Source: Paludisphaera soli (lineage in GTDB: Bacteria > Planctomycetota > Planctomycetia > Isosphaerales > Isosphaeraceae). Taken from it: a stretch of 64,000 nucleotides of DNA. The stretch is taken from NCBI RefSeq assembly GCF_011064595.1, contig NZ_JAALJI010000031.1, forward strand, positions 1-64,000, in the 5' to 3' direction. The notes below the pieces were generated by a model. The model saw nothing but the letters and a program-made list of their open reading frames with translations, did not search any database and was not told where the DNA came from. The position numbers and the translations under genes were made by a program. Of this stretch, positions 1-64,000 are shown one piece after another; position 1 is the first letter of the stretch, and each line of letters begins with the position of its first letter.

Positions 1-942
1 CGGTGCCATCGCGTCGGCGATCCGCAGCGCCTGCCGGACGTTCCGCTCCGTCTCGCCGACGAGCGAGCCGAGCAGCGCCCCGACGTCGAGCGTGAGCGTG
101 GGCCGGCCCGTCTCGTTGCCCAGGGCCCTGGCGAACTGCGACTTGCCCGTGCCCGGCACGCCCAGCAGCAGGACGCCGCGGGCGCGGACGCCGGCCCCCC
201 TCCCGGGTCGCAGGGCCCGCGAGCAGAAGTCTTTGAGGGCGTCCAGGCCCCCCAGGTCGGCGAACGCCTCGCCGCCGCGGTGCAGCGTCAGCAGGCCCGA
301 CTTCTTCAGCATGCCCGACTTCAGCTCCCACAAGGGCCCGGCGGCGACGCGGCCGTGGCGGACGAGCGAGAGGCTGCAGGCCCCCTCGGCCTCGAACCGC
401 GTCAGCCCGGCGGCCGCGTCCAGGACCCGGTCGAGCTCGTCGCCCCCGGGCAGCTCGCCCGGCTCGCAGGCGATCGAGCGGGCGATGGCCTCCAACTGGC
501 CGCGTCCCGGCAGGTCGTGCTCCAGGACGACGAACTGCTTCTCCAGCTCGACCGGCACCTGGACGACCGGCGACAGCACGACGACGAACGTCCGGGCCTG
601 CTTGCCGGAATTGATCCGCGCGTCGAGGGCCTGGACCACCTCGGGGCTCCCCAGGAAGCGGTGGAAGTTGACCAGGACCAGCAGAGCCGCCCCGTCGGGG
701 GCGGCCATGGCGTCCAGCGCCCGGATCGCCGCCAGCGGGTCGGCGGCGTCGACCCCGGCGTGCGCGGCTGCGCCATCGAGCCTCCGCAGCCCGCCGTCGA
801 CGTCCCAGGCGGCCAGCGACCAGCCCTGGGCGCGGCACAGGTCGGCGATCTCGGCCAGGGCGTCCTGGTGCTCGGACGATCGGACCCAGAGGCCGGTGAA
901 GCAGGCGCGCACGTGCTCCGCGAGGCGCTCGGCGAGCGTCAT
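1..942 (-). CDS. Ycf46-like AAA+ ATPase (C-terminus beyond the window edge)
   Basis: The ATG at 942 follows a GAGGAG ribosome binding site, and the frame stays open to base 1, giving 314 codons. The N-terminal half reads as a Ycf46-type domain: a hydrophobic strand followed by NFHRFLGSPEVVQAL (about residues 84-98), then a stretch ending in VPVELEKQFVVLEHDLPGR. The AAA core follows with Walker A GVPGTGKSQ near residue 270. Walker B and the sensor motifs lie outside the window. Ycf46 proteins are conserved in cyanobacteria and plastids and have been linked to regulation of photosynthesis. In a planctomycete the role is unknown. It is the last gene of a DUF1257-DUF2997-ATPase operon, which suggests the three products work together. 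The family call rests on motif resemblance and on the neighbours. Confidence 0.8.
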   Translation of the reverse strand, partial: MTLAERLAEHVRACFTGLWVRSSEHQDALAEIADLCRAQGWSLAAWDVDGGLRRLDGAAAHAGVDAADPLAAIRALDAMAAPDGAALLVLVNFHRFLGSPEVVQALDARINSGKQARTFVVVLSPVVQVPVELEKQFVVLEHDLPGRGQLEAIARSIACEPGELPGGDELDRVLDAAAGLTRFEAEGACSLSLVRHGRVAAGPLWELKSGMLKKSGLLTLHRGGEAFADLGGLDALKDFCSRALRPGRGAGVRARGVLLLGVPGTGKSQFARALGNETGRPTLTLDVGALLGSLVGETERNVRQALRIADAMAP

Positions 943-1076
943 CGAATTCTCCTCGGTGGTGAAGGGGATGCGGGGTGGGGCGGTGGGATATGCGGCGACG
1001 TGGGTCGCGGCCGGATCACGTCGGGAGTGGACATGGGCCGGCCGGCCATCGGATCGGATAAGGGCGTCGGCCGACC

Positions 1077-1271
1077 TCACTGCGACTGCCGCTGCTCCTG
1101 ATCGGCCTGCAGGCCCTGGTGGAACTCGGCCGTGAGCGACTCGGCCGTCCGCCGGCCCAGGGCCCGCTCGACGAACCGGCTCGCCTCGCGGCACTCGGAC
1201 CCGGCGAAGCCGCGGGTCCGCACGGACGCGCCGCCCTTGGGGTCGACGAGGATCTCGATGGATTTGCTCAA
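1077..1271 (-). CDS. DUF2997 family small protein
   Basis: A 64-residue protein beginning SKSIEILVDPKGGASVRTRGF, followed by a Cys-containing helix (GSECREASRFVERALGR) and a Gln-rich tail. This matches the general shape of DUF2997 proteins, which are encoded next to DUF1257/Ycf35 and Ycf46 genes. The best start is TTG at 1271, which overlaps the TGA stop of the DUF1257 gene (TTGA), so translation is probably coupled. The function is unknown. The single conserved-looking Cys in the GSECREA segment is the obvious residue to test. The AAA ATPase gene starts 134 bases downstream. The call depends on sequence pattern and gene order. Confidence 0.75.
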   Translation of the reverse strand: MSKSIEILVDPKGGASVRTRGFAGSECREASRFVERALGRRTAESLTAEFHQGLQADQEQRQSQ

Positions 1272-1636
1272 GACGCACCCCCGACGCTGATGGTCAGCTT
1301 GATCGAGCCGTCCGCCAGGGCCTGCTCGATGACGATGCAGCCCCGCTTTCGCGCCTCGATCCGGGCCTTCTCCACCGCGTACGCCTGAGTCAGGCGGTCG
1401 AGGTGCTCCGGCGCCCCCCACGCCCCTTCGAAGTTGTCGTAGCGGACCCGGCCGGCGGCCGCGTCGATCACCACCGGGTAGAGCCAGCCGGGCAGCCGGA
1501 CCAGCAGCCCGGCGGCGGCGCCGGAATAGAGCTCCGCCTCGCCGAAGACCGGCTCGACCAGGCCGAGCCGTCGGCAAGCGGACGCGATCGCTGCCGGGTC
1601 GCGTAGCTGGGTCTCGATCGTCACGATGTGGCTCAC
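1268..1636 (-). CDS. DUF1257 (Ycf35-like) protein
   Basis: A 122-residue protein starting MSHIVTIETQLRDPAAIASA, the characteristic opening of DUF1257/Ycf35 proteins. It continues with RRLGL, a glycine/alanine-rich turn, LPGWLYPVVID and a YDNFEGAWG segment. The C-terminal part repeats a small alpha-beta pattern ending in IKLTISVGG. It is the first gene of the minus-strand operon and overlaps the DUF2997 start by three bases. Ycf35 is a conserved cyanobacterial and plastid protein without an agreed biochemical role. A truncated relative of its first 30 or so residues lies at 29487-29606, on the far side of the DISARM and ATPase-helicase operons. Confidence 0.85.
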   Translation of the reverse strand: MSHIVTIETQLRDPAAIASACRRLGLVEPVFGEAELYSGAAAGLLVRLPGWLYPVVIDAAAGRVRYDNFEGAWGAPEHLDRLTQAYAVEKARIEARKRGCIVIEQALADGSIKLTISVGGAS

Positions 1637-1843
1637 GGATCTACCTCTCGATGGGAGTAAAGGAAGCCGCCGTATCGGTTCGCCCTACCGTCGAGGGCTA
1701 GTCCCTCCGACATGGGTCTATGACGCGATTTCGGCCGGAGTTCAGTGATGTCGACCGCCCCTGCGTCTCTGACTCCGCCTCCCATGAGCGATCGAGCCGC
1801 GGGACGGCGAGCGGGGTCCCTGGACCTCGGACCTCGGAGCGGC

Positions 1844-2637
1844 ATGGCCATGGACCCCTTTCAAACCGATGCCCAGGCTGGGGCCCGCGAGCCATTCGGC
1901 CCGGCTGACCTGGACGATCGATGGCGCCTCAGGCAGCTGACCCGCGTCGCCGCCCAGCTCGCCGCCGATCCCTCCGCCAGCAACCCCGGGCAGATGGAGG
2001 GCTGGGCCGAGGCCAAGTCCGCCTATCGCCTCCCAGCGCCGATGGGGTCGCCTTCGGATTGATCTCCGCCCCACTCACGGCGGACGAGGGCCTGCGACCC
2101 CCGGACGTTTCCTGGTATCGGGGGAAACGAGCGAGCTGGACTACGGCATACGTCGTCATGTCCCCTACCTGGCACCGACCGGCAACGGGGGCGGCTACGG
2201 CTTCCAGCTCCTTGTCGCGCTGCTTGTCGTGGCGGAAGTGACCGGCGAGCCCGTCTTCTACCGAAAGCCTGGCAACCGCCAGGGAGGACACCCACCAGCC
2301 GCTCAATCGCGACATGGAGTCCGAAATCTGGGGTGATGTCAAAGACCTGGCCGGCACGCCCACCGCGACAATTCAGCGGGCCCACGTGCTGGACCGTGGC
2401 ACCGACGATTTCGACGTCTACCACCGCTCCCGAGAGCCTCGATCCGGCTGGGTCGTGCGTGAAGGCATGGAGCACCGAGGGCGGCCAGCCTCCAGAGTAG
2501 GTCCACGTCGGCACGGGCACTGGCAGCAATCTTCCCGGGGCCGAGCGAGTTCCGCCTGCAGCTCTGTGTCAGACCCGGCCAGCCGGCACGCCTCACGCGG
2601 CCGGCGGCGTCGCCGGAAGAATCCAGCGACCGCTTAA
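1844..2637 (+). pseudogene. Decayed Tn5/IS4-type transposase
   Basis: Reading three forward frames in turn recovers one transposase. From 1844 comes FGPADLDDRWRLRQLTR and QMEGWAEAKSAYRL, the N-terminal DNA-binding domain of Tn5-like enzymes. Around 2127-2280, in a shifted frame, are GETSELDY, APTGNGGGYGFQLLVALLV and GEPVFYRKP. In another frame near 2311-2460 are RDMESEIWGDV, AHVLDRGTDDFDVYHR and GWVVREG. Near 2515-2600 are PGPSEFRLQLCV and RPGQPARL. At least three frameshifts interrupt it and the C-terminal dimerisation part is missing, so it cannot be active. It marks the left side of the defence island and lies about 375 bases upstream of drmD. Confidence 0.75.
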
Positions 2638-2639
2638 GT

Positions 2640-3012
2640 TTTTATGCCGTAATAGGATAAATCCATAGGCAACGCACAGGCTGTGGAACGCCCTCCACAA
2701 ACTTGACGATGTGAATTCGTTATTGAGCAGGCTTCCAACTTGACGCACGCATTAATGCGGCGATGATGAAAATCCGATAAAATCGATCGTCGGGTGCTAC
2801 TCGTTGGAGAGGATCTCACGGTAGATGGAGATAACTAACCTTCACAAGAGAGACGCCGGCGGGTCCAATCAGGACGCCATAGTCTTCAGTCGGTGGCATG
2901 CAACGCTGGATAACGTAGAGCGACTCCGGCCGTATGCCACGGAGCCCCCCCGATTTCACGGCCTCGCGTCCAATCCACCAAACCCAGAAGGCACTGCGGG
3001 GTCCTGTTCGGG
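2640..3012 (+). promoter_or_regulatory. AT-rich leader upstream of DISARM with two inverted repeats
   Basis: This gene-free stretch is visibly richer in A and T than the coding DNA around it. It contains a perfect inverted repeat TGTGGA-ACGCCC-TCCACA at 2682-2699 and a perfect palindrome CGCATTAATGCG at 2748-2759. TTGACG hexamers occur at 2703 and 2740, but no convincing -10 box is correctly spaced. The position directly before drmD makes it the likely promoter and operator region of the DISARM operon. The regulator is unknown, and none is encoded beside it. A short frame at 2825-3016 overlaps the drmD start and shows no recognisable features. Confidence 0.4.
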
Positions 3013-6000
3013 ATGAAGACGCCGATGACACCTCTTCCGCGGGCCGGCCAGGTCGTCCAGGTGCGGCAGCGTCGATACTTCGTCGAGGAGCTGGTGCCGG
3101 CCCGGCCCGGGGATGATTCGGCGCTAGTTCGCATGTCATGCCTCGACGACGACGCCCAAGGGCAGCCGCTCGAGGTGCTGTGGGAGAAGGAGGTCGACCC
3201 GGAGATCATCACCTCCGAGGCCTGGCAGGCGATCGCGACTCGTGGGTTCGACCCGCCCAAGGTCTTCTCCGCCTATCTGCACACGCTCCAGTGGAATTGC
3301 GTCACGTCGACCGATCCCAGCCTCTTCCAGTCGCCGTTCCGCGCGGGGATTCGGATCGACGCCTATCAGCTCGAGCCGCTGCGCAAGGCGCTCCGCCTGC
3401 CGCGGGTGAACCTCTTCATCGCCGACGACGTGGGGCTCGGGAAGACGATCGAGGCGGGGCTGATCGCCCGCGAGCTGCTCCTGCGGAAGAAGGCCCAGGC
3501 CGTCGTCGTCGCCTGCCCGCCGTCGATGCTCCCCCAGTGGCGGGACGAGCTCGAGACCCGCTTCGGCATGGTCTTCCAGATCCTGGATAAGGAATACATC
3601 GCACGCGTGCGGCAGCAACGGGGATATGGGGTCAATCCCTGGACGACCCACACCCGCTTCCTGATCTCGCATCGGCTGCTGATCGACGAGACGTATACCG
3701 CGACCCTTCGCGATTGGCTGGGGGACTTCCGCCCGGGGTCGCTGCTGATCCTCGACGAGGCCCATCACGCCGCTCCGGCGAGCGGGACCCGCTACGCGAT
3801 CGATTCGAAGTTCACCCGGGCGATCCGCGACCTGGCGGGTCGATTCGAACACCGGCTGTTCCTCTCGGCCACCCCCCACAACGGCCATCCGAACAGCTTC
3901 TCGGCCCTGCTCGAGATCCTCGACCCCCAACGGTTCATCCGCGGCGTGCCCGTCAATGCGAAGCTGCGCGACGAAGTGATGGTCCGCCGGCTCAAGGAAG
4001 ACCTGCGCGTCATCTCCGGCGGGTTCCCGAAACGGACGGTGAGGCAGATCGACATCGAGGGCCTGCCGCCGGAGACGGCCGAGCTCAAGCTCGCCGAGCT
4101 GCTCGACCAGTACCGAGAACTCAGGGAGCGGCGCCTCGAAGGCGAGACCAAGAAGCGGCAGGCCGCGGCCTCGCTCCTGATCACCGGATTGCAGCAACGT
4201 CTCCTCTCCTCGATCGAGGCGTTCGCCCGCACGCTTCGAGTCCACCGTCGGACCGTGCAGCGCCACTGGGAGGCGAGCCAGGCCGGGCTTCCGGAGCCGA
4301 AAGCCGCCTCGGCGAGTCTCGACCTGTTCGCCCATGGCGCGGACCCCGACGACGAGCATGCGACGCTGGGTGAGGACGAACTCCAGGCCGAAGAAGACGC
4401 GCAGGTCGAAGCGGCAACCCTTTCCTCGGCGGGCTCGCTCGCCGATCTCTCGGCCCGGACCCTGTTCGTCCGCGAGCAGGAGCTCCTGGACGAGATGACG
4501 GAACTCGCCGAGGTCGCGAGGGGGCGGCCGGACGCCCGCGTACTCAAGCTCCTCGACTGGATCCGCGAGAACATGTGTCCGGGCCTGGCCTCCCCTCGCG
4601 CCCGCTGGAACGAGACGCGCGTCATCATCTTCACCGAGTACGACGCCACGAAGCGATATCTTCAGCAGCATCTCGGGGCGGCCATCGAGTCGACCGACCG
4701 AGGGCAGGAACGGATCCGGATTTATGACGGGCCGACCCTCCAGGCGGATCGCGAGGACATCAAGCGGGCCTTCAACGCCGACCCGAAGAAGAACCCGGTC
4801 CGCATCCTGATCGCCACCGACGCCGGCCGCGAAGGCCTTAACCTTCAGACCCACTGCTGGAACCTGTTCCATTTCGACGTTCCATGGAACCCCAGCCGGA
4901 TGGAGCAGCGGAACGGCCGGATCGACCGAAAGCTCCAGCCGAACGCCGAGGTCTTCTGCCACTACTTCGTCTACAAGCAGCGGGTCGAGGACCGCATCCT
5001 CAAGGTGCTCGTCCGCAAGACCGAGACGATCAAGCTCGAGCTCGGCAGCCTTTCCCAGGTCGTCGAGAGCCGCCTGGCCGAGACGCTCAAGCACGGGATC
5101 CGTCGCCGCGACATCGACTTCATGGAGAACGAACTCCAATCCGCCGACCTGGACCCGAAGATCAGGGAGGTCGTGCGCGACGAGCTGGAACGGACCGCCG
5201 ACGATGACGACTCGCTCGAAAGCGAGCAGAGGCTCCGCCTGAAGGAGGACGAGGAGGCGCATCGCCGTCAGGAGGGGCTGAGAGGGCAGATCGACCGGCT
5301 CCGCAACCTTCTGGAGAGGTCGGGGAGATCGATCGCGCTGGACGAGACGCACTTCCGCTCGGCCATCTCCTGCGCGTTGCAGCTGATCGGCTCCGATCCG
5401 CTCAGGCCGATGGCGACGTCGGAGGACTGGGACCGGCCCGTCACCCGGTTCGAGTTCCCTTCGCTCGACCAGCGGCAGGGGGCCGATTCGAGCTGGGCTG
5501 ACACGATGGATACGCTCCGGGCCCCGAGGCGGCGGGACCAGAAACCATGGGAGTGGCGAAGTGACTCGCCGATCCGCCCCGTCGTGTTCGAGGACACGGG
5601 CCGGATGGACGAGGACGTCGTCCACCTGCACCTCGAACATCGGGTGGTCCAGCGCCTGCTGGGGCGATTCACCGCCCAGGGGTACATCCTCCACGACCTC
5701 TCGCGGGCCTGCGTCGCGCAGTCGAAGGACGCCATCCCCCGCGTCGCGTTGATCGGTCGGCTCTGCCTCTACGGCCCTGGGGCGGCCCGCCTCCACGAGG
5801 AACTCGTCCCGGTCACGGCTCGCTGGTCGGAACCCTCGCAACGCAAGGAGCCCCTGGCCCCCTACGGTCGTGAGGCCGAGGTGAAGACGCTCGACTTGCT
5901 GGAGCACGCGCTCCTCCCGACGAACCTCCCGGAAGTCGATCCCGTCGTCCAGGACAAACTCCGAGGGACCGCGGCTCAGGACCTCGACGAACTGCTTCAG

Positions 6001-6348
6001 CACCTCGAGCGACGTGGCCGGGAACTCGCGGAGGGTGCCCGCATCGCGCTAGCCAGGCGGGCCGATCAGGAGGCGAAGGCGATGGCGGAGATCCTCGAAT
6101 TGCAGAGGAAGCGCGTCAAGCAAACGGCCGACAAGCACCGCTCGCCGCAGCTCGAGTTCGAGTTCGGCGACCTCGACCAGGACGAGCGCCGCCAACTCGA
6201 TTCGAACAAGCGGCACTGGGAGAAGCGGCTGGCCGCGATCGACGACGAGTTGACCACCGAGCCGGAACGCATCCGTTCGGTGTACGATGTGAAAGCCCAG
6301 CGGATCGAGCCGGTGGGGTTGATCTATATCTGGCCGGTGACGGGATAG
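3013..6348 (+). CDS. drmD: DISARM protein DrmD, SNF2-type helicase
   Basis: A 1111-residue SF2 helicase of the SNF2/RapA class. Helicase motif I is DDVGLGKTIEAG (about residues 138-149), motif II is LILDEAHH (about 245-252), motif III is LSATPHNGH, and motifs V-VI are ATDAGREGLNLQ (about 600) and QRNGRIDRK (about 632-640). A long charged C-terminal region has coiled-coil character. In class 1 DISARM, drmD is the signature helicase accompanying the adenine methylase. The next gene, drmMI, begins 11 bases after the stop. The start is either ATG 3013 or ATG 3025; the recognisable domain opens with PRAGQVVQVRQRRY just after both. The gene appears intact. It is predicted to act on invading DNA together with DrmA-C. 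Confidence 0.9.
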   Translation: MKTPMTPLPRAGQVVQVRQRRYFVEELVPARPGDDSALVRMSCLDDDAQGQPLEVLWEKEVDPEIITSEAWQAIATRGFDPPKVFSAYLHTLQWNCVTSTDPSLFQSPFRAGIRIDAYQLEPLRKALRLPRVNLFIADDVGLGKTIEAGLIARELLLRKKAQAVVVACPPSMLPQWRDELETRFGMVFQILDKEYIARVRQQRGYGVNPWTTHTRFLISHRLLIDETYTATLRDWLGDFRPGSLLILDEAHHAAPASGTRYAIDSKFTRAIRDLAGRFEHRLFLSATPHNGHPNSFSALLEILDPQRFIRGVPVNAKLRDEVMVRRLKEDLRVISGGFPKRTVRQIDIEGLPPETAELKLAELLDQYRELRERRLEGETKKRQAAASLLITGLQQRLLSSIEAFARTLRVHRRTVQRHWEASQAGLPEPKAASASLDLFAHGADPDDEHATLGEDELQAEEDAQVEAATLSSAGSLADLSARTLFVREQELLDEMTELAEVARGRPDARVLKLLDWIRENMCPGLASPRARWNETRVIIFTEYDATKRYLQQHLGAAIESTDRGQERIRIYDGPTLQADREDIKRAFNADPKKNPVRILIATDAGREGLNLQTHCWNLFHFDVPWNPSRMEQRNGRIDRKLQPNAEVFCHYFVYKQRVEDRILKVLVRKTETIKLELGSLSQVVESRLAETLKHGIRRRDIDFMENELQSADLDPKIREVVRDELERTADDDDSLESEQRLRLKEDEEAHRRQEGLRGQIDRLRNLLERSGRSIALDETHFRSAISCALQLIGSDPLRPMATSEDWDRPVTRFEFPSLDQRQGADSSWADTMDTLRAPRRRDQKPWEWRSDSPIRPVVFEDTGRMDEDVVHLHLEHRVVQRLLGRFTAQGYILHDLSRACVAQSKDAIPRVALIGRLCLYGPGAARLHEELVPVTARWSEPSQRKEPLAPYGREAEVKTLDLLEHALLPTNLPEVDPVVQDKLRGTAAQDLDELLQHLERRGRELAEGARIALARRADQEAKAMAEILELQRKRVKQTADKHRSPQLEFEFGDLDQDERRQLDSNKRHWEKRLAAIDDELTTEPERIRSVYDVKAQRIEPVGLIYIWPVTG

Positions 6349-6359
6349 CAGGAAGAACG

Positions 6360-7746
6360 ATGGCGATCGACCCCGAATTCCAACGCAACAAGGAATGGCT
6401 CGGCTACGTGCAGCCGGTGGGCCTCGTGGTCTCGCCCCCCGCCCTCTCGGCGGCGCAGGCGTTCCCGAACAGGAACATCATCCCCGACCACGCCCGCTTC
6501 CTCGATTGCGTCTCCGAAGTCGACCTCCCCGGGAAGGACGACCCGGCGCCGGCCGTCCTGGACCTGCCGAGGTTCTGCTCGGAAGTGCTGGGCTGGAGGC
6601 CCGAGGATCTCGTCGGCTCGCCCCAGGGCGGCCCCCTCCCCGATTCGCTCGAAGTCGCCCTGCCCGAGTACAACGAGACGCTCCGGCCCACCTACGCGCT
6701 CCGCGAGGACGAGCCCGGCCCGGACGGCGATCGCCCCTGGATGATGCTCATCGAGGCCCTCCCCACCGGGGCCGGGCTCGACGAGGTCGGCGAGACGGAC
6801 GACCACCGCTGGCAGGCGAGCCGCCAGGCGCGGTTCGAACGGCTGCTGCGCGAGACGCAGGTCCCCATCGGGTTGCTCGCCAACGGCACGCAGTTCCGCC
6901 TGGTCTACGCCCCGCGCGGCGAGACTTCGGGCCACGCGACTTTCAGCGTCAAGGACATGACCGAGGTCGCCGGGCGGCCGATCTTCGCGGCCTTGCACAT
7001 GCTGCTTTGCGAGGAGCGGCTCTTCTCGCTCGGGCCCAAGCAGCGCCTCCCCGCGATCCTGTCGGACAGCCGCAAGTACCAGAACCTCGTCTCCACCCAG
7101 CTCGCCCAGCAGGTGCTCGAGGCCCTCTATGAACTCGTCCGGGGGTTCCAGGCGGCCGACGAGCGGTCGAAGGGCGAACTGCTCCGGGCCGTGCTGGAGG
7201 ACGACCCGAACCACGTCTACGCGGGACTGCTCACCGTGCTGATGCGGCTCGTCTTCGTGCTCTACGCCGAGGATCGCGGGCTCGTCTCCAGCGACGAGGT
7301 CTACCAGAAGTTCTATGCGATCACCGGCCTCTTCGAGCGGCTCCGCGAGGATGCCGGCCGGCACACCGACACGATGGACCACCGCTACGGCGCGTGGCCG
7401 CAGCTCCTGACGCTCTTCCGCCTGATCCACGACGGCGGCCGGCACGGCGGGTTGAAGCTCCTGGCGCGGAAGGGCTACCTGTTCGACCCGGACCGCTACC
7501 CTTTCCTGGAGAGGCGGCCCAGGGGCTCGAAGCGGCGGCCCGGCGAGTCGATCGCCCCGCCGCACGTCTCCGACGGCGTCGTCTTCCGCGTGCTCCAGAA
7601 CCTGCTCATCCTCGACGGCGAGCGGCTGAGCTACCGGACGCTCGACGTCGAGCAGATCGGCTCGGTCTACGAGACGATGATGGGGTTCAACCTGGAAGTG
7701 GCCCGGGGCCGCTCGATCGCCATCAAGCCGAAGAAGGCCCACGGCG
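6360..7746 (+). CDS. drmMI: DISARM methylase DrmMI, N-terminal part (frame broken at about 7746)
   Basis: This frame starts at ATG 6360 and encodes about 460 residues of the N-terminal region of a large Eco57I-like N6-adenine methyltransferase. Segments include WLGYVQPVGLVVSPPAL, LLANGTQFRLVYAPRGE and VLMRLVFVLYAEDRGL, and it ends at IGSVYETMMGFNLEVARGRS and IKPKKAHG. Beyond about 7746 this frame runs on to a stop at 8825 but encodes Arg/Pro-rich shadow sequence. The methylase continues in the next frame from 7747. Rejoining the two needs a +1 shift within CACGGCGTTGACC. The cause could be a real inactivating mutation, a sequencing error or, less likely, recoding. As it stands, methylation by this system would be lost. 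Confidence 0.8.
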
Positions 7747-10374
7747 TTGACCGCGATCAATCTCGACGAGCTGCTCGCCCAGAAGCCCGGCGAGCGGGCG
7801 AAGTGGCTCAAGCAGAAGGCCGATCAGGAGTTCACCGGCCAGGCCGCGACGGCGCTCAAGGCGGCCGAGACGCCCGAGGACGCCGTCGCCGCGCTGGAGA
7901 AGAAGGTGGCGAAGGCCGCCACACCGGGCATCGTGCCGCCGGGGGCGATGGTGCTCCAGCCGAGCGACGAACGCCGCAAGTCGGGCTCGCACTACACGCC
8001 GCGTTCGCTCACCGAGCCGATCGTGCGGACCACCTTGCGGCCGATCCTGGAGCGACTCGGGGAATCGCCCAGGCCGGAGCAGATCCTCGACCTCAAGGTC
8101 TGCGACCCGGCGATGGGCTCCGGGGCGTTCCTGGTCGAAGCCTGCCGACAGCTCGGCGATGCGCTGGTCAAGGCCTGGCACGCGCACGACGGCCTGCCGG
8201 CGATCCCGCCGGACGAGGACGAGGTGCTGCACGCCCGCCGGGTCGTCGCCCAGCGCTGCCTTTACGGGGTCGACAAGAACCCGATGGCGGTCGACCTGGC
8301 GAAGCTCTCGCTCTGGCTCGCGACCCTGGCGAAGGAGCATGCCTTCACCTTCCTCGACCATGCCCTGCGGTACGGCGATTCGCTGGTGGGCCTCGGCAAG
8401 GCGCAGATCCTCGGGTTTCACTGGAAGCCCGAGAAGCAGCAGGACTTCGCGCGCGCCGCGATCGAAGGTCAGCTCAACCGGGCGATGGAGCAGCGTCGCC
8501 AGATCCGCGAGGCCCCCGAAGGGACCTCCGACGCCTTGCTTCGCGAGAAGTTCCAGGCGGCCGACGGCTTCCTCGATCAGGCGCGTCGGTACGGCGACCT
8601 GGTGATCTCCGCCTTCTTCGCCGGGGACAACGACCGGAAACGGAAGGAACGGCTGGAATCGATCGCGGACGACCTCGCGGCCCAGCGTTCCGCGTACACC
8701 GTCGAGCGGCACGCACGTCTCGAACGGGCCGTCGACGACCTGCGGGGGGGGACGAACCCACTCGTGCCGTTCCACTGGGAGATCGAGTTCCCCGAGGTCT
8801 TCGACCGACTGCGTTCGGGGTTTGACGCCTTCGTCGGAAATCCTCCATTCCTCGGAGGCACCAAAATCTCGACGTTCTCGGGAATGAGCTACTTTCAATG
8901 GCTCACGACGAGTTTCCCGCCCGCAGGTCATCATTGTGACCTCGTTGTCTACTTCTTCAGGCGCGCCTTCGATCTCCTTGGTGATACCGGCGCGATGGGC
9001 CTCGTGGCAACTAAGACTGTCTATCAAGGGGACTCGCGGGAAGGGGGCTTAGGCACAATCCTCAAGAGAGGAGGTCAGATAATCGAAGCGACTAAACGAC
9101 TAGCCTGGCCCGGTGATGCTGCGGTCATTGTAAGCATTGTGCATGTCACCAAGTGTGACAGGCCTGCAGCGGTATTCTTGAACGGCAAGCAAGTGGAACG
9201 GATCTCCGCATATCTGCTGCCTGGCAGGATCGACGAAACTCCCTCTGTCTTGGCAAGCAATCCTCTGTCATCTATCGGAAGCAAGATTTATGGGCAGGGA
9301 TTTCTATTCGATGATACAGATTTAAAGTCCAACCCGTTCGATCTCATGCAGCAAGTAGTTGAACTGAACAGCAAGAATTCAAGCCGTATTTTCCCATACA
9401 TTGGCGGAGAAGAAATCAATAGTGATCCACGGCAAAACCCAAGCAGGCACGCGATCTATTTGTGCGACATCGAGACTGAAGAAGATCTGGATTCCTGGCC
9501 GGAACTTCGTGTAATTGTAGAGCGCAAGGTAAAGCCTGAGCGATTGTCGCTAGGGATGAATCCAAACAACATCCCGCTCCGACGTCGTTGGTGGGCATAC
9601 CAGGCGCACCGCCCAGATGTGTATCGCACGATTCGCCAGCACGAGAGAGTCTTGGTTGCGTCGCAAGTCAGCAATCATATCGCATTTTGCTTCTGCCCTT
9701 CTTCTTGGATATTCTCGCAGACTGCGAATCTGTTTGCCATTCACGCCTTTGGACCATTCGCGGTGCTGCAGTCACGCGCGCATGAGTCTTGGGCGAGAGT
9801 CTTTGCTTCTTCTATGAAAGACGACCTTCGCTACACAGCTTCAGACTGCTTCCAGAACTTTCCTTTTCCTGCAACCTTCGAGATTAGCCCTCCACTCGAA
9901 CTTGCCGGCAAGTGCTATTATGAGTTCCGCGCCGACCTCATGGTCCGCAACAACGAGGGCCTGACCAAGACCTACAACCGATTCCACGACCCCGAGGAAC
10001 GCTCGCCCGACATCCTCAGGCTCCGCGAGCTGCACGCGGCGATGGACAGGGCCGTCCTCGAAGCCTACGGTTGGGATGACCTCGCCGGGTCGGCCGCGTG
10101 CGAGTTCCTGCTCGACTACGAGGAGGACGAGGACGACGAGGAGTCGTCCGGCGGCCGACGCCGCAAGAAGCCCTGGCGTTACCGCTGGCCCGACGACTTC
10201 CGCGACGAGGTCCTCGCCCGTCTCCTCGAACTGAACCGTCGGCGCGCCGAGGAGGAGCGGTTGTCGGGCCTCGCCGCCGCGGCCGCGCAGGTCAAGTCCG
10301 GCAAGAAATCGGGCGGCGGCAGGAAGACCACCCGGAAGAACGCCGCCCAGGGCGACCTGTTCGAGATCTCATGA
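7747..10374 (+). CDS. drmMI: DISARM methylase DrmMI, catalytic and specificity part
   Basis: This 875-residue frame holds the catalytic core of the N6-adenine methyltransferase. The SAM-binding motif is DPAMGSGAFLVEA (about residue 119) and the catalytic motif is NPPF in FVGNPPFLGG (about 364). YTPRSLTEPIV and LYGVDKNPMAVDLAKLSLWL are typical of type IIG/Eco57I-like enzymes. The target-recognition region (about 8850-9900) is clearly lower in GC than the rest. A lysine-rich tail ends in QGDLFEIS. TTG 7747 could serve as a start with AAGG upstream, but the first residues (TAINLDELLAQKPGERAKWL) read as a direct continuation of the preceding frame. In DISARM the methylase marks self DNA. The stop overlaps the next gene by four bases. 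Confidence 0.85.
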   Translation: MTAINLDELLAQKPGERAKWLKQKADQEFTGQAATALKAAETPEDAVAALEKKVAKAATPGIVPPGAMVLQPSDERRKSGSHYTPRSLTEPIVRTTLRPILERLGESPRPEQILDLKVCDPAMGSGAFLVEACRQLGDALVKAWHAHDGLPAIPPDEDEVLHARRVVAQRCLYGVDKNPMAVDLAKLSLWLATLAKEHAFTFLDHALRYGDSLVGLGKAQILGFHWKPEKQQDFARAAIEGQLNRAMEQRRQIREAPEGTSDALLREKFQAADGFLDQARRYGDLVISAFFAGDNDRKRKERLESIADDLAAQRSAYTVERHARLERAVDDLRGGTNPLVPFHWEIEFPEVFDRLRSGFDAFVGNPPFLGGTKISTFSGMSYFQWLTTSFPPAGHHCDLVVYFFRRAFDLLGDTGAMGLVATKTVYQGDSREGGLGTILKRGGQIIEATKRLAWPGDAAVIVSIVHVTKCDRPAAVFLNGKQVERISAYLLPGRIDETPSVLASNPLSSIGSKIYGQGFLFDDTDLKSNPFDLMQQVVELNSKNSSRIFPYIGGEEINSDPRQNPSRHAIYLCDIETEEDLDSWPELRVIVERKVKPERLSLGMNPNNIPLRRRWWAYQAHRPDVYRTIRQHERVLVASQVSNHIAFCFCPSSWIFSQTANLFAIHAFGPFAVLQSRAHESWARVFASSMKDDLRYTASDCFQNFPFPATFEISPPLELAGKCYYEFRADLMVRNNEGLTKTYNRFHDPEERSPDILRLRELHAAMDRAVLEAYGWDDLAGSAACEFLLDYEEDEDDEESSGGRRRKKPWRYRWPDDFRDEVLARLLELNRRRAEEERLSGLAAAAAQVKSGKKSGGGRKTTRKNAAQGDLFEIS

Positions 10375-11558
10375 TGGCCAAGGCGAAGTCGACAACCCGA
10401 CGCACCGCCCCCGCCCGCCTGGCCGACGCCGCGCCCGCGTCGACGGCGGACCGCCTGCTGGGCGACCTCCGCTCGCTCATCGAGGCCGCCCGCGACCAGA
10501 CGGCGAAGGCGGTGAACTCGGCGCTGGTCGGCCTCTACTGGCACATCGGCAAGCGGATCCGCGAGGACGTCCTCCACGACCGACGGGCCGAGTACGGCGA
10601 CGCGATCGTTTCGACGCTGTCGAGACGATTGACCGCGGAGTACGGCCGAGGGTTCTCCGAACCGAGCCTCCGGCACATGATACGCTTCGCCGAGGTCTTT
10701 CCGGACGAGGCGATTGTCTCCGCACTGCGGAGAGATTTGAGCTGGACGCATTTCAAGGAGATCCTCTACCTCGACGACCCGCTCAAACGGGACTTCTATG
10801 CGGAGATGTGCCGGATCGAACGGTGGAGCACGCGGACGCTCCGGCACAAGATCGGCCATCTGCTCTTCGAGCGCACGGCCCTGAGCAAGAAGCCGGACGA
10901 GCTGATCGCGCAGGACCTCGCCGCGCTCCGGGACGAGGACCGGATGACGCCCGACCTCGTCTTCCGCGACCCCTACTTCCTCGACTTCCTCGGGCTCACG
11001 CAGCCGTACGCCGAGAAGGACGTCGAGCAGGCGATCCTTCGCGAGCTGGAGGCGTTCATCCTGGAGCTGGGGACCGACTTCGCCTTCGTAGCCCGGCAGA
11101 AGCGGATCTCCGTGGACAGTGAGGACTACTACCTCGACCTGCTGTTCTACCACCGCCGCCTGCGCCGACTGGTGGCCGTCGAGCTCAAGCTCGACAGGTT
11201 CCAGGCCGCCGACAAGGGGCAGATGGAGCTCTATCTCCGATGGCTGGAGAGGTACGACGCGAGGCCCGGAGAGGAGCCGCCGATCGGCTTGATCCTGTGC
11301 GCCGAGAGGTCGGAGAAACAAGTCGAACTGCTCCAACTCGACAAGAGCGGCATCCGCGTGGCCCAGTACTTGACGGAGCTTCCCCCGCGCGAGTTGCTGG
11401 AGAAGAAGCTGCGCGATTCGATCCGACTGGCGCGCGAGCATTTGGCGGCGGAGCGTCGGGAACCGACGCCCGACCCTGAACCGAAGACGCCCCCCCCGCC
11501 CGCGGCGGCCGCCAAGGCGCGAAACTCCAGAAGAAGCAAGAAGCCCCGCGATGCATAG
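10371..11558 (+). CDS. DUF1016 / YhcG-like PD-(D/E)XK nuclease inside the DISARM operon
   Basis: 395 residues. The N-terminal DUF1016 domain contains LVGLYWHIGKRI, YGDAIVSTLSRRLTAEYG and FSEPSLRHMIRFAEVFP. The C-terminal nuclease fold shows YYLDLLFYHRRLRRLVAVELK (about residues 253-273), giving the D-x(n)-ExK pattern of PD-(D/E)XK enzymes, followed by KGQMELYLRWLE. The start ATG 10371 overlaps the drmMI stop (ATGA), and its own stop overlaps drmA by 8 bases, so it is translated as part of the DISARM operon. DUF1016 proteins recur beside restriction systems, but this is not one of the core DISARM subunits. It may supply a nuclease activity. The Pro/Ala/Lys-rich C-terminal tail looks disordered. 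Confidence 0.88.
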   Translation: MMAKAKSTTRRTAPARLADAAPASTADRLLGDLRSLIEAARDQTAKAVNSALVGLYWHIGKRIREDVLHDRRAEYGDAIVSTLSRRLTAEYGRGFSEPSLRHMIRFAEVFPDEAIVSALRRDLSWTHFKEILYLDDPLKRDFYAEMCRIERWSTRTLRHKIGHLLFERTALSKKPDELIAQDLAALRDEDRMTPDLVFRDPYFLDFLGLTQPYAEKDVEQAILRELEAFILELGTDFAFVARQKRISVDSEDYYLDLLFYHRRLRRLVAVELKLDRFQAADKGQMELYLRWLERYDARPGEEPPIGLILCAERSEKQVELLQLDKSGIRVAQYLTELPPRELLEKKLRDSIRLAREHLAAERREPTPDPEPKTPPPPAAAAKARNSRRSKKPRDA

Positions 11559-14500
11559 CCCGATCACTTCCGTGGACGTTCGACGCGGCCTGCTCCACGC
11601 CCTGAGGCTCGACCTCGTCGGTCCGGATTCGACCCTCGGATCGCTCGACGAGGTCCTCGACCAGGCCCCCTCGCGATTCTACCTGACCGGCTTCCTCGTC
11701 CCCTCGGACGCCGGCACGGTGCAGCGAGTCGACGTCGACAGCACCGACGAGGTCGACGCGGCGGGCGAGTCCTCCTCCGCCGACGACGCGACGACGCCCG
11801 AACCGCCCGCCGCCCGCCAGAAATATCTCCCTTCGTCGATCGGCCTGAGCCTGCTCCTCCCGAAGGAGGCCGAGAGCCTCCACGTTCGCGTCCGCTGGGG
11901 CGATTACCGGCACCGCCTCGAAGGCGAAGCTCCGAGGCAGGACGAACGTTGGGATCGGACGGATCGCGAAGGCGAGCTGACGTTGCGGATTCCCGCCTCG
12001 CGGGGAAAGGCCCCCGCCGAATCGGACGTGCCCGGGAGCGCGGGCCTCCGCGTCGCCCTGGCCGTCCGGGACGTGGTGAGCGACGGGCAAGACTGCCAGC
12101 TCCCCGTGGGGACCCGGTCGGTCTCGGTGTTCCTGGTCAACCGACGCCCGCCCTCACCCGACGAGGTCCGCGACGAGGCGTTCGCCTTCCAGACCCAGCT
12201 CGAGGTCACCAGCGACGAGCCCTTCGTCCCCCGCCCCAACGTGCGGAGCCTCGGCAGCGACGACTGGGACGACCGCGTCGCCGACCTGCAATACCGCGAC
12301 GTGTGCGAGTACGCCGTCGGCCATAACGTGGCCACCGAGCTGGATCTCTGCGACGGTCGTTGCTACAAGGTCCGCACCTGCTGGACGCCCCAGGCGGAAG
12401 TCGAACGGGTCGCCCCGGTCGAGATGAAGAGCGTCGAACTCTCGATGGATCGGCTGGGCGCGCTCGCCGACGGGCACGACGCCCGCGAGAGGCTCTCGCC
12501 CCTGGCGACCGAATACCGCGCGTGGATCGAGTCCCAGCAGTTGAAAGCCCCGGGCTCGCCGCCGCGACGCAAGGAGACCGTCGAGGAACTCCTGAATCGG
12601 GCGAGGGTCGCCGCGAGCCGCATCGAGCAGGGCATCACCCTGCTGGACGATCCCGAGTGCCTGGAGGCGTTCAGGACCGCCAATCGCGCGATGGCGACCG
12701 CGGCGAGGCGCCGGTTGGGCGTGATGCGGAACAAGTCGCCGGAGTCGGTCGAGCCTAGGTGGCGGCCGTTTCAGCTGGCGTTCCTCCTGATGAACTTGAA
12801 GGGCCTCGCCCAGCCGACCGACCCGGACCGGGAAGTGGTGGACCTGCTGTTCTTCCCGACGGGCGGCGGCAAGACCGAGGCCTACCTCGGCCTGGCGGCG
12901 TTCACGCTGGTCCTTCGCCGCCTGCGGAACCCCGGTATCCGCTCGGCGGGCCTCTCCGTCCTGATGCGCTACACGCTGCGACTGCTGACCCTCGATCAGC
13001 TCGGCCGTGCATCGACACTGATCTGCGCCCTGGAGCTGGAGAGGCAGCAAGACGTCGGGAAGCTGGGAGAGTGGCCCTTCGAGATCGGATTGTGGGTCGG
13101 CAAGGCGGCCACGCCGAACGTCATGGGCCGCAAGGGGGACAACAACAAGGACTCGGCGCGGGCGAAGACGATCGCCTTCCAGAACGACGACCGCAAGCCT
13201 TCCCCGATCCCGCTCGAAGACTGCCCCTGGTGCGGCACCAAGTTCAAGTCGTCCTCCTTCCGCCTCGTCCCGAACCCCGGCGAGCCGACCGACCTGCGGA
13301 TCAACTGCGTCAACCGCGACTGCGCGTTCAGCAGGGGGAACCCCCTGCCCATCCTCGCGGTCGACGAGCCGATCTACCGCCGCCTGCCCTGCTTCCTGAT
13401 CGCGACGGTCGACAAGTTCACCGCCATGCCCTGGACCGGAGAGGTGGGTGCGTTCTTCGGACGAGTCCAGCGTCACGACAAGCAGGGGTTCTACGGCCCC
13501 TGCCATCCGACGGCGGGAAACGCCCTCCCCGTCGATCGGCTTCCTCCTCCGGACCTGATCGTCCAGGACGAGTTGCACCTGATCTCCGGCCCCCTCGGGA
13601 CGATCGCCGGCCTCTACGAGACCGCCCTCGACGAGTTGTGCACGCGCGAGGTCGACGGCAAGCGGGTTCGGCCCAAGATCGTTGCCTCCACCGCCACGGT
13701 GCGCCGCGCCGAGAAGCAGATCCGGGCCCTGTTCAATCACCACCTGGTCGACATCTTCCCGCCCCCCGGCCCGGACCGTCGCGACTCGTTCTTCGCCGAG
13801 ACGCACACGACCGCCCGGAGCAACGCCCGGCTCTATCTGGGCGTCGCCGCCCAGGGGAGGAGCCCGAAGGTCGTGATGCTCCGGGTCTACGTCGCGCTCC
13901 TGGCCGCGGCCCAGGGCTGGTACGAGCGGCACGACCGCAAATCGGGCCTGCCGAACCCGGCCGACCCGTACATGACGGTGCTCGGCTATTTCAACAGCCT
14001 CCGGGAACTGGGCGGCGCGAGACGATTGATCGAGGACGAGGTGCGCAACCGCGTCTCTCGTTACGCGACGCGGATGCGCGTCGGTGAGGAGGCCGGCCCC
14101 TTCGTCGACCGCGACATCGACTACGACCCGGTCGAGCTCACGAGCCGGGAGAGCACCGCCAAGGTCTCCGAGGCGAAACGCCGGCTTTCGCTGACTTTCG
14201 ACGAGAAGGGCAAGGTCGACGTCGCCATCGCGACCAACATGATCTCGGTGGGACTCGACATCACCCGGCTCGGCCTGATGGTCGTCTTCGGACAGCCCAA
14301 GACGAGCGCCGAGTATATCCAGGCCTCAAGTCGCGTCGGCCGCGATGAGGACAGGCCGGGCCTGGTCGTCTCGATCCTCAACGTGCACAAGCCGCGCGAC
14401 CGTTCGCACTTCGAGCGGTTCTGCGCCTACCACGAATCCTTCTACCGCAGCGTGGAGGCGACGAGCGTGACGCCGTTCTCCCCTCGCGCCCTCGATCGGG

Positions 14501-14958
14501 CCCTGGCGGGCACCCTCGTGGCGCTGGCCCGGCAGGGCCACACGCCGATGACCGCCCCCAGGGGAGCCGCGGAGATCCTGCGTGAACGTACGACGCTGGA
14601 ATCCGCGGTCGAGGTCCTGGCGGAAAGGGCCTTCGGACACGACCGGAGCCTGACGGAACAGGAAAGTCAGCGGCTACGCCAGCGAGTCCGTGAACGTTCC
14701 CTCGACCTGCTCGACGAGTGGAGCAAGGCGGCGGACGAGGCGCAACTGGTCGGGGGCGCCCTGCAATATCAGGCGGAGGTCGGCGGCAGCGCCCCCCGCC
14801 TCCTCCATGAGTTCCTGAGCCCCGACGTGAGAAATCTCCCGCCGCAGAACCGCAAGATGAAGTTCCGCGCGAACCGCTCGATGCGCGACGTGGAGCCGAG
14901 CGTGAACCTCTGGCTCACGACCCTCGACGGCGTTTCCATCGAGGAGGACGAAGCATGA
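11551..14958 (+). CDS. drmA: DISARM core helicase DrmA
   Basis: 1135 residues. Helicase motif I is FFPTGGGKTEAYLGL (about residues 433-447), motif II is IVQDELHLISGP (DELH, about 671-682), and a VASTATVRR segment follows. The C-terminal RecA fold carries ATNMISVGLDI and SSRVGRDEDRPG (about 925-936). Between motifs I and II is a Cys cluster (CPWCGT and CVNRDC) that may bind zinc. These features match DrmA, a core component of every DISARM type. It is coupled to drmB by an ATGA overlap and preceded by the DUF1016 gene. It is predicted to form the DrmAB complex that engages incoming DNA. No truncation is visible. Confidence 0.92.
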   Translation: MHSPITSVDVRRGLLHALRLDLVGPDSTLGSLDEVLDQAPSRFYLTGFLVPSDAGTVQRVDVDSTDEVDAAGESSSADDATTPEPPAARQKYLPSSIGLSLLLPKEAESLHVRVRWGDYRHRLEGEAPRQDERWDRTDREGELTLRIPASRGKAPAESDVPGSAGLRVALAVRDVVSDGQDCQLPVGTRSVSVFLVNRRPPSPDEVRDEAFAFQTQLEVTSDEPFVPRPNVRSLGSDDWDDRVADLQYRDVCEYAVGHNVATELDLCDGRCYKVRTCWTPQAEVERVAPVEMKSVELSMDRLGALADGHDARERLSPLATEYRAWIESQQLKAPGSPPRRKETVEELLNRARVAASRIEQGITLLDDPECLEAFRTANRAMATAARRRLGVMRNKSPESVEPRWRPFQLAFLLMNLKGLAQPTDPDREVVDLLFFPTGGGKTEAYLGLAAFTLVLRRLRNPGIRSAGLSVLMRYTLRLLTLDQLGRASTLICALELERQQDVGKLGEWPFEIGLWVGKAATPNVMGRKGDNNKDSARAKTIAFQNDDRKPSPIPLEDCPWCGTKFKSSSFRLVPNPGEPTDLRINCVNRDCAFSRGNPLPILAVDEPIYRRLPCFLIATVDKFTAMPWTGEVGAFFGRVQRHDKQGFYGPCHPTAGNALPVDRLPPPDLIVQDELHLISGPLGTIAGLYETALDELCTREVDGKRVRPKIVASTATVRRAEKQIRALFNHHLVDIFPPPGPDRRDSFFAETHTTARSNARLYLGVAAQGRSPKVVMLRVYVALLAAAQGWYERHDRKSGLPNPADPYMTVLGYFNSLRELGGARRLIEDEVRNRVSRYATRMRVGEEAGPFVDRDIDYDPVELTSRESTAKVSEAKRRLSLTFDEKGKVDVAIATNMISVGLDITRLGLMVVFGQPKTSAEYIQASSRVGRDEDRPGLVVSILNVHKPRDRSHFERFCAYHESFYRSVEATSVTPFSPRALDRALAGTLVALARQGHTPMTAPRGAAEILRERTTLESAVEVLAERAFGHDRSLTEQESQRLRQRVRERSLDLLDEWSKAADEAQLVGGALQYQAEVGGSAPRLLHEFLSPDVRNLPPQNRKMKFRANRSMRDVEPSVNLWLTTLDGVSIEEDEA

Positions 14959-16775
14959 ATCGACGACCCGGTGCGAGACCTTCCGGACAAATCCGTCGCA
15001 GCCAGATCATCACGACATTCGGCCCGGGGGCGATGGTCGACCTGCCGAATCATTCCGTGCTCATCGGCGGCCTCGACTCCTGGTCTCCTCGCGGCGACGA
15101 AATCGTGGAGCCGCGGCTCCAGGCGAAGCTGGCCGCGATCCTTGGAGTCCCTTCCATCCAAATCTTCTCCCCGCCCGCGGACCAGGAAGACCCGACCGCA
15201 CCCCAGACCGGTATCACGGTGTTCCAGTTCCCCGAGTGGTTCATCACCCAGGACGTCGAGCCGACCTTATTCAACCCGGGCGCGCGATCCCGGATGCTCG
15301 TGCATCGCAACGTCCTCGTCCGTGGGAAGTTCATCGACCAGGACCGCAAAAGACGGACGGTCGTGCCGATCCGCTTTGTGCGCGCCTGCCCCGCCGGCCA
15401 CATCGGGGACATCGACTGGTACGAGTTCGCCCACAACGGGCCGACGGAATGCCGCCGCCCGCTCTGGATCGATGAGCGCGGCACGAGCGGCGACTTGAGG
15501 GAGATCTTCATACGGTGCGAGTGCGGTCGGGCGGAACGCAGCCTGGGCCAGGCGGCCATCGCCGCCAACCGGTCGTTGGGAAACTGCAACGGCTCCAGGC
15601 CGTGGCTCGGGCCTTACACCAGGGAACCGTGCGGCGAGCCCAATCGCCTGTTGATTCGAACTGCGAGCAACGCTTATTTCTCCGAGAAGATGACCGTCAT
15701 CTCTCTGCCGGACCGTGACGAGGCGGTGGCCCAGGCCGTCGATGCCGCCTGGGAGTTCCTCGAGGCGGTCGAATCCTTGGAAGATCTTCGGTACGAGCGG
15801 AAGAAGTCCAAGGTCAAGGCCGCGCTCGACGGCATCAGCGATGCAGAGGCCTTCGAGGAGATCCGCTTGCGGCAGGACGGGCGGCCCAAGGTGGACAAGA
15901 CGGTCAAGTTCGCGGAACTCGAGACCCTCATCGCGAGCGAGGAGGAAGTCGGCGAGGACAAGCCCGACGGCAACTTCTTCGCCAGGTCCCTGCCCCCCCA
16001 ATTGTGGGACCGTCCCTGGATGGAGCCGATCGAGCGCGTGGTGCTCGTCCATCGGCTGCGGGAGGTCGCAGCCCAGGTGGGATTCACCCGCTTCGAGGCC
16101 GCGGCCCCCGACACGGACGGCGAACTCGCGATGGATGTCCAACGTGCGGCCCTCTCGCGGGAGCCGAGCTGGCTCCCGGCGATCGAGAACCGCGGTGAAG
16201 GGGTCTTCCTCCTCTTCCGCAAGAAATCGGTGGACGATTGGCGAGCCAGGCCCGACCTCCAGATCCGAGCGAGAGCTTTATCACGTGGGTTCGACATCTG
16301 GAGTCGGGAGCATGAGGGGACGCACCGAGAGTTTCCGGGGCTCCCGTATCTCATGCTTCACTCCTTCGCGCACTTGCTGATCACGGCGGTCTCTCTGGAA
16401 TGTGGATACCCCGCAAGCTCGATTCGCGAGCGCATCTACGCCATCCCCGAACTCGGGTATGGGGTCTTGCTCTACACCGGCAGTTCAGACGCCGAAGGGA
16501 CGCTCGGCGGGCTCGTCCAGGTAGGACGTCGGATCCACGACCACGTCCGAAATGCGCTGGAGATGGGCGAACTCTGCTCGAACGACCCGGTCTGCGCCCA
16601 GCACGATCCCCCGAATGCGCACGAGCAACGCTTCCTCCACGGCGCCGCCTGTCATGGCTGTCTGCTCATTGCAGAAACCTCGTGCGAGCAGCAGAACGAG
16701 TTTCTCGATCGAGCATTGGTCGTCCCGACCGTCGAGCGGTCGGGCATCGAGTTCTTCAAGCTCCCCCCGACATGA
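14955..16775 (+). CDS. drmB: DISARM core protein DrmB (DUF1998)
   Basis: 606 residues. The N-terminus (IRRSQIITTFGPGAMVDLPN, about residues 14-33) is the usual opening of DrmB. The C-terminal part is a DUF1998 domain with LPYLMLHSFAHLLI, YGVLLYTGSSDAEGTLGGLV and a Cys-rich close (CSNDPVC, CHGCLLIAETSCEQQN) that may bind zinc. DrmB partners DrmA in DISARM. The start ATG 14955 overlaps the drmA stop (ATGA), and the stop overlaps the drmC start (ATGA), so A-B-C are translationally coupled. No internal disruption is seen. Confidence 0.92.
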   Translation: MNRRPGARPSGQIRRSQIITTFGPGAMVDLPNHSVLIGGLDSWSPRGDEIVEPRLQAKLAAILGVPSIQIFSPPADQEDPTAPQTGITVFQFPEWFITQDVEPTLFNPGARSRMLVHRNVLVRGKFIDQDRKRRTVVPIRFVRACPAGHIGDIDWYEFAHNGPTECRRPLWIDERGTSGDLREIFIRCECGRAERSLGQAAIAANRSLGNCNGSRPWLGPYTREPCGEPNRLLIRTASNAYFSEKMTVISLPDRDEAVAQAVDAAWEFLEAVESLEDLRYERKKSKVKAALDGISDAEAFEEIRLRQDGRPKVDKTVKFAELETLIASEEEVGEDKPDGNFFARSLPPQLWDRPWMEPIERVVLVHRLREVAAQVGFTRFEAAAPDTDGELAMDVQRAALSREPSWLPAIENRGEGVFLLFRKKSVDDWRARPDLQIRARALSRGFDIWSREHEGTHREFPGLPYLMLHSFAHLLITAVSLECGYPASSIRERIYAIPELGYGVLLYTGSSDAEGTLGGLVQVGRRIHDHVRNALEMGELCSNDPVCAQHDPPNAHEQRFLHGAACHGCLLIAETSCEQQNEFLDRALVVPTVERSGIEFFKLPPT

Positions 16776-17587
16776 CCAAGCACCTGCTGTCGCTGTCGTC
16801 GAACGACCTGACCGGCCTCGCCCTGGCTCTGAAGTCGGGTCGATTGGTCCGGCCCTTCAGTCCAATCGGCATCCGGAGGATCCTCGCGACCGGCACTGTT
16901 GCGGGCGTGCTCCTGGACCTCGAGCGCCTGACAGACTCGGGATGGTCGCCCGATCAGATTGGGTCGTTCCTCGACATGATCGTCGCGGACCGACGGTCAC
17001 GCCCGGCGCTCGAGGATCGAATCGACCTGGTCACCACCGGACCCGACGTGGCCGGCGTGGTCAATCGGGATACCAGTGTGGTCGTGCGCGAACTCTTCTC
17101 GACCGCGACGAGTTCGGTGCTGATCGCAGGATACGCCGTTTATCAGGGCCAGAAGGTTTTCCGAGCTCTCGCCGATCGCATGCAGGAGCGACCAGAACTC
17201 GAAGTGCGGATCATCCTGGATATCCAGCGTGGTCTCGGAGACTCATCGTCGGCGAGCGAGCTGGTGAAGCGCTTCGCAGCTCGATTCCGCTCACATCAGT
17301 GGCCGTCGGGCCGCCCTTTCCCCGAATTGTTCTTCGATCCAAGATCTGTGGAGCAACAGGCTGAAAGGCGAACATGCATGCATGCCAAGTGCATCGTGGT
17401 CGATCTCCACAGTGTTTTCGTCTCATCCGCAAACTTCACGGAGGCGGCCCAGCAAAGGAACATCGAAGTCGGCCTGATAATCCGCTCGAGCCAACTCGCG
17501 GATCGCGTAACGCTGTTTTTCTCATCCATGATCTCCGCCGGCTTCCTCTCGTCAATCCCGATGATAGAACTGGAAGCTCCTGGTTAA
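16772..17587 (+). CDS. drmC: DISARM protein DrmC, phospholipase-D-like
   Basis: 271 residues with a single PLD-superfamily HKD motif, HAKCIVVD, followed by SSANFTEAAQQRNIEVG (about residues 204-230). Family members use the His and Lys for phosphodiester cleavage or transfer, so it is plausibly a nuclease. It is the last gene of the DISARM operon and starts at ATG 16772 inside the drmB stop. With only one HKD motif it would be expected to dimerise to build an active site. A short hairpin follows the stop at 17607-17622, and a transposase relic comes next. Confidence 0.88.
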   Translation: MTKHLLSLSSNDLTGLALALKSGRLVRPFSPIGIRRILATGTVAGVLLDLERLTDSGWSPDQIGSFLDMIVADRRSRPALEDRIDLVTTGPDVAGVVNRDTSVVVRELFSTATSSVLIAGYAVYQGQKVFRALADRMQERPELEVRIILDIQRGLGDSSSASELVKRFAARFRSHQWPSGRPFPELFFDPRSVEQQAERRTCMHAKCIVVDLHSVFVSSANFTEAAQQRNIEVGLIIRSSQLADRVTLFFSSMISAGFLSSIPMIELEAPG

Positions 17588-17606
17588 GCCGCAGTGCCCG
17601 TTAAAT

Positions 17607-17622
17607 AGCCCTAAGATAAGGG
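17607..17622 (+). terminator. Short hairpin after DISARM operon, possible terminator
   Basis: GCCCT-AAGATA-AGGGC forms a five-base-pair stem just after drmC. There is no U tract, and a run of C follows, so intrinsic termination is uncertain. It may instead belong to the end of the transposase relic that begins here. Confidence 0.25.
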
Positions 17623-17677
17623 CCCCCCCCGCCATTCTGAGGGTTCATACCCGTTCCCAGAACGCAAGGAGGTCCGG

Positions 17678-18345
17678 ATGTGTCGAACGTCTCCGGCGCG
17701 AGGCGGCCCGGCCGTCGACCCGCTGCCGTACGTCGAAGATCTGCGTCGCGGGATCCCCGAGGAGCGGATCGACGCCATCCTATCACAGGTCGGCCGCGGC
17801 TCGGAACGTCGCCGTCGGCTCCCCCCCAATCGGTCGCCTGGCTGGTGATCGCCATGGCGTGGTTCGCAGCCGACTCGATCCCCAAGGCCTGGCACCGCCT
17901 CCACCCGACGCGCGACGAGCCCGAGCCCCAGGCCGCCGGATCGCTGCGAGAGGCGGTCGGGCACATCGTGAAGGTGACGCGGAGCTACTGGCCGGGGCTG
18001 TTAGCCTGCTATGACGCGGCCGCCCTGCCCCGGACGAACGACGACCTGGAGCAGTTCTTCGGTTCATACCGCTACCACGAGCGTCGGGCGAGCGGACGGA
18101 AGGCGGCCTCGCCGGGGACCGTGGTCCGAGGCTCGGTCAGGCTGCTCGCGTCGGCCGCGACTCGATTACGAGCGGTCGATGAGGCGAAACTCGCCCCATC
18201 GAACTCGGCGAGGTGGCGCCTGCTACGAGGCTCACTGGATCGTAGGCAGGCGACCCGGACGATGGGCCGCCGCTTCCGCCGCGATCCCGCGGCCTACCTC
18301 AAGCCGATTGAAGAGTCATGGATCAAGAAGATTCTGCCGCCCTAG
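17678..18345 (+). pseudogene. Composite transposase relic (IS4-type N-terminus joined to a transposase C-terminus)
   Basis: From ATG 17678, preceded by AAGGAGG, one frame encodes DPLPYVEDLRRGIPEERID and a Gly/Arg-rich stretch typical of an IS4-type N-terminus. The frame shifts near 17820 into SVAWLVIAMAWFA and AWHRLHPTRDEPEP. The central catalytic part is missing, and the sequence jumps to a transposase C-terminus: HIVKVTRSYWPGLLACYD, TNDDLEQFFGSYRYHERRASGRK and FRRDPAAYLKPIEE. A frameshift plus a large internal deletion, or recombination between two elements, explains this. It separates the DISARM operon from the ATPase-helicase operon. Confidence 0.65.
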
Positions 18346-18484
18346 TGTTTTTGACGCGACCCAACCTGCATGAGTCGAAACTAAGTGATAACATGAGTCG
18401 CCACGCCGGCGTGCAGCAAGTAGATCTCGCAAGGTGGCATGAACCCGAACCGGTGCCGGCAACGGTCTCTCCAACGGAGAGCAG

Positions 18485-21400
18485 ATGGGTTACGAACAGA
18501 GCATAGAAAGTCAGATCAACCAATTAAGAGACGTGCTCCAGAGATACCACGGATTCGCCGTGGTGCGCGAGCTCCTCCAGAACGCCGATGACGCCGGGGC
18601 CACCCGCCTCGACATCGGATGGGTGCGGGACCTGGGCGGGGCGCAGCACGAGTTGCTCGGCGGAGGTCCCGCGGTCTTCATCCTCAACGACGGGGAATTC
18701 ACCGCGAGCAACGCCCGATCGATCGCCCAGTTGGGGCTCAGCGACAAGGCCGGCGAGCACGGGCGGATCGGCAAATTCGGCCTCGGTTTGAAGAGCATCC
18801 ACCACCTCGGCGAGGTTTATTTCTACCTCTCTTCGTCCACCTTCGAAGGGGAGAGGTACAAACCGAACGACGTGCAAAACCCCTGGACCGCCCGCAAGGA
18901 GCCGGTCGAGTCGTTCCGCCCCGAATGGGATGGGTTTGCGGAGTCGGACCAATCCCTGATCCGCGAGAAGCTCGAACCGGTTCTCGCCGCCGTCCGAGAG
19001 GATTCCGGCTCCCTAACCTCTTCGAGCCACTGGTTCTGCCTCTGGGTGCCGCTCAGGCGGAAGCGTCATGTCGGCGACGACCACAGTGCGATCATTCCCG
19101 AGTACCCCGGCGATGAGGCGAGTCCTCATCCCGCCATCTTCCCAGGCGACTTCGAGGTCGAAGTGGCGAGGCTGTTGCCCTTCCTGAAGCACATCGTCGA
19201 GGTCCGCTGCTGGGTCGAAACCCACGAAGGCATCCTGCAACCGATCTCCGGCCTTCGGATCGAACCTCACTCTCGTCGCGCGTCGATCGAGTCGTGCGGG
19301 GGCCCGGACCAGAAGCCGCTGACAGGCCGAGTGCGACTCGATCGGTTCCAGGATCCGAGGCCCCTGACCGTGTCCTTCACGGGCTTCGAGGCCCTGGTGG
19401 ACGACCACCGGTTCGCGGAGATATCGGCGCGGGACGACTGGCCGCGTCCGCTCACGCTCCCCTCGTCCGAAGCCAGTCGCGGGCGATCGATCGCGAGGCC
19501 GGAGCCGGCCGTCGCTCATGCCGCCGCCTGCCTCGTCTCCACGCCATCGGAAGGCCCCTCGGGCCGCCTCGACATCGTCTGGGCCTCGTACCTCCCAGTC
19601 AAGCTTCCCGAGATCCCATCGCAAGTCTTGAGCAGCCCATACCATCTCACCCTCACGCTCCACGGACGCTTCTTCGTGGATGCAGGCCGGGGCGAGGTCG
19701 ACTTCGGTGATGGGAAGGCCGCGGAGGAGCGAAGCCTGCGACAGCGATGGAACGACCTGCTCCGGGACGAGGGGACCCTCGACCTCGTCATCCCCGCCAT
19801 GGAGTCGTTCGCGGATTCTCTCGCGCCGGAGGATCGCGCCGGAGTGATGCGAGACCTGACCTCGGCGATCCACGCCTCGACATTGTTCTCCGAGAATCGG
19901 CGGTCGATCTGCCGACGTCACCAGTGGGCCTACCGCCATGGCCCGTCCGGGGCGGCCTGGACGGACGTGGGCGTCGGATCGACAGCCTGCGAGATCCCGG
20001 AGCCCGCCGAGGACGAACCCTCGCTCGAAGCCGTCTTCCCATCCCTGGCCGGGCTTTGCGACGACGGTTTCTGCGCGATCTACGGCGGATGGCCGGACCT
20101 GATGCGAGAGGAGCGTCGGGCGGCCTGGCCCGAGCCGGCGCTGCTGCGCCTCCTGGAGCTGGACGCGGCCGCCGTCTTCGCCGATCCGAGACGCCTGTCC
20201 TTGTTCGTCCGCACGGTGGAGGTCGCCCGAGGCGGCAACTCCAGCCCGACGGTAGCCGCGCGGCTGCGGGAGATCGCCCGTCAGGGGATGTCCTCGTTGA
20301 AGCTCTCCGGAGTCATGCGGCAAAAAGACCTGATCCAGCGATACCTCGCCTTGATCCCCGCCGAGAGCAAGCTGAAGCTCGACCTCGGGTCCGCCCCCCT
20401 CGACTTGGTCGGTCCATTGGTGGAAGCACTCTGGGAGGAACGCTGTTCCGTGCTCGCCACGCCGATCGCGCACGGAGCGGGGTGCCCCACTCGTGAGGAG
20501 GAGGAGGGCCTTCTCGCCCGATTGCTCGCCGTGACGTCATCAGGGAGGGAGGGCGACTTCTTCGAATGGCGCGTGCAGATCGCCTGTCAGGTCGTAGGCT
20601 TGGCGCAGCCCGACTCGGGATCGCCTCGGGATGGACTCGCTGATATTCCGATCTTCCCGGTCCGGGCCGGCACCGACGGCGAGGCTTGCCTCGTCGGCCG
20701 CGGGGCACTGGCAGGTGCGCTCCGAGCCAAACGCTTGTTCGCCGACGTGGAAATGCTCGGTGGTCCGCTTCTGGGGGCTTTGCGGGACGGAACTGAGGAG
20801 CGTTTCATCATCGTCGCCCGCCGGATCGCCGACGCCGCTTTCGGTCGCGACGTGGTCCCCAGCTGCGATCCGCTCAGCTGCTTGAGGCTTCTCGAATCCG
20901 CGCCGCTCCTCGTTCAGGCCGAGGCGCGCAGGGGTGCCCTGCTCGGCGCACTCCTCGCGGCCCTCGGCAAGGGCGACGTCCGGTCAGAGAGACAGCCTCT
21001 ACGATACTTGCTCCACGCGACGCCCGATCGCTGCTCGGAAGATGCTCCTCTCTACCACGAATCGGACGCCGGGTTGGCGCCGATCTGGGCGAGTCTGGCG
21101 TCTCGCGCATTGCAGCAATCGGGGGGAGGGTGGCGCGTGGTGCCTCGCGGACTGGCCGACCTGCTCAATACCGAGCAGAAGGTTTCGCTCGACGTCCGGC
21201 CTCTCGATCGCCCGGGCGTCGTCGACCTGCTCCGCTCCACCGAGCCGGCGGCACTCGACCTCGCCGACCTGGCCGAGGATGACCTGCGCGCCCTGATCGA
21301 AGAGTGCAAGGCGGCGGACTTCGAGGTCATCCGGGCCCTGCCGATCCACCTCACGAACGAAGGCCTGCGAGTGTCGATCGACGACAGGTGTCGCTGGCGG

Positions 21401-24400
21401 GCGGACTTCCCCATCGACGGCGACCTCGCCGACAATGTGATCGTCCTGGAGCCCGATCGCCGCCCGGCCGTCGCACTCAAGCAGCGGGAGATCCACCCCC
21501 ATTCCCTCGACGCCAAGGGCATCATCGACCTGATCCTCAAGGCTCCGGACCCGCAGCGCCGCTGGAGGACGGTCCTCGACGCCCTGTCCGCGATCGGGGA
21601 GGTGCCGTCTCATCTTTCCAACTCCCTCAAGACGACCCGCTGGATCACGACCCGGGCAGGCCGGCCCGTCTCGCCTCACCAGGTCGTCAACTCGCGGTCC
21701 ATGAACGACGTGATTCGCATGACGCTGGCCGATCTGAAGGTGGACGAACCGGAGGTGGTCTCCGCGCTGGAATTGCCGGAACCTTTCCTCACCAACAGAG
21801 TCGTGCATGGGCTCTATCCCAGCCTGGGCGACGCGCTCGAGCGGCTGGGCCGGGTCCTGGCCCACGATGAACGCTACCGGGTCGGACCCTTGGGACGCGA
21901 CGAGGTATCGCTCGCCGAACTCCGCTCGGTATTCGCCGACGCCCCCGCCGGGGTCATGCCGTGTTTCCCGTTGCTGCGGGGGCAGACCGGGGTCGGGGCG
22001 ATCCGCGAGAACCAGGACGCCACGATCGAGTCCAGGCTCGTCCCCGCCCTGTTGCAAGACGTTTCAGGTGCCCGCACGGAGGAGATCCTCGCCTACCTCG
22101 CGAAACGCCACGCCGAGGCCCCGCAGATGGAGCGGGGCATGTTTTTCTCGTGGTATAGGCGCTATCTTGACGCCGCCTGCAAGGCGGACCAGATTGAGGC
22201 AATCCTCGCCGACATTCCGCTCCTCAGCCAGGCGGAGGGCTGGGAACGTGCCTCCACGTTGACCACCGCCGCCGTCGGCGTCGACCCCTCTTGTCTCCTC
22301 CACCCGGACCTGGCACGAATCCTCGCGGAGCACGCCCACAGACCAGGCGATCCCGACGCCGTGTCATTGGCACCGGACGGGGCGACGGCGTGGTCCGGCG
22401 GGCCGGGCTCGCTTGACGAGGATGTGCAACGCGGGGCCGTCGCCCTGGGCTCCTATGCCGAGGAGTGGGCGAGTCTTCCCTCGGTCCCTCGTGAGCTCAT
22501 CGGCGGCCTGATGGCCCTCCTCGGCGATGCGCCTGCGCTGACCGACCTGGCGCGTAATTTCCTGGGGAGCTTCCAGGCCGAGGCCCTCCGCGAGAATCTG
22601 GCCTGGGACGGCTCGCAACCGTTCGTGATTCGAGGAACTCGCTGCGGAGGTGCGGGCATCAGCATCACCCAGGCGATGAGGCTGCGTCGCACCATCGTCG
22701 AACTGGCCGATGGGGATAGGATCAGGGTGTCCAACTTGCTCGGGCGACCGATCGAGGTGGATGTTCGGCAGACATTCGACGACCTGCTGCTCCCTCATGA
22801 TTACCTCGGGAACCATGACGGCCTGCGGTACTTCCGGATTCGGATCCGCCGTGTGAACCCGGCTCGGCTTCTGGAGGGACTCGACCCCGTGTCCGTACTC
22901 CGCGAGACCGCGCGTCGGTTGCTCGAGGTCGTCGACCGTCAGACGATCTCGAATTTCCACGAGGTCTGGGGCAAACTGGCACAGGGGGAGCAGCTCGACC
23001 TCGCGATGGCGCAGCTCGGCCTCCAGGAGGACCTCCCCACCGTCCTCCAGAATCTCGGCCTCAGAAATCGTGAGCCGATCGCGACCGTACTCCGCGACTG
23101 GCACGAGGCGAAGCGCGAGCTCGCGCAGCTTGAGTCGACCGAGGAGAAGCGCCGCGCCAAGGCCGAGGATCGCAAGCGGATCGCCCGCGACAAGCTCCGG
23201 CGGCTGCTCGAAACCGACGTGGAGGCGCAAGGCCACTGCCTCAACGCCGTCCGCGAGAAAATCAAGACGAGTCAGTACACGCTCGACTCGATCCCCTTCG
23301 AGTTGTTCCAGAACGCCGACGACTCCGTCGCCGAGCTTCGCGTGTTGCTGGGCGACGTCCGGCCACCGGACGACTCGTCGCTCCGGTTCGTCGTCGATAC
23401 CAACGGCCGGGCCCTCTGGTTCGCCTCCTGGGGCCGCGCGATCAACCGCCACCAGGCGGCGGGTTTCCATGATCCGGTCCGCGGATTCGACCAGGACCTG
23501 GAGAAGATGCTCGCGCTCGGCTGGTCCGATAAGGGGCAACTCGGACACGGCGACGATCAGACGACCGGGAAATTCGGACTCGGCTTCAAGAGCGTCCTCC
23601 TGGCGACGGACCGACCGCGAGTCCTCAGCGACCGGCTGGCGTTCGAGGTCGTCGGCGGCCTTTTCCCGAGGGCCCTCGGCGAGAGTCGCGGGGCGCTGCA
23701 GGAGCGTATCAGGGAGCTCGGGCCGGCGCGGCAGGATGGCACGATCGTCGAGCTGTCCATGGACGGCGTCGAAGTCGGCGAGGTTCTCGAACGCTTCCGC
23801 AAATCCGCCCCTCTGCTTGCCGTCTTCGGGCGCGAGATCCGCTCGTGCATCATTCGATCCGAGGAAGGTCGGACCGAGGCTTACCGGTGGGAGCCGGTGC
23901 CCATTGATGGCACGCCGGGGGCGGAGGTCGGCGAGCTGCCGGGCCTCGTGCCTGGTCGGCTCCTGGTGCTCCGCGGCAGATCGTCGGCGACCGCGCTGGC
24001 GATCGGCCGGGAAGGGGTTGAGGGCATGCCTCATGATTGGCCCACGATCTGGGTGACCGCGCCGACTCGGCAGGCGGAGAGGCTCGGTTTCGCCGTGAAC
24101 GCACCGTTCGACCTCGACGTGGGCCGCTCGCAGCTCGCCTACTCGTCGAGTCGCAATGAAGAGATCGCCGCCGCCGCGGGTCGGGAGGTCGGTGATGTGC
24201 TCGTCGCCCTCCACCGACAAGGGAAAGACGGCTGGGAGGGATTCGCTCGGGCACTGGGCCTGAACGAGGGTGCCTCGCCGCTGTCGTTCTGGGTGACCGT
24301 CTGGGAGCGGCTGGGCAAGCCCCTCGCAGGCCACCACGACCCGCACGGGCCGCTGCTCCGGGGGATGTTCTGGGGAGCGGCGGATCGCGGGATGCGTCGG

Positions 24401-26158
24401 CTCGTTTCGGAGTGCGACGCCCTCCCCAACGGCCTCTGGGGGGACGACCGGGACCTCACCGGCCTAGGCCGCCTCCGCGCTCGGGTCTCGGGACTGCTCG
24501 ATTCCGAGGATGTGTATAATGGGGTTGCGTGTTGGCCTCGCTTTCGCGATGCCCACCCACGCGGATCCCTCGTCTCAGGGCGAGTCTATGATGACCTCAA
24601 GGCGCTGGCGTCCGGCATGCCCCCCGACTGCGTCAAAGTCACGCTGGGCGCGGCCATCGTCGGAGAATTGGGCCCGGATCAGAGAGCGGATGCCGGTATC
24701 GCGGCCCGCATGGGGGCCCTGATCTCGCCGGAATTCCTCGGTGCCCTGTCGACCAGGGGGGCGGTGGCGACGCAAGAGATCGACGCCTTGAAGAAAGTAC
24801 TGGCCGACGTCCGGTTCCAGACCCGTGACAGGGACTGGCACCACGCGGCAGACCTGGTGATGCCCGGAGATGATGACGAGGGCCTCCGCGCCGCCTTCGC
24901 CCCCCCCCGATCCGTCCTTTCGGACGGCTATGTCGGCGAAGCGGCGGGTTTTTTCCGCGCCTGCCGAGGGCAACTGCGTGCCGATGCCAGGATCCTCAAG
25001 GGGTGGGCGATGCAGCCCCTCGACGAAGGCACGCGCAGGGCCGTGCTAACGTACTTGATTCGCGGGCAGCTCGCCCAGGCGCTCTCGGATCAGCTCATCG
25101 GTCAGCTCGCAGGTGGCTGGCTCGCCCGGCTCGACACGGCCACTATCATGGGCCAAGGTTTCGACCATAACCAGGCCGCGGTAATCCTCGGGCGGCTCGG
25201 AATCACGCCCAGGCCGACGGCGGTGCCGACCGGCGCCAACGACCGAGATAAGCGCCCCGCCCCGAGGGCCGCTCTGGCATCGATCCACGACTGGTGGGGC
25301 AGCACTCGCGCAGAATGGGTCTCGCGCTACGAGCGGCAGTGGTATCCGGCGGGCTCTATCCCAAAGCTCTCAGGTGAGATCAATCGACGCTCGCCCGTCG
25401 AGGACCGTGGGGGGTGGATGATCATGTTGATGCTCGGGGCGATGCATACGATGGGCCGCACTCGGGCGGAGGCCCACCGAGACTTCCTCGTCCTGTGTAA
25501 GGACAAAGGCTGGCTCGACGTCTTCTCGCGGCCAACTGACGATCTCGGCCAGTGGATGGAGGTCCTCAAGGAGTACCTCGATCAGAAGGTCGGGGACAGC
25601 CCTTACCTGCACTGGATGGGCAGGTTCGTCAGCATCTTCCAGCTCGCGCACTGGCTCCACGATTATGTCGAGACTTTCCTCGCGATCGACCGGGTGCGGG
25701 AGGAGTTTGAACTCGACGCGATCACCGCGTCCAGGACCTCTCCCATCTTCCAGGGGGGCGGCCTGGGCCCTCCGCCCGTCTCCCGCACCCTGGGGATCGG
25801 CGCCTGCTTCGTGGTTCGCGAGCTGGTCCGGGCGAAGATCATCACCAACCCCCTCGCCCACCGCCATTGCTACGTCCCCTCGGCCCGCGTCCGCCGCCTC
25901 GTGTCGCTGCTGGGCTGCCCCGGACTGGATGGCGATTTCACCTCGACCGCCGAGAGGGTGAGGGTATCGGGCATGATATATGAATACCTCGTGCACACCC
26001 TGCGAGGCGAGGAACGGGCCCTGTTCCAAGGGGATTTCGACTTGCCCCTCATAGCTCTGACCGAGCCGGCCAATCGGGGAGTGCTCGCGGACCTGCTTGG
26101 TTCGAGCCAGGCCGATGAACTGGATGAGGCCGAGGACGAACTCCAGGAGGTCTTCTGA
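18485..26158 (+). CDS. Giant protein with two sacsin/HSP90-like GHKL ATPase modules
   Basis: 2557 residues. The first GHKL ATPase module is at about residues 20-110, with N box ELLQNADDAGATR and G2 box GKFGLGLKSIHHL. A second module is at about 1600-1710, with ELFQNADDSVAEL and GKFGLGFKSVLLATDRP. This is the arrangement of sacsin N-terminal ATP-binding repeats. The intervening regions show no motif I can name, and the tail is acidic. The start is ATG 18485 with GGAGAG upstream. Its stop shares one base (TGATG) with the helicase gene, so the two form an operon. GHKL ATPases combined with SF2 helicases are known from restriction-like systems related to MORC/MutL proteins, so a defence role is inferred. 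It is not one of the named DISARM components. No nuclease motif was recognised. Confidence 0.8.
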   Translation: MGYEQSIESQINQLRDVLQRYHGFAVVRELLQNADDAGATRLDIGWVRDLGGAQHELLGGGPAVFILNDGEFTASNARSIAQLGLSDKAGEHGRIGKFGLGLKSIHHLGEVYFYLSSSTFEGERYKPNDVQNPWTARKEPVESFRPEWDGFAESDQSLIREKLEPVLAAVREDSGSLTSSSHWFCLWVPLRRKRHVGDDHSAIIPEYPGDEASPHPAIFPGDFEVEVARLLPFLKHIVEVRCWVETHEGILQPISGLRIEPHSRRASIESCGGPDQKPLTGRVRLDRFQDPRPLTVSFTGFEALVDDHRFAEISARDDWPRPLTLPSSEASRGRSIARPEPAVAHAAACLVSTPSEGPSGRLDIVWASYLPVKLPEIPSQVLSSPYHLTLTLHGRFFVDAGRGEVDFGDGKAAEERSLRQRWNDLLRDEGTLDLVIPAMESFADSLAPEDRAGVMRDLTSAIHASTLFSENRRSICRRHQWAYRHGPSGAAWTDVGVGSTACEIPEPAEDEPSLEAVFPSLAGLCDDGFCAIYGGWPDLMREERRAAWPEPALLRLLELDAAAVFADPRRLSLFVRTVEVARGGNSSPTVAARLREIARQGMSSLKLSGVMRQKDLIQRYLALIPAESKLKLDLGSAPLDLVGPLVEALWEERCSVLATPIAHGAGCPTREEEEGLLARLLAVTSSGREGDFFEWRVQIACQVVGLAQPDSGSPRDGLADIPIFPVRAGTDGEACLVGRGALAGALRAKRLFADVEMLGGPLLGALRDGTEERFIIVARRIADAAFGRDVVPSCDPLSCLRLLESAPLLVQAEARRGALLGALLAALGKGDVRSERQPLRYLLHATPDRCSEDAPLYHESDAGLAPIWASLASRALQQSGGGWRVVPRGLADLLNTEQKVSLDVRPLDRPGVVDLLRSTEPAALDLADLAEDDLRALIEECKAADFEVIRALPIHLTNEGLRVSIDDRCRWRADFPIDGDLADNVIVLEPDRRPAVALKQREIHPHSLDAKGIIDLILKAPDPQRRWRTVLDALSAIGEVPSHLSNSLKTTRWITTRAGRPVSPHQVVNSRSMNDVIRMTLADLKVDEPEVVSALELPEPFLTNRVVHGLYPSLGDALERLGRVLAHDERYRVGPLGRDEVSLAELRSVFADAPAGVMPCFPLLRGQTGVGAIRENQDATIESRLVPALLQDVSGARTEEILAYLAKRHAEAPQMERGMFFSWYRRYLDAACKADQIEAILADIPLLSQAEGWERASTLTTAAVGVDPSCLLHPDLARILAEHAHRPGDPDAVSLAPDGATAWSGGPGSLDEDVQRGAVALGSYAEEWASLPSVPRELIGGLMALLGDAPALTDLARNFLGSFQAEALRENLAWDGSQPFVIRGTRCGGAGISITQAMRLRRTIVELADGDRIRVSNLLGRPIEVDVRQTFDDLLLPHDYLGNHDGLRYFRIRIRRVNPARLLEGLDPVSVLRETARRLLEVVDRQTISNFHEVWGKLAQGEQLDLAMAQLGLQEDLPTVLQNLGLRNREPIATVLRDWHEAKRELAQLESTEEKRRAKAEDRKRIARDKLRRLLETDVEAQGHCLNAVREKIKTSQYTLDSIPFELFQNADDSVAELRVLLGDVRPPDDSSLRFVVDTNGRALWFASWGRAINRHQAAGFHDPVRGFDQDLEKMLALGWSDKGQLGHGDDQTTGKFGLGFKSVLLATDRPRVLSDRLAFEVVGGLFPRALGESRGALQERIRELGPARQDGTIVELSMDGVEVGEVLERFRKSAPLLAVFGREIRSCIIRSEEGRTEAYRWEPVPIDGTPGAEVGELPGLVPGRLLVLRGRSSATALAIGREGVEGMPHDWPTIWVTAPTRQAERLGFAVNAPFDLDVGRSQLAYSSSRNEEIAAAAGREVGDVLVALHRQGKDGWEGFARALGLNEGASPLSFWVTVWERLGKPLAGHHDPHGPLLRGMFWGAADRGMRRLVSECDALPNGLWGDDRDLTGLGRLRARVSGLLDSEDVYNGVACWPRFRDAHPRGSLVSGRVYDDLKALASGMPPDCVKVTLGAAIVGELGPDQRADAGIAARMGALISPEFLGALSTRGAVATQEIDALKKVLADVRFQTRDRDWHHAADLVMPGDDDEGLRAAFAPPRSVLSDGYVGEAAGFFRACRGQLRADARILKGWAMQPLDEGTRRAVLTYLIRGQLAQALSDQLIGQLAGGWLARLDTATIMGQGFDHNQAAVILGRLGITPRPTAVPTGANDRDKRPAPRAALASIHDWWGSTRAEWVSRYERQWYPAGSIPKLSGEINRRSPVEDRGGWMIMLMLGAMHTMGRTRAEAHRDFLVLCKDKGWLDVFSRPTDDLGQWMEVLKEYLDQKVGDSPYLHWMGRFVSIFQLAHWLHDYVETFLAIDRVREEFELDAITASRTSPIFQGGGLGPPPVSRTLGIGACFVVRELVRAKIITNPLAHRHCYVPSARVRRLVSLLGCPGLDGDFTSTAERVRVSGMIYEYLVHTLRGEERALFQGDFDLPLIALTEPANRGVLADLLGSSQADELDEAEDELQEVF

Positions 26159-28890
26159 TGGAGGCATCCCAGGGCTTATCCCCCGCGGACCAGGTGAGGA
26201 GCGGTCGATTCGGGGTCGGCCGGGTCGAATACGACAAGGGGCCGACCACGATCGTCCGGTTCGATCACGGGCTCGAGGAGTGCGCCAAGGACGACCTCGA
26301 AGTCATCGTCACGCCGCTCCAGGCGGTGGAGAGGGGCCGATGGGAGGCTCCGCTCGAGGTCATCGCCCGCATCCAGGCCGAGTCGATACGCTCCGTGAAT
26401 GACGCCTGGGGCGTCTTCTCCCGGTCGAAGATCGACCTCCTGCCGCACCAGCTCTGGGTCTGCCGACGCGTCCTGGAGAGGTGGCCGGCGCGCTGGCTCG
26501 TCGCGGACGACGTCGGCCTCGGCAAGACGATCGAGGCCGGGCTGATCCTCTGGCCTTTACTGGCCCGCGGCCAGGTCCGCCGCCTCCTCGTGCTCTGCCC
26601 GGCCTCCCTCGTCGAGCAATGGCAGTCGCGGATGCGCACGATGTTCGACATCCGCCTCGCCCCTTACCTCGCCGAGGCGGACACCGCCCGGCTCGCCTAC
26701 TTCACGACGCATGACCAGGTCGTCGCCTCGCTCGAGACCATCCGGACTTTCGCCCCGGAGGAGCATAAGACCGCCTCCCGCGAGGACCGGAGCCAGCGGT
26801 TCTTCTCCTGCGAACCGTGGGACCTCGTGATCGTGGACGAAGCCCACAGGCTCAACGCCGAGGAGCGAGCCAAACCGACCCTGGGGCACACGCTGATAGA
26901 TCGCATGGACGGGGCCGGGCTCATTCGATCCCTCGTCTTCTTCACCGGCACCCCACACCGGGGAAAGGAGTACGGATTCCTCTCGCTCCTCAAGCTGCTC
27001 AGGTCCGACCTCTTCGACCCCGAGCAGCCGATGGAGGGGCAGATCTCGCATTTGAGAGAGGTGATGATCCGCAACAACAAGCAGAACGTGACCGACCTGG
27101 CCGGGAACCGGCTCTTCCAGCCGACCGCGGTCAAGAACGAGACGTACGCTTACTCGCCCGCCGAGCAGACGTTCTACGAGATGCTCACGGACTTCATCGT
27201 AACCGGGAAGGCTTACGCCGGAACCCTCAAGGGGTTCGAGGGGACGGCGGTCGGCCTGGTTCTGGTGGCGATGCAGAAACTCGCCTCGAGTTCCGTCGCC
27301 GCCATCCGCCGGGCGCTGCGGGGCCGTCTCGAGCGCATCGGCGAAGCCCGCCGGGAAGTCGACCGGTTCAGGCATCGCCTCGAACGCTACCGCGAGACGG
27401 AAAGCGGGGGGGACCTCGACGCGATGGCCGATCTCGAGGAGAAGATCGCCGCCGAATCCGCCAGCCTGAGCCTGATGGGGGGGGAGGAGCACCGACTCAG
27501 GGAGCTGATCGCAGCGGCGGAGAGGGTCGAACGGGAGACGAGGATCGAGCGGATCGTCGACCTGGTGAGGACTGACTTCCCGGGCCGCTCCGTGCTGTTC
27601 TTCACCGAATACAAGGCGACCCAGTCGCTCCTCATGTCGGCCCTGTTTCGGGAATTCGGCGACGGGTGCGCCACCTTCATCAACGGCGACGGCCAGGCCG
27701 ATGGGATGGTCGATTGCGCGGGCCGCGTCGTCCCCATCCGGGAGTCTCGCGACCGGGCCGCCGATCGATTCAACGGGGGGGCGGTCCGCTTCCTCGTGTC
27801 GACCGAGGCTGCCGGGGAGGGTATCGACCTCCAGGAGACATGCCATACCCTGGTCCACGTGGACCTCCCCTGGAATCCCATGCGGATGCATCAGCGCGTC
27901 GGTCGCCTCAACCGGATCGGGCAGCGGAAACCGGTCGAGGTCGTCATCATCCGCAACCCCGACACCGTCGAGGGGCGGATCTGGGACAAGCTCAATGCGA
28001 AGATCGAGAGCATCATGCGAGCGCTGGGGGGGGCGATGGAGCAGCCCGAGGACTTGATGGAGCTCGTCCTGGGGATGGCCTCCCCGAGTCTTTTCGCCGA
28101 ACTCTATTCGGAAGCCGGGTCGGTCCGCCCGGAATCGCTCTCGGATTGGTTCGACCAAAAGACGGCGAGGTTCGGCGGCCGGGACGCGATCGCTACGGTC
28201 CGCGACCTCGTCGGCAACTCCGCCAGGTTCGATTTCAAGGAAGTGGCCGACCAGCTGCCGCGGGTGGACCTGCCGGCCCTCCGGCCCTTCCTGCTGAACA
28301 TGCTCGCGCTCAACCACCGCAAGGTCCGGGAAGACGAGGAAGGGTTGTCGTTCAAGACTCCAGATGCGTGGATGGACGCGCCGGCGGTGAGGAGAAACTA
28401 CGAGGGCCTGCTCTTCGATCGGAAGCACAGGGCGCCGGACGCCGTGAACCGGGTGCTCGGCGTCGGCCATCCGGCCATCGACCGGCCCCTGCATCAGGCG
28501 TCCGGCTGGACGAAGGCCGCCACGCTCCTCCCCGCCTCGGAACTCTCCGCGCCGATCGCCGTGTTTCGCGTGACGGATCGCATCACCGGATCCGGCGGCC
28601 AGGTGCGTTCCGTCGTCGTCGGCGTCGAAACACCCGCCCATGCGGCACCCGCTTCGGTCCTCAGCGACTGGCGGCTTCTGCTGAAGCTCAACGACCTGGT
28701 CGCATCCAGAATTTCTAGGGGGCAGTTATCAACCCTGAATCCTCCATCATCGGAGACCATCCGAGAGGCCCTCCGGGGGGCCGAATCCTCCCTCGCGAGA
28801 GAGCTCCCGCGGCTGGACCTCCCGTTCCGGTTCCCCACGCTCGATCTCCTCGCCGTCCTCTGGCCCGGGGAAGTCGCTCCCCGATCATGA
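26158..28890 (+). CDS. SNF2/RapA-type helicase partner of the giant ATPase
   Basis: 910 residues. An N-terminal segment (GRFGVGRVEYDKGPTTIVRF) resembles a small SH3/Tudor-like barrel. Helicase motifs follow: I ADDVGLGKTIEAG (about 115-127), II IVDEAHRLN (about 225-233), III FFTGTPHRGKEYG, and V-VI STEAAGEGIDLQET and HQRVGRLNRIGQ (about 578-589). A charged coiled-coil insertion lies at about 388-438. It overlaps the giant ATPase gene by one base. The DrmD-like motor design suggests DNA translocation or remodelling. No nuclease or methylase is encoded directly downstream, so if this is a defence unit, cutting may come from an unrecognised domain in the partner or from neighbouring systems. Confidence 0.88.
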   Translation: MEASQGLSPADQVRSGRFGVGRVEYDKGPTTIVRFDHGLEECAKDDLEVIVTPLQAVERGRWEAPLEVIARIQAESIRSVNDAWGVFSRSKIDLLPHQLWVCRRVLERWPARWLVADDVGLGKTIEAGLILWPLLARGQVRRLLVLCPASLVEQWQSRMRTMFDIRLAPYLAEADTARLAYFTTHDQVVASLETIRTFAPEEHKTASREDRSQRFFSCEPWDLVIVDEAHRLNAEERAKPTLGHTLIDRMDGAGLIRSLVFFTGTPHRGKEYGFLSLLKLLRSDLFDPEQPMEGQISHLREVMIRNNKQNVTDLAGNRLFQPTAVKNETYAYSPAEQTFYEMLTDFIVTGKAYAGTLKGFEGTAVGLVLVAMQKLASSSVAAIRRALRGRLERIGEARREVDRFRHRLERYRETESGGDLDAMADLEEKIAAESASLSLMGGEEHRLRELIAAAERVERETRIERIVDLVRTDFPGRSVLFFTEYKATQSLLMSALFREFGDGCATFINGDGQADGMVDCAGRVVPIRESRDRAADRFNGGAVRFLVSTEAAGEGIDLQETCHTLVHVDLPWNPMRMHQRVGRLNRIGQRKPVEVVIIRNPDTVEGRIWDKLNAKIESIMRALGGAMEQPEDLMELVLGMASPSLFAELYSEAGSVRPESLSDWFDQKTARFGGRDAIATVRDLVGNSARFDFKEVADQLPRVDLPALRPFLLNMLALNHRKVREDEEGLSFKTPDAWMDAPAVRRNYEGLLFDRKHRAPDAVNRVLGVGHPAIDRPLHQASGWTKAATLLPASELSAPIAVFRVTDRITGSGGQVRSVVVGVETPAHAAPASVLSDWRLLLKLNDLVASRISRGQLSTLNPPSSETIREALRGAESSLARELPRLDLPFRFPTLDLLAVLWPGEVAPRS

Positions 28891-29486
28891 CCACGGTAGA
28901 TTCCTGTCCTCGACACCGTCTTGGCCAACTCCATCTTGGAACCGCGGGAGAGGCCTGGTTTATTCCAACCCCAGAGGTCCGAATCTCAATCAGATACCGG
29001 GTAGCGGCCTGATCGCCCGGGTTTCCGTAGTGTCGCGGAATGGAGGCCCCGTGGCGGATGCCTCTGGCCGGGTTAAGCATTTGATTACCGCCCGGAGCGC
29101 ACTTCGAAGGTTGAGGCGACGTTCTCGGACGTCCTGGCTGTGCTCCGTAGGACTTGCTGGGGCGGGCTGGATATTCGGACATCCGCCCGCGACCTGAGAC
29201 ATGTAAGATCCCCAAGGCGCAGCTCGACCGCCTTATCGACGCCATCTGCAACGCTCATTTAACCGTACAAAGTCGAGCCAAGTAGAACAGACATTAAGCC
29301 TTGGCCGTTTTCCAGCATGTGGCTGCATGCGTGGCGTCAGCAGGTGAAGAAGCGCCAAGAAAGCGCCGTCCCAGCCCTTCCGTTTCAAAATGGAAGAAGT
29401 CCTTCGGCAGGGTGCCCGAAGCTATCCCATCGAAGCGAGGCCGCAGGGGTTTTCCGACGACCAGTCGACCCGCTAATGCCCAAGAG
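28891..29486. other. Gene-poor stretch after the helicase, probably relic DNA
   Basis: No complete gene is supported here. A short forward frame near 29201-29283 reads KIPKAQLDRLIDAICNAH and ends in a stop. It could be the last residues of a lost transposase or another gene, but I cannot assign it. The base composition is mixed and no strong promoter or terminator was recognised. Confidence 0.35.
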
Positions 29487-29606
29487 GTCGAGTTGGATCA
29501 GCTCGTCTGGATCGGAACGCAGTTGAAGGACGCCGAGGCGGTCATCGCCGCCTGCGAGCGACTGAACCTCGACGGCCCGGTCGCGTCACGCCCGACCCGT
29601 CAGTAG
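29487..29606 (+). pseudogene. Fragment resembling the N-terminus of a DUF1257 gene
   Basis: The forward frame reads LVWIGTQLKDAEAVIAACER and then LNLDGPV before running out. It aligns by eye with the DUF1257 protein at 1268-1636 (ETQLRDPAAIASACRRLGL). Only about 30 residues resemble the family; the rest is missing, and there is no start codon at the expected position. It is probably a leftover of a second DUF1257 copy. The match is short, so the call is moderate. Confidence 0.45.
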
Positions 29607-29618
29607 GAGAGGAATTCA

Positions 29619-30527
29619 ATGCCCGCCGACATCTTGCACATCACGTCCGAGGAAAATTGGGAGCAAGCCGTCGTCGAGGACGTATACCGGGGCGACACCC
29701 TGGCGACCGAAGGCTTCATCCACTGCTGCACGCCCGAGCAAATCGCCGGGGTCCGCGACAGGTACTTCCGCGGGCGGATGAATTTGGTCGTCCTGCGGAT
29801 CGACCGCGAGAAGCTCGAGCCGCCCCTGGAGTGAGAAGGTCCGCCGGACTCCGAGGAACTGTTCCCCCACCTGTACGGCCCGCTGAATCTTGATGCAGTG
29901 GTCGAGGTCGTGCCGCTCGAAGATCTGCCCGATGCGCTCCGTTTTCGCGAAGCGGAGTCGGGGGAGACCGCGACCGAGCGGAGGGTTCTCCGGGCCGTCG
30001 GCTACTGGAGGTCGCACCGCGCCGACGCGCCCCGGCTGCCGGACCCCGCATCCCTGGTCCAGCCCTGTTGGCACTCCGAGTCGCTCGACGAGATCGTCGC
30101 TTACCTGAAGTCGGGGCGGCGTTTCATCGCGTGGTTCGGGGAATCCTACTGCCGCTTCGGGTGCTGGGATGGCGTCCTCGAGCTGGACGACGGCCCCGAC
30201 GAGGAGGCGGCCTGGAAGGAGGCCCTGGACCGATACGGCGAGCCGGCGGACATGGGCTCCTGCGACCTCTACGACGGCGAGTGGGTCTGGCCCGAGGGCC
30301 TGGCCCACTACGTCGAGCGGCACGCGGTCCGGTTGCCCGAGGAGTTCGTGGAGGACATGCGGTCCCGTTCCTGGACGGTTCCGGAGTTGCCGGAGGAGCC
30401 CGATGTCGAGGCCGAAGGCGAAGATGAGGGCGAAGACGAGGACGAGGTGCCGCAGGGCGTCTACTACGTCGAGGACTACTCGTTCTGGATCTCGTGGGCC
30501 GAGCGGGAGGCCGGCAGGTCGTCATGA
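29619..30527 (+). pseudogene. DUF952-domain protein interrupted by an in-frame TGA
   Basis: ATG 29619 follows AGGAG. The frame encodes DILHITSEENWEQAV, GFIHCCTPEQIAGV and MNLVVLRIDREKLEPPLE, a DUF952 domain. It then meets TGA at 29832-29834. The same frame continues without another stop as EGPPDSEELFPHLYGPLNLD, which is the expected end of a DUF952 domain, and then about 200 further residues to 30527. Family members usually have an aromatic residue at this point, so a TGG to TGA change is likely. The C-terminal extension (FIAWFGESYCRFGCWDGVLE, then an acidic repeat-rich tail) is not recognised. If no readthrough occurs, the product is a 71-residue truncated domain. Confidence 0.65.
29898..30527 (+). 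CDS. Possible separately translated C-terminal part of the DUF952 gene
   Basis: After the in-frame TGA at 29832, translation could restart at GTG 29898 and give about 209 residues. The segment contains SLDEIVAYLKSGRRFIAWFG, CRFGCWDGVLELDDG, GSCDLYDGEWVWPEG and an Asp/Glu-rich tail ending YYVEDYSFWISWAERE. I do not recognise the family. No clear ribosome binding site precedes the GTG, so this is an alternative to the simple pseudogene reading. Confidence 0.35.
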   Translation: MVEVVPLEDLPDALRFREAESGETATERRVLRAVGYWRSHRADAPRLPDPASLVQPCWHSESLDEIVAYLKSGRRFIAWFGESYCRFGCWDGVLELDDGPDEEAAWKEALDRYGEPADMGSCDLYDGEWVWPEGLAHYVERHAVRLPEEFVEDMRSRSWTVPELPEEPDVEAEGEDEGEDEDEVPQGVYYVEDYSFWISWAEREAGRSS

Positions 30528-30970
30528 CGACGTGGACGCCGGAGGAGATCGGTCGTCAGGGGCGTCTTACCCTCTTGATGCCGCCCTGCGTGAACAGCAG
30601 GCTTGTCCTCACCGAGCGGGCGATCACCTGCGCCGCCGCCGACCCCGATCACCGCCGCCATAACCAACGCCACCGCCGACACGGGGCCCACAAGCCTTTG
30701 AGATCGTTGACCGACGTACTCGTAGTCGTGCAGGGCGTCGATGGCCGCCTGGGCGGGGCCTGGAGCCCGGGTTCCTTGAGCGATACCATAAGGCTCCCCC
30801 CTCGGCGCCCGTTGCTGGTTGGGGCGAGGACGGAAGTGCGCCGAGAGGTACGTCCGGCGTCCGAACGTCGGGACCGGTGCGATGATCGGCCTCCGCTCGG
30901 GGATCGATGAGGACGCAAGGGCCGGGAAATCGCCGCCATGCGAGATCGAGCGCCATAACGGACGGACCCC
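30528..30970. other. Stretch without a supported gene
   Basis: No frame on either strand has convincing protein features. A minus-strand frame contains a short hydrophobic run (VGPVSAVALVMAAVIGV) but lacks a good start and a recognisable family. The stretch may be decayed coding DNA. The gene at 30971 begins shortly after ACGGACCCC, with no strong ribosome binding site. Confidence 0.3.
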
Positions 30971-31402
30971 ATGACTACGTTCGTAGACGACGACCCCGGC
31001 TACCTGGAGTGGGCGGCCGCCCACCCCGACGGCTACGTGGTCAACTGCGGTCGGACGCCGGGCCCCGATTATTTGAAGCTGCACAGGGCCTCGTGCAACT
31101 TCATCCGCTCCTCCAAGCGATCAAACTGGACGACGGGCGACTACATCAAAGTCTGTTCGGTGGACCTCGGCGACCTGCGACGATGGGCCTCGGGCGAGGT
31201 CGGCGGAGATCTCCAGCCGTGCCAGAGCTGCTCGCCGGCGCCCGTCAAGGGAAACCTCCCGATCAAAAAGGGCGTGCGAGGAGGGACCGGCACCGGTGGC
31301 GGTCCGAGCCGCTTGGGAACGACGAAGAACGTCGTCGAGTTCCTGGCCGCCCTGATGGCCGTGATCGGGGGAATCGTGGCGTTCATCCAGTGGCTCAAGT
31401 GA
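30971..31402 (+). CDS. Small hypothetical protein with C-terminal membrane anchor, upstream of McrBC
   Basis: 143 residues. The N-terminal 80 residues form a compact domain (FVDDDPGYLEWAAAHPDGYV, LHRASCNFI, GDYIKVCSVDLGDLRRWA) with several cysteines, closing with CQSC. A Gly/Thr-rich linker leads to a hydrophobic helix (VVEFLAALMAVIGGIVAFIQWL) at the very C-terminus, which looks like a tail anchor. I do not recognise a named family. It lies directly before mcrB on the same strand and may be part of the same unit, but the 54-base gap leaves that open. Confidence 0.6.
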   Translation: MTTFVDDDPGYLEWAAAHPDGYVVNCGRTPGPDYLKLHRASCNFIRSSKRSNWTTGDYIKVCSVDLGDLRRWASGEVGGDLQPCQSCSPAPVKGNLPIKKGVRGGTGTGGGPSRLGTTKNVVEFLAALMAVIGGIVAFIQWLK

Positions 31403-31456
31403 CCTCGCGGGTCCGCGAGCGCCTCGGACCTCGGCGGATGGTGGTCCAGGTGGTCC

Positions 31457-33862
31457 ATGCGCCTGCACTGCTCCCGGCCGAGTCGAGCCCCACGGGTTCA
31501 ACGACGGCCGCCTGAGCGACGAGACCCAAGCCTGGACGATTCCTACCATCAGCTGCGGGACCTCAAGAACATGCTCGACGACCGGATCAGGTCCCGAATC
31601 CTCGACGACCACAAGAAGCTGACCGCCGACGGCAAGCTCCTGTCGAGGTCGCAGTTGGATGCCAGCTACCGGACGTTCCGCAGCCGGTTCGGGCCGGACG
31701 TGCTGGCGGGGCTCGACGGCGAAGAGCTCCTGGAAACGATGCACGCCCACGGCAACCGGGACAGCCTCGTCTACTGGCTGGAGTTCAAGAACGACGACGA
31801 GTTCCCGGCCCGCTTCGGGAGCATCTCCGGGGGCAGCGCCTTCAAATTCGGCGTCTTCCGAGGCAAGGAGTCCGGCAACTGGGTGTCGGGCTCGCCGCAG
31901 AATGTGAGGCAATTGACAGTCCAGGAGGCGGTCGAGATCGCCCGCAAGCACCGGGACGAGTTGATCCGGGGGACCGCGCGGCTCGGCATGGTTCCCGACC
32001 TCGCCGACGACGCCGAGTATCGGGGTCTCCAGGTAGACCTCGGGCGGATCGCCCCGTCGGTCGGCGACCTGGCCTGGGGCCACAAATACTTCTCCCTGAT
32101 GCACCCCGAGAAGCTCGACGACTACCACAACGCCGACTACCAGCGGTTCCACCTCGTCAAGCTGCTCCAGGTCCCGCCCGAGGGCGAGGGCCGCTACCTC
32201 TGCGCCGGTCGCTTCGTGGCCGCCGCCGACGAACTCGGCCTCCCGATCAACCATCTGACGACGACCCTCAACCACCGCGACGGGGAGCCGCACGCCTACT
32301 GGCGGGTCGACACGTCCGACGGGACGCAGCCGAGGGGCCGCTGGCCGCTCATGCGGGACGGGGCCTGCGTGGCGATCGGCTGGCCCGACCTGGGCGACCT
32401 GTCCGATTTCGAGAAGGACGCCGCCAACAAGCAGAGGCTGGTCGAACTAATCGGCGAGCGACATCCCGGCACTCCCCAGCAGGTCGGGAGGGCGGCCGCG
32501 CAGGTCCTCAACTTCGCCAAGGGGATCGCCGAGGGCGACGTCGTCCTCGCCTGCGACGGCCAGGCCGTCCTCGGCGTCGGTCGCGTCGTCGGGGCGTACG
32601 TCCACGAGCCCGCCTCCGACTTCCCCCACCGCCGGGCCGTCGAGTGGCTCTCGCTGGACGAGTGGAGGATGCCCGAGCCCGAGGGGCTCCAAACGACCGT
32701 CCACCGGCTCAGGAAGGCCCCGGCCAACCTCGTCGAGGCGGAGCGACGTTCGCTCGGCGGTCAGATCGTCCACGGGTCGCCGGGTCCGGGGCCGTCCAAG
32801 ACGGGCGGCGGGGCCGCGCCCCGCCTCGTAGGCGTGGCGGGTCGCATCCAGGCCGTGCTCGAACGCAAGGGCCAGGCGATCCTCTACGGGCCTCCGGGCA
32901 CCGGGAAGACGTACTGGGCCGAGCGGACGGCGCTCGACCTCGCCTCGTACCCGCTAGCCGGCAAGCCCTTCGACGGGCTGTCGGAGGGCGAGAAGGCCGA
33001 GGTGACGGGCGGACCTTCTGGACTTGGGTCGGTCCGCATGGTCAGCTTCCACCCGGCTTACGGGTACGAGGACTTCATCGAGGGCTACCGCCCCGAATTG
33101 CACGAAGGGCGGATGACCTTCGCCCTCCGGGACGGCGTCTTCAAGGAGTTGTGCCGGGACGCCGAGAAACGGCCCGATCGCCCCTTCGTCCTGATCATCG
33201 ACGAGATCAACCGGGGCGACGTCACCCGCATCTTCGGCGAACTGCTGACGGTCGTCGAGAAGGACAAGCGGGGCAAGTCGGTCGTCCTGCCGCTGAGCCG
33301 AGCGGCCTTCCGGGTACCCCCGAACGTCCTGCTCATCGGGACGATGAACACGGCGGACCGCTCGATCGCCCTGCTCGACGCCGCCCTGCGGCGTCGGTTC
33401 GGGTTCGTCGAGTTGATGCCGGACGCTTCGCTGCTCGAGGGCGTCGCCGTCGCCGACGTCCCGCTGGGTCCCTGGCTGGAGGCGCTCAACCGCCGGATCT
33501 GCGAGCACGTCGGGCGGGACGCCCGCAACCTCCAGGTCGGCCACTCGTTCCTCATGGAGGCGGGCAGGCCGGTCCGGGACGCCGCCCGGTTCTTCCGGGT
33601 CGTCCGCGACGAGATCATCCCGCTCCTGGAGGAGTATTGCTACGAGGATTTCGACGCCCTGCACGCCATCCTCGGCGGCGGCCTGGTCGATCTTCCGAAC
33701 CGGGCGATCCGCCACGAACTGTTCGAGGGGCCGACGGGGCCGGAACTGGGCCAGGCGCTCCTGGCCCCGTGCCCCGAGGTGTTGACCTCGCTCAAGGCCG
33801 TGACGAGCCTCGACGAGGCCGAGGCCGACGAGGACGAGCCCGATGCGGGGTCGCCGTCGTGA
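31457..33862 (+). CDS. mcrB: McrB-like GTPase subunit of a modification-dependent restriction system
   Basis: 801 residues from ATG 31457. The C-terminal AAA+ domain has Walker A GPPGTGKT (about 477-484), Walker B IIDEINRGDVTRIFGELL (about 579-596) and the McrB-type GTP signature GTMNTADRS (about 628-636) with an arginine finger in LRRRFGF. Before it, about residues 325-415 (GIAEGDVVLACDGQAVLGVG, then a tail with HRRAVEWL) resemble an EVE/PUA-like fold that could read modified bases. The first 26 residues look non-native; recognisable sequence begins at LDDSYHQLRDLKNM near 31532. ATG 31571 is an alternative start. The stop overlaps the mcrC start (GTGA). Together the pair is expected to cut modified foreign DNA. 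Confidence 0.88.
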   Translation: MRLHCSRPSRAPRVQRRPPERRDPSLDDSYHQLRDLKNMLDDRIRSRILDDHKKLTADGKLLSRSQLDASYRTFRSRFGPDVLAGLDGEELLETMHAHGNRDSLVYWLEFKNDDEFPARFGSISGGSAFKFGVFRGKESGNWVSGSPQNVRQLTVQEAVEIARKHRDELIRGTARLGMVPDLADDAEYRGLQVDLGRIAPSVGDLAWGHKYFSLMHPEKLDDYHNADYQRFHLVKLLQVPPEGEGRYLCAGRFVAAADELGLPINHLTTTLNHRDGEPHAYWRVDTSDGTQPRGRWPLMRDGACVAIGWPDLGDLSDFEKDAANKQRLVELIGERHPGTPQQVGRAAAQVLNFAKGIAEGDVVLACDGQAVLGVGRVVGAYVHEPASDFPHRRAVEWLSLDEWRMPEPEGLQTTVHRLRKAPANLVEAERRSLGGQIVHGSPGPGPSKTGGGAAPRLVGVAGRIQAVLERKGQAILYGPPGTGKTYWAERTALDLASYPLAGKPFDGLSEGEKAEVTGGPSGLGSVRMVSFHPAYGYEDFIEGYRPELHEGRMTFALRDGVFKELCRDAEKRPDRPFVLIIDEINRGDVTRIFGELLTVVEKDKRGKSVVLPLSRAAFRVPPNVLLIGTMNTADRSIALLDAALRRRFGFVELMPDASLLEGVAVADVPLGPWLEALNRRICEHVGRDARNLQVGHSFLMEAGRPVRDAARFFRVVRDEIIPLLEEYCYEDFDALHAILGGGLVDLPNRAIRHELFEGPTGPELGQALLAPCPEVLTSLKAVTSLDEAEADEDEPDAGSPS

Positions 33863-35166
33863 CGGGCCTCGCCGTCCGGCTCGCCGAGTGGCAGACCATC
33901 TCGCCGGTCCCTGGAAGCCCGACGGCGGGCCTCGTCCTGGGCGACGACCCGGCGGTGCGGGACCTGGCCCGTCGGCTCTCCGACTCCCGGATGCTGGTGG
34001 TCCAAGAGCTCCGCACGGGCCTGTCCGTCGCTTCGACCTCGTTCGTCGGGCGGGTCCGGCTCGGCGGGGTCGAGATCACGGTCGTCCCCAAGCTGCGGTC
34101 CGAGACCCTGCTGAGCCTGCTCCGCTTCGCCTACGGCCTACGGCACCTGCACCTGCTGCCCTCGACCTCCCACGCCACGCAAGACGTCGGGTTCCAGGAC
34201 GTCCTGGTGTGGCAGCTGGTCGAAGAGGCCCGGGAACTCCTTGCGAGGGGTCTGAGGCGGGCGTACGTGCGGCGGGAGGAACTCCTGGCCTCGCCCCGAG
34301 GCCGGATCGACTTCCAGGCGATGGCGGGTCGGGGGCCCCTCGCGGCGGCGACCCTCCCGTGCGTGCACCACCGCCGGGACCCGGACCGCCTGATCAATCG
34401 GGTGCTCCTGGCGGGCCTGCGGCTGGCCGCCTCGGTGGCCGCCGACCGGGGGCTGAGGGTCCGGGCGAGGCGGCTCGCCGACCTCCTGGGGGAGGGCATC
34501 TCGCCGACCCGGCTCGACCGGGAGGTCTTCCGGCGACTGGCGGGCGAGATGGACCGGACGACCAGGCCGTACGAGCCCGCCGTCTCGCTCGTCCGCATCC
34601 TCCACGAGGGCGGCGGGCCGTCCCTGGGCGAGGAGCCGGCCGGGCCGAGCCTGCCCGGCTTCCTGTTCGACATGAACCGGTTCTTCCAGGCGTTGCTCGG
34701 CCGGTTCCTGGCCGACAACCTGCCCGAGCACTCCGTCCGTTCGGAGCACCGGCTCTCCGGCATGTTCGCCTACCTGCCGGGATGGAACCCCCGCCGCAGC
34801 AAGGCGCCGACGCCCCGCCCGGACTTCGTGATCTCGCAAGGGCCGGAGACGGTGGCGATCCTGGATGCGAAATACCGGGACCTCTGGGAGAACCCGCTGC
34901 CCAGGGACATGCTCTACCAGCTTGCGATCTATGCGCTGAGCCACGAGGGCGGGACGGCCACGATCCTGTACCCGACCACGCACGCCCAGGCTAGGGAGGC
35001 ACGGATCGAGGTGCGGAACCCGATCCATGGGGGGAGGCGGGGTTCGGTCATTGTGAGGCCCGTCGATCTGGAGACTCTGGAACGGCTGATCTCGGCCCGA
35101 ACGACCACGGCCACAGTCCGGGAGCGACGACACTATGCCTCTCTGCTCGCCTTGGGCGCCGGATGA
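33859..35166 (+). CDS. mcrC: McrC-like nuclease subunit
   Basis: 435 residues starting at GTG 33859, which overlaps the mcrB stop. The N-terminal region (LAEWQTIS, FVGRVRLGGVEITVVPKL) matches the McrC opening. The C-terminal PD-(D/E)XK nuclease has RPDFVI followed by VAILDAKYRDL (about residues 319-341), giving D-x(n)-DAK, and then MLYQLAIYAL. McrC is recruited by McrB-GTP oligomers and supplies DNA cleavage. The gene looks intact. An ISL3 relic and a HEPN gene follow on the other strand after about 95 bases. Confidence 0.88.
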   Translation: MTGLAVRLAEWQTISPVPGSPTAGLVLGDDPAVRDLARRLSDSRMLVVQELRTGLSVASTSFVGRVRLGGVEITVVPKLRSETLLSLLRFAYGLRHLHLLPSTSHATQDVGFQDVLVWQLVEEARELLARGLRRAYVRREELLASPRGRIDFQAMAGRGPLAAATLPCVHHRRDPDRLINRVLLAGLRLAASVAADRGLRVRARRLADLLGEGISPTRLDREVFRRLAGEMDRTTRPYEPAVSLVRILHEGGGPSLGEEPAGPSLPGFLFDMNRFFQALLGRFLADNLPEHSVRSEHRLSGMFAYLPGWNPRRSKAPTPRPDFVISQGPETVAILDAKYRDLWENPLPRDMLYQLAIYALSHEGGTATILYPTTHAQAREARIEVRNPIHGGRRGSVIVRPVDLETLERLISARTTTATVRERRHYASLLALGAG

Positions 35167-35261
35167 AGCCGCGAGCATCCCTTGCGTCGTGAGAGCGATG
35201 CACGGCAGAGAAGCTCTTGTTCAGCCGGTCCAACTACCCGGGGCAGGTCATTAGGACTGGA

Positions 35262-36011
35262 TCAAGCCTCGGGCAGCCCCAGCCTCAACCGATAGCGGTT
35301 GAATCGCTCCAGCCTCGTCGGCTCCCACGTCTCCCGCCGCCGCGCCCACGAGTCCGGCTTCTTCTCGGGCAGATGGAGCACATGACTGTTCCAGGCTATA
35401 CCATCCAAAATTTTCTCTATGTCCGTGGGAAGACGAGTCCATCCATGCTGAATCAGCTTGGCGTTGTAGGTCGGGAAGAGGAACATGAACTCCGTGTCGA
35501 AGGACGCGACGTTGTACAGCCTGGTCAGTTCATCCGTCAGCTCGAAGAGTTCGCTGAATTTCAGCGGCTCGACCGGTTCGTCTATCGAATGGGCGATTCG
35601 CTTGTCTCGCTGGTCCTTCGCCTTCTTGAAAAGCTCCTTAATCCTCGAATCGAACTTCGCGTTCCTCAGCAGGGCCTGATAATCCTCCCGATACTCGTCC
35701 CTGACTGAGGTCCCCATGAAGTTCTTGAACCTCGGAAGCGTCCTGACATCCGATCCGGAATCGGTCGCCAGCTTTGCGATCTGGAGGATGGCCACCTGTG
35801 AAAAGTTGTCTACGACATAATCTAGGAAAAAATCGTCGCCGTGGACGATGAAGATTTCACCCGGGAATTCGATGATGCACTTCAGGAAATATATGTTTTG
35901 ATGAAGAATCGTCATTCTGCCGTAGAAATATTCAATCTCATCGCGGTAGCGTTTGTGGAACTCCGCCTTGAGAACGTCCTCAGCCTTCATCCTATCGAAG
36001 CGGGTCGCCAT
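35262..36011 (-). CDS. HEPN-domain protein, AbiU2-like
   Basis: 249 residues from ATG 36011, which has GGAG about nine bases upstream. The domain is helical: HKRYRDEIEYFYGRMTILHQ, then DYVVDNFSQVAILQIAKLAT and a final helix with RDKRIAHS (R135, H141), the R-x5-H pattern of HEPN ribonucleases. The overall plan matches AbiU2-like HEPN proteins of abortive infection. The base composition of the helical core is clearly lower in GC than its surroundings, suggesting recent acquisition. The frame is open upstream into an ISL3 transposase relic, so a fusion protein is formally possible, but the internal ribosome binding site favours an independent start here. Confidence 0.65.
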   Translation of the reverse strand: MATRFDRMKAEDVLKAEFHKRYRDEIEYFYGRMTILHQNIYFLKCIIEFPGEIFIVHGDDFFLDYVVDNFSQVAILQIAKLATDSGSDVRTLPRFKNFMGTSVRDEYREDYQALLRNAKFDSRIKELFKKAKDQRDKRIAHSIDEPVEPLKFSELFELTDELTRLYNVASFDTEFMFLFPTYNAKLIQHGWTRLPTDIEKILDGIAWNSHVLHLPEKKPDSWARRRETWEPTRLERFNRYRLRLGLPEA

Positions 36012-36668
36012 GTTCGGTGGCTCCGTTGCTGAAAGCATCAATTCGCCGCCCCAGGGAAGTGGACCCCGATGTCGAAACAATTTCGCCTCGGTCCGATGTT
36101 CGGCCGCCGCCGACAGCCGCTTGGCGGCCCCGCTGATGTCGTAGACCAACGTCATGTAGGTATGCCCGCGTTGCCAGGCGACCTCGTCGATCCCCAGGGC
36201 CGTCACCCCGCTCAGGTCACGGTGGGCCAGGCTCCACTCGACGTCGTGCTCGACGGCCCGACATATGCTGTCCCAGGAGGTCCGGAAGATCGATCCCACC
36301 TCGCTCCAACTCAGACGTTTGGCCCAACTCGCCAGGAACCAGCGAAAGGTCGTCGTCAGCTGATTCTTGCCATCACCCCAGGGGACGAGTTCGACCGTCA
36401 CCCCACACCGCTTGCACTCGACGCGACGCATCCAGTAGGCCAGGAACACGAGGATCCCCCACAAGGGGACGAACTCGAATCGTCGTTCCACCAGGCGATC
36501 ATAGGGGCGGCCCTGATTCAGGCACCCGGAGCAATATGGGCGACTGTTCTTGCGAGCGACCATCCGGACCACCAAGGCCGGCCCGCCATCGTGTTTCGCG
36601 AGTCAGGCCTCGCCGTAGGTGAAAAACTTGAACGTCTCCACGCGATTGAGGATCGTCTGGATACGCAT
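36012..36668 (-). pseudogene. ISL3-family transposase relic, N-terminal third
   Basis: From ATG 36668 the frame reads MRIQTILNRVETFKFFTYGE, then a TGA at 36605-36603, then continues in frame with a zinc-finger segment (CSGCLNQ ... CKRCGV), FEFVPLWGI, the helix-turn-helix FLASWAKRLSWSEVG and the beginning of the DDE domain (GIDEVAWQRGHTYMTLVYDI ... AEHRTEAK). It breaks off near 36070, and the rest of the transposase is absent. The nonsense codon and the truncation make it inactive. It joins in frame with the HEPN gene at 36011. Confidence 0.75.
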
Positions 36669-36769
36669 CCTGGGGCATTCGCTCCCGGCCGGCGCGGAGG
36701 TCGCCCTTGCCGGGCTCGAGGGCGGATGGTGGGTCGTCGCGGCGGCGGCCAGCTGATCGGCCGGCGGGG

Positions 36770-37480
36770 TCAGGTGCCGGGACGGAACGGTTCCGGCCAA
36801 CTGACCGGCCGCCCCTCGCGGACGTCCTCGAGCAGCGAGACCAGCCGGTCGAACCCGCCGTCGGGCATCTCGTCGAGGCCGGCGAACCCCATCCCATCTC
36901 GACCGCGAGAAGGCGGCACGATCGGAGCAAGGCCGTAGGCGACTCGGACCTCCTCGATCGTCAGCGAGAGCAACCTGATGACCCTGTGGGCTCGGTATCC
37001 TTCAACCTCGTTGACGGTAGGCTCTCGAACGCTCACGCCATGGTCGAGATGGGCCAGGTACTTGTTTCGGAGCGGTCGGATGGCTTCCAGATCGAACTTG
37101 CACGCCCCGATCGCGTTCCTGATCGACCGGGCCAATCCAAGCCTCCAGTCCTCGTTGACCAGGTCCGCCAACCGTTCGAAGGTGCAATTCTCTCGAGCCC
37201 CCTTGCCCTTCCCGGTCTCGGCGGGATCGATGATCCGGCAGATCGTCATGACCATCGCATGGGACGGGGTCCGCTGGACAAGCCCCATGCCGTACGGGAC
37301 CAGCTCGTTCCAGAGTTCGCTCGGTTTGCGGCCGTGGAACAGCTGGATCGAGACTGCGTAGAGCCTCGAGGCGTACATGACCTGATCGTGGATGACCAGG
37401 CAGGTGGCGATCGTCTCTTCCCCCGACAGATGCGGCCAGGGTTCGCCATGTCCGTCGATCTTGTCGTGTTGGTCCACCAC
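36770..37480 (-). CDS. AbiU2-like HEPN-domain protein
   Basis: 236 residues, largely helical, with the HEPN motif RNKYLAH (R138, H144) in IRPLRNKYLAHLDHGVS and an upstream helix MGLVQRTPSHAMVMTICRIIDPAET typical of AbiU2-like proteins. HEPN proteins of this kind are metal-independent RNases or their regulators in abortive-infection and toxin systems. The start ATG 37480 lies 16 bases after the stop of the SLOG-family gene, so the two are probably co-transcribed. A second, divergent AbiU2-like HEPN gene lies at 35262-36011. Confidence 0.75.
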   Translation of the reverse strand: MVDQHDKIDGHGEPWPHLSGEETIATCLVIHDQVMYASRLYAVSIQLFHGRKPSELWNELVPYGMGLVQRTPSHAMVMTICRIIDPAETGKGKGARENCTFERLADLVNEDWRLGLARSIRNAIGACKFDLEAIRPLRNKYLAHLDHGVSVREPTVNEVEGYRAHRVIRLLSLTIEEVRVAYGLAPIVPPSRGRDGMGFAGLDEMPDGGFDRLVSLLEDVREGRPVSWPEPFRPGT

Positions 37481-37496
37481 AGTCTCCCCTGCAGCC

Positions 37497-37952
37497 TCAC
37501 CCCAGCCTCCGGTCCCCCGCCCGCACCCGCACCGGCTCGGCCCTCTCGTCCTCGACCAGGTAGGTCGGGATCCCCGCCTGGATCGCCCGCCGCGCGCAGT
37601 CCCGAGTCCCCTTGCTGCGGGCCAGGTCGCGGTGGAAGGCGATGCACATGGCCGCGCCCGCGGCGACCATCTCGGCGTTCCGGATCGCCCCGGCGTTGGC
37701 GACGTACTGGCGGCCGTTCCGGTCCTGCTTCAACAAGGCCCCGGGCGCGTCCAGTTCCTCCCAGCGGGCCGGGTGGACCTCCTGCTCGATCCCCAGCTCG
37801 CCGCAGGCCTCGGCGAACGAACGGTCGATCCCGGAGGCCCCGCCGTGGACGATCCTGAACCCCGCCCCATGCCGGACGATGAGCCGGCCGAAGACCGACT
37901 CGGCCGTCTCGGGGTCGTACCAGGCCCGGTCTCCGGTGATGAGGATGCGCAT
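37497..37952 (-). CDS. SLOG-fold protein of the YspA/DUF2493 type
   Basis: 151 residues. It opens with MRILITGDRAWYD and contains IVHGGASGIDRSFAEACGEL, the Rossmann-like nucleotide-binding signature of cpYpsA-related SLOG proteins, then NAGAIRNAEMVAAGAAMCIAF. SLOG proteins bind nucleotides or nucleotide-derived signals and are over-represented in conflict systems. It is the first gene of a probable operon with the HEPN protein, separated by 16 bases, which suggests ligand sensing coupled to an RNase effector. That pairing is inference. Confidence 0.78.
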   Translation of the reverse strand: MRILITGDRAWYDPETAESVFGRLIVRHGAGFRIVHGGASGIDRSFAEACGELGIEQEVHPARWEELDAPGALLKQDRNGRQYVANAGAIRNAEMVAAGAAMCIAFHRDLARSKGTRDCARRAIQAGIPTYLVEDERAEPVRVRAGDRRLG

Positions 37953-38271
37953 GGAGGGGATTGTAGCGGGGCGGTCGACGGGTGGCCAGGTATTGGGAGC
38001 TGACCCCCGACCTGGTCGGCGACCGCTCGTCGCCGGGCGTCGATCGCGCTCCTAATAGGAGGTCGCGTTTAGTGACCGTCCCGACTTCGCGGGATCAGAC
38101 GGCCTGGGCGACGGCCGCGACCCGGGCCCTGCGGTCGACGAGGTCGGCCGCCTCCCGATAGGCCCTCGACAGCTCCGCCTGGTTTAACCCCGGCTGCCTA
38201 GCCGCTCGGCCAACGTCGCGTGACGACCTTACGCTACCACGGCCCCGCGGTTCGAAGAAGCCGGGCCCGGA
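37953..38271 (-). other. Gene-poor stretch with a short coding remnant
   Basis: A minus-strand frame ending at 38095 reads PGLNQAELSRAYREAADLVD and then RRARVAAVAQAV before the stop. It has no credible start codon and looks like the C-terminal end of a lost helical protein. Nothing else is recognisable in this interval. Confidence 0.3.
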
Positions 38272-38685
38272 TCAGTACAGGATTAGCACCTTGCCCTGGA
38301 CGCCGTCGATGATCAGGGTGAGCTTCCCGATCAGCTCCCGCCCGATCAGCATGTCGACGGGCGATGCGGGCTGGATCCCGATCAGGTCCAGCTCCAGCCA
38401 CTCGCCCTTACCCGTCAGCCCGTCGAGGCGGATCCTGGCCGGGAAGGTCGGGGCCGAAATGGCCTGCCCTTCCCCCACCGGTCGGATGATCGCGGCGTCT
38501 CCCTCCGACAGCCCGATCCTCCGGGCGAGCGCGGGGACGATGATCGACGAGGATGCCCCCGTGTCGATCATCGCCGTGACGTCCCTCGACTCGCCCAGGC
38601 CGCGACGCTCCCTCGCGGCCGTCGTGCGGAGGCCCACCTGCAGCAACGGGCCTAGCGGCTGCAACGTCGTTTCGATGCGTCCCAT
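38272..38685 (-). CDS. Retropepsin-like aspartyl protease domain protein
   Basis: 137 residues. The active-site motif AMIDTGASSSIIV (D41) is followed by a flap-like region and a closing hydrophobic strand PVDMLIGRELIGKLTLIIDG, the pattern of bacterial retropepsin-like proteases that act as dimers. There is no signal peptide. The start overlaps the stop of the preceding gene by one base (TGATG), so the two form a pair. The substrate is unknown. Confidence 0.8.
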   Translation of the reverse strand: MGRIETTLQPLGPLLQVGLRTTAARERRGLGESRDVTAMIDTGASSSIIVPALARRIGLSEGDAAIIRPVGEGQAISAPTFPARIRLDGLTGKGEWLELDLIGIQPASPVDMLIGRELIGKLTLIIDGVQGKVLILY

Positions 38686-39356
38686 CAGCGAGCGGCCCCG
38701 CCGAGGAACACGAGGGGCTGATGCCGGGCGATCCGCTTGATGAGGACGGGGACGTCGCCGAAGCGACGCAGGCCCTCCTCCTCGGCATCCCCCCGTTCGG
38801 GGAAGACCCCGCAGATCTCGGACTTGCGGATGAGGACGTAGTCGCCCTCGTTCTCGAGGAGCCGGTCGAGGTTGGCGGCGTAGACCGCGAGCTCCTCCGA
38901 CAGGGCCCCGGCATAGCCCGCGGGGACGCCCCGGGACCAGTCGTAAGATTGCGAGCGGTCCGGGGTAGCCGGCACCGGGCTCATCTCCTCCCCCGCGTCA
39001 CGCCCGGGAACCTCCGCCTGCCTCCCCCCGCTCGGGACCCTCAGGAGGGCGAACCCGAGCGATCTGCCCTCGGTGACGGTCACCAGCCTGACCGGCCTCC
39101 CCTCAATCGTCTCGGCGACCCCCGACTTGACCAGTTTGTGCGTCGCCCCCTCGGACGTCCTGGCGATCGTCCAGAGCCTTCCGCCGGGCAGCTTGATCAG
39201 TTTGTGCGTCGCCCCCTCGGACGTCTCGATCGCGGTGTAATTCAACACGCGCATCAACTTGGCGAGCGAAGGAGGGTATCGCCTATATCCCCGCTTGCGC
39301 GCCGCCCCTGGCCGGCCGGCGGCTGGCCCCAGGCCGCTCTTCCCGTGATTCGCCAT
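38685..39356 (-). CDS. Hypothetical partner of the retropepsin-like protein
   Basis: 223 residues. The C-terminal part (SEELAVYAANLDRLLENEGD, then YVLIRKSEICGVFPERGDAE and EEGLRRFGDVPVLIKRI) resembles a small domain often seen next to bacterial retropepsin-like genes. It has no name I can give with confidence. The N-terminal part contains a 22-residue duplication: TSEGATHKLIK and TSEGATHKLVK, encoded by a direct repeat at 39126-39159 and 39192-39225. The N-terminus is basic. It is co-translated with the protease gene. It could be a substrate, an inhibitor or a scaffold; this is open. Confidence 0.6.
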   Translation of the reverse strand: MANHGKSGLGPAAGRPGAARKRGYRRYPPSLAKLMRVLNYTAIETSEGATHKLIKLPGGRLWTIARTSEGATHKLVKSGVAETIEGRPVRLVTVTEGRSLGFALLRVPSGGRQAEVPGRDAGEEMSPVPATPDRSQSYDWSRGVPAGYAGALSEELAVYAANLDRLLENEGDYVLIRKSEICGVFPERGDAEEEGLRRFGDVPVLIKRIARHQPLVFLGGAAR

Positions 39357-39486
39357 GGTCGCACCCCCTCTCGGCGGATCGTACTTCCTATCCTAGGCCT
39401 CTCAAACGACTTTCGCCAGTAGAATTGGGCAGAAAGGCTGCGTCCGACACTGGGATTTATGTCGCGTTCGCGCCCCGGGACGCCCG

Positions 39487-40023
39487 TCAGGCCGCCTGGG
39501 CGTCGGACTGTCCCTCGACCTCTCGCGCCAGCTCGGCGACCACCTTGCGGGCGGACGCCAGCATCTCCGCGGGGTCGACCCCGGAGGCCCGCGAGGCTTC
39601 CCAGCGGTAGCCGTCGTACTTGAAGATGCGGGATGTCGAGGACTTCCTCCCCCTCGGCTTCTTCGGCCTGGCCCCCACCTGCTTCACCACGTCCTCCCGG
39701 GTGAAGCCCTGCTCCACGGCCGCGGTCGCGAGCCGGACCTGCTCGCGGGGGTCTACCAGCCGGGCGATCTCCTGGGCGGTGGTGGCGGGCAGCTCGCCGC
39801 GATCGACCCTCTCGCGGACAACCGCCGGCAGCTCGAGCAGGGACAAGGTTCGGGAGACCTGCCCCTCCGACATCGCCAGCTCCGAGGCCAGCCGCTTGGC
39901 CGTCCAGCCCTGCCCCTGCATAAGCGACCGGAAGGCGGCCGCCTTCTCGACCGGCTTGAGCTCCTCTCGGAGGCGGCTCGCGAGCAGCGCCTCGACGGCG
40001 TCCGGGATCGGTAGGTCTCGCAT
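39487..40023 (-). CDS. ParB-like helix-turn-helix protein lacking the N-terminal nuclease/CTPase domain
   Basis: 178 residues from ATG 40023, which has CGGAGA upstream. It contains REELKPVEKAAAFRSLMQGQ, then GWTAKRLASELAMSEGQVSR and LSLLELPAVVRERVDRGELPA, the central DNA-binding region of ParB/Spo0J proteins. The usual N-terminal ParB domain (with the GERRxR-type motif) is absent, and upstream DNA does not encode it. No ParA partner is visible. It may be a remnant of a plasmid or integrative element, or an HTH-only regulator. The C-terminal 50 residues are specific to this protein. Confidence 0.7.
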   Translation of the reverse strand: MRDLPIPDAVEALLASRLREELKPVEKAAAFRSLMQGQGWTAKRLASELAMSEGQVSRTLSLLELPAVVRERVDRGELPATTAQEIARLVDPREQVRLATAAVEQGFTREDVVKQVGARPKKPRGRKSSTSRIFKYDGYRWEASRASGVDPAEMLASARKVVAELAREVEGQSDAQAA

Positions 40024-40264
40024 GCCGAAGTCTCCGATTGAAGGGAGCGACGATATTCTATTCGGCGAGGGGGGGGCGATCACCCTGCGTCGAACAGGGT
40101 GGTCCGGTGATCTCGAAGCACGCGTGGAATTCCACGCCTCGCCCCGCGGAGGGCCTGATTTACACGCGCGGAATGTTTCACCCTGCTTGCCCTTGCACAT
40201 CCTGCCGCCAGGCTGTAAACCTAGGTTTCGAAAAGCTTTCGGGATGGGATGGGCGGCCGGGGGG

Positions 40265-40311
40265 GTAGCTTCCCAAGCTGGACGTCAGGGGTTCGAATCC
40301 CCTCGCCCGCT
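40265..40311 (+). tRNA. 3' half of a tRNA-Gly(CCC), probably an attachment-site remnant
   Basis: The sequence contains an anticodon loop TTCCCAA flanked by AGC/GCT, a T arm AGGGG-TTCGAAT-CCCCT (40287-40303), then the acceptor strand CGCCCGC and discriminator T. No matching 5' acceptor strand (GCGGGCG) or D arm is present upstream, so this is only the 3' half. Such halves are typical of the copy left at one end of an element that integrated into a tRNA gene. CCA is not encoded. Confidence 0.55.
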
Positions 40312-40352
40312 CTTTGATCGAATCCTTTCACGTCGCCTACGTTCACGATCCC

Positions 40353-40369
40353 GCCTGACCTCATCAGGC
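40353..40369. terminator. Hairpin between the tRNA relic and the DUF2293 gene
   Basis: GCCTGA-CCTCA-TCAGGC forms a perfect six-base-pair stem with a five-base loop. No U tract follows, so it may be a weak terminator or an unrelated structure. Confidence 0.3.
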
Positions 40370-40399
40370 TGAGATCTTGAGAGTGGTGCCAACTCGTAG

Positions 40400-41122
40400 A
40401 TGGCGCAAAACCGCGAGCCGGCCGTCCCGGACGATGAGGGATTCTCCCCGGGTCCAAGCCCAGGGACGGTCCGAGCCGGCGACGGCCGGGTCCTTCCCGT
40501 GCCGGCGGGCTGGGTCCTTGTCGCGCCGGGGGACGCCGGGCTGACGCGCCGCGTGAAGGCCGCCGGGGATCACTGGGTCGTCCGGGAGAAGGTTGGTCGC
40601 CGGTCGTTCTCCCGAGGCGTCTGGGCCGCCGCCGAGATCGTCGAGCGGATTCGGGCAGAACTGATGGCCGAAAGGTCCACCGAGGCCTACGCCGCTAAGA
40701 AGCAAGCCGCGGCGGCTCGACGGCAGATCGGACAGGCCGCTTACGTCGAGGATTTCCACAAGGCTGTCACGGCTTTCCTCGCCTTCCATCCGAATCACTG
40801 CGAGCTGGCCGATCGCGTCGCCCTGGCCGTGACTCGTCATGCCACGCCGGTGGGGAGCGGGACGGTCGCCAGGACCAAACGCATCCCGATCGAGCGACGG
40901 GCCGAGGCCGCGGTCATCGCCTGGATGCGGCACCAGACCACGGGCTACGACGGCATGACGATCCCGCGGATCAAGGGCAAGCGACGCGAGGTCCGCCGCA
41001 TGCTCGCCCGACGATCCCAGGAACTCCTGGAGATCTATCGGCGCGGCGAGCCGGTCGACGGCGGCTGCCTCCTTCGCAAGGCCGTGGGCGCCGAAGGGAA
41101 CGAGACGACCTCGGTGAGCTGA
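40400..41122 (+). CDS. DUF2293 domain-containing protein
   Basis: 240 residues. The C-terminal half reads RVALAVTRHATPVGSGTVAR, then TKRIPIERRAEAAVIAWMRH and MTIPRIKGKRREVRRMLARR, the DUF2293 pattern. This is a basic helical domain of unknown biochemical role, possibly nucleic-acid binding given its charge. The N-terminus is Pro/Gly-rich. It is the first gene to the right of the tRNA relic and is followed at 127 bases by a small unknown gene on the same strand. Confidence 0.8.
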   Translation: MAQNREPAVPDDEGFSPGPSPGTVRAGDGRVLPVPAGWVLVAPGDAGLTRRVKAAGDHWVVREKVGRRSFSRGVWAAAEIVERIRAELMAERSTEAYAAKKQAAAARRQIGQAAYVEDFHKAVTAFLAFHPNHCELADRVALAVTRHATPVGSGTVARTKRIPIERRAEAAVIAWMRHQTTGYDGMTIPRIKGKRREVRRMLARRSQELLEIYRRGEPVDGGCLLRKAVGAEGNETTSVS

Positions 41123-41248
41123 CGGCGCAGTCCGAGTCCCGTGCCCCCGACGCATCGACGGCGGCTTCAGGCCTCGCGATCCAGGCCCCGTAAGGATATC
41201 CTTCAGGCCTGGAGACGGAGGATTCGGGGGACGGGGGATTCGAGCGCG

Positions 41249-41596
41249 ATGGCGACCAAGCCGACCAGGATGCAACAGCAGGCGAGCGAGCAGCTCGCCC
41301 AGGCCCTCGTGCTGGTCACCGAGGCCGCGCGTCTCGACGGTGGCGATCGGCTCGGTCGCGACGAACTGCGAGAGATCGCCGAGCGCCTCGCCCGGATCTC
41401 CCGGGCGTTCGGCCTCGATGAGGTCGTCGGGAAGGCCGTGGATCGCCGTGCCCGCTCGCTCGAGATGCCGTCGAGTGCGGCCGAGCTGCTCACGCTCCTG
41501 GACTCCGATGTCAGCCCGCTGGAGACGCTCTTGCTGACCGACGACGAGTTCAAGGGGCTCGTCGAACGGATGCTCGAGGAGCTGGGCGACCTGTAA
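41249..41596 (+). CDS. Hypothetical helical protein
   Basis: 115 residues from ATG 41249. The protein is predicted to be helical: QASEQLAQALVLVTEAARLD, RDELREIAERLARISRAFG and DSDVSPLETLLLTDDEFKGL. No family, signal peptide or membrane segment is recognisable. It lies after the DUF2293 gene on the same strand and converges on the DUF1501 gene. A longer upstream frame exists but has low-quality sequence before this ATG. Confidence 0.55.
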   Translation: MATKPTRMQQQASEQLAQALVLVTEAARLDGGDRLGRDELREIAERLARISRAFGLDEVVGKAVDRRARSLEMPSSAAELLTLLDSDVSPLETLLLTDDEFKGLVERMLEELGDL

Positions 41597-41610
41597 GGCC
41601 GTGAGAACCC

Positions 41611-43035
41611 TCAGGCGAGGATCTCGCGGATCACGTGGCCGTGGACGTCGGTGAGGCGGCGGTCGATGCCGTCGTGGCGGACGGTCAGGCGCTCGTGATC
41701 GATGCCGAGCAGGTGCAGGATCGTGGCGTGAAGGTCGTAGCCGGTGGTCGCGCCGGCGGCCGCCTTCCAGGACCAGGGATCGCTCTCGCCGTGCGCGACG
41801 CCCCCCTTGACTCCTGCGCCGGCGAGCCAGGTCACGGACGTCCCGCCGTTGTGGTCGCGGCCGGTGGCCCCCTGGGTGAAGGGCATGCGGCCGAATTCGG
41901 TCGAGCAGACGATCAGCGTGTCGTCCAGGAGGCCCCGTGCTTTGAGGTCGACCAGCAGGGCCGCGGTCGGCCGGTCGATGCTCCGAGCGATCGGCGGGAG
42001 TTCGTTGGGGATGTCCGTGTGGTTGTCCCAGTTGTCCTTCGGCCCCCCCGCCCCGCTCCAGACCTGGACGAAGCGGACGCCACGTTCCAGGAGCCTGCGG
42101 GCGAGCAGGCAGCGGCGGCCGAAGTCGGCGGTCGCCGGCTCGTCGAGGCCGTAGAGTCGTCGCGTCGCGTCGGTCTCGCCCGCCAGCTCGAGCGCCTCGG
42201 GGGCGCTCAACTGCATCCGGGCGGCCAGCTCGTATGCGGCGATCCGGGATTCGAGGCGTGAGTCTCCCGGATTCGCCTCGGCGTGCCGGCGGTTCATCGC
42301 GGCGAGCCGGAGCAGGCCTTCGCGCTCGGCCTCGGCCGACGGCCATCGGGCCGAACCGGGGGGGAAGAGGTCGGGGATCGGCTCGGGCGCCGCGGCGTTG
42401 ATCGTGGTGCCCTGGTGGGCCATCGGAAGGAACCCCGCCGAGAAGTTCCCCTTGGCGTTGTAGGGGAGCCCCTTGGGATCGGGCAGGACGACGAAGGTCG
42501 GCAGGTCGTCGCCCAGGGCCCCGAGGCCGTAGGAGACCCAGGCGCCCAGGCAAGGGAAGCCCGGGGCGAGGAACCCCGTGTTCATCAAGTAGCTGGCCGG
42601 GCCGTGGACGTTCGTCCGCGAGGTCACCGCCATGAGGAAGGCCATGTCGTCGACCCGCGTCGCCAGGTGCGGGAAGACCTCGCTCACCCAGCGGCCCGAC
42701 TCGCCGTGCCGTCGGAAGGCGAACGGGGACTTCATCAGCCGCCCCGGCGTGCTGGTGACCCCTTCCACATGCTCGCCCGGGTCGAAGGGCTCGCCGTGGA
42801 GCCGGTCCAGCTCGGGCTTGCGGTCGAAGGTGTCCATCTGGCTCATGCCGCCGTTGAGGAAGATCTGCAAGACGCGCCGGGCCTTCGCCCGATGGTGGAG
42901 CCCGCCGTCGAGGTCCATCCGGGGGCGATCCGGCCCCGACGCATCGGCCCGCCCGATCAGGTCCGCGAGGGCGAGCCCGCCGAACCCGCCCCCGAGCCTC
43001 CAGAGCCAGTCGCGTCGCGAGATCCGCCCTTGCAT
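41611..43035 (-). CDS. DUF1501 (sulfatase-like) exported protein
   Basis: 474 residues from ATG 43035. The N-terminus ISRRDWLWRLGGGFGGLALAD is a twin-arginine-type signal. The body has VLQIFLNGGMSQMDTFDRKP, VFPHLATRVDDMAFL and CSTEFGRMPFTQGATGRDHN, hallmarks of DUF1501 proteins, a planctomycete-expanded family with an alkaline-phosphatase/sulfatase-like fold. It is encoded 47 bases after a PSD1-type cytochrome gene on the same strand. The two are almost always paired in planctomycetes and are thought to act together in the periplasm. The function is not established. Confidence 0.9.
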   Translation of the reverse strand: MQGRISRRDWLWRLGGGFGGLALADLIGRADASGPDRPRMDLDGGLHHRAKARRVLQIFLNGGMSQMDTFDRKPELDRLHGEPFDPGEHVEGVTSTPGRLMKSPFAFRRHGESGRWVSEVFPHLATRVDDMAFLMAVTSRTNVHGPASYLMNTGFLAPGFPCLGAWVSYGLGALGDDLPTFVVLPDPKGLPYNAKGNFSAGFLPMAHQGTTINAAAPEPIPDLFPPGSARWPSAEAEREGLLRLAAMNRRHAEANPGDSRLESRIAAYELAARMQLSAPEALELAGETDATRRLYGLDEPATADFGRRCLLARRLLERGVRFVQVWSGAGGPKDNWDNHTDIPNELPPIARSIDRPTAALLVDLKARGLLDDTLIVCSTEFGRMPFTQGATGRDHNGGTSVTWLAGAGVKGGVAHGESDPWSWKAAAGATTGYDLHATILHLLGIDHERLTVRHDGIDRRLTDVHGHVIREILA

Positions 43036-43082
43036 GAATCGTCCCCCTTCGTCACGGCCAATGGTTCCTGGTCGATCCGTCT

Positions 43083-46000
43083 TCAGTCCACGAAGAGGAA
43101 CTCGCTGGTGTTGAGGAGCATGCGGCAGAAGTTCGCCGTCCCGTGGCTCGCGAGATACTCGGCCCACGCGCCGGCCTCGTCGCTCTCCGGCGGACGGCCG
43201 AGGACCAAGTCGAAGGCGACCGCGACCCGCGCCCGGGCGTCGGCGGCGAGCCCGTCGACGCGGCGGGCGAGATGCTCGGACTGACGGATCAGGAACGGGT
43301 CGTTGAGCAAGGCGAGGGCCTGGAGCGGGGTGACCGACGCGTTCCGCGCCGGGGTCAACTGCGAGGCGTCCGCGGCGTCGAAGACGTCCATGAACGGATC
43401 GGGGAGCGTCCGGAAGAGGAAGCGATACACGCTCCGCCGCCCGGCGCCGGGCGCGTCCCAGTCATAGGAAGCGTATTCGACGGTGGGCGTGACGTGCACG
43501 CCCGGCCCCAGGGTGAAGTGGCGGATCGACGGCCCACCCATCGTCGCGTCGAGCCGCCCCGCGACGGCGAGGACCGCGTCGCGGATCGACTCGGCGTCGA
43601 GCCGGGTGCGGTTCATCCGCCAGAGGAGCCTGTTGTCGCCGTCGACCGCCGCCTTCCCCGCATCGTGCCGCGACGCTTGGCGGTAGGCGGCGGAAGTGAC
43701 GATGAGGCGATCGAGCGACTTGAGCGACCCCCCTCCCTCGCGGAACGTCCAGGCCAGCCAGTCGAGCAGCTCGGGATGAGTCGGCGCGGCGCCCATGCGG
43801 CCGAAGTCGTTGGGGGTGTCGACGAGGCCGCGGCCGAAATGGGCCTGCCAGGCGCGGTTGACGATCGACCGCCAGGTCAGCGGATTCGCTTCCTCGGACA
43901 ACCATTTCGCCAGGGCGATGCGGCGGTCCGATTCCTTGGGCAGGTCGAACCGGGACTCCAGCCCGGCCACGCACCCGAGCGCCCCGGGGACGGCCGGCGC
44001 CCCCGGGTTGCGGATGTCCCCTCGCTTCAGGACGAACACTGGACGAGGCTCCGCGACGGGCTTGTGGCTGCCGTCCGGCGTGAACTGGCTCGCCGCGGCG
44101 TAGACCGAGCGGGCCGGTGGGAGCGCGGCGATTCGACGATCCAGGTACTCGGCCAGATGGATGGCCCCGAGCTCGCGACGTTGCTCGGGCGTTCGGCGCT
44201 CGGGCGGGATTTCCAGCAGGGCGACGATCGGGCCGGGGAGCGAGCCCACGCGCGCCGGGCGGGGGGCGGAGGCGACCGAGATCCGGAAGCGGCCGATCGC
44301 ATGGCCGGCGGGGTAGGTCTGCCGCAGGACGAAGCGGAGCCTGACGCCACCGCCCGCCCCGCCCACGTCCTCGCGGAACTCGAAGACCCCTTCGTGCGGC
44401 TTGCCGACCTCGGGATGGATCCCCCACGCGGTCTTCGTGTCGCCATCGACGGCCCCCGCGATCCCCCAGCCGGGCTGGTCGTAATCGGACGCGGCCCTCG
44501 CGATCGGGGCGGGCCGCCAGTCGTCGGGGGCGGCCGACGACGCCTGGAAGACCTCGACGTCGGTCAGGTGGAGGTTGCCGTTCGCGTTCCGGCCGGGGCC
44601 GCCGCTCGGGAGTCGCTCGTCGGGGAGCAGTTCCAGCCGGAACGCGGTGATTCCGACGAGGTCGGTCCTCGCGGTGATCGTGTAGGTCTGCTCGGCCGGG
44701 GAGGGCCCCTCCGCCAGGATCGATCGATCGGGCTGGATCGTCAGGGACGTCCCGGCCTCGGCCTTCAGCTCCGGGGAGATCAGGGGCGACCAGGGGATCC
44801 TCGGACCCCGGAGCTCGGCCGCCCAGGCGGCGACCTCGGCCTGGATCGCGTCGCCCTGGAGCGAGGCCAAGAGTTCCGGGTCGCCGGACGCGAGGGCTTT
44901 CCGGCGCTCGGTCAGCTCGCGGCGAAGCCGGTGGACCTCGGGGTCTGGGTCGTACGTCCGATCTGCCCGGCCCACTCCGGCGAACACGGCCTGGAGTCCG
45001 TAGTATTCGGCCTGGCTGATCGGGTCGAACTTGTGGTCGTGGCAGCGGGCGCAGTGGACCGTGCTGCTGACGAACGTGGACATCACCGTAGCCACCATGT
45101 CGTCGCGATCGAGGTAATGGCCGACCTGCCGGTCCAGGCTGTCCTCGCGGATGTCGCGCAGCGAGCTCTCGTCCCAGGGGCCGGCCGCCAGGAAGCCGAG
45201 CGCCGGGGTCAGCTCCGGCTCGTCGGGATAGAGGGCGTCGGCGGCCACCTGCTCGCGGACGAATCGCGCGTACGGCTTGTCGCGGTTGAACGAATCGATG
45301 AGGTAGTCTCGATACGGCCAGGCGTTGGGGCGGATCCGATCCTGGTCGTGGCCGTGGGTCTCGGCGAAGTGGGCCAGGTCCATCCAGCGCCGGGCCCAAC
45401 GTTCGCCATAATGCGGGCTGGCTAGCAGGCGATCGACGAGGCGTTCGTAGGCGTCGGCCGCGGGGTCGGCGAGGAACGCCGCGATCTCCTCCGGCAACGG
45501 CGGGAGGCCGATCAGGTCGAAGGTCGCGCGGCGGATCAGCGTCCGGCGATCGGCCTCGTCCGAAGGCGACAGCCCCTCGCGACGAAGCCGATCCAGGAGG
45601 AAGGCGTCGATGGGATTCCTGGCCCGACCTCGGTCGGCCCCGTCGAGTTCGGGGACGGCGGGCGGCTCGATCGGACGGAGCGCCCAGCCGCCTTTCGCGG
45701 CTTCTACGCTGCCGGGCTCGGAAGCGTCCCTCGGGTCGAAGGCCCCCTGCTCGATCCAGCGGCGGAGGTCCGCGATCGCAGCTTCGGGAAGCTTTCCCTT
45801 GGGGGGCATCGGCTCGACCTCGGCGTCAGCCCCCTGCTCGACCGCGAGGATCAAGAGGCTCTCGTCGGGGAGGCCCGGAGCGACCGCCGGGCCCGAGTCG
45901 CCCCCGGCGCGGGCCGCCTCGCGGTCGTCGAGTCGGAGGCCCCCCTTGGCCTTCGCGGCCTCGGTCGAGTGGCAGGGATAGCAGTGCTCGATCAGGACCG

Positions 46001-46121
46001 GCCGCACCCTGGCCTCGAAGAAGTCGCGCGAGGCCGCGTCGTCGGCCCGCGCCGCTGTGACGCAGGAGACGAGGAGCAACCCCCAGCATCGCAAGGCGTT
46101 CCGGTTTCCCAATCCTCGCAT
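43083..46121 (-). CDS. PSD1-type protein: cytochrome C, DUF1549, DUF1553
   Basis: About 1012 residues from ATG 46121; an ATG at 46154 adds 11 residues. A signal peptide (CWGLLLVSCVTAARA) precedes a planctomycete cytochrome domain with haem motif CYPCH. A DUF1549 domain follows (AFLLDRLRREGLSPSDEADR, RWARRWMDLAHFAETHGHDQ), then a central concanavalin-like region and a C-terminal DUF1553 domain (NPLTWRSIVNRAWQAHFGRG, TPLQALALLNDPFLIRQSEH). It is predicted to be exported and to bind haem. Together with the downstream DUF1501 gene it forms the standard pair, suggested to work in polysaccharide breakdown. Confidence 0.92.
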   Translation of the reverse strand: MRGLGNRNALRCWGLLLVSCVTAARADDAASRDFFEARVRPVLIEHCYPCHSTEAAKAKGGLRLDDREAARAGGDSGPAVAPGLPDESLLILAVEQGADAEVEPMPPKGKLPEAAIADLRRWIEQGAFDPRDASEPGSVEAAKGGWALRPIEPPAVPELDGADRGRARNPIDAFLLDRLRREGLSPSDEADRRTLIRRATFDLIGLPPLPEEIAAFLADPAADAYERLVDRLLASPHYGERWARRWMDLAHFAETHGHDQDRIRPNAWPYRDYLIDSFNRDKPYARFVREQVAADALYPDEPELTPALGFLAAGPWDESSLRDIREDSLDRQVGHYLDRDDMVATVMSTFVSSTVHCARCHDHKFDPISQAEYYGLQAVFAGVGRADRTYDPDPEVHRLRRELTERRKALASGDPELLASLQGDAIQAEVAAWAAELRGPRIPWSPLISPELKAEAGTSLTIQPDRSILAEGPSPAEQTYTITARTDLVGITAFRLELLPDERLPSGGPGRNANGNLHLTDVEVFQASSAAPDDWRPAPIARAASDYDQPGWGIAGAVDGDTKTAWGIHPEVGKPHEGVFEFREDVGGAGGGVRLRFVLRQTYPAGHAIGRFRISVASAPRPARVGSLPGPIVALLEIPPERRTPEQRRELGAIHLAEYLDRRIAALPPARSVYAAASQFTPDGSHKPVAEPRPVFVLKRGDIRNPGAPAVPGALGCVAGLESRFDLPKESDRRIALAKWLSEEANPLTWRSIVNRAWQAHFGRGLVDTPNDFGRMGAAPTHPELLDWLAWTFREGGGSLKSLDRLIVTSAAYRQASRHDAGKAAVDGDNRLLWRMNRTRLDAESIRDAVLAVAGRLDATMGGPSIRHFTLGPGVHVTPTVEYASYDWDAPGAGRRSVYRFLFRTLPDPFMDVFDAADASQLTPARNASVTPLQALALLNDPFLIRQSEHLARRVDGLAADARARVAVAFDLVLGRPPESDEAGAWAEYLASHGTANFCRMLLNTSEFLFVD

Positions 46122-46244
46122 CCGATCCGCCCCTTCAAGATTCGATGTGGCCACCGACTCGGGGCCATGTTACCCCCTCCTCACCTCGCCCACACGCTCA
46201 TTCGCCGAAACGGCCGGCCGAGGCCCAGCCCGGCGCGGCGGGAA

Positions 46245-47621
46245 TCACTCCGCCTTCGAGACCCGGACGAGCACCCGACCGTATCGGGTCAATCGGGGCG
46301 TCCCGCGGTCGGTCACGCTGAGCAGGATCGGGATCGACTCTCCGGCGAACTCGGGACCGATGACGAGCCTCGCCAGCTTCTGGTCCGCCCCTTCGATGAC
46401 GATCCGGCGATCGCTCGCCGGGAACGTCGGGTAGACCCGCCAGCGAACTTCGAGGTCGTCGCCGTCGGGATCGCTCGATCCGCCGGCGTCGAGGTCGATG
46501 TCCTCCCCGGGGTCGATGCGACGCTCGCGGTCGCCGGCGATCCGCACGATCGGCGGGTGGTTGGCTCCGGAGGACGGCCGGACGCACCAGTCCAGCCGGG
46601 CCTGGAAATCGGCCTGGAACGCCGGCCGCCAGCGATAGACCGACGACATCCGGGCGTCGGGGTCGCGCGAGACATCGAGGTCCGACTCGGGGACGTCGGT
46701 CAGCCGCCGGCCCTCGCCTTCGAACCGCCCTCCCCAACTCCCAAGGTCGAGGCGATCCGGGTCGCCGAGCCCGTTGGGGACCAGCGCCAGGAACGACGGG
46801 GTGTCGCCCTCCTTGATGCCGCGGACCGGGCCGAGGGTGGAGGACCAGATGTCGCCGCCGCGATAGTCCGGGTACAGGTCGCCCAGGGGACCGTGGCCGT
46901 GGATGTTCTCGCGGACCCATGCCGACGAGGCCAGCTCGGCGTCGCCGCCGCGATACATCCCGCGGTAGGCGCGGCGCTGGGTGATCGTGAAGAGTTCGGA
47001 GAACTGGTCGCGGATCCAGGGCCCCGTCGAATCCTGGTCGCCGATCGCGTGGACCCGGAGCTTCGCGAGGAATCGACCGGCCTCGCCAGGGCTCCGCCGC
47101 CGCCGGACCGTGTCGAGGGCCTGGGCTAGGTCGGCGGTCCCTCCCCAGACGACGACCCACACCGGACGAGGGTCCGGCCGATCGATCACGCGGATCAGCC
47201 AATCGGACGCCTCGGTCTCCTTCCCCTCCCCGACGCTCGTCCCGACGGCCGCCTTCAGCCCGGCGATCGGCTGACCCGCCTTGACGACTTCGCGCAGGCG
47301 CTGGGCCGGCGGATAGCGGGGGTCGTGAAGGACCAGGTTGGGCCGGACCCGCTCGTAGGCGTCGACGACGCGTCGGATCAGGTCGGGGCGGACGGATTGG
47401 CCGTGTCCCAGGTTCGACGAGGCGATCAGGCCCTCGACGTCGAACTCGTTCGTGTAGAGCATCAGGCGGATGAGCGACTGGCCGTCGTCGGGCTCGGCCT
47501 CGCCGGCGGTCAGGCTGCTGACGTCGGTGAGGACCACCAGCCGGGTCCGTTGCGGGGATGATTCCGCTCGAACCGCGACCGTCCAGGCGAGCGCGAGCAG
47601 GACGGCGATCGGGATCTTCAT
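46245..47621 (-). CDS. DUF1593 exported nucleoside-hydrolase-like protein
   Basis: 458 residues. A signal peptide (IPIAVLLALAWTVAVRA) is followed by RLVVLTDVSSLTAGEAEPDD, GLIASSNLGH, VWVVVWGGTADLAQALDTV and HAIGDQDSTGPWIRDQF, the DUF1593 domain, which resembles nucleoside hydrolases. The C-terminus is an Ig-like strand domain (DAGGSSDPDGDDLEVRWRVY). Family members occur with carbohydrate-degrading enzymes and are often secreted. Substrate unknown. It lies 28 bases after the aldo/keto reductase gene on the same strand. Confidence 0.85.
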   Translation of the reverse strand: MKIPIAVLLALAWTVAVRAESSPQRTRLVVLTDVSSLTAGEAEPDDGQSLIRLMLYTNEFDVEGLIASSNLGHGQSVRPDLIRRVVDAYERVRPNLVLHDPRYPPAQRLREVVKAGQPIAGLKAAVGTSVGEGKETEASDWLIRVIDRPDPRPVWVVVWGGTADLAQALDTVRRRRSPGEAGRFLAKLRVHAIGDQDSTGPWIRDQFSELFTITQRRAYRGMYRGGDAELASSAWVRENIHGHGPLGDLYPDYRGGDIWSSTLGPVRGIKEGDTPSFLALVPNGLGDPDRLDLGSWGGRFEGEGRRLTDVPESDLDVSRDPDARMSSVYRWRPAFQADFQARLDWCVRPSSGANHPPIVRIAGDRERRIDPGEDIDLDAGGSSDPDGDDLEVRWRVYPTFPASDRRIVIEGADQKLARLVIGPEFAGESIPILLSVTDRGTPRLTRYGRVLVRVSKAE

Positions 47622-47648
47622 GGGCCACTTCCGGTCGAACGTTCGGAG

Positions 47649-48644
47649 CTACCGCCCGGCCCAGCGGGCGACCTCGGGCGTGTAGCGTTCACCGGCCGCC
47701 GCGCCGGGCGGGAAGGCGGCGTCGAGCCGCGCTAGATCGTCGGGAGACAGCGAGACGCCCTCGGCCGCCAGGTTCTCTTCCAGGTGCGTGCGACGTTTCA
47801 TACCGGGGATCGGGATCACGTCCGCGCCTCGCGAGAGCACCCAGGCGAGGGCGATCTGGGCGGGCGTCGCGCCATGAGATTGGGCGATCTCCTCTAGGGG
47901 CCGCAGGAGTTCCAGGTTGGCCGCGAGATTCTCGCCAGCGAACCGAGGGTTGTCCGCCCGCCAGTCACCCTCGGCGATGCGGTCGCGGCCGGTCACGGCT
48001 CCGGTCAGGAAACCTCGGCCCAGCGGGCTGAACGGTACGAAGGCCACGCCCAGCTCGCGACAGGTCGGCAGCACCTCGGCCTCGGGTTCGCGGGTCCAGA
48101 GCGAATACTCGGACTGGAGGGCCGTGATCGGATGGACGGCGTGGGCCCGGCGAAGGGTGGCTGCCGAGACCTCCGAGAGCCCCAGGCATCGGACCTTCCC
48201 GGCGGCCGCCAGCTCGGCCATCGCGCCGATCGATTCCTCGACCGGAACGTCGGGATCGAGCCGGTGCAGGTAGTACAGGTCGATGATGTCGGTCCGCAGC
48301 CGCCGCAGGCTCGCCTCGCAGGCCGCCCGGATGCGACCCGGTCGTCCGTCCACGCCGACGACCTCCGCGCCGTCCGGCGCCGTCCGCTTCACCCAGCCCG
48401 TCTTGGTGGCGAGCACGAACTCCGGGCGCCGGGATTCGAGCGTGCGGCCGATGAGCGACTCGTTGTGGCCGTCGCCGTAGGAATCGGCGGTGTCGATCAG
48501 GTTGACGCCGAGGTCGAGGGCTCGATGCAACGTCGCCGCGGATTCGATTTCGTCGGCCGGGCCGTAAGAGCCCGACATGCCCCAGCACCCCAGCCCGATC
48601 GCCGAGACGCGGAGCCCGCTCGACCCCAGATCTGTTCGCCGCAT
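47649..48644 (-). CDS. Aldo/keto reductase
   Basis: 331 residues from ATG 48644; upstream in-frame sequence to 48689 looks non-native. It opens [20 protein letters not shown] and contains the catalytic Asp-Tyr pair in [14 protein letters not shown], Lys in LATKTGW and His in [11 protein letters not shown], the Asp-Tyr-Lys-His tetrad of the family. A C-terminal NADPH-binding segment ([14 protein letters not shown]) is typical of the YakC/Tas-like branch. It is cytoplasmic. The physiological substrate is unknown. Confidence 0.92.
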
Positions 48645-48848
48645 GAGGATCCTCCGTCGTTCGGAGCCGACGCGTCGGTCGACCAGCACCGGACCTCCAG
48701 GCTAGAGCATCCGGGGGCCTCAGGATAGCCTCCCCTTCGCCGTCGCGGGCCCGGCGGCTTGTCTCGGCCCGTGCAGTTGCGATACTCGTCGTGGTCCGGC
48801 GACGGTCCGAGACGGGATCGGCGGGACCGACCCTGGAGGAGGCTGGAA

Positions 48849-50078
48849 ATGGACGAGTCGTGGGATCCTTCGACGCGTTCCCTGGACCGACGATCGTTCC
48901 TCGGCGCCGCGGGCCTGGGGCTCTGCGCGGGCTCGCTCGCCGCCTCGCGGGCCGCCGGGGGTTCGGACCCCGGTCCCCTCCCCTGCCCGCTCGAAGCCTG
49001 GCGGAAGGGGCCCGTCGTCCTCGGCCGCGAGGGCGGCCCCGGCGACGGCTGGGTGCAGAACTTCACCTGCGCGGCCGAGCCTGGCGAGGGAGGACGCTGG
49101 CGGATCTGGTACTCGCTGACCGATCCCAAGTCCCGATACAACATCGCCGTGGCCGAGGGAGTCCCGGGCGAACGCATGGAGCGGCGGATCGCCGTGCTCT
49201 CCACCGGCGATCCCCAGGACGCCTCCTTCGCGATCGGCAACTTGCCGGCCGGGTGGAACCCGGTCCAGCCCGTCTACCTTCGACTCCCGGACGGCCGCCA
49301 CCGACTCTATTTCTGGGCCCATGGCCCGCAGGTCGGCCGCTACCTGGCCGCCGAGAGCGACGACGGCCGGCGCTTTCGCGTGCTCGACCCGGACCGGCCT
49401 TGCCTCTATCACCTCAACGACCGCGCGGTCGGGGGCGAGGCGGCCGTCGCGGCCGGGCTGGTCGGCCAGGCCCGCAAGGTCGCCGTGCTAGCGAAGGGCG
49501 AATCCGCCGTCCCGGCCCGACTCATCTCGAACGACGTCGTCGACGTCTACCCCCTCCCCGGGGGCGGATACGAGATGTACTCGGTGGGCCTGATCGAGGT
49601 GCCGAAGGACGACCCCCGCTACATCGCCCATGACAACGCACCCGGCTGGGTCCGGGTGATCGACCGACGCACCAGCGAGGACGGCCTGGAATGGTCCGAG
49701 CCCCGCCGCGTGCTGATCCCGGACGAGCACGACCCCGTCGACCAGCAATTCTACTATCTGTCGGTCACCCGCACCGATCGCGGCCTGGTGGGGATGCTCG
49801 GGCACTACCGCGTGCAGGCCCAGACGATGGACCTGGAATGGTGCTTCTCCCAGGACGGCCTGAACTGGGAGAGGCCGCTTCGTCGAGCCTGGATCCCCCG
49901 AGGAAAGCCGGGCGAGCCGGACAGCTTCGGGATCTACGCTCCGCAATCCCTGGTCCAGCACGAGGGCCGGTGGTGGCTCTTTTACACCGGCGTCAACTCG
50001 TCCCACAACGGCAAGGAGGCGCACGACGAGCCGGGGAGCGTGGTGATGGCCGCCTCCTGCGAGTCCATCTGGGCCTAG
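48849..50078 (+). CDS. Tat-exported glycosidase-like beta-propeller protein
   Basis: 409 residues from ATG 48849, preceded by GGAGGAGGC. The N-terminus DRRSFLGAAGLGLCAGSLAA is a twin-arginine signal. The body shows repeated beta-propeller blades with W/Y-rich strands (RWRIWYSLTDPKSRYNIAVA, HRLYFWAHGPQVGRYLAAES, QSLVQHEGRWWLFYTGVNSS), like GH43/GH32-type five-bladed propellers. Catalytic residues cannot be assigned by eye. It is probably periplasmic and involved in carbohydrate handling. The neighbouring genes run on the opposite strand. Confidence 0.7.
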   Translation: MDESWDPSTRSLDRRSFLGAAGLGLCAGSLAASRAAGGSDPGPLPCPLEAWRKGPVVLGREGGPGDGWVQNFTCAAEPGEGGRWRIWYSLTDPKSRYNIAVAEGVPGERMERRIAVLSTGDPQDASFAIGNLPAGWNPVQPVYLRLPDGRHRLYFWAHGPQVGRYLAAESDDGRRFRVLDPDRPCLYHLNDRAVGGEAAVAAGLVGQARKVAVLAKGESAVPARLISNDVVDVYPLPGGGYEMYSVGLIEVPKDDPRYIAHDNAPGWVRVIDRRTSEDGLEWSEPRRVLIPDEHDPVDQQFYYLSVTRTDRGLVGMLGHYRVQAQTMDLEWCFSQDGLNWERPLRRAWIPRGKPGEPDSFGIYAPQSLVQHEGRWWLFYTGVNSSHNGKEAHDEPGSVVMAASCESIWA

Positions 50079-50160
50079 CCGCGCCGACCTCGCGGGCCGC
50101 CCGCCTCGGGCCGCCGGGAGTATCGTCCCGGGGTCGAGGGGGCGGATCGGCGAGGGTTGG

Positions 50161-51048
50161 TCACTTCTTCGCGGGGCCGGTCTCGATCGGCGTGTCGTCG
50201 ACGTTGCCCCAGTCGGCCCAGCTCTCGTAATAGTTCCGGGCGGGGTGGCCGAGGCGCTCGAAGACGAAGGCGTCGACCGAAGCCCGGCCGCCCCCCTGGC
50301 AGTGCGTGATGACCGGCTCGCCCGGCCGGACCCCGGCCTTCTCGAGCTTCGCGCGAAGCTCCTCGACGGGGAGGAACTTCCCCTCGGGCGTGACGAATCC
50401 CTGCCATTCCAGGTGGCACGCCTCCGGGATATGGCCCCCGCGACGCGACTTCTTGTCCTCGCCCGTGTATTCGGCCTCGGTCCGGGCGTCGATGATCCGC
50501 ATCGACTTCGCGTCGATCGCGGAGAGCACCTCGGCGCGGGAGGCCCGGCGACCGGGCCGGAATTTCACCGAGAAGGCCAGGGGCTCGACCGCGGGGACCT
50601 CGACGGCGACGGGCCGACCTTCGGCCGCCCAGGCCGGGAAGCCGCCGTCGACGAGCCCGACCCGATCGACGCCCAGGTAGCCGAGAAGCCACCAGAGACG
50701 GGCGGCGTCGAGCTGACGTTTGGCGTCGTAGACGAGGACCTTCGTCTCGGGGCCGATCCCCAGCGGCCGGATCCAGTCCTCCCAGGCGGTCCGGTCGGTC
50801 AGAGCGCCGGGCTTGGCCGCCATCGCCTCGACGGCCTTCGCATCGACCCAGACGGCGCCCGGGATGTGGCCCTTGTCGTAATCGGGTCGAGGACGGGCGT
50901 CGATCAACCGCAGGTTCGGCTCTCCCAGGCGAGCCTGAAGCTCCTCGAAGCCGACGAGGGTCGCCGCCGATGCGGGGGCCTCGCCGTCGTCGATCAGGGA
51001 AACCGGCAGGAGCATCAACGCCAGGGATTGGAGGATGGTCAGAAGCAT
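50161..51048 (-). CDS. Exported rhodanese-type sulfurtransferase
   Basis: 295 residues with an N-terminal hydrophobic signal (LLTILQSLALMLLPVSLI). Two rhodanese domains follow. The first (RLIDARPRPDYDKGHIPGAV) has Asp instead of Cys at its active loop (VLVYDAKRQLDAARLWWLLG). The second (MRIIDARTEAEYTGEDKKSR) carries the active Cys in VITHCQGGGRASVDAF. This is the thiosulfate/3-mercaptopyruvate sulfurtransferase plan. The CQGGGR loop favours thiosulfate sulfurtransferase over the CGSGxT form. Its location would be periplasmic. Confidence 0.88.
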   Translation of the reverse strand: MLLTILQSLALMLLPVSLIDDGEAPASAATLVGFEELQARLGEPNLRLIDARPRPDYDKGHIPGAVWVDAKAVEAMAAKPGALTDRTAWEDWIRPLGIGPETKVLVYDAKRQLDAARLWWLLGYLGVDRVGLVDGGFPAWAAEGRPVAVEVPAVEPLAFSVKFRPGRRASRAEVLSAIDAKSMRIIDARTEAEYTGEDKKSRRGGHIPEACHLEWQGFVTPEGKFLPVEELRAKLEKAGVRPGEPVITHCQGGGRASVDAFVFERLGHPARNYYESWADWGNVDDTPIETGPAKK

Positions 51049-51167
51049 GGCCGCGTCACTCTCCTCGCAAAGGTTCGTCGCGATTCCGAATCACGACCCG
51101 GAACGGCGATCCTGCGAGCCCGCAGGAGCACGGGATTGTCGCGCCATGGTCGCCCGAGTAATATCGG

Positions 51168-51183
51168 ATGTCAATATCGACAT
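51168..51183. promoter_or_regulatory. PadR-type operator ATGT-N8-ACAT
   Basis: ATGT-CAATATCG-ACAT lies 15 bases before the padR start. It matches the ATGT-N8-ACAT consensus reported for PadR regulators, so the gene is probably autoregulated and the efflux operon with it. Confidence 0.6.
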
Positions 51184-51198
51184 TGGAGATCGGAAGCC

Positions 51199-51555
51199 GT
51201 GAGCGAGCTGTTGACCCGGATCTTCTTCGGCGGTTTCGTGCGGATGCACGTGCTCTACCACGCCGTGCGGGAGCCGATCTACGGGGTCGAGATGATGGAG
51301 GAACTGGCCCGGCACGGCTACGAGGTGGGCCCGGGCACCCTCTACCCGATGCTCCACCAGCTGGAGCAGGCCGGCTATCTCGTCTCTCAAGCCGAGGTCG
51401 TCGGCGGCAAGCAGCGGAAATACTACCGGGCCACCGACGAGGGGTCGCAGGCGCTCGAGGACGCGAAGGCGAGGCTCCGCGAGCTGGTCAAGGAGGTCCT
51501 CCACGACGACCCGCCCACGCCTTCGATCCGACCGAGCCCCGCGCCTGACGAATGA
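51199..51555 (+). CDS. PadR-family transcriptional regulator
   Basis: 118 residues from GTG 51199. The winged helix reads MHVLYHAVREPIYGVEMMEE, then EVGPGTLYPMLHQLEQAGYL and GGKQRKYYRATDEGSQALED, the PadR signature. PadR proteins repress nearby detoxification and efflux genes and release DNA on binding a small molecule. The stop overlaps the start of the RND permease gene (ATGA), and a PadR-like operator precedes it, so it probably controls the whole efflux operon. Long upstream extension of the frame is spurious. Confidence 0.88.
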   Translation: MSELLTRIFFGGFVRMHVLYHAVREPIYGVEMMEELARHGYEVGPGTLYPMLHQLEQAGYLVSQAEVVGGKQRKYYRATDEGSQALEDAKARLRELVKEVLHDDPPTPSIRPSPAPDE

Positions 51556-54500
51556 CCGGGGCGACGACCCGCCCATCCGGCCGCAAGCCCCGAACCGGGA
51601 CCCGCGAGACGCCCATGAACCCGATCGACTTCGCCCTCAAACGCCCCCTGACGGTCATGGTCGCTGTCGCGGCCGTGGCCATGGGGAGCGTCCTCGCCGT
51701 GCTCCGGATGCCGATCGACGTCTTCCCGAACCTGAACCTCCCGGTGGTCTACGTCTGCCAGCCTTACGGCGGGATGGACCCGGCGCAGATGGAAGGGCTG
51801 CTCACCAACTATTACGAGTACCACTTCCTGTACATCTCCGGCATCCACCACGTCGAATCGAGGAACGTGCAGGGGATGGCCCTGATGAAGCTGTTCTTCC
51901 ACCCCGGCACGAACATGGCCCAGGCCATGGCCGAGACGATCGGCTACGTCACGCGGTCGCGGGCGTTCATGCCGCCGGGGACCGTCTCGCCGTTCATCAC
52001 CCGATTCGACGCCGGCAGCGTCCCGGTCGGGTATCTCGTCCTCTCCAGCCAGACGAAGTCGATCGGCGAGATCCAGGACCAGGCGCTCTTCAAGGTCCGG
52101 CCGATGTTCGCGGGCCTGCCGGGAGTCTCGGCCCCGCCCCCCTTCGGCGGCAGCCAGCGGACGGTCCTCGTCCGCCTGGACCCCGATCGGCTGCGGTCGT
52201 ACGCCATGTCGCCGAACGAGGTCATCCAGGCGCTCTCGGCCGGCAACGTCATCAGCCCGTCGGGCACGGTCCGCATCGAGGACTCCATGCCCATCGTGCC
52301 GGTGAACTCGCTGGTCAAGGACGTGAACGAGCTGCTCACGATCCCGATCCGGCCCGGCGTGGAGCCGACGGTCTACCTTCGCGACGTCGCCACGGTCCAG
52401 GACGGCTCCGACGTCCCGGTCGGCTACGCCCTCGTGAACGGCCGCCGCGCGGTCTACATCCTCGTGACCAAGCGCGCCGACGCCTCGACGCTCGCGGTCG
52501 TCGACAACGTAAAACGCGCGCTCCCCGACATGCGCGCCGTGCTCCCGGACGACATCCAGGTCCGCTTCGAGTTCGACCAGTCCCCCACCGTCACCCGCTC
52601 GATCCAAAGCCTCGTGCTCGAAGGGGCGATGGGCGCGGGGCTGATCGGGCTCTTGACGCTCGTGTTCCTGCGCGACTGGCGGAGCGTCGTGGTCATCGTC
52701 CTGAACATCCCGTTCGCGATCTGCGGCGCGCTCGTGGGGCTCTGGCTCTCGGGGCAGACCCTCAACATCATGACGCTGGGGGGCCTGGCGCTGGCGGTCG
52801 GCATCCTGGTCGACGAATCGACGGTCGAGATCGAGAACATCCACGCCAAGCTGGAAGGGACGGAATCCGTGGCGCTGGCCGTCCGCCGGGGCAACCTGGA
52901 CACGGCCGTCCCCCGCTTGCTGGCGATGCTCTGCGTGCTGGCCGTCTTCATACCATCGTTCTTCATGCAAGGGGCGGCTCAGGCCCTGTTCGTGCCGCTT
53001 TCGCTCGCGGTGGGCTTCGCGATGGTCAGCTCGTACCTGCTCTCCAGCACGTTCGTCCCGGTGCTCTCCGCCTGGATGTTGAGGGGCCATCGCATCGAAT
53101 CGGGCGGGACCCGAAGACGTCCCCCGTTCGAACGATTCCGGGACGGATTCGCCTCGACCGCGGCCGGCATCCTGCACGCCCGATGGCTGGTCGTGATCGT
53201 CTACCTGGCCGCGGCCGGGCTGGTGCTCCTCGCCGTCGGCCGAAACCTGGGCCTGGAGATCTTCCCCCGCGTCGACGCCGGCCGGTTCCAGCTCCGGCTG
53301 AAGGCGCCCGCCGGCACCCGCATCGAGAAGACCGAGAAGATCGTCAAGGACGCCCTGGCCGCGATCGCCGGGGAAGCCGGCGAGGATGCGGTCGAGATCT
53401 CCGTCGGCTACGTCGGCCTCATCCCTTCGAGCTATCCCATCAATGCCATCTACCAGTGGACGGGTGGGCCCGAGGAGGCCGTCGTCCGGGTGGCGCTCCG
53501 GGAGGAGGCCGGCGTCGAGGTCGAGGCGCTCAAGCGCAGGCTCCGCGATCGACTCGCGGCGTCGGCACCCGGCGTCCAGTTCTCGTTCGAGCCGGCCGAC
53601 ATCGTGAGCGACGTCATGAGCTTCGGCTCGCCGACGCCGGTCGAGGTGGCCGTGAGCGGGCCCAGCTTCCCCGACAGCCGCGCCCACGCGGAGAAGATCC
53701 GCCGCGAGCTGGCCGCCGTCCCCACGCTTCGCGACGTGCGTTACGGGCAGGCGCTCGACTACCCCACCGTGGGCGTCCGGATCGACCGCGAGCGTGCGGG
53801 CCTGAGCGGCGTCACCACCGAGGAGATCGCACGGTCCCTCGTGACCGCCACGTCGTCCAGCCGCTTCGTGGTCCCCAACTACTGGCCCGACCCCAAGACG
53901 GGCATAGGCTATCAGGTGCAGGTGGAGATCCCCTATCAGGTGATGGATTCCATTGAGGACGTCGCCACCCTCCCCGTGCAGCGTTCCGGCGGCCCGTCGC
54001 TCCTCCTTCGAGACGTGGCCGACGTGGCGCCCGGCACGATGCCCGGCGAGTACGACCGCTACAACATGAAGCGGATGCTGACGCTCACGGCGAACGTCGT
54101 CGGCGAGGACCTCGGCCGGGCCGCCGATCGCGTGGCCGCGGCCGTGGCAAGGGCGGGCGAGCCGCCGAAGGGGGTCATGGTCGACGTCCGGGGCCAGATC
54201 GCCCCCATGCGCGAGATCCTCCGGGGACTCGCGATCGGGCTGGGAATGTCGGTGGCGGTGATCCTGCTCCTCCTGACGGCCAACTTCCAGTCGATCCGCC
54301 TCGCCCTGGTGGCCGTCGCCTCGGCCCCCGCGACGATGGCCGGGGTCGTCGTCGCCCTCGCCCTCACGGGGACCACGGCCAACCTCCAGTCGTTCATGGG
54401 CGCGATCATGGCCCTCGGCGTGGCGGTGGCGAACGCGATCCTGCTCGTGACCTTCGCGGAGCGGGAGCGGCTGGCCGGGGCCTCGGCCCGCGATGCGGCC

Positions 54501-54881
54501 GTCCGGGGCGTGCGCGACCGACTTCGGCCGATCCTCATGACCAGCCTGGCCATGATCGCCGGCATGGCGCCGATGGCCCTGGGGCTGGGCGAAGGGGGCG
54601 AGCAGACCGCCCCCCTGGGACGCGCCGTGATCGGGGGCCTCTCGGCGTCGACGCTCGCCACCCTCTTCGTGCTCCCCTCCGTGTTCGCGGTCGTCATGGG
54701 CGGCGTCGACCGCCGCTCGGCCTCGCTCCATCCCTTCGACCCCGCGAGCGCCCGGTTCGTCGGCGAGGACGAACAAGTCGCCCTCGCGGCCCGCAACGGC
54801 GTCCACCCGCCGGTTGCACAGGCGTCGAAGCGAGAACACTCCGAATCCGCGACCACCACTCCAGGACCAGCCACGCCATGA
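51552..54881 (+). CDS. RND-family efflux permease
   Basis: 1109 residues. The first ATG at 51552 overlaps the padR stop; the conserved start is MNPIDFALKRPLTVMVAVAA, so ATG 51615 is also possible. Twelve membrane segments in two halves with two large periplasmic loops are evident. TM4 carries GILVDESTVEIENI, where most HAE1 pumps have VDD, and TM10 carries GVAVANAILLVTFAERE, with Ala where AcrB has the relay Lys. It is predicted to be the inner-membrane pump of a tripartite exporter with the next two genes. The substrate is unknown. It is coupled to the adaptor gene by ATGA. Confidence 0.9.
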   Translation: MTGATTRPSGRKPRTGTRETPMNPIDFALKRPLTVMVAVAAVAMGSVLAVLRMPIDVFPNLNLPVVYVCQPYGGMDPAQMEGLLTNYYEYHFLYISGIHHVESRNVQGMALMKLFFHPGTNMAQAMAETIGYVTRSRAFMPPGTVSPFITRFDAGSVPVGYLVLSSQTKSIGEIQDQALFKVRPMFAGLPGVSAPPPFGGSQRTVLVRLDPDRLRSYAMSPNEVIQALSAGNVISPSGTVRIEDSMPIVPVNSLVKDVNELLTIPIRPGVEPTVYLRDVATVQDGSDVPVGYALVNGRRAVYILVTKRADASTLAVVDNVKRALPDMRAVLPDDIQVRFEFDQSPTVTRSIQSLVLEGAMGAGLIGLLTLVFLRDWRSVVVIVLNIPFAICGALVGLWLSGQTLNIMTLGGLALAVGILVDESTVEIENIHAKLEGTESVALAVRRGNLDTAVPRLLAMLCVLAVFIPSFFMQGAAQALFVPLSLAVGFAMVSSYLLSSTFVPVLSAWMLRGHRIESGGTRRRPPFERFRDGFASTAAGILHARWLVVIVYLAAAGLVLLAVGRNLGLEIFPRVDAGRFQLRLKAPAGTRIEKTEKIVKDALAAIAGEAGEDAVEISVGYVGLIPSSYPINAIYQWTGGPEEAVVRVALREEAGVEVEALKRRLRDRLAASAPGVQFSFEPADIVSDVMSFGSPTPVEVAVSGPSFPDSRAHAEKIRRELAAVPTLRDVRYGQALDYPTVGVRIDRERAGLSGVTTEEIARSLVTATSSSRFVVPNYWPDPKTGIGYQVQVEIPYQVMDSIEDVATLPVQRSGGPSLLLRDVADVAPGTMPGEYDRYNMKRMLTLTANVVGEDLGRAADRVAAAVARAGEPPKGVMVDVRGQIAPMREILRGLAIGLGMSVAVILLLLTANFQSIRLALVAVASAPATMAGVVVALALTGTTANLQSFMGAIMALGVAVANAILLVTFAERERLAGASARDAAVRGVRDRLRPILMTSLAMIAGMAPMALGLGEGGEQTAPLGRAVIGGLSASTLATLFVLPSVFAVVMGGVDRRSASLHPFDPASARFVGEDEQVALAARNGVHPPVAQASKREHSESATTTPGPATP

Positions 54882-56233
54882 ATCCGAGACAATCCGTGAC
54901 CTGGTCATCGCGCGGACGCCTGGCAGCCAGGACGACCCTGCTCGTGATCGTTTGCGGCGCGGGATGCACGCGATCGCCCGAGTCGGCCTCGAACCCGGCC
55001 CCGACCGCCCCCGGCGGGGTGCCGATCGTCACCGTCGCGACGGTGGCACCGCAACGCGGCCCGATCCGCAAGATGACGCGGGAGCCCGGCCAGATCGAGG
55101 CTTACGAGGCGACGTCGCTCCACGCGCGCGTCGGCGGTTACATCCGATCGATCGCCGTGGACGCCGGCGATCCCGTCAAGGCGGGCCAGGTGATCGCCGA
55201 GATCGACGTCCCCGAGCTGGACGCGGCCGCCGATCAGAAGCGGGCGCTCCTCGAACAGGCGGAGGCCGGCCGGAAGCAGGCGGACGCGGCGGTCGTCGTC
55301 GCCCAGGCCGCCGTCTCCACGGCCGAGGCCAGGATCGCCGAGGCCCGCGCGTCCATCCGTCGGACCGACGCCGACGCGGCGCGATGGCAGGCCGAGTACG
55401 AACGCACGAGCCGGCTCGTGCGCGAGGGCGCCGTGACCGGCTCCGTGCTCGATGAGGCGCAGAGCAAGCTGGAGTCCGCCCGCGCGACTCGCGACGAGGC
55501 GACGGCCCTCGTCCAGTCGGCCGAGGCCGCCCAGGCCCAGGCCCAGGCCGAACTAGTCCAGGCGCGGGCCGACGTGCCCGCGGCGGCCGCCCGCGTCGAC
55601 GTCGCCAGGGCCGACCTCGAGGCGGCGGAAGCCATGGCTGGCTTTGGGAAGATCCTCGCCCCGTTCGACGGCGTCGTCACGCGCCGACATGTCCACCCGG
55701 GACATCTGACCATGCCCGGCGGGGCGGGCACGCCCCTCCTCGAAGTCGAGCGCATCGACCGGCTGCGGGTCGCCGTCGGCGTGCCCGAGGTCGACGCGAC
55801 GTTCGTCCAGCCCGGCGACCCCGCCGAGGTCCGGGTCCAGGCCCTCGACGGCCGCACGGTGAAAGGGGCCGTCTCGCGGATCTCCTGGTCCCTCGACCGC
55901 GCCACCCGCACCCTCCGCACCGAGATCGACCTGGACAACCCCGACGGGACGCTGCGGCCGGGGCTCTACGCCTATGTGGCCATCGTCGCCGAGGAACGGC
56001 CCGACGCCCTGACCCTCCCCACGACCGCGATCGTCAAGGAGGGGGGCGAGACGTTTTGCGTGCTGGTCGAAGCCGGAACCGCGAGCCGCCGAAAGCTCCG
56101 GCTGGGCCTGACGGGCGGCGGCCTCGTCGAGATCCTGGATGGCCTGGAAGGGGGCGAGACGGTCGTCGCCGCCGAAGCCGCCTCGCTGGCGGACGGGCAG
56201 CCCGTCGCGCCTTCAAAAGCCACTCCGAAATGA
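54878..56233 (+). CDS. Efflux membrane-fusion protein (lipoprotein)
   Basis: 451 residues. The N-terminus has a lipobox (LLVIVCGAGC), so it is likely lipid-anchored in the periplasm. The barrel/lipoyl domain begins YEATSLHARVGGYIRSIAVD, then DPVKAGQVIAEIDVPELDAA, followed by a long coiled-coil hairpin (about residues 120-240), and returns with FGKILAPFDGVVTRRHVHPG. This is the periplasmic adaptor of RND pumps. The start overlaps the permease stop (ATGA). It should link the pump to the TolC-like channel encoded 170 bases downstream. Confidence 0.92.
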   Translation: MNPRQSVTWSSRGRLAARTTLLVIVCGAGCTRSPESASNPAPTAPGGVPIVTVATVAPQRGPIRKMTREPGQIEAYEATSLHARVGGYIRSIAVDAGDPVKAGQVIAEIDVPELDAAADQKRALLEQAEAGRKQADAAVVVAQAAVSTAEARIAEARASIRRTDADAARWQAEYERTSRLVREGAVTGSVLDEAQSKLESARATRDEATALVQSAEAAQAQAQAELVQARADVPAAAARVDVARADLEAAEAMAGFGKILAPFDGVVTRRHVHPGHLTMPGGAGTPLLEVERIDRLRVAVGVPEVDATFVQPGDPAEVRVQALDGRTVKGAVSRISWSLDRATRTLRTEIDLDNPDGTLRPGLYAYVAIVAEERPDALTLPTTAIVKEGGETFCVLVEAGTASRRKLRLGLTGGGLVEILDGLEGGETVVAAEAASLADGQPVAPSKATPK

Positions 56234-56318
56234 GATCCCGCCGCTCTGATCGGATGGGGCGGCCGCTCCGACGCGGTGCGGACTTCGAGAGAGTTATCGA
56301 GCGCGGGCGGATCGCAAA

Positions 56319-56331
56319 CCGATAATATCGG
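56319..56331. promoter_or_regulatory. Palindrome CCGATA-A-TATCGG before the TolC gene
   Basis: A near-perfect palindrome in the 170-base gap between the adaptor and the outer-membrane factor. It shares TAATATCGGA with the stretch just before the PadR operator. It may be a promoter or operator giving the tolC-like gene its own control. Confidence 0.3.
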
Positions 56332-56402
56332 AGGCCGAAATCAACGATCCGGGGTAGAACTCCGGGGAATGGGCGTCCGAATCGCCAGGGAGGGCGTCTG
56401 AA

Positions 56403-58091
56403 ATGAGACCAGCAGGACGAATTGGGCCTCGCCTGGCCTGGCTGGCGATCGCCGCTTGCTCCTTCCTTCCCGCATCACGGGCGCAGTCCCCGGCCGCGTC
56501 GGTCGGCCCCGCCCCCGGGGAGAGCTCGATTCCGAAAGTGCCGGCTCCTATGGACTTGCGATCGCCCACGGCCGCTGCGAGGTCCACCCTCGCGCCGATC
56601 GCGGACGAGGGCGATGCGACCGGGGTGCAGTCCTCGGCGGCCCGCCTGGACGACCCGGAGGACGTCGGCTTGCCGCTGGAGCCCGATCAGGAGATCTACC
56701 CGATCGACCTCCCCGGCGCGTTGCGGCTCGCCGGCGCCCGGGATTTGGACATCGCCATCGCGAAGACGCGGGTGGCGCAGGCGGCGGCCGACCTGTCGCA
56801 GGCCCGGGCGCTCTGGCTGCCGAGCATCTTCCTGGGCCCTAACTGGATCCGGCACGACGGCCAGGCCCAGATCGTCGAGGGTCCGGTCCGCAACATCAGC
56901 AAGAGTTCACTGTTCCTGGGCGGCACGGCGGCCTCGGGTTCGAGCGTGAGCGGGCCGGTCCCCGCCGGCGGCCCGGCGCAGGTGACCGGGCTCACGACGG
57001 TGCTGCGGTTCTCGGACGCCATCTTCGAGCCGCTCGCCGCCAACCAGGTGATGAACTCCCGGAAGGCCCGGGTCGCCGCCGCGGGCAACGACGCCCTGCT
57101 GGGCGTCGCCGAGGCGTATCTGGATCTTCAGGCCGCCGCCGGACGGCTGGCGATCGCCCGCGAGGCCGCGACCAACGCGGACCGGCTGGCCGCCCTCACC
57201 GGCTCGTTCGCACGCTCCGGGGCCGGCCTTGAGGCCGACTACCGCCGGACCCTCGCCGAGCGGGACCGTCGCCGCAAGCAGATCGAGGAGGCCGTGGGCG
57301 AGGTCGAGATGGCGTCCGCCGAGCTGGTCCGCAGGACGCGGCTCGACCCGCGGATCGTCGTGGCCCCGGTCGAGCCCGCCGAATCGGTCCTCCGCATGGT
57401 GGACGACGACCTCCCGATCGACGACCTGATCGTCGCGGGCCTGCAGAACCGCCCCGAACTCGCGGAAGCCCAGGCCCTGGTCTCCGCCACGCTGGTCCGG
57501 CTGAAACAGGCCAGGCTCCGGCCGTTCATCCCCAGCCTGGCGCTGCGTTTCTCGGGGGGCGGCTTCGGCGGCGGTCGCAACGACTTCTTCGGCGATTTCG
57601 CCGGCCGCAGCGACGCCGACGTCAACCTGTACTGGGAGCTGGCGAACCTGGGATTCACCGACCGGGCGATCCAGCGCCGCCGGGCCGCCGAGAACCAGCA
57701 GAGCGTCCTGGAACTCGTCAAGCTCCAGGACCGGGTCGCGGCGGAGGTCGTGCGGGCGGAGAAGCGTCGGACGGCCGCCCATCGCCAGATGGCCCGAGCC
57801 CGCACGGCGCTCCCGGAGGCGGCCCGGTCGCTCGACCTGAACTTCACCAACATCCGAGCCGGCTCCGGCCTGCCGGGAGCCACCCGGCCGATCGAGGTCC
57901 TGCAGCCCATCCAGGCCCTCGCCCAGGCGAGGGCGGACTACCTCGACTCGGTCCTGAGCTACAACCGGGCGCAGTTCCAGCTCTACCACGCGCTCGGCCG
58001 GCCGCCTCGTCCGGATGTCGAACCGGCCGTGCCCGAGCCTCCCGCCACCCCCTTCTCGCCGCCCGCCGAGGTCCACCGCCGGTCGTCCTGA
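56403..58091 (+). CDS. TolC-family outer-membrane efflux protein
   Basis: 562 residues. A signal peptide (LAWLAIAACSFLPASRAQ) is followed by two repeats of coiled-coil hairpins: LAGARDLDIAIAKTRVAQAA, then YLDLQAAAGRLAIAREAATN, LIVAGLQNRPELAEAQALVS, NLYWELANLGFTDRAIQRRR and PIEVLQPIQALAQARADYLD. Short beta strands (FLGPNWIRHDGQ, LALRFSGGGFGGG) would form the outer-membrane barrel. It trimerises to form the exit duct for the RND pump encoded upstream. The C-terminus is Pro-rich. Confidence 0.9.
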   Translation: MRPAGRIGPRLAWLAIAACSFLPASRAQSPAASVGPAPGESSIPKVPAPMDLRSPTAAARSTLAPIADEGDATGVQSSAARLDDPEDVGLPLEPDQEIYPIDLPGALRLAGARDLDIAIAKTRVAQAAADLSQARALWLPSIFLGPNWIRHDGQAQIVEGPVRNISKSSLFLGGTAASGSSVSGPVPAGGPAQVTGLTTVLRFSDAIFEPLAANQVMNSRKARVAAAGNDALLGVAEAYLDLQAAAGRLAIAREAATNADRLAALTGSFARSGAGLEADYRRTLAERDRRRKQIEEAVGEVEMASAELVRRTRLDPRIVVAPVEPAESVLRMVDDDLPIDDLIVAGLQNRPELAEAQALVSATLVRLKQARLRPFIPSLALRFSGGGFGGGRNDFFGDFAGRSDADVNLYWELANLGFTDRAIQRRRAAENQQSVLELVKLQDRVAAEVVRAEKRRTAAHRQMARARTALPEAARSLDLNFTNIRAGSGLPGATRPIEVLQPIQALAQARADYLDSVLSYNRAQFQLYHALGRPPRPDVEPAVPEPPATPFSPPAEVHRRSS

Positions 58092-58358
58092 CCATGATCG
58101 AGGACGGTGCCGATCGCACCCTTCCGCCGTCGCCGGCGTCCGAGGAGACGGGTCGCGTCCGTCACGTCGACCCGTCGGAGCAAGGACGGACCGGGTCAGC
58201 CGCTCTCGCGCAATCCATCCCGAAATCGCAAGCCTCCCAGTCGTGACCTATCCTGGAGATGTGCGATCGCGCCCATTCCTCCCGCCTTCCATAGCGGGGG
58301 TCGAACGGGCGGCGCTGATCTCGGGATGATCCCGGTCGCGAAGGAGCGATCCGATCCA

Positions 58359-60881
58359 ATGTTCGATCACATTCGAATGGACGAGGTCTCTCGTCCGGCC
58401 GCGGGGCGATCGTACCTCTTCGTGGAAAGGCCGAATGATCGTCCGTCGCCGATGGCGAGCGGCGGCGGCGATTCGTCGCGCCGGGACGCATCGGCCCACC
58501 CGCGAGGTCTTCCGGCTCGCGAGCCGCTCGGGTTCGCAGGTCCGGGGCGGGGGCGCCGCCCCGCCCCCGAAGTCCGCCAGGTCTTCTACGAGTGGGACGT
58601 CCTGGCCGACACGATCCTGGACTTCGGCCCCAACTGCGAGGAGGTGCTCGGCTATCGTCCGGCAGAGCTTCTCGGCCCGCTGGACATCTGGGCCGGGCAC
58701 ATCCATCCCGACGATCGGGATCGCTTCCTCAGCGATCTCGACCCGATCCGGGTCAGCCGCGATCCTTTCCAGCTGCAGTACCGATTCCTCCACAAGTCGG
58801 GCCGCTACATCACCCTCCGCGACACGGGGCAGCTCCTCGGCGACGGCTCCGGGCCGCCGACGCGAGGCGTCGGCTTCGTCAGCGACGTGACCGAGCAGGT
58901 GCAGGCCGAAGAGCTCCTGATCGAACGCGAGTCGATCCTCCAGGGCTTCTTCAACAGCGCCCCGATGGGGATGTACATCCTCGAATTACTGGACGATGAC
59001 CTGAGGATGCTCTCCGTGAATCCGTCGGGGGTCGCCCACTTCGGGATCCCCGAGGAGGCGATCCGGGGACGACTGCTGTCGGAGCTGGGCTACGATCGCC
59101 AGACGATCGACCTCTGGATCGGCCGCTATCGAGCGTCCCTCCGGGACGGCCGACCGGCCCGGTACGAGTACGCCGACGAATCGCCGTCGGGCCCGGTCTG
59201 GTTCTCCGGGACGCTCGCTCCCATCCCCGGCCCGCCGGCGGCTCGCCCTCGGTTCTGCTTCATCGCGGAGGACGTCACCGGGCGGAAGCGCGCCGAGCGG
59301 GAGCTGGAGGCGCTGAACCGCGACAGCCAGGCGATCATGGACACGATCCCCGACGTCCTCTACGTGCTCGACCGCGACGGCCGCGTGGTGCGCTGGAACC
59401 GCAGCCTGGAACGCGCCATCGGCTGGACGGCCGAAGAGGTCCGGGGCCGCCCCGCCCTCGACTTCTTCCCGACCGATCAACACGCGAGCGTGGCCTCGGC
59501 CATTCGTATGGACGACTCGGACTCGGGGCGGAGAATCATCGAGGCGTGCGCCTGGAACCACGACGGGACCACGACCCCCTACCAGTTCGTCAGCGCGTCG
59601 CTGCGGGACGACGAGGGCCGCGTCGTGGGGCTCGCGGGCATCGGCCGGAACATGACCGAACGGAACGCGCTGGAAGCGGCGCTTCGGGCGCAGGCCGAGG
59701 CCGTCGAGACGATCAATCGGGTGGGCCGATCGCTCTCCGCCGAGCTGGATCTGGAGACCCTCGTCCGCTCGATCAGCGACGCCTCGGTCCTGCTCTCCGG
59801 GGCCTCCTGCGGCGCGTTCGTGCCGGTCGGACTCGGCGACCACCATCCCTCGCTCGTCGCGGATTCGGCGCCCCCGCCGTTCGGCCACCCTTGCCCGTCG
59901 CTCCGCCGGTGCGCCGAGCTGCTGGGGCCGACGATGCGGAACTCCGAGACCGTCCGGCTGGACGACCTCGCCGCGGACGAGCGATTCCGCACGCTGGCCG
60001 AGCCCCTGTCCGCCGCCGACCCGCAGGGGCTCGTGAGCCTCCTGGCGGTCCCGGTCAAGGCCCGCAGCGGCGAGGTCCTGGGAGGGCTGATCCTGGGCCA
60101 CGAACGCCGCGGCGCATTCGACGAGCGCGCCGAACTGCTGGTCTCGGGGCTCGCGGCCCAGGCCGCAGTCGCGCTGGACAACGCCCGCCTCGTGGAGGAC
60201 CTGCAACGCAGCCGGGCCGAGATCGAGGCGGCCTACGACGAGACGATCGCCGGCTGGGCCCGCGCCCTGGACCTCCGCGACCAGGAGACCGAGGGGCACA
60301 GCCGTCGCGTCGCCGACCTGACGGTCCGCCTGGCCGAAGCCATGGGGATGAGCGACGACGAGTTGGTCCACGTCCGTCGCGGCGCCCTGCTGCACGACAT
60401 CGGCAAGATGGGCATCCCCGACGGCGTCCTCCTCAAGCCCGGCCCCCTGGACGACGCCGAGTGGGAGGTCATGCGGCGGCACCCCACCTACGCCTACGAG
60501 ATGCTCCGCCCCATCGCCTTCCTCGCCCCGGCGCTCGACATCCCTTACGGCCACCACGAGCGTTGGGACGGCACCGGCTATCCTCGCGGGCTGCGCAAGC
60601 GGCAGATCCCGCTGGCGGCGCGAATCTTCGCCGCCGTGGACATCTACGACGCCTTGATCTACGACCGCCCCTACCGCAAGGCCTGGCGGCCGGAGCGGGC
60701 GATCGCCTACATCCGATCGCTCGCGGGGACCCACCTCGACCCCGGCGTGGTCTCGACCTTCCTCCGACTCATGCGCGAGCCCGAACCCCGCCGCGCCGCG
60801 GGGCGACGGCAAATCCGGGTCCACCGCGATTCATTCCTGAGGACCTGGCGGTTCGCCCGATCGAGCCACGTCGAGGCGTAG
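58359..60881 (+). CDS. PAS-PAS-PAS-GAF-HD-GYP signalling protein
   Basis: 840 residues from ATG 58359, chosen because AAGGAG lies 12 bases upstream; earlier in-frame starts give Arg-rich junk. Three PAS domains (about residues 75-180, 187-310 and 317-437; VLGYRPAELLGPLDIWAGHI, IMDTIPDVLYVLDRDGRVVR) lead to a GAF domain (about 447-617) and a C-terminal HD-GYP domain with LLHDIGKMGIPDGVLLKPGP and HHERWDGTGYPRGLRKRQIP. HD-GYP enzymes hydrolyse cyclic di-GMP. There is no receiver or membrane segment, so the sensor is probably cytoplasmic and responds to small ligands or redox state. Confidence 0.9.
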   Translation: MFDHIRMDEVSRPAAGRSYLFVERPNDRPSPMASGGGDSSRRDASAHPRGLPAREPLGFAGPGRGRRPAPEVRQVFYEWDVLADTILDFGPNCEEVLGYRPAELLGPLDIWAGHIHPDDRDRFLSDLDPIRVSRDPFQLQYRFLHKSGRYITLRDTGQLLGDGSGPPTRGVGFVSDVTEQVQAEELLIERESILQGFFNSAPMGMYILELLDDDLRMLSVNPSGVAHFGIPEEAIRGRLLSELGYDRQTIDLWIGRYRASLRDGRPARYEYADESPSGPVWFSGTLAPIPGPPAARPRFCFIAEDVTGRKRAERELEALNRDSQAIMDTIPDVLYVLDRDGRVVRWNRSLERAIGWTAEEVRGRPALDFFPTDQHASVASAIRMDDSDSGRRIIEACAWNHDGTTTPYQFVSASLRDDEGRVVGLAGIGRNMTERNALEAALRAQAEAVETINRVGRSLSAELDLETLVRSISDASVLLSGASCGAFVPVGLGDHHPSLVADSAPPPFGHPCPSLRRCAELLGPTMRNSETVRLDDLAADERFRTLAEPLSAADPQGLVSLLAVPVKARSGEVLGGLILGHERRGAFDERAELLVSGLAAQAAVALDNARLVEDLQRSRAEIEAAYDETIAGWARALDLRDQETEGHSRRVADLTVRLAEAMGMSDDELVHVRRGALLHDIGKMGIPDGVLLKPGPLDDAEWEVMRRHPTYAYEMLRPIAFLAPALDIPYGHHERWDGTGYPRGLRKRQIPLAARIFAAVDIYDALIYDRPYRKAWRPERAIAYIRSLAGTHLDPGVVSTFLRLMREPEPRRAAGRRQIRVHRDSFLRTWRFARSSHVEA

Positions 60882-61292
60882 GCCTGCCCGACGTCGCCCG
60901 ATGACTCGCCGCGGGCGTCGGCCTTCCCTCGAACTCCCCCCGCCCCGACCTCCTCGTCGAGCGCCTCCTCCACCTCGCGAACCTCTCCTCTCGCCTCGCC
61001 TCGGCCCCCCATCCCGCTCGAGTCCTCGATCGCGCGGACCTCGCGTCGATCGTCCGGCCGACCTGCCGATCTCCTCGCCCTGCGGACATCCGCAGGGTTC
61101 CGGCGGCGGTCCACCTGACGCACCCTCGGCCCGACCGCCTCGGATCCGGTCGGGCCGAACTCCCTGCGCGTCGGGCGACCTCGCGACGAGAATCTTGACG
61201 AAATCTTGACGCCCCTCGCACGGACTTTGACGGCCGTTTGAGGCGGTCCCGGCTTTAATGACGACGGAGACAACGAACACCGGGGCTCGAAC
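60882..61292. other. Gap before kdp, with hairpin and proline-coding low-complexity DNA
   Basis: No gene is supported. A forward frame encodes Pro/Arg-rich low-complexity sequence without features. A perfect hairpin CCCTGCGGA-CA-TCCGCAGGG (61078-61097) may terminate transcription of the HD-GYP gene, although it has no U tract. TTGACG repeats at 61195-61232 precede the kdp genes and are listed separately. Confidence 0.5.
61195..61232 (+). promoter_or_regulatory. Phased TTGACG repeats upstream of kdp
   Basis: TTGACG occurs at 61195-61200, 61206-61211 and 61227-61232. The spacings of 11 and 21 bases correspond to one and two helix turns, so all copies face the same side of DNA. The first two sit in a longer AATCTTGACG repeat. 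They end about 60 bases before the first kdp-linked start and are a plausible binding array for a response regulator such as KdpE, or part of a promoter. Confidence 0.5.
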
Positions 61293-61385
61293 ATGGACAT
61301 CGCGTGGTTGGCGGCGGTAGCGGCGTTCTTCGGCGGCTGCGGCCTGGCGATCCGGATGATCGCCGGCCTGCGAGAGGAGGCGTGA
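61293..61385 (+). CDS. Small membrane peptide at the head of the kdp operon
   Basis: 30 residues from ATG 61293: MDIAWLAAVAAFFGGCGLAI followed by RMIAGLREEA. One hydrophobic helix and a charged tail make it look like a second KdpF-like peptide. It ends one base before the kdpF start, so the two are probably translated together. I do not recognise a named family. Confidence 0.5.
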   Translation: MDIAWLAAVAAFFGGCGLAIRMIAGLREEA

Positions 61386-61386
61386 C

Positions 61387-61479
61387 GTGGACTGGACCTT
61401 GGCCCTCGCCGCGGGGACGGCGGTCGTCCTGAGCGGGTATCTCCTCGTCGCTTTGCTCAAGCCGGAGTGGTTCTCATGA
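61387..61479 (+). CDS. kdpF: KdpF, small subunit of the K+-transporting P-type ATPase
   Basis: 30 residues from GTG 61387: a single membrane helix ending in [15 protein letters not shown], the characteristic KdpF close. KdpF stabilises the KdpFABC complex in the inner membrane. Its stop overlaps the kdpA start (ATGA). Confidence 0.8.
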
Positions 61480-63197
61480 CGCTCAACGCACTCCTCCAGA
61501 TCGCCATGTACCTCGCCGTCCTCGGCCTGTGCGTGCGGCCGCTCGGGTTGTTCATGGCGAGGGTCCACGAGGGCCGCATCCCCCTCGGAATGGGATTCCT
61601 GCGGCCGGTCGAGCGGCTGATTTATCGCGTTTGCAGGGTGGACGCGACCGTCGAGATGGACTGGAGACGCTACGCCTGGGCGCTCCTCTGGTTCAGTTTC
61701 GTGGGAATCTTGGTCGTCCACGCCGTGCAGCGGCTGCAGGGCGTCTTGCCCTGGAACCCGGAGGGCCTGCCCGCGGTCTCGTCGGACTCCTCGATCAATA
61801 CGGCCGTCAGCTTCGTCACCAATACGAACTGGCAGGGCTACAGCGGCGAGACGACGATGAGCTATCTCACCCAGTCGGTCGCGCTGACGGTCCAGAACTT
61901 CGTCTCGGCCGCGGCGGGGATGGCGGTCCTCGTCGCGCTGGTCCGCGGCTTCGTCCGTCGCACGGCCGGGACGATCGGCAACTTCTGGGTCGACCTGACC
62001 CGGAGCGTCGTCTACATCCTCTTGCCGCTGTCGGCGATCCTCGCCCTAGCCCTGGTCTCGCAGGGGGTCGTTCAGACCTTCGCCGCCTCGCGCGAGGTCA
62101 GGCTCCTGGAAGCGGCCGCCGGGCCCGACGGAGCCGCGGCGACCCAGCGGATCGCCGTCGGACCGGCGGCCTCGCAGGTGGCGATCAAGCAGCTCGGCAC
62201 CAACGGGGGCGGGTTCTTCAACGTCAACTCGGCGCACCCGCTGGAGAACCCCACGCCGCTCTCGAACTTCCTTCAGGTCCTGGCGATCCTGCTGATCCCG
62301 GCGGCCTTGTGCCTCACGTTCGGCGAGATGGTCGGAGACCGCAGGCAGGGATGGGCGTTGCTCGCCGCCATGTCGGTCTTGTTCGTCGCCATGCTCGCCT
62401 TGACGGTCGCGGCCGAGTCGCGCGGCAACCCTGTCCTGGACGCGCTCGGCGTGAGCCCGACGGGCGGCAACATGGAGGGCAAGGAGGTCCGATTCGGGGC
62501 CGCGAACTCGGCCCTGTGGGCGGTGGCGACCACCGCGGCCTCGAACGGCTCCGTGAACGCGATGCACGACTCGTTCAACCCGCTGGGGGGCCTCGCGGCC
62601 ATGTGGCTCATGCAGCTCGGCGAGGTCGTCTTCGGCGGCGTCGGATCGGGGCTGTACGGCATGCTCGCCTTCGCGCTCGTGGCGGTCTTTCTCGCCGGAC
62701 TGATGGTCGGCCGCACGCCGGAGTATCTGGGCAAGAAGATCGGGGCCTTCGAAATGAAGATGGCCTCGCTCGTGATCCTCCTGCCGTGTGCGATGGTCCT
62801 GGTGGGCACGGCCTTCGCCGTGATGCTCCCGCAAGGCAAGGCCGGCGTGTTCAACCCCGGCCCGCACGGCTTCAGCGAGGTGCTCTACGCCCTCTCGTCG
62901 GCATCCAACAACAACGGCAGCGCGTTCGCCGGGCTCGGCGCGAACACGCCCTTCTACAACGGCCTGCTGGGGCTGGCGATGCTCGTCGGCCGGTTCGGGG
63001 TCATGATCCCGATCCTGGCGATCGCTGGCTCGCTCGCCGCCAAGAAGTCCGTGCCCGTCGGCCCCGGCACGCTCCCCACCCACACGCCGCTCTTCGTGTT
63101 CCTGCTCGTGTCCGTGGTCGTCGCGGTGGGCGCCCTCTCCTTCTTCCCGGCCCTGGCGCTGGGGCCGATCGTCGAACAGCTCCTGCTCCCCTCCTGA
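61476..63197 (+). CDS. kdpA: KdpA, potassium-binding subunit of KdpFABC
   Basis: 573 residues from ATG 61476. All four selectivity-filter loops are visible: [43 protein letters not shown] and [13 protein letters not shown]. About ten membrane helices are apparent, and the N-terminus is [20 protein letters not shown]. KdpA selects and binds external K+ with high affinity and passes it to KdpB. The gene overlaps kdpF by four bases, and kdpB starts 17 bases after its stop. Confidence 0.97.
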
Positions 63198-63214
63198 CCG
63201 AGGATCCTCAGACC

Positions 63215-64000
63215 ATGACGCCCCATGCACGACAGTCGCCGGCCTTCGACCGCAAGCTTTTCCTCGAAGCGACCCGCGACTCGTTCCTCAAGCTCGCCCC
63301 CCGCAACCAGCTCAGGAACCCGGTGATGTTCGCCGTCTACCTGGGGAGCCTCCTCACGACGTGGCTCTGGATCCGATCCTTGACCACACCCACGGGCGAG
63401 CCTTCGGGATTCATCCTCGGGGTCGGCGCCTGGCTCTGGTTCACGGTCCTGTTCGCCAACTTCGCCGAGGCGATCGCCGAGGGGAACGGCAAGGCCCAGG
63501 CGGCGAGCCTTCGAAGATCCCGGACCGAGGTCGTCGCCCGCCGCCTGGTGGACCGTCGGGCGCGGACGACGGAGGACGTCCCCGCGCCCGACCTAAAGGT
63601 GGACGACCTGGTGATGGTCCACGCGGGCGAGATCATCCCCGCCGACGGCGAAGTCGTCGAGGGGGTCGCCTCGGTCGACGAGAGCGCCATCACGGGCGAG
63701 AGCGCGCCCGTCGTCCGCGAGAGCGGCGGCGACCGCAGCGCGGTCACCGGCGGGACGCGGGTCATCTCCGACTGGCTGCTGATCCGGGTGTCGACCCTGC
63801 CGGGCGAGAGCTTCCTCGACCGCATGATCGCCATGGTCGAGGGGGCGAAGCGGCAGAAGACGCCCAACGAGATCGCGCTGGCGATCCTGCTGGCCGCCCT
63901 GACGCTCGTCTTCCTGCTGGTCGTCGCCACGCTCCTCCCGTTCTCGCGATACAGCGTCGAGGCCTCCGGGCAGGGACGGCCGATCACGCTGACGGTGCTG
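63215..64000 (+). CDS. kdpB: KdpB, P-type ATPase subunit (5' part, cut by window end)
   Basis: The first 262 codons are present. Segments include [40 protein letters not shown] and the actuator-domain motif [14 protein letters not shown] with the TGES catalytic Glu, then [20 protein letters not shown] and [20 protein letters not shown]. The phosphorylated DKTGT motif lies beyond the window. KdpB hydrolyses ATP to drive K+ uptake through KdpA. Confidence 0.97.

Follow-up and report, generated by a model that had tools for sequence, protein, structure and literature searches.

The window, a stretch of 64,000 nucleotides from a contig of the planctomycete Paludisphaera soli, encodes a giant protein with two GHKL ATPase modules, directly followed by an SNF2 helicase. 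These two genes form a cassette which travels together among distantly related bacteria. The pair is rare and mobile, and it probably represents a two-gene defence system. Its kind is already known, since operons combining GHKL and SNF2 genes were predicted in 2008 (PMC2292703, in the sections consulted), and the present nuclease-free arrangement of domains seems to be a variant not described before.

The gene pair

The pair and its parts are located in the window as follows.

18485..26158, plus strand: giant double-GHKL (sacsin-type) protein, 2557 aa (ORF list, Pfam, NCBIfam)
18551..18823, plus strand: core of GHKL module 1, residues 23-113, with E29, N33, D36, N68-D69-G70 and G96xxGxG
19661..19690, plus strand: HGxFFxDAGR loop of module 1, residues 393-402; R402 is invariant in 11 aligned giants
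19772..23164, plus strand: middle region of the giant, residues 430-1560, which a modest-confidence model shows as mostly helical
23222..24139, plus strand: GHKL module 2, residues 1580-1885, with E1606, N1610, TGKFGLGFKS and the loop arginine R1881; inside it WGRxIN, residues 1649-1654, replaces the Asp of the G1 box
24965..26155, plus strand: C-terminal domain of the giant, residues 2161-2557, helical; the sole giant part left in locus L003 (see below)
26156..26160, plus strand: TGATG, stop/start overlap of the giant and helicase genes
26158..28890, plus strand: SNF2 helicase of the RapA/DrmD/BrxH kind, 910 aa (ORF list, PADLOC, Pfam, NCBIfam, tree)
26422..28032, plus strand: helicase core, residues 89-625, with GLGKT (120-124), DEAH (227-230) and QRVGR (579-583)
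28033..28887, plus strand: C-terminal region of the helicase, residues 626-910, conserved in the clade and not part of the recognised helicase domains

A first-pass annotation of the window had described an ORF of 2557 residues with two GHKL modules, whose stop overlaps the start of a DrmD/RapA-like helicase between DISARM and McrBC genes. All of this was confirmed: the ORF carries both motif pairs, and in the junction TGATG the stop and the start have one base in common. Upstream of the giant lies a class-1 DISARM system with drmD, drmMI, drmA, drmB and drmC between positions 3013 and 17587. On the 3' side the pair is followed by a McrB-type AAA protein (31457-33862; AAA_5, the name McrB being ours) and by a frame (33859-35166) with a PD...DAK motif, which is McrC-like by eye.

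The giant protein

The N-box is found at residues 29 and 1606 and the G2 box at residues 96 and 1695. The Pfam family SACS (PF25794) matches the giant in two stretches with 103.2 bits (cut-off 32.8), which assigns it to that family, and NCBIfam NF047352, a domain name only, scores 104.3 (cut-off 50). Module 1 is a classical Bergerat ATPase, in which E29, N33, D36, N68, G70, G96, G99 and G101 are invariant across nine aligned giants; in the NDG motif Asn replaces Asp in 2 of 12 readable rows.

Of the two modules, the second is the better conserved. The Glu and Asn of its N-box are kept in at least 90% of 16 rows, and the TGKFGLGFKS box is also retained. In GHKL proteins the Asp of the G1 box is the adenine-binding residue. 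Module 2 has HWGRxIN at the position where this Asp is expected, Asp occurs there in none of the 13 rows shown, and the Arg and Asn of the WGRxIN-type motif are invariant in 16 rows. The asymmetry of the second module is a specific and testable oddity. The terminal loop of module 2, NAxFxLDxGR, has an arginine (R1881) which is invariant in 16 rows; this loop and the HGxFFxDAGR loop of module 1 presumably resemble the catalytic loop of the Hsp90 middle domain. When the two halves of the giant were compared profile against profile, only the GHKL core aligned (90 columns, 96.7%).

The GHKL modules are closest to sacsin and Hsp90, and not to MORC or MutL, which the first-pass annotation had brought up. 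The nearest solved relative of module 1 is the sacsin repeat SR1 (2e-10), with MORC2 far weaker (0.0018). For residues 1560-2557 an AlphaFold2 model was built from 16 sequences (pLDDT 83.0, pTM 0.59), and Foldseek matched it to Hsp90 (best 3.9e-7). With VIA-align, where rows within 1 Z of each other count as tied, sacsin SR1 reached Z 13.9 (rmsd 3.1, 169 aligned) and the Hsp90 Hsc82 (6xlf_B) Z 12.8 (rmsd 6.1 A), the latter with 390 residues aligned over model residues 26-597; GyrB was nearly tied (Z 12.2, 177 aligned; GyrB/ParE rows about 12). MORC was outside the best 50 VIA rows for module 2, an absence that excludes nothing. Both GHKL modules are sacsin/Hsp90-like.

The search with HMMs and structures, suggested earlier for both proteins, thus gave SACS, SNF2 and the sacsin/Hsp90 fold of module 2, but no convincing match for the middle and C-terminal regions of the giant. 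The modest-confidence model of the middle region is helical (pLDDT 74.8, pTM 0.39); it had no Foldseek match at E 0.001 and a best VIA Z of 6.3. Against PDB profiles the C-terminal domain had one match at 0.85, which is chance level. In 15 of the 17 genomes of the loci this domain is present in a single copy, and in each of the other two it is found in two pieces. The giants of the two Methylococcaceae loci (L010 and L011) share a C-terminal extension of about 100 residues, which most others lack. By eye this extension looked nuclease-like, a reading which we dropped as Pfam returned no accepted match (one sub-threshold DUF3226 match for one of them, nothing for the other).

The helicase and its relation to DrmD

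Pfam finds SNF2-rel_dom and Helicase_C in the helicase and leaves residues 626-910 uncovered. Across 19 rows with 44-54% identity to the helicase of the window, GLGKT, QRVGR and, in the DEAH box, the residues D, E and H do not vary. The nearest solved structure is RapA (9.3e-27), and the first 60 residues may be read as a putative SH3-like N-terminal domain.

PADLOC and NCBIfam disagree on whether this helicase is DrmD. The PADLOC model PDLC02634 for DrmD covers residues 12-904 with 1015 bits, whereas the helicase misses both NCBIfam cut-offs for DrmD (276.1 vs 610 and 120.9 vs 950). The PADLOC model is probably named DrmD because the pair can adjoin DISARM. In a tree the 24 helicases of the pair lie on one side of a branch and seven other SNF2 helicases opposite, and the branch separates them from the window's own DrmD with a support of 91/96 (below the tool's own star, and with long outgroup branches) and in 92% of 200 bootstrap trees. 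The helicase belongs to the same superfamily as DrmD of DISARM, and DISARM adjoins the pair in the window and in L022; however, its partner is the giant and not drmA, drmB or drmC. A phmmer search with DrmA, DrmB and DrmC of the window gave no match among the listed ORFs of L001-L018, several of which are short contigs. On account of the NCBIfam cut-offs, the tree and the constant giant partner we rejected identity with the DrmD of DISARM. The statement that the pair is not an already named system stands in so far as NCBIfam (June 2026) contains no curated named family for it and no paper on it was found among the open-access full texts listed (subscription journals and most preprints lie outside this scope), but not for PADLOC, which has the helicase as DrmD. 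Current tools miss the giant and fold the helicase into DISARM.

Recurrence and linkage

With the helicase as query, a scan of 84,980 species genomes gave 18 loci (L001-L018). Giant homologues lie directly upstream on the same strand in 16 of the 17 loci with upstream DNA; L004, which begins 131 bases before the helicase match, was left out of this count. All five plasmid loci that were fetched contain both genes. Among the plasmids with the pair are those of Deinococcus sp. QL22, plasmid C of Trichormus variabilis and pC33 of Sphingomonas; pDrdI of D. wulumuqiensis carries two copies (L024, L030). The helicase of the L030 copy is annotated as two pieces with a stop between them. Genome surveys added five more genomes with both genes in order (G451, G592, G705, G502, G540).

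Including the window, 28 clade helicases have readable DNA upstream, and 27 of them adjoin the giant, so that recurrence of the pair elsewhere, which the first-pass annotation had left to be checked, is clear. In five of the 27 (L005, L013, L014, L063, L069) the contig edge leaves just the C-terminal part of the giant. The two D. wulumuqiensis copies were counted separately, and the plasmid of Trichormus 0441 was omitted as its scores are near-identical to those of L022. The giant is encoded by two genes in L022 and L023 and by two overlapping frames in L008, L009 and L015, which may be assembly errors. The pair is found in eleven named phyla: Thermodesulfobacteriota, Chloroflexota, Actinomycetota, Planctomycetota, Pseudomonadota, Gemmatimonadota, Myxococcota, Verrucomicrobiota, Tharpellota, Cyanobacteriota and Deinococcota. 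That other genomes, too, have long homologues of the two proteins next to each other indicates that the pair is more than a chance arrangement.

The sole exception among the 28 is L003 (WS1), which retains only residues of about 2170-2523 of the giant. Here (L003:5924-12715) a 1098-aa BrxC/SspC-like ATPase is followed by the giant C-terminal domain in a shifted frame and then by the helicase. A partner swap is possible, and the combination of this helicase with a BrxC/SspC-like ATPase means that the double GHKL is not indispensable there.

Conversely, relatives of the giant without a clade helicase were found in Haematobacter (L025), in Synechocystis (L026) and, weakly, in one Planctomycetota genome (G044). 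The relative on the Haematobacter plasmid pOT1-5 (L025:11995-18306, 2103 aa) adjoins a TM0106 RecB-like nuclease, a WYL protein and a HEPN protein and could be part of a different system. In L023 a comparable RecB-like/WYL/HEPN set is located some kilobases away from the pair.

Distribution and co-inheritance

The helicase clade was found in 1 of 392 genomes of the phylum of the window, which is the window's own genome, in 6 of 241 genomes of the class of L002 and in 4 of 235 genomes of the phylum of L017, three of these four being already-known loci; the survey genomes thus partly overlap the 18 loci. In the 241 genomes, which were surveyed reciprocally, the helicase occurs in 6, a strong giant match in 6 and both in 5. 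Such a co-occurrence has a chance of 5.5e-9 if the genomes are independent. The contigs of the two unmatched cases measure 3.2 and 3.4 kb, and one of them contains the giant and then the first helicase residues. A seventh match, which is giant-like (G460, 6e-11), comes without a helicase.

The helicase tree is discordant with the taxonomy of the hosts; the helicase of L009, from Planctomycetia, groups with Desulfobacterales rows and apart from the window. No match to the pair was found among 50,697 phage records, and two scans of viral contigs revealed no copy.

The helicase distances correlate with those of the last 1000 giant residues (Mantel r 0.903, n=19 loci); none of 9999 shuffles reached this value, the highest being 0.588. 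The correlation indicates joint inheritance and does not imply physical contact. Mean identity is 0.49 for the helicase and 0.29 for the C-terminal half of the giant.

Neighbouring genes

Among the scanned or annotated neighbours a defence or restriction family was found in 16 of 26 loci, which bears out the association with other defence genes as a raw count and not as an enrichment over random loci. The PADLOC scans covered part of the neighbours, and L063, L069 and L072 were left out. The families are listed by locus.

Window: DISARM, McrB-like
L002: BrxHI, PglZ, IetAS
L003: SspC/BrxC-like, type IIG
L005: type IIG
L007: SoFic, AbiLi
L009: CBASS cyclase and phospholipase
L010: DrmD-like, type IIG
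L011: PDC-S68, DruE-like (Druantia-E-like)
L013: McrB-like; weak, partial Mokosh-like
L016: DrmD-like (phmmer), type IIG fragment (BLAST), on the basis of phmmer and BLAST only
L017: weak matches to ZacB and DpdE (67 and 69 bits)
L018: BrxL, PglZ
L022: DISARM
L023: PDC-S68, Mokosh-like (weak, partial)
L030: PDC-S11, methyltransferase
L061: PglZ, BrxL, McrB-like

In L001, L006, L008, L012, L014, L015, L021 and L062 one to three proteins each were scanned and gave no defence match. The remaining two loci, L024 (unscanned) and L004 (without flank), were both counted as without a defence neighbour.

All-against-all BLAST of the ORFs within 6 kb in 24 loci (E 1e-8) revealed no third conserved gene. 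The largest neighbour groups are SNF2 helicases of the DrmD/BrxH kind (5 of 24 loci) and type IIG enzymes (3 of 24). As no gene family is common to most of the 24 loci, a third cassette gene was rejected.

Comparison with known systems

Tiamat is a one-gene system. Its protein TmtA matches the N-terminal GHKL of the giant (best 89.2 bits), but the match comprises only giant residues 18-145, which correspond to model positions 26-141 of 1370, and in contrast to Tiamat the pair has GHKL in two modules, plus a helicase that looks like an obligate partner. Identity with Tiamat was rejected because the match is confined to the GHKL core. With sacsin the giant has in common the SACS domain family, repeated within one giant chain; unlike sacsin it has two modules, is bacterial and is linked to a helicase. 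The UBL, DnaJ and HEPN domains of sacsin had no Pfam match in the giant at E 0.01.

A precedent is found in the MORC and paraMORC operons, in which, according to the sections consulted of PMC2292703, a GHKL protein is linked to a superfamily II helicase in mobile, defence-like loci. One operon class described there has a SWI2/SNF2 helicase, and the operons carried nucleases and often methylases. The pair differs from these, as far as those sections describe them, by its sacsin-type double GHKL and by having no constant third gene; a constant nuclease or methylase partner was not found in the 24 loci. In agreement with the first-pass annotation, PADLOC, Pfam and NCBIfam recognised no nuclease or methylase family in the pair of the window. 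A GHKL ATPase in an experimentally active defence protein, with a proposed control of the effector, is known from VcSduA of Shedu (PMC12137116, in the part consulted), which differs from the pair as a single GHKL is fused there to a PD-(D/E)xK nuclease and a helicase is absent.

What the pair may do

The explanation we prefer is based on the linkage, the co-divergence, the spread over phyla and plasmids, the defence neighbourhoods and the catalytic motifs in the helicase and both GHKL modules. It regards the pair as a self-contained cassette against foreign DNA, in which an ATP-gated giant and an SNF2 translocase trap, compact or strip DNA; we give this a chance somewhat short of even. As a mechanism we prefer an ATP-gated clamp worked by the SNF2 translocase. 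The SNF2 subunit would track on double-stranded DNA or push proteins along, its motor moving on the DNA or feeding it. The giant would be a machine gated by ATP, upon which its two unequal GHKL modules would close together as the two halves do in a dimer of Hsp90, MutL or MORC, but inside one chain. Its C-terminal domain would dock on the helicase, as suggested by L003, where of the giant this domain alone stays with the helicase. Invading DNA would be trapped, compacted or stripped, so that its expression or replication stops and the pair itself does not cleave. Given the modification-based neighbours in part of the loci, self and foreign may be distinguished by DNA marks or by stalled complexes.

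More specifically, and only as a tentative proposal that we consider rather doubtful, the pair would be a nuclease-free innate immune machine: an asymmetric double-GHKL clamp in a single chain, loaded or driven by SNF2 via the C-terminal domain, which silences DNA, the C-terminal domain being swappable and also joining the BrxC/SspC-like ATPase of L003. The proposed entrapment and silencing of incoming DNA might be likened to the action of MORC ATPases on chromatin.

Against the preferred explanation speak the 10 of 26 loci without a defence neighbour in what was scanned, the ATPase swap in L003, the giant relatives without a helicase (L025, L026, weakly G044) and the fold matches, which favour sacsin/Hsp90 protein chaperones over DNA clamps. 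Given these nearest folds, it is nearly as attractive to regard the giant as a sacsin/Hsp90-like protein remodeller or guard, which would recognise or bind a protein of the phage or the host; infection would then make it switch the helicase on or off, and only the helicase would touch DNA. Taken for itself we judge this to be possible, yet on the unlikely side. Its best relatives, sacsin SR1 (2e-10; Z 13.9) and Hsp90 6xlf_B (Z 12.8), point in this direction, as does the much faster divergence of the giant than of the helicase (0.29 vs 0.49), which might be expected of a sensor; but the constant partner is a DNA translocase, and fold rows within 1 Z are tied, with GyrB/ParE also at about 12.

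The pair might also serve BREX, DISARM and other modification-dependent systems of this sort as an accessory, providing an effector or translocation step and being inactive alone. Some BREX genes in L002, L018 and L061, DISARM in the window and L022 and type IIG enzymes in L003, L005 and L010, plus L016 by the BLAST link, would fit. Other loci, however, have other systems instead, such as CBASS (L009), SoFic and AbiLi (L007) or a Druantia-E-like gene (L011); together with the lack of a constant third gene this makes an accessory role unlikely.

We consider it improbable that the pair works in a restriction-like manner through a nuclease that went unrecognised in the middle or C-terminal region of the giant or is supplied elsewhere. 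The 2008 operons with GHKL and SNF2 genes had nucleases (PMC2292703) and VcSduA couples GHKL to a PD-(D/E)xK nuclease (PMC12137116), both according to the sections consulted, and the middle region and C-terminal domain have no assigned fold. Yet no nuclease family was matched in the pair of the window, and a conserved nuclease signature of acidic residues and lysine was not seen among the invariant columns of the giant. That the pair is a mobile module for housekeeping or DNA repair outside defence is highly improbable, for although RapA relatives act on host RNA polymerase and about a third of the loci have no defence neighbour, the distribution is patchy (1/392, 6/241 and 4/235 genomes), the pair is carried by plasmids and defence neighbours are frequent.

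If the preferred reading of an ATP-gated clamp with an SNF2 translocase is true, a two-gene system of more than 10 kb joins the known defence repertoire, in which sacsin/Hsp90-type ATPases would be employed against foreign DNA and ATP-driven entrapment or remodelling would take the place of DNA cutting. The pair would then also offer a small, testable relative for asking how sacsin and MORC ATPases act on their substrates.

Further observations on the window

Rfam had no match in the window, and a search for a promoter or terminator in the interval from drmC to the giant gave nothing convincing. This interval contains an ORF of 221 aa (17680-18345), which has no Pfam match and resembles an ORF of L024 (26562-27131). 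Genes near the pair carry PSCyt1 and PSD1, planctomycete cytochrome-type domains, which point to a host from the planctomycetes. The drmMI gene of the window is apparently split, as the ORFs 6360-8825 and 7747-10374 correspond to positions 1-460 and 478-1341 of the DrmMI profile; in Trichormus drmMI is one ORF of 1342 aa, and the split may be a frameshift or a sequencing error. Between drmMI and drmA, inside the DISARM system of the window, lies a gene for a YhcG-type PD-(D/E)XK nuclease (10098-11558), whose product contains DUF1016_N and YhcG_C (Pfam) and is assigned to PDC-S02 by PADLOC.
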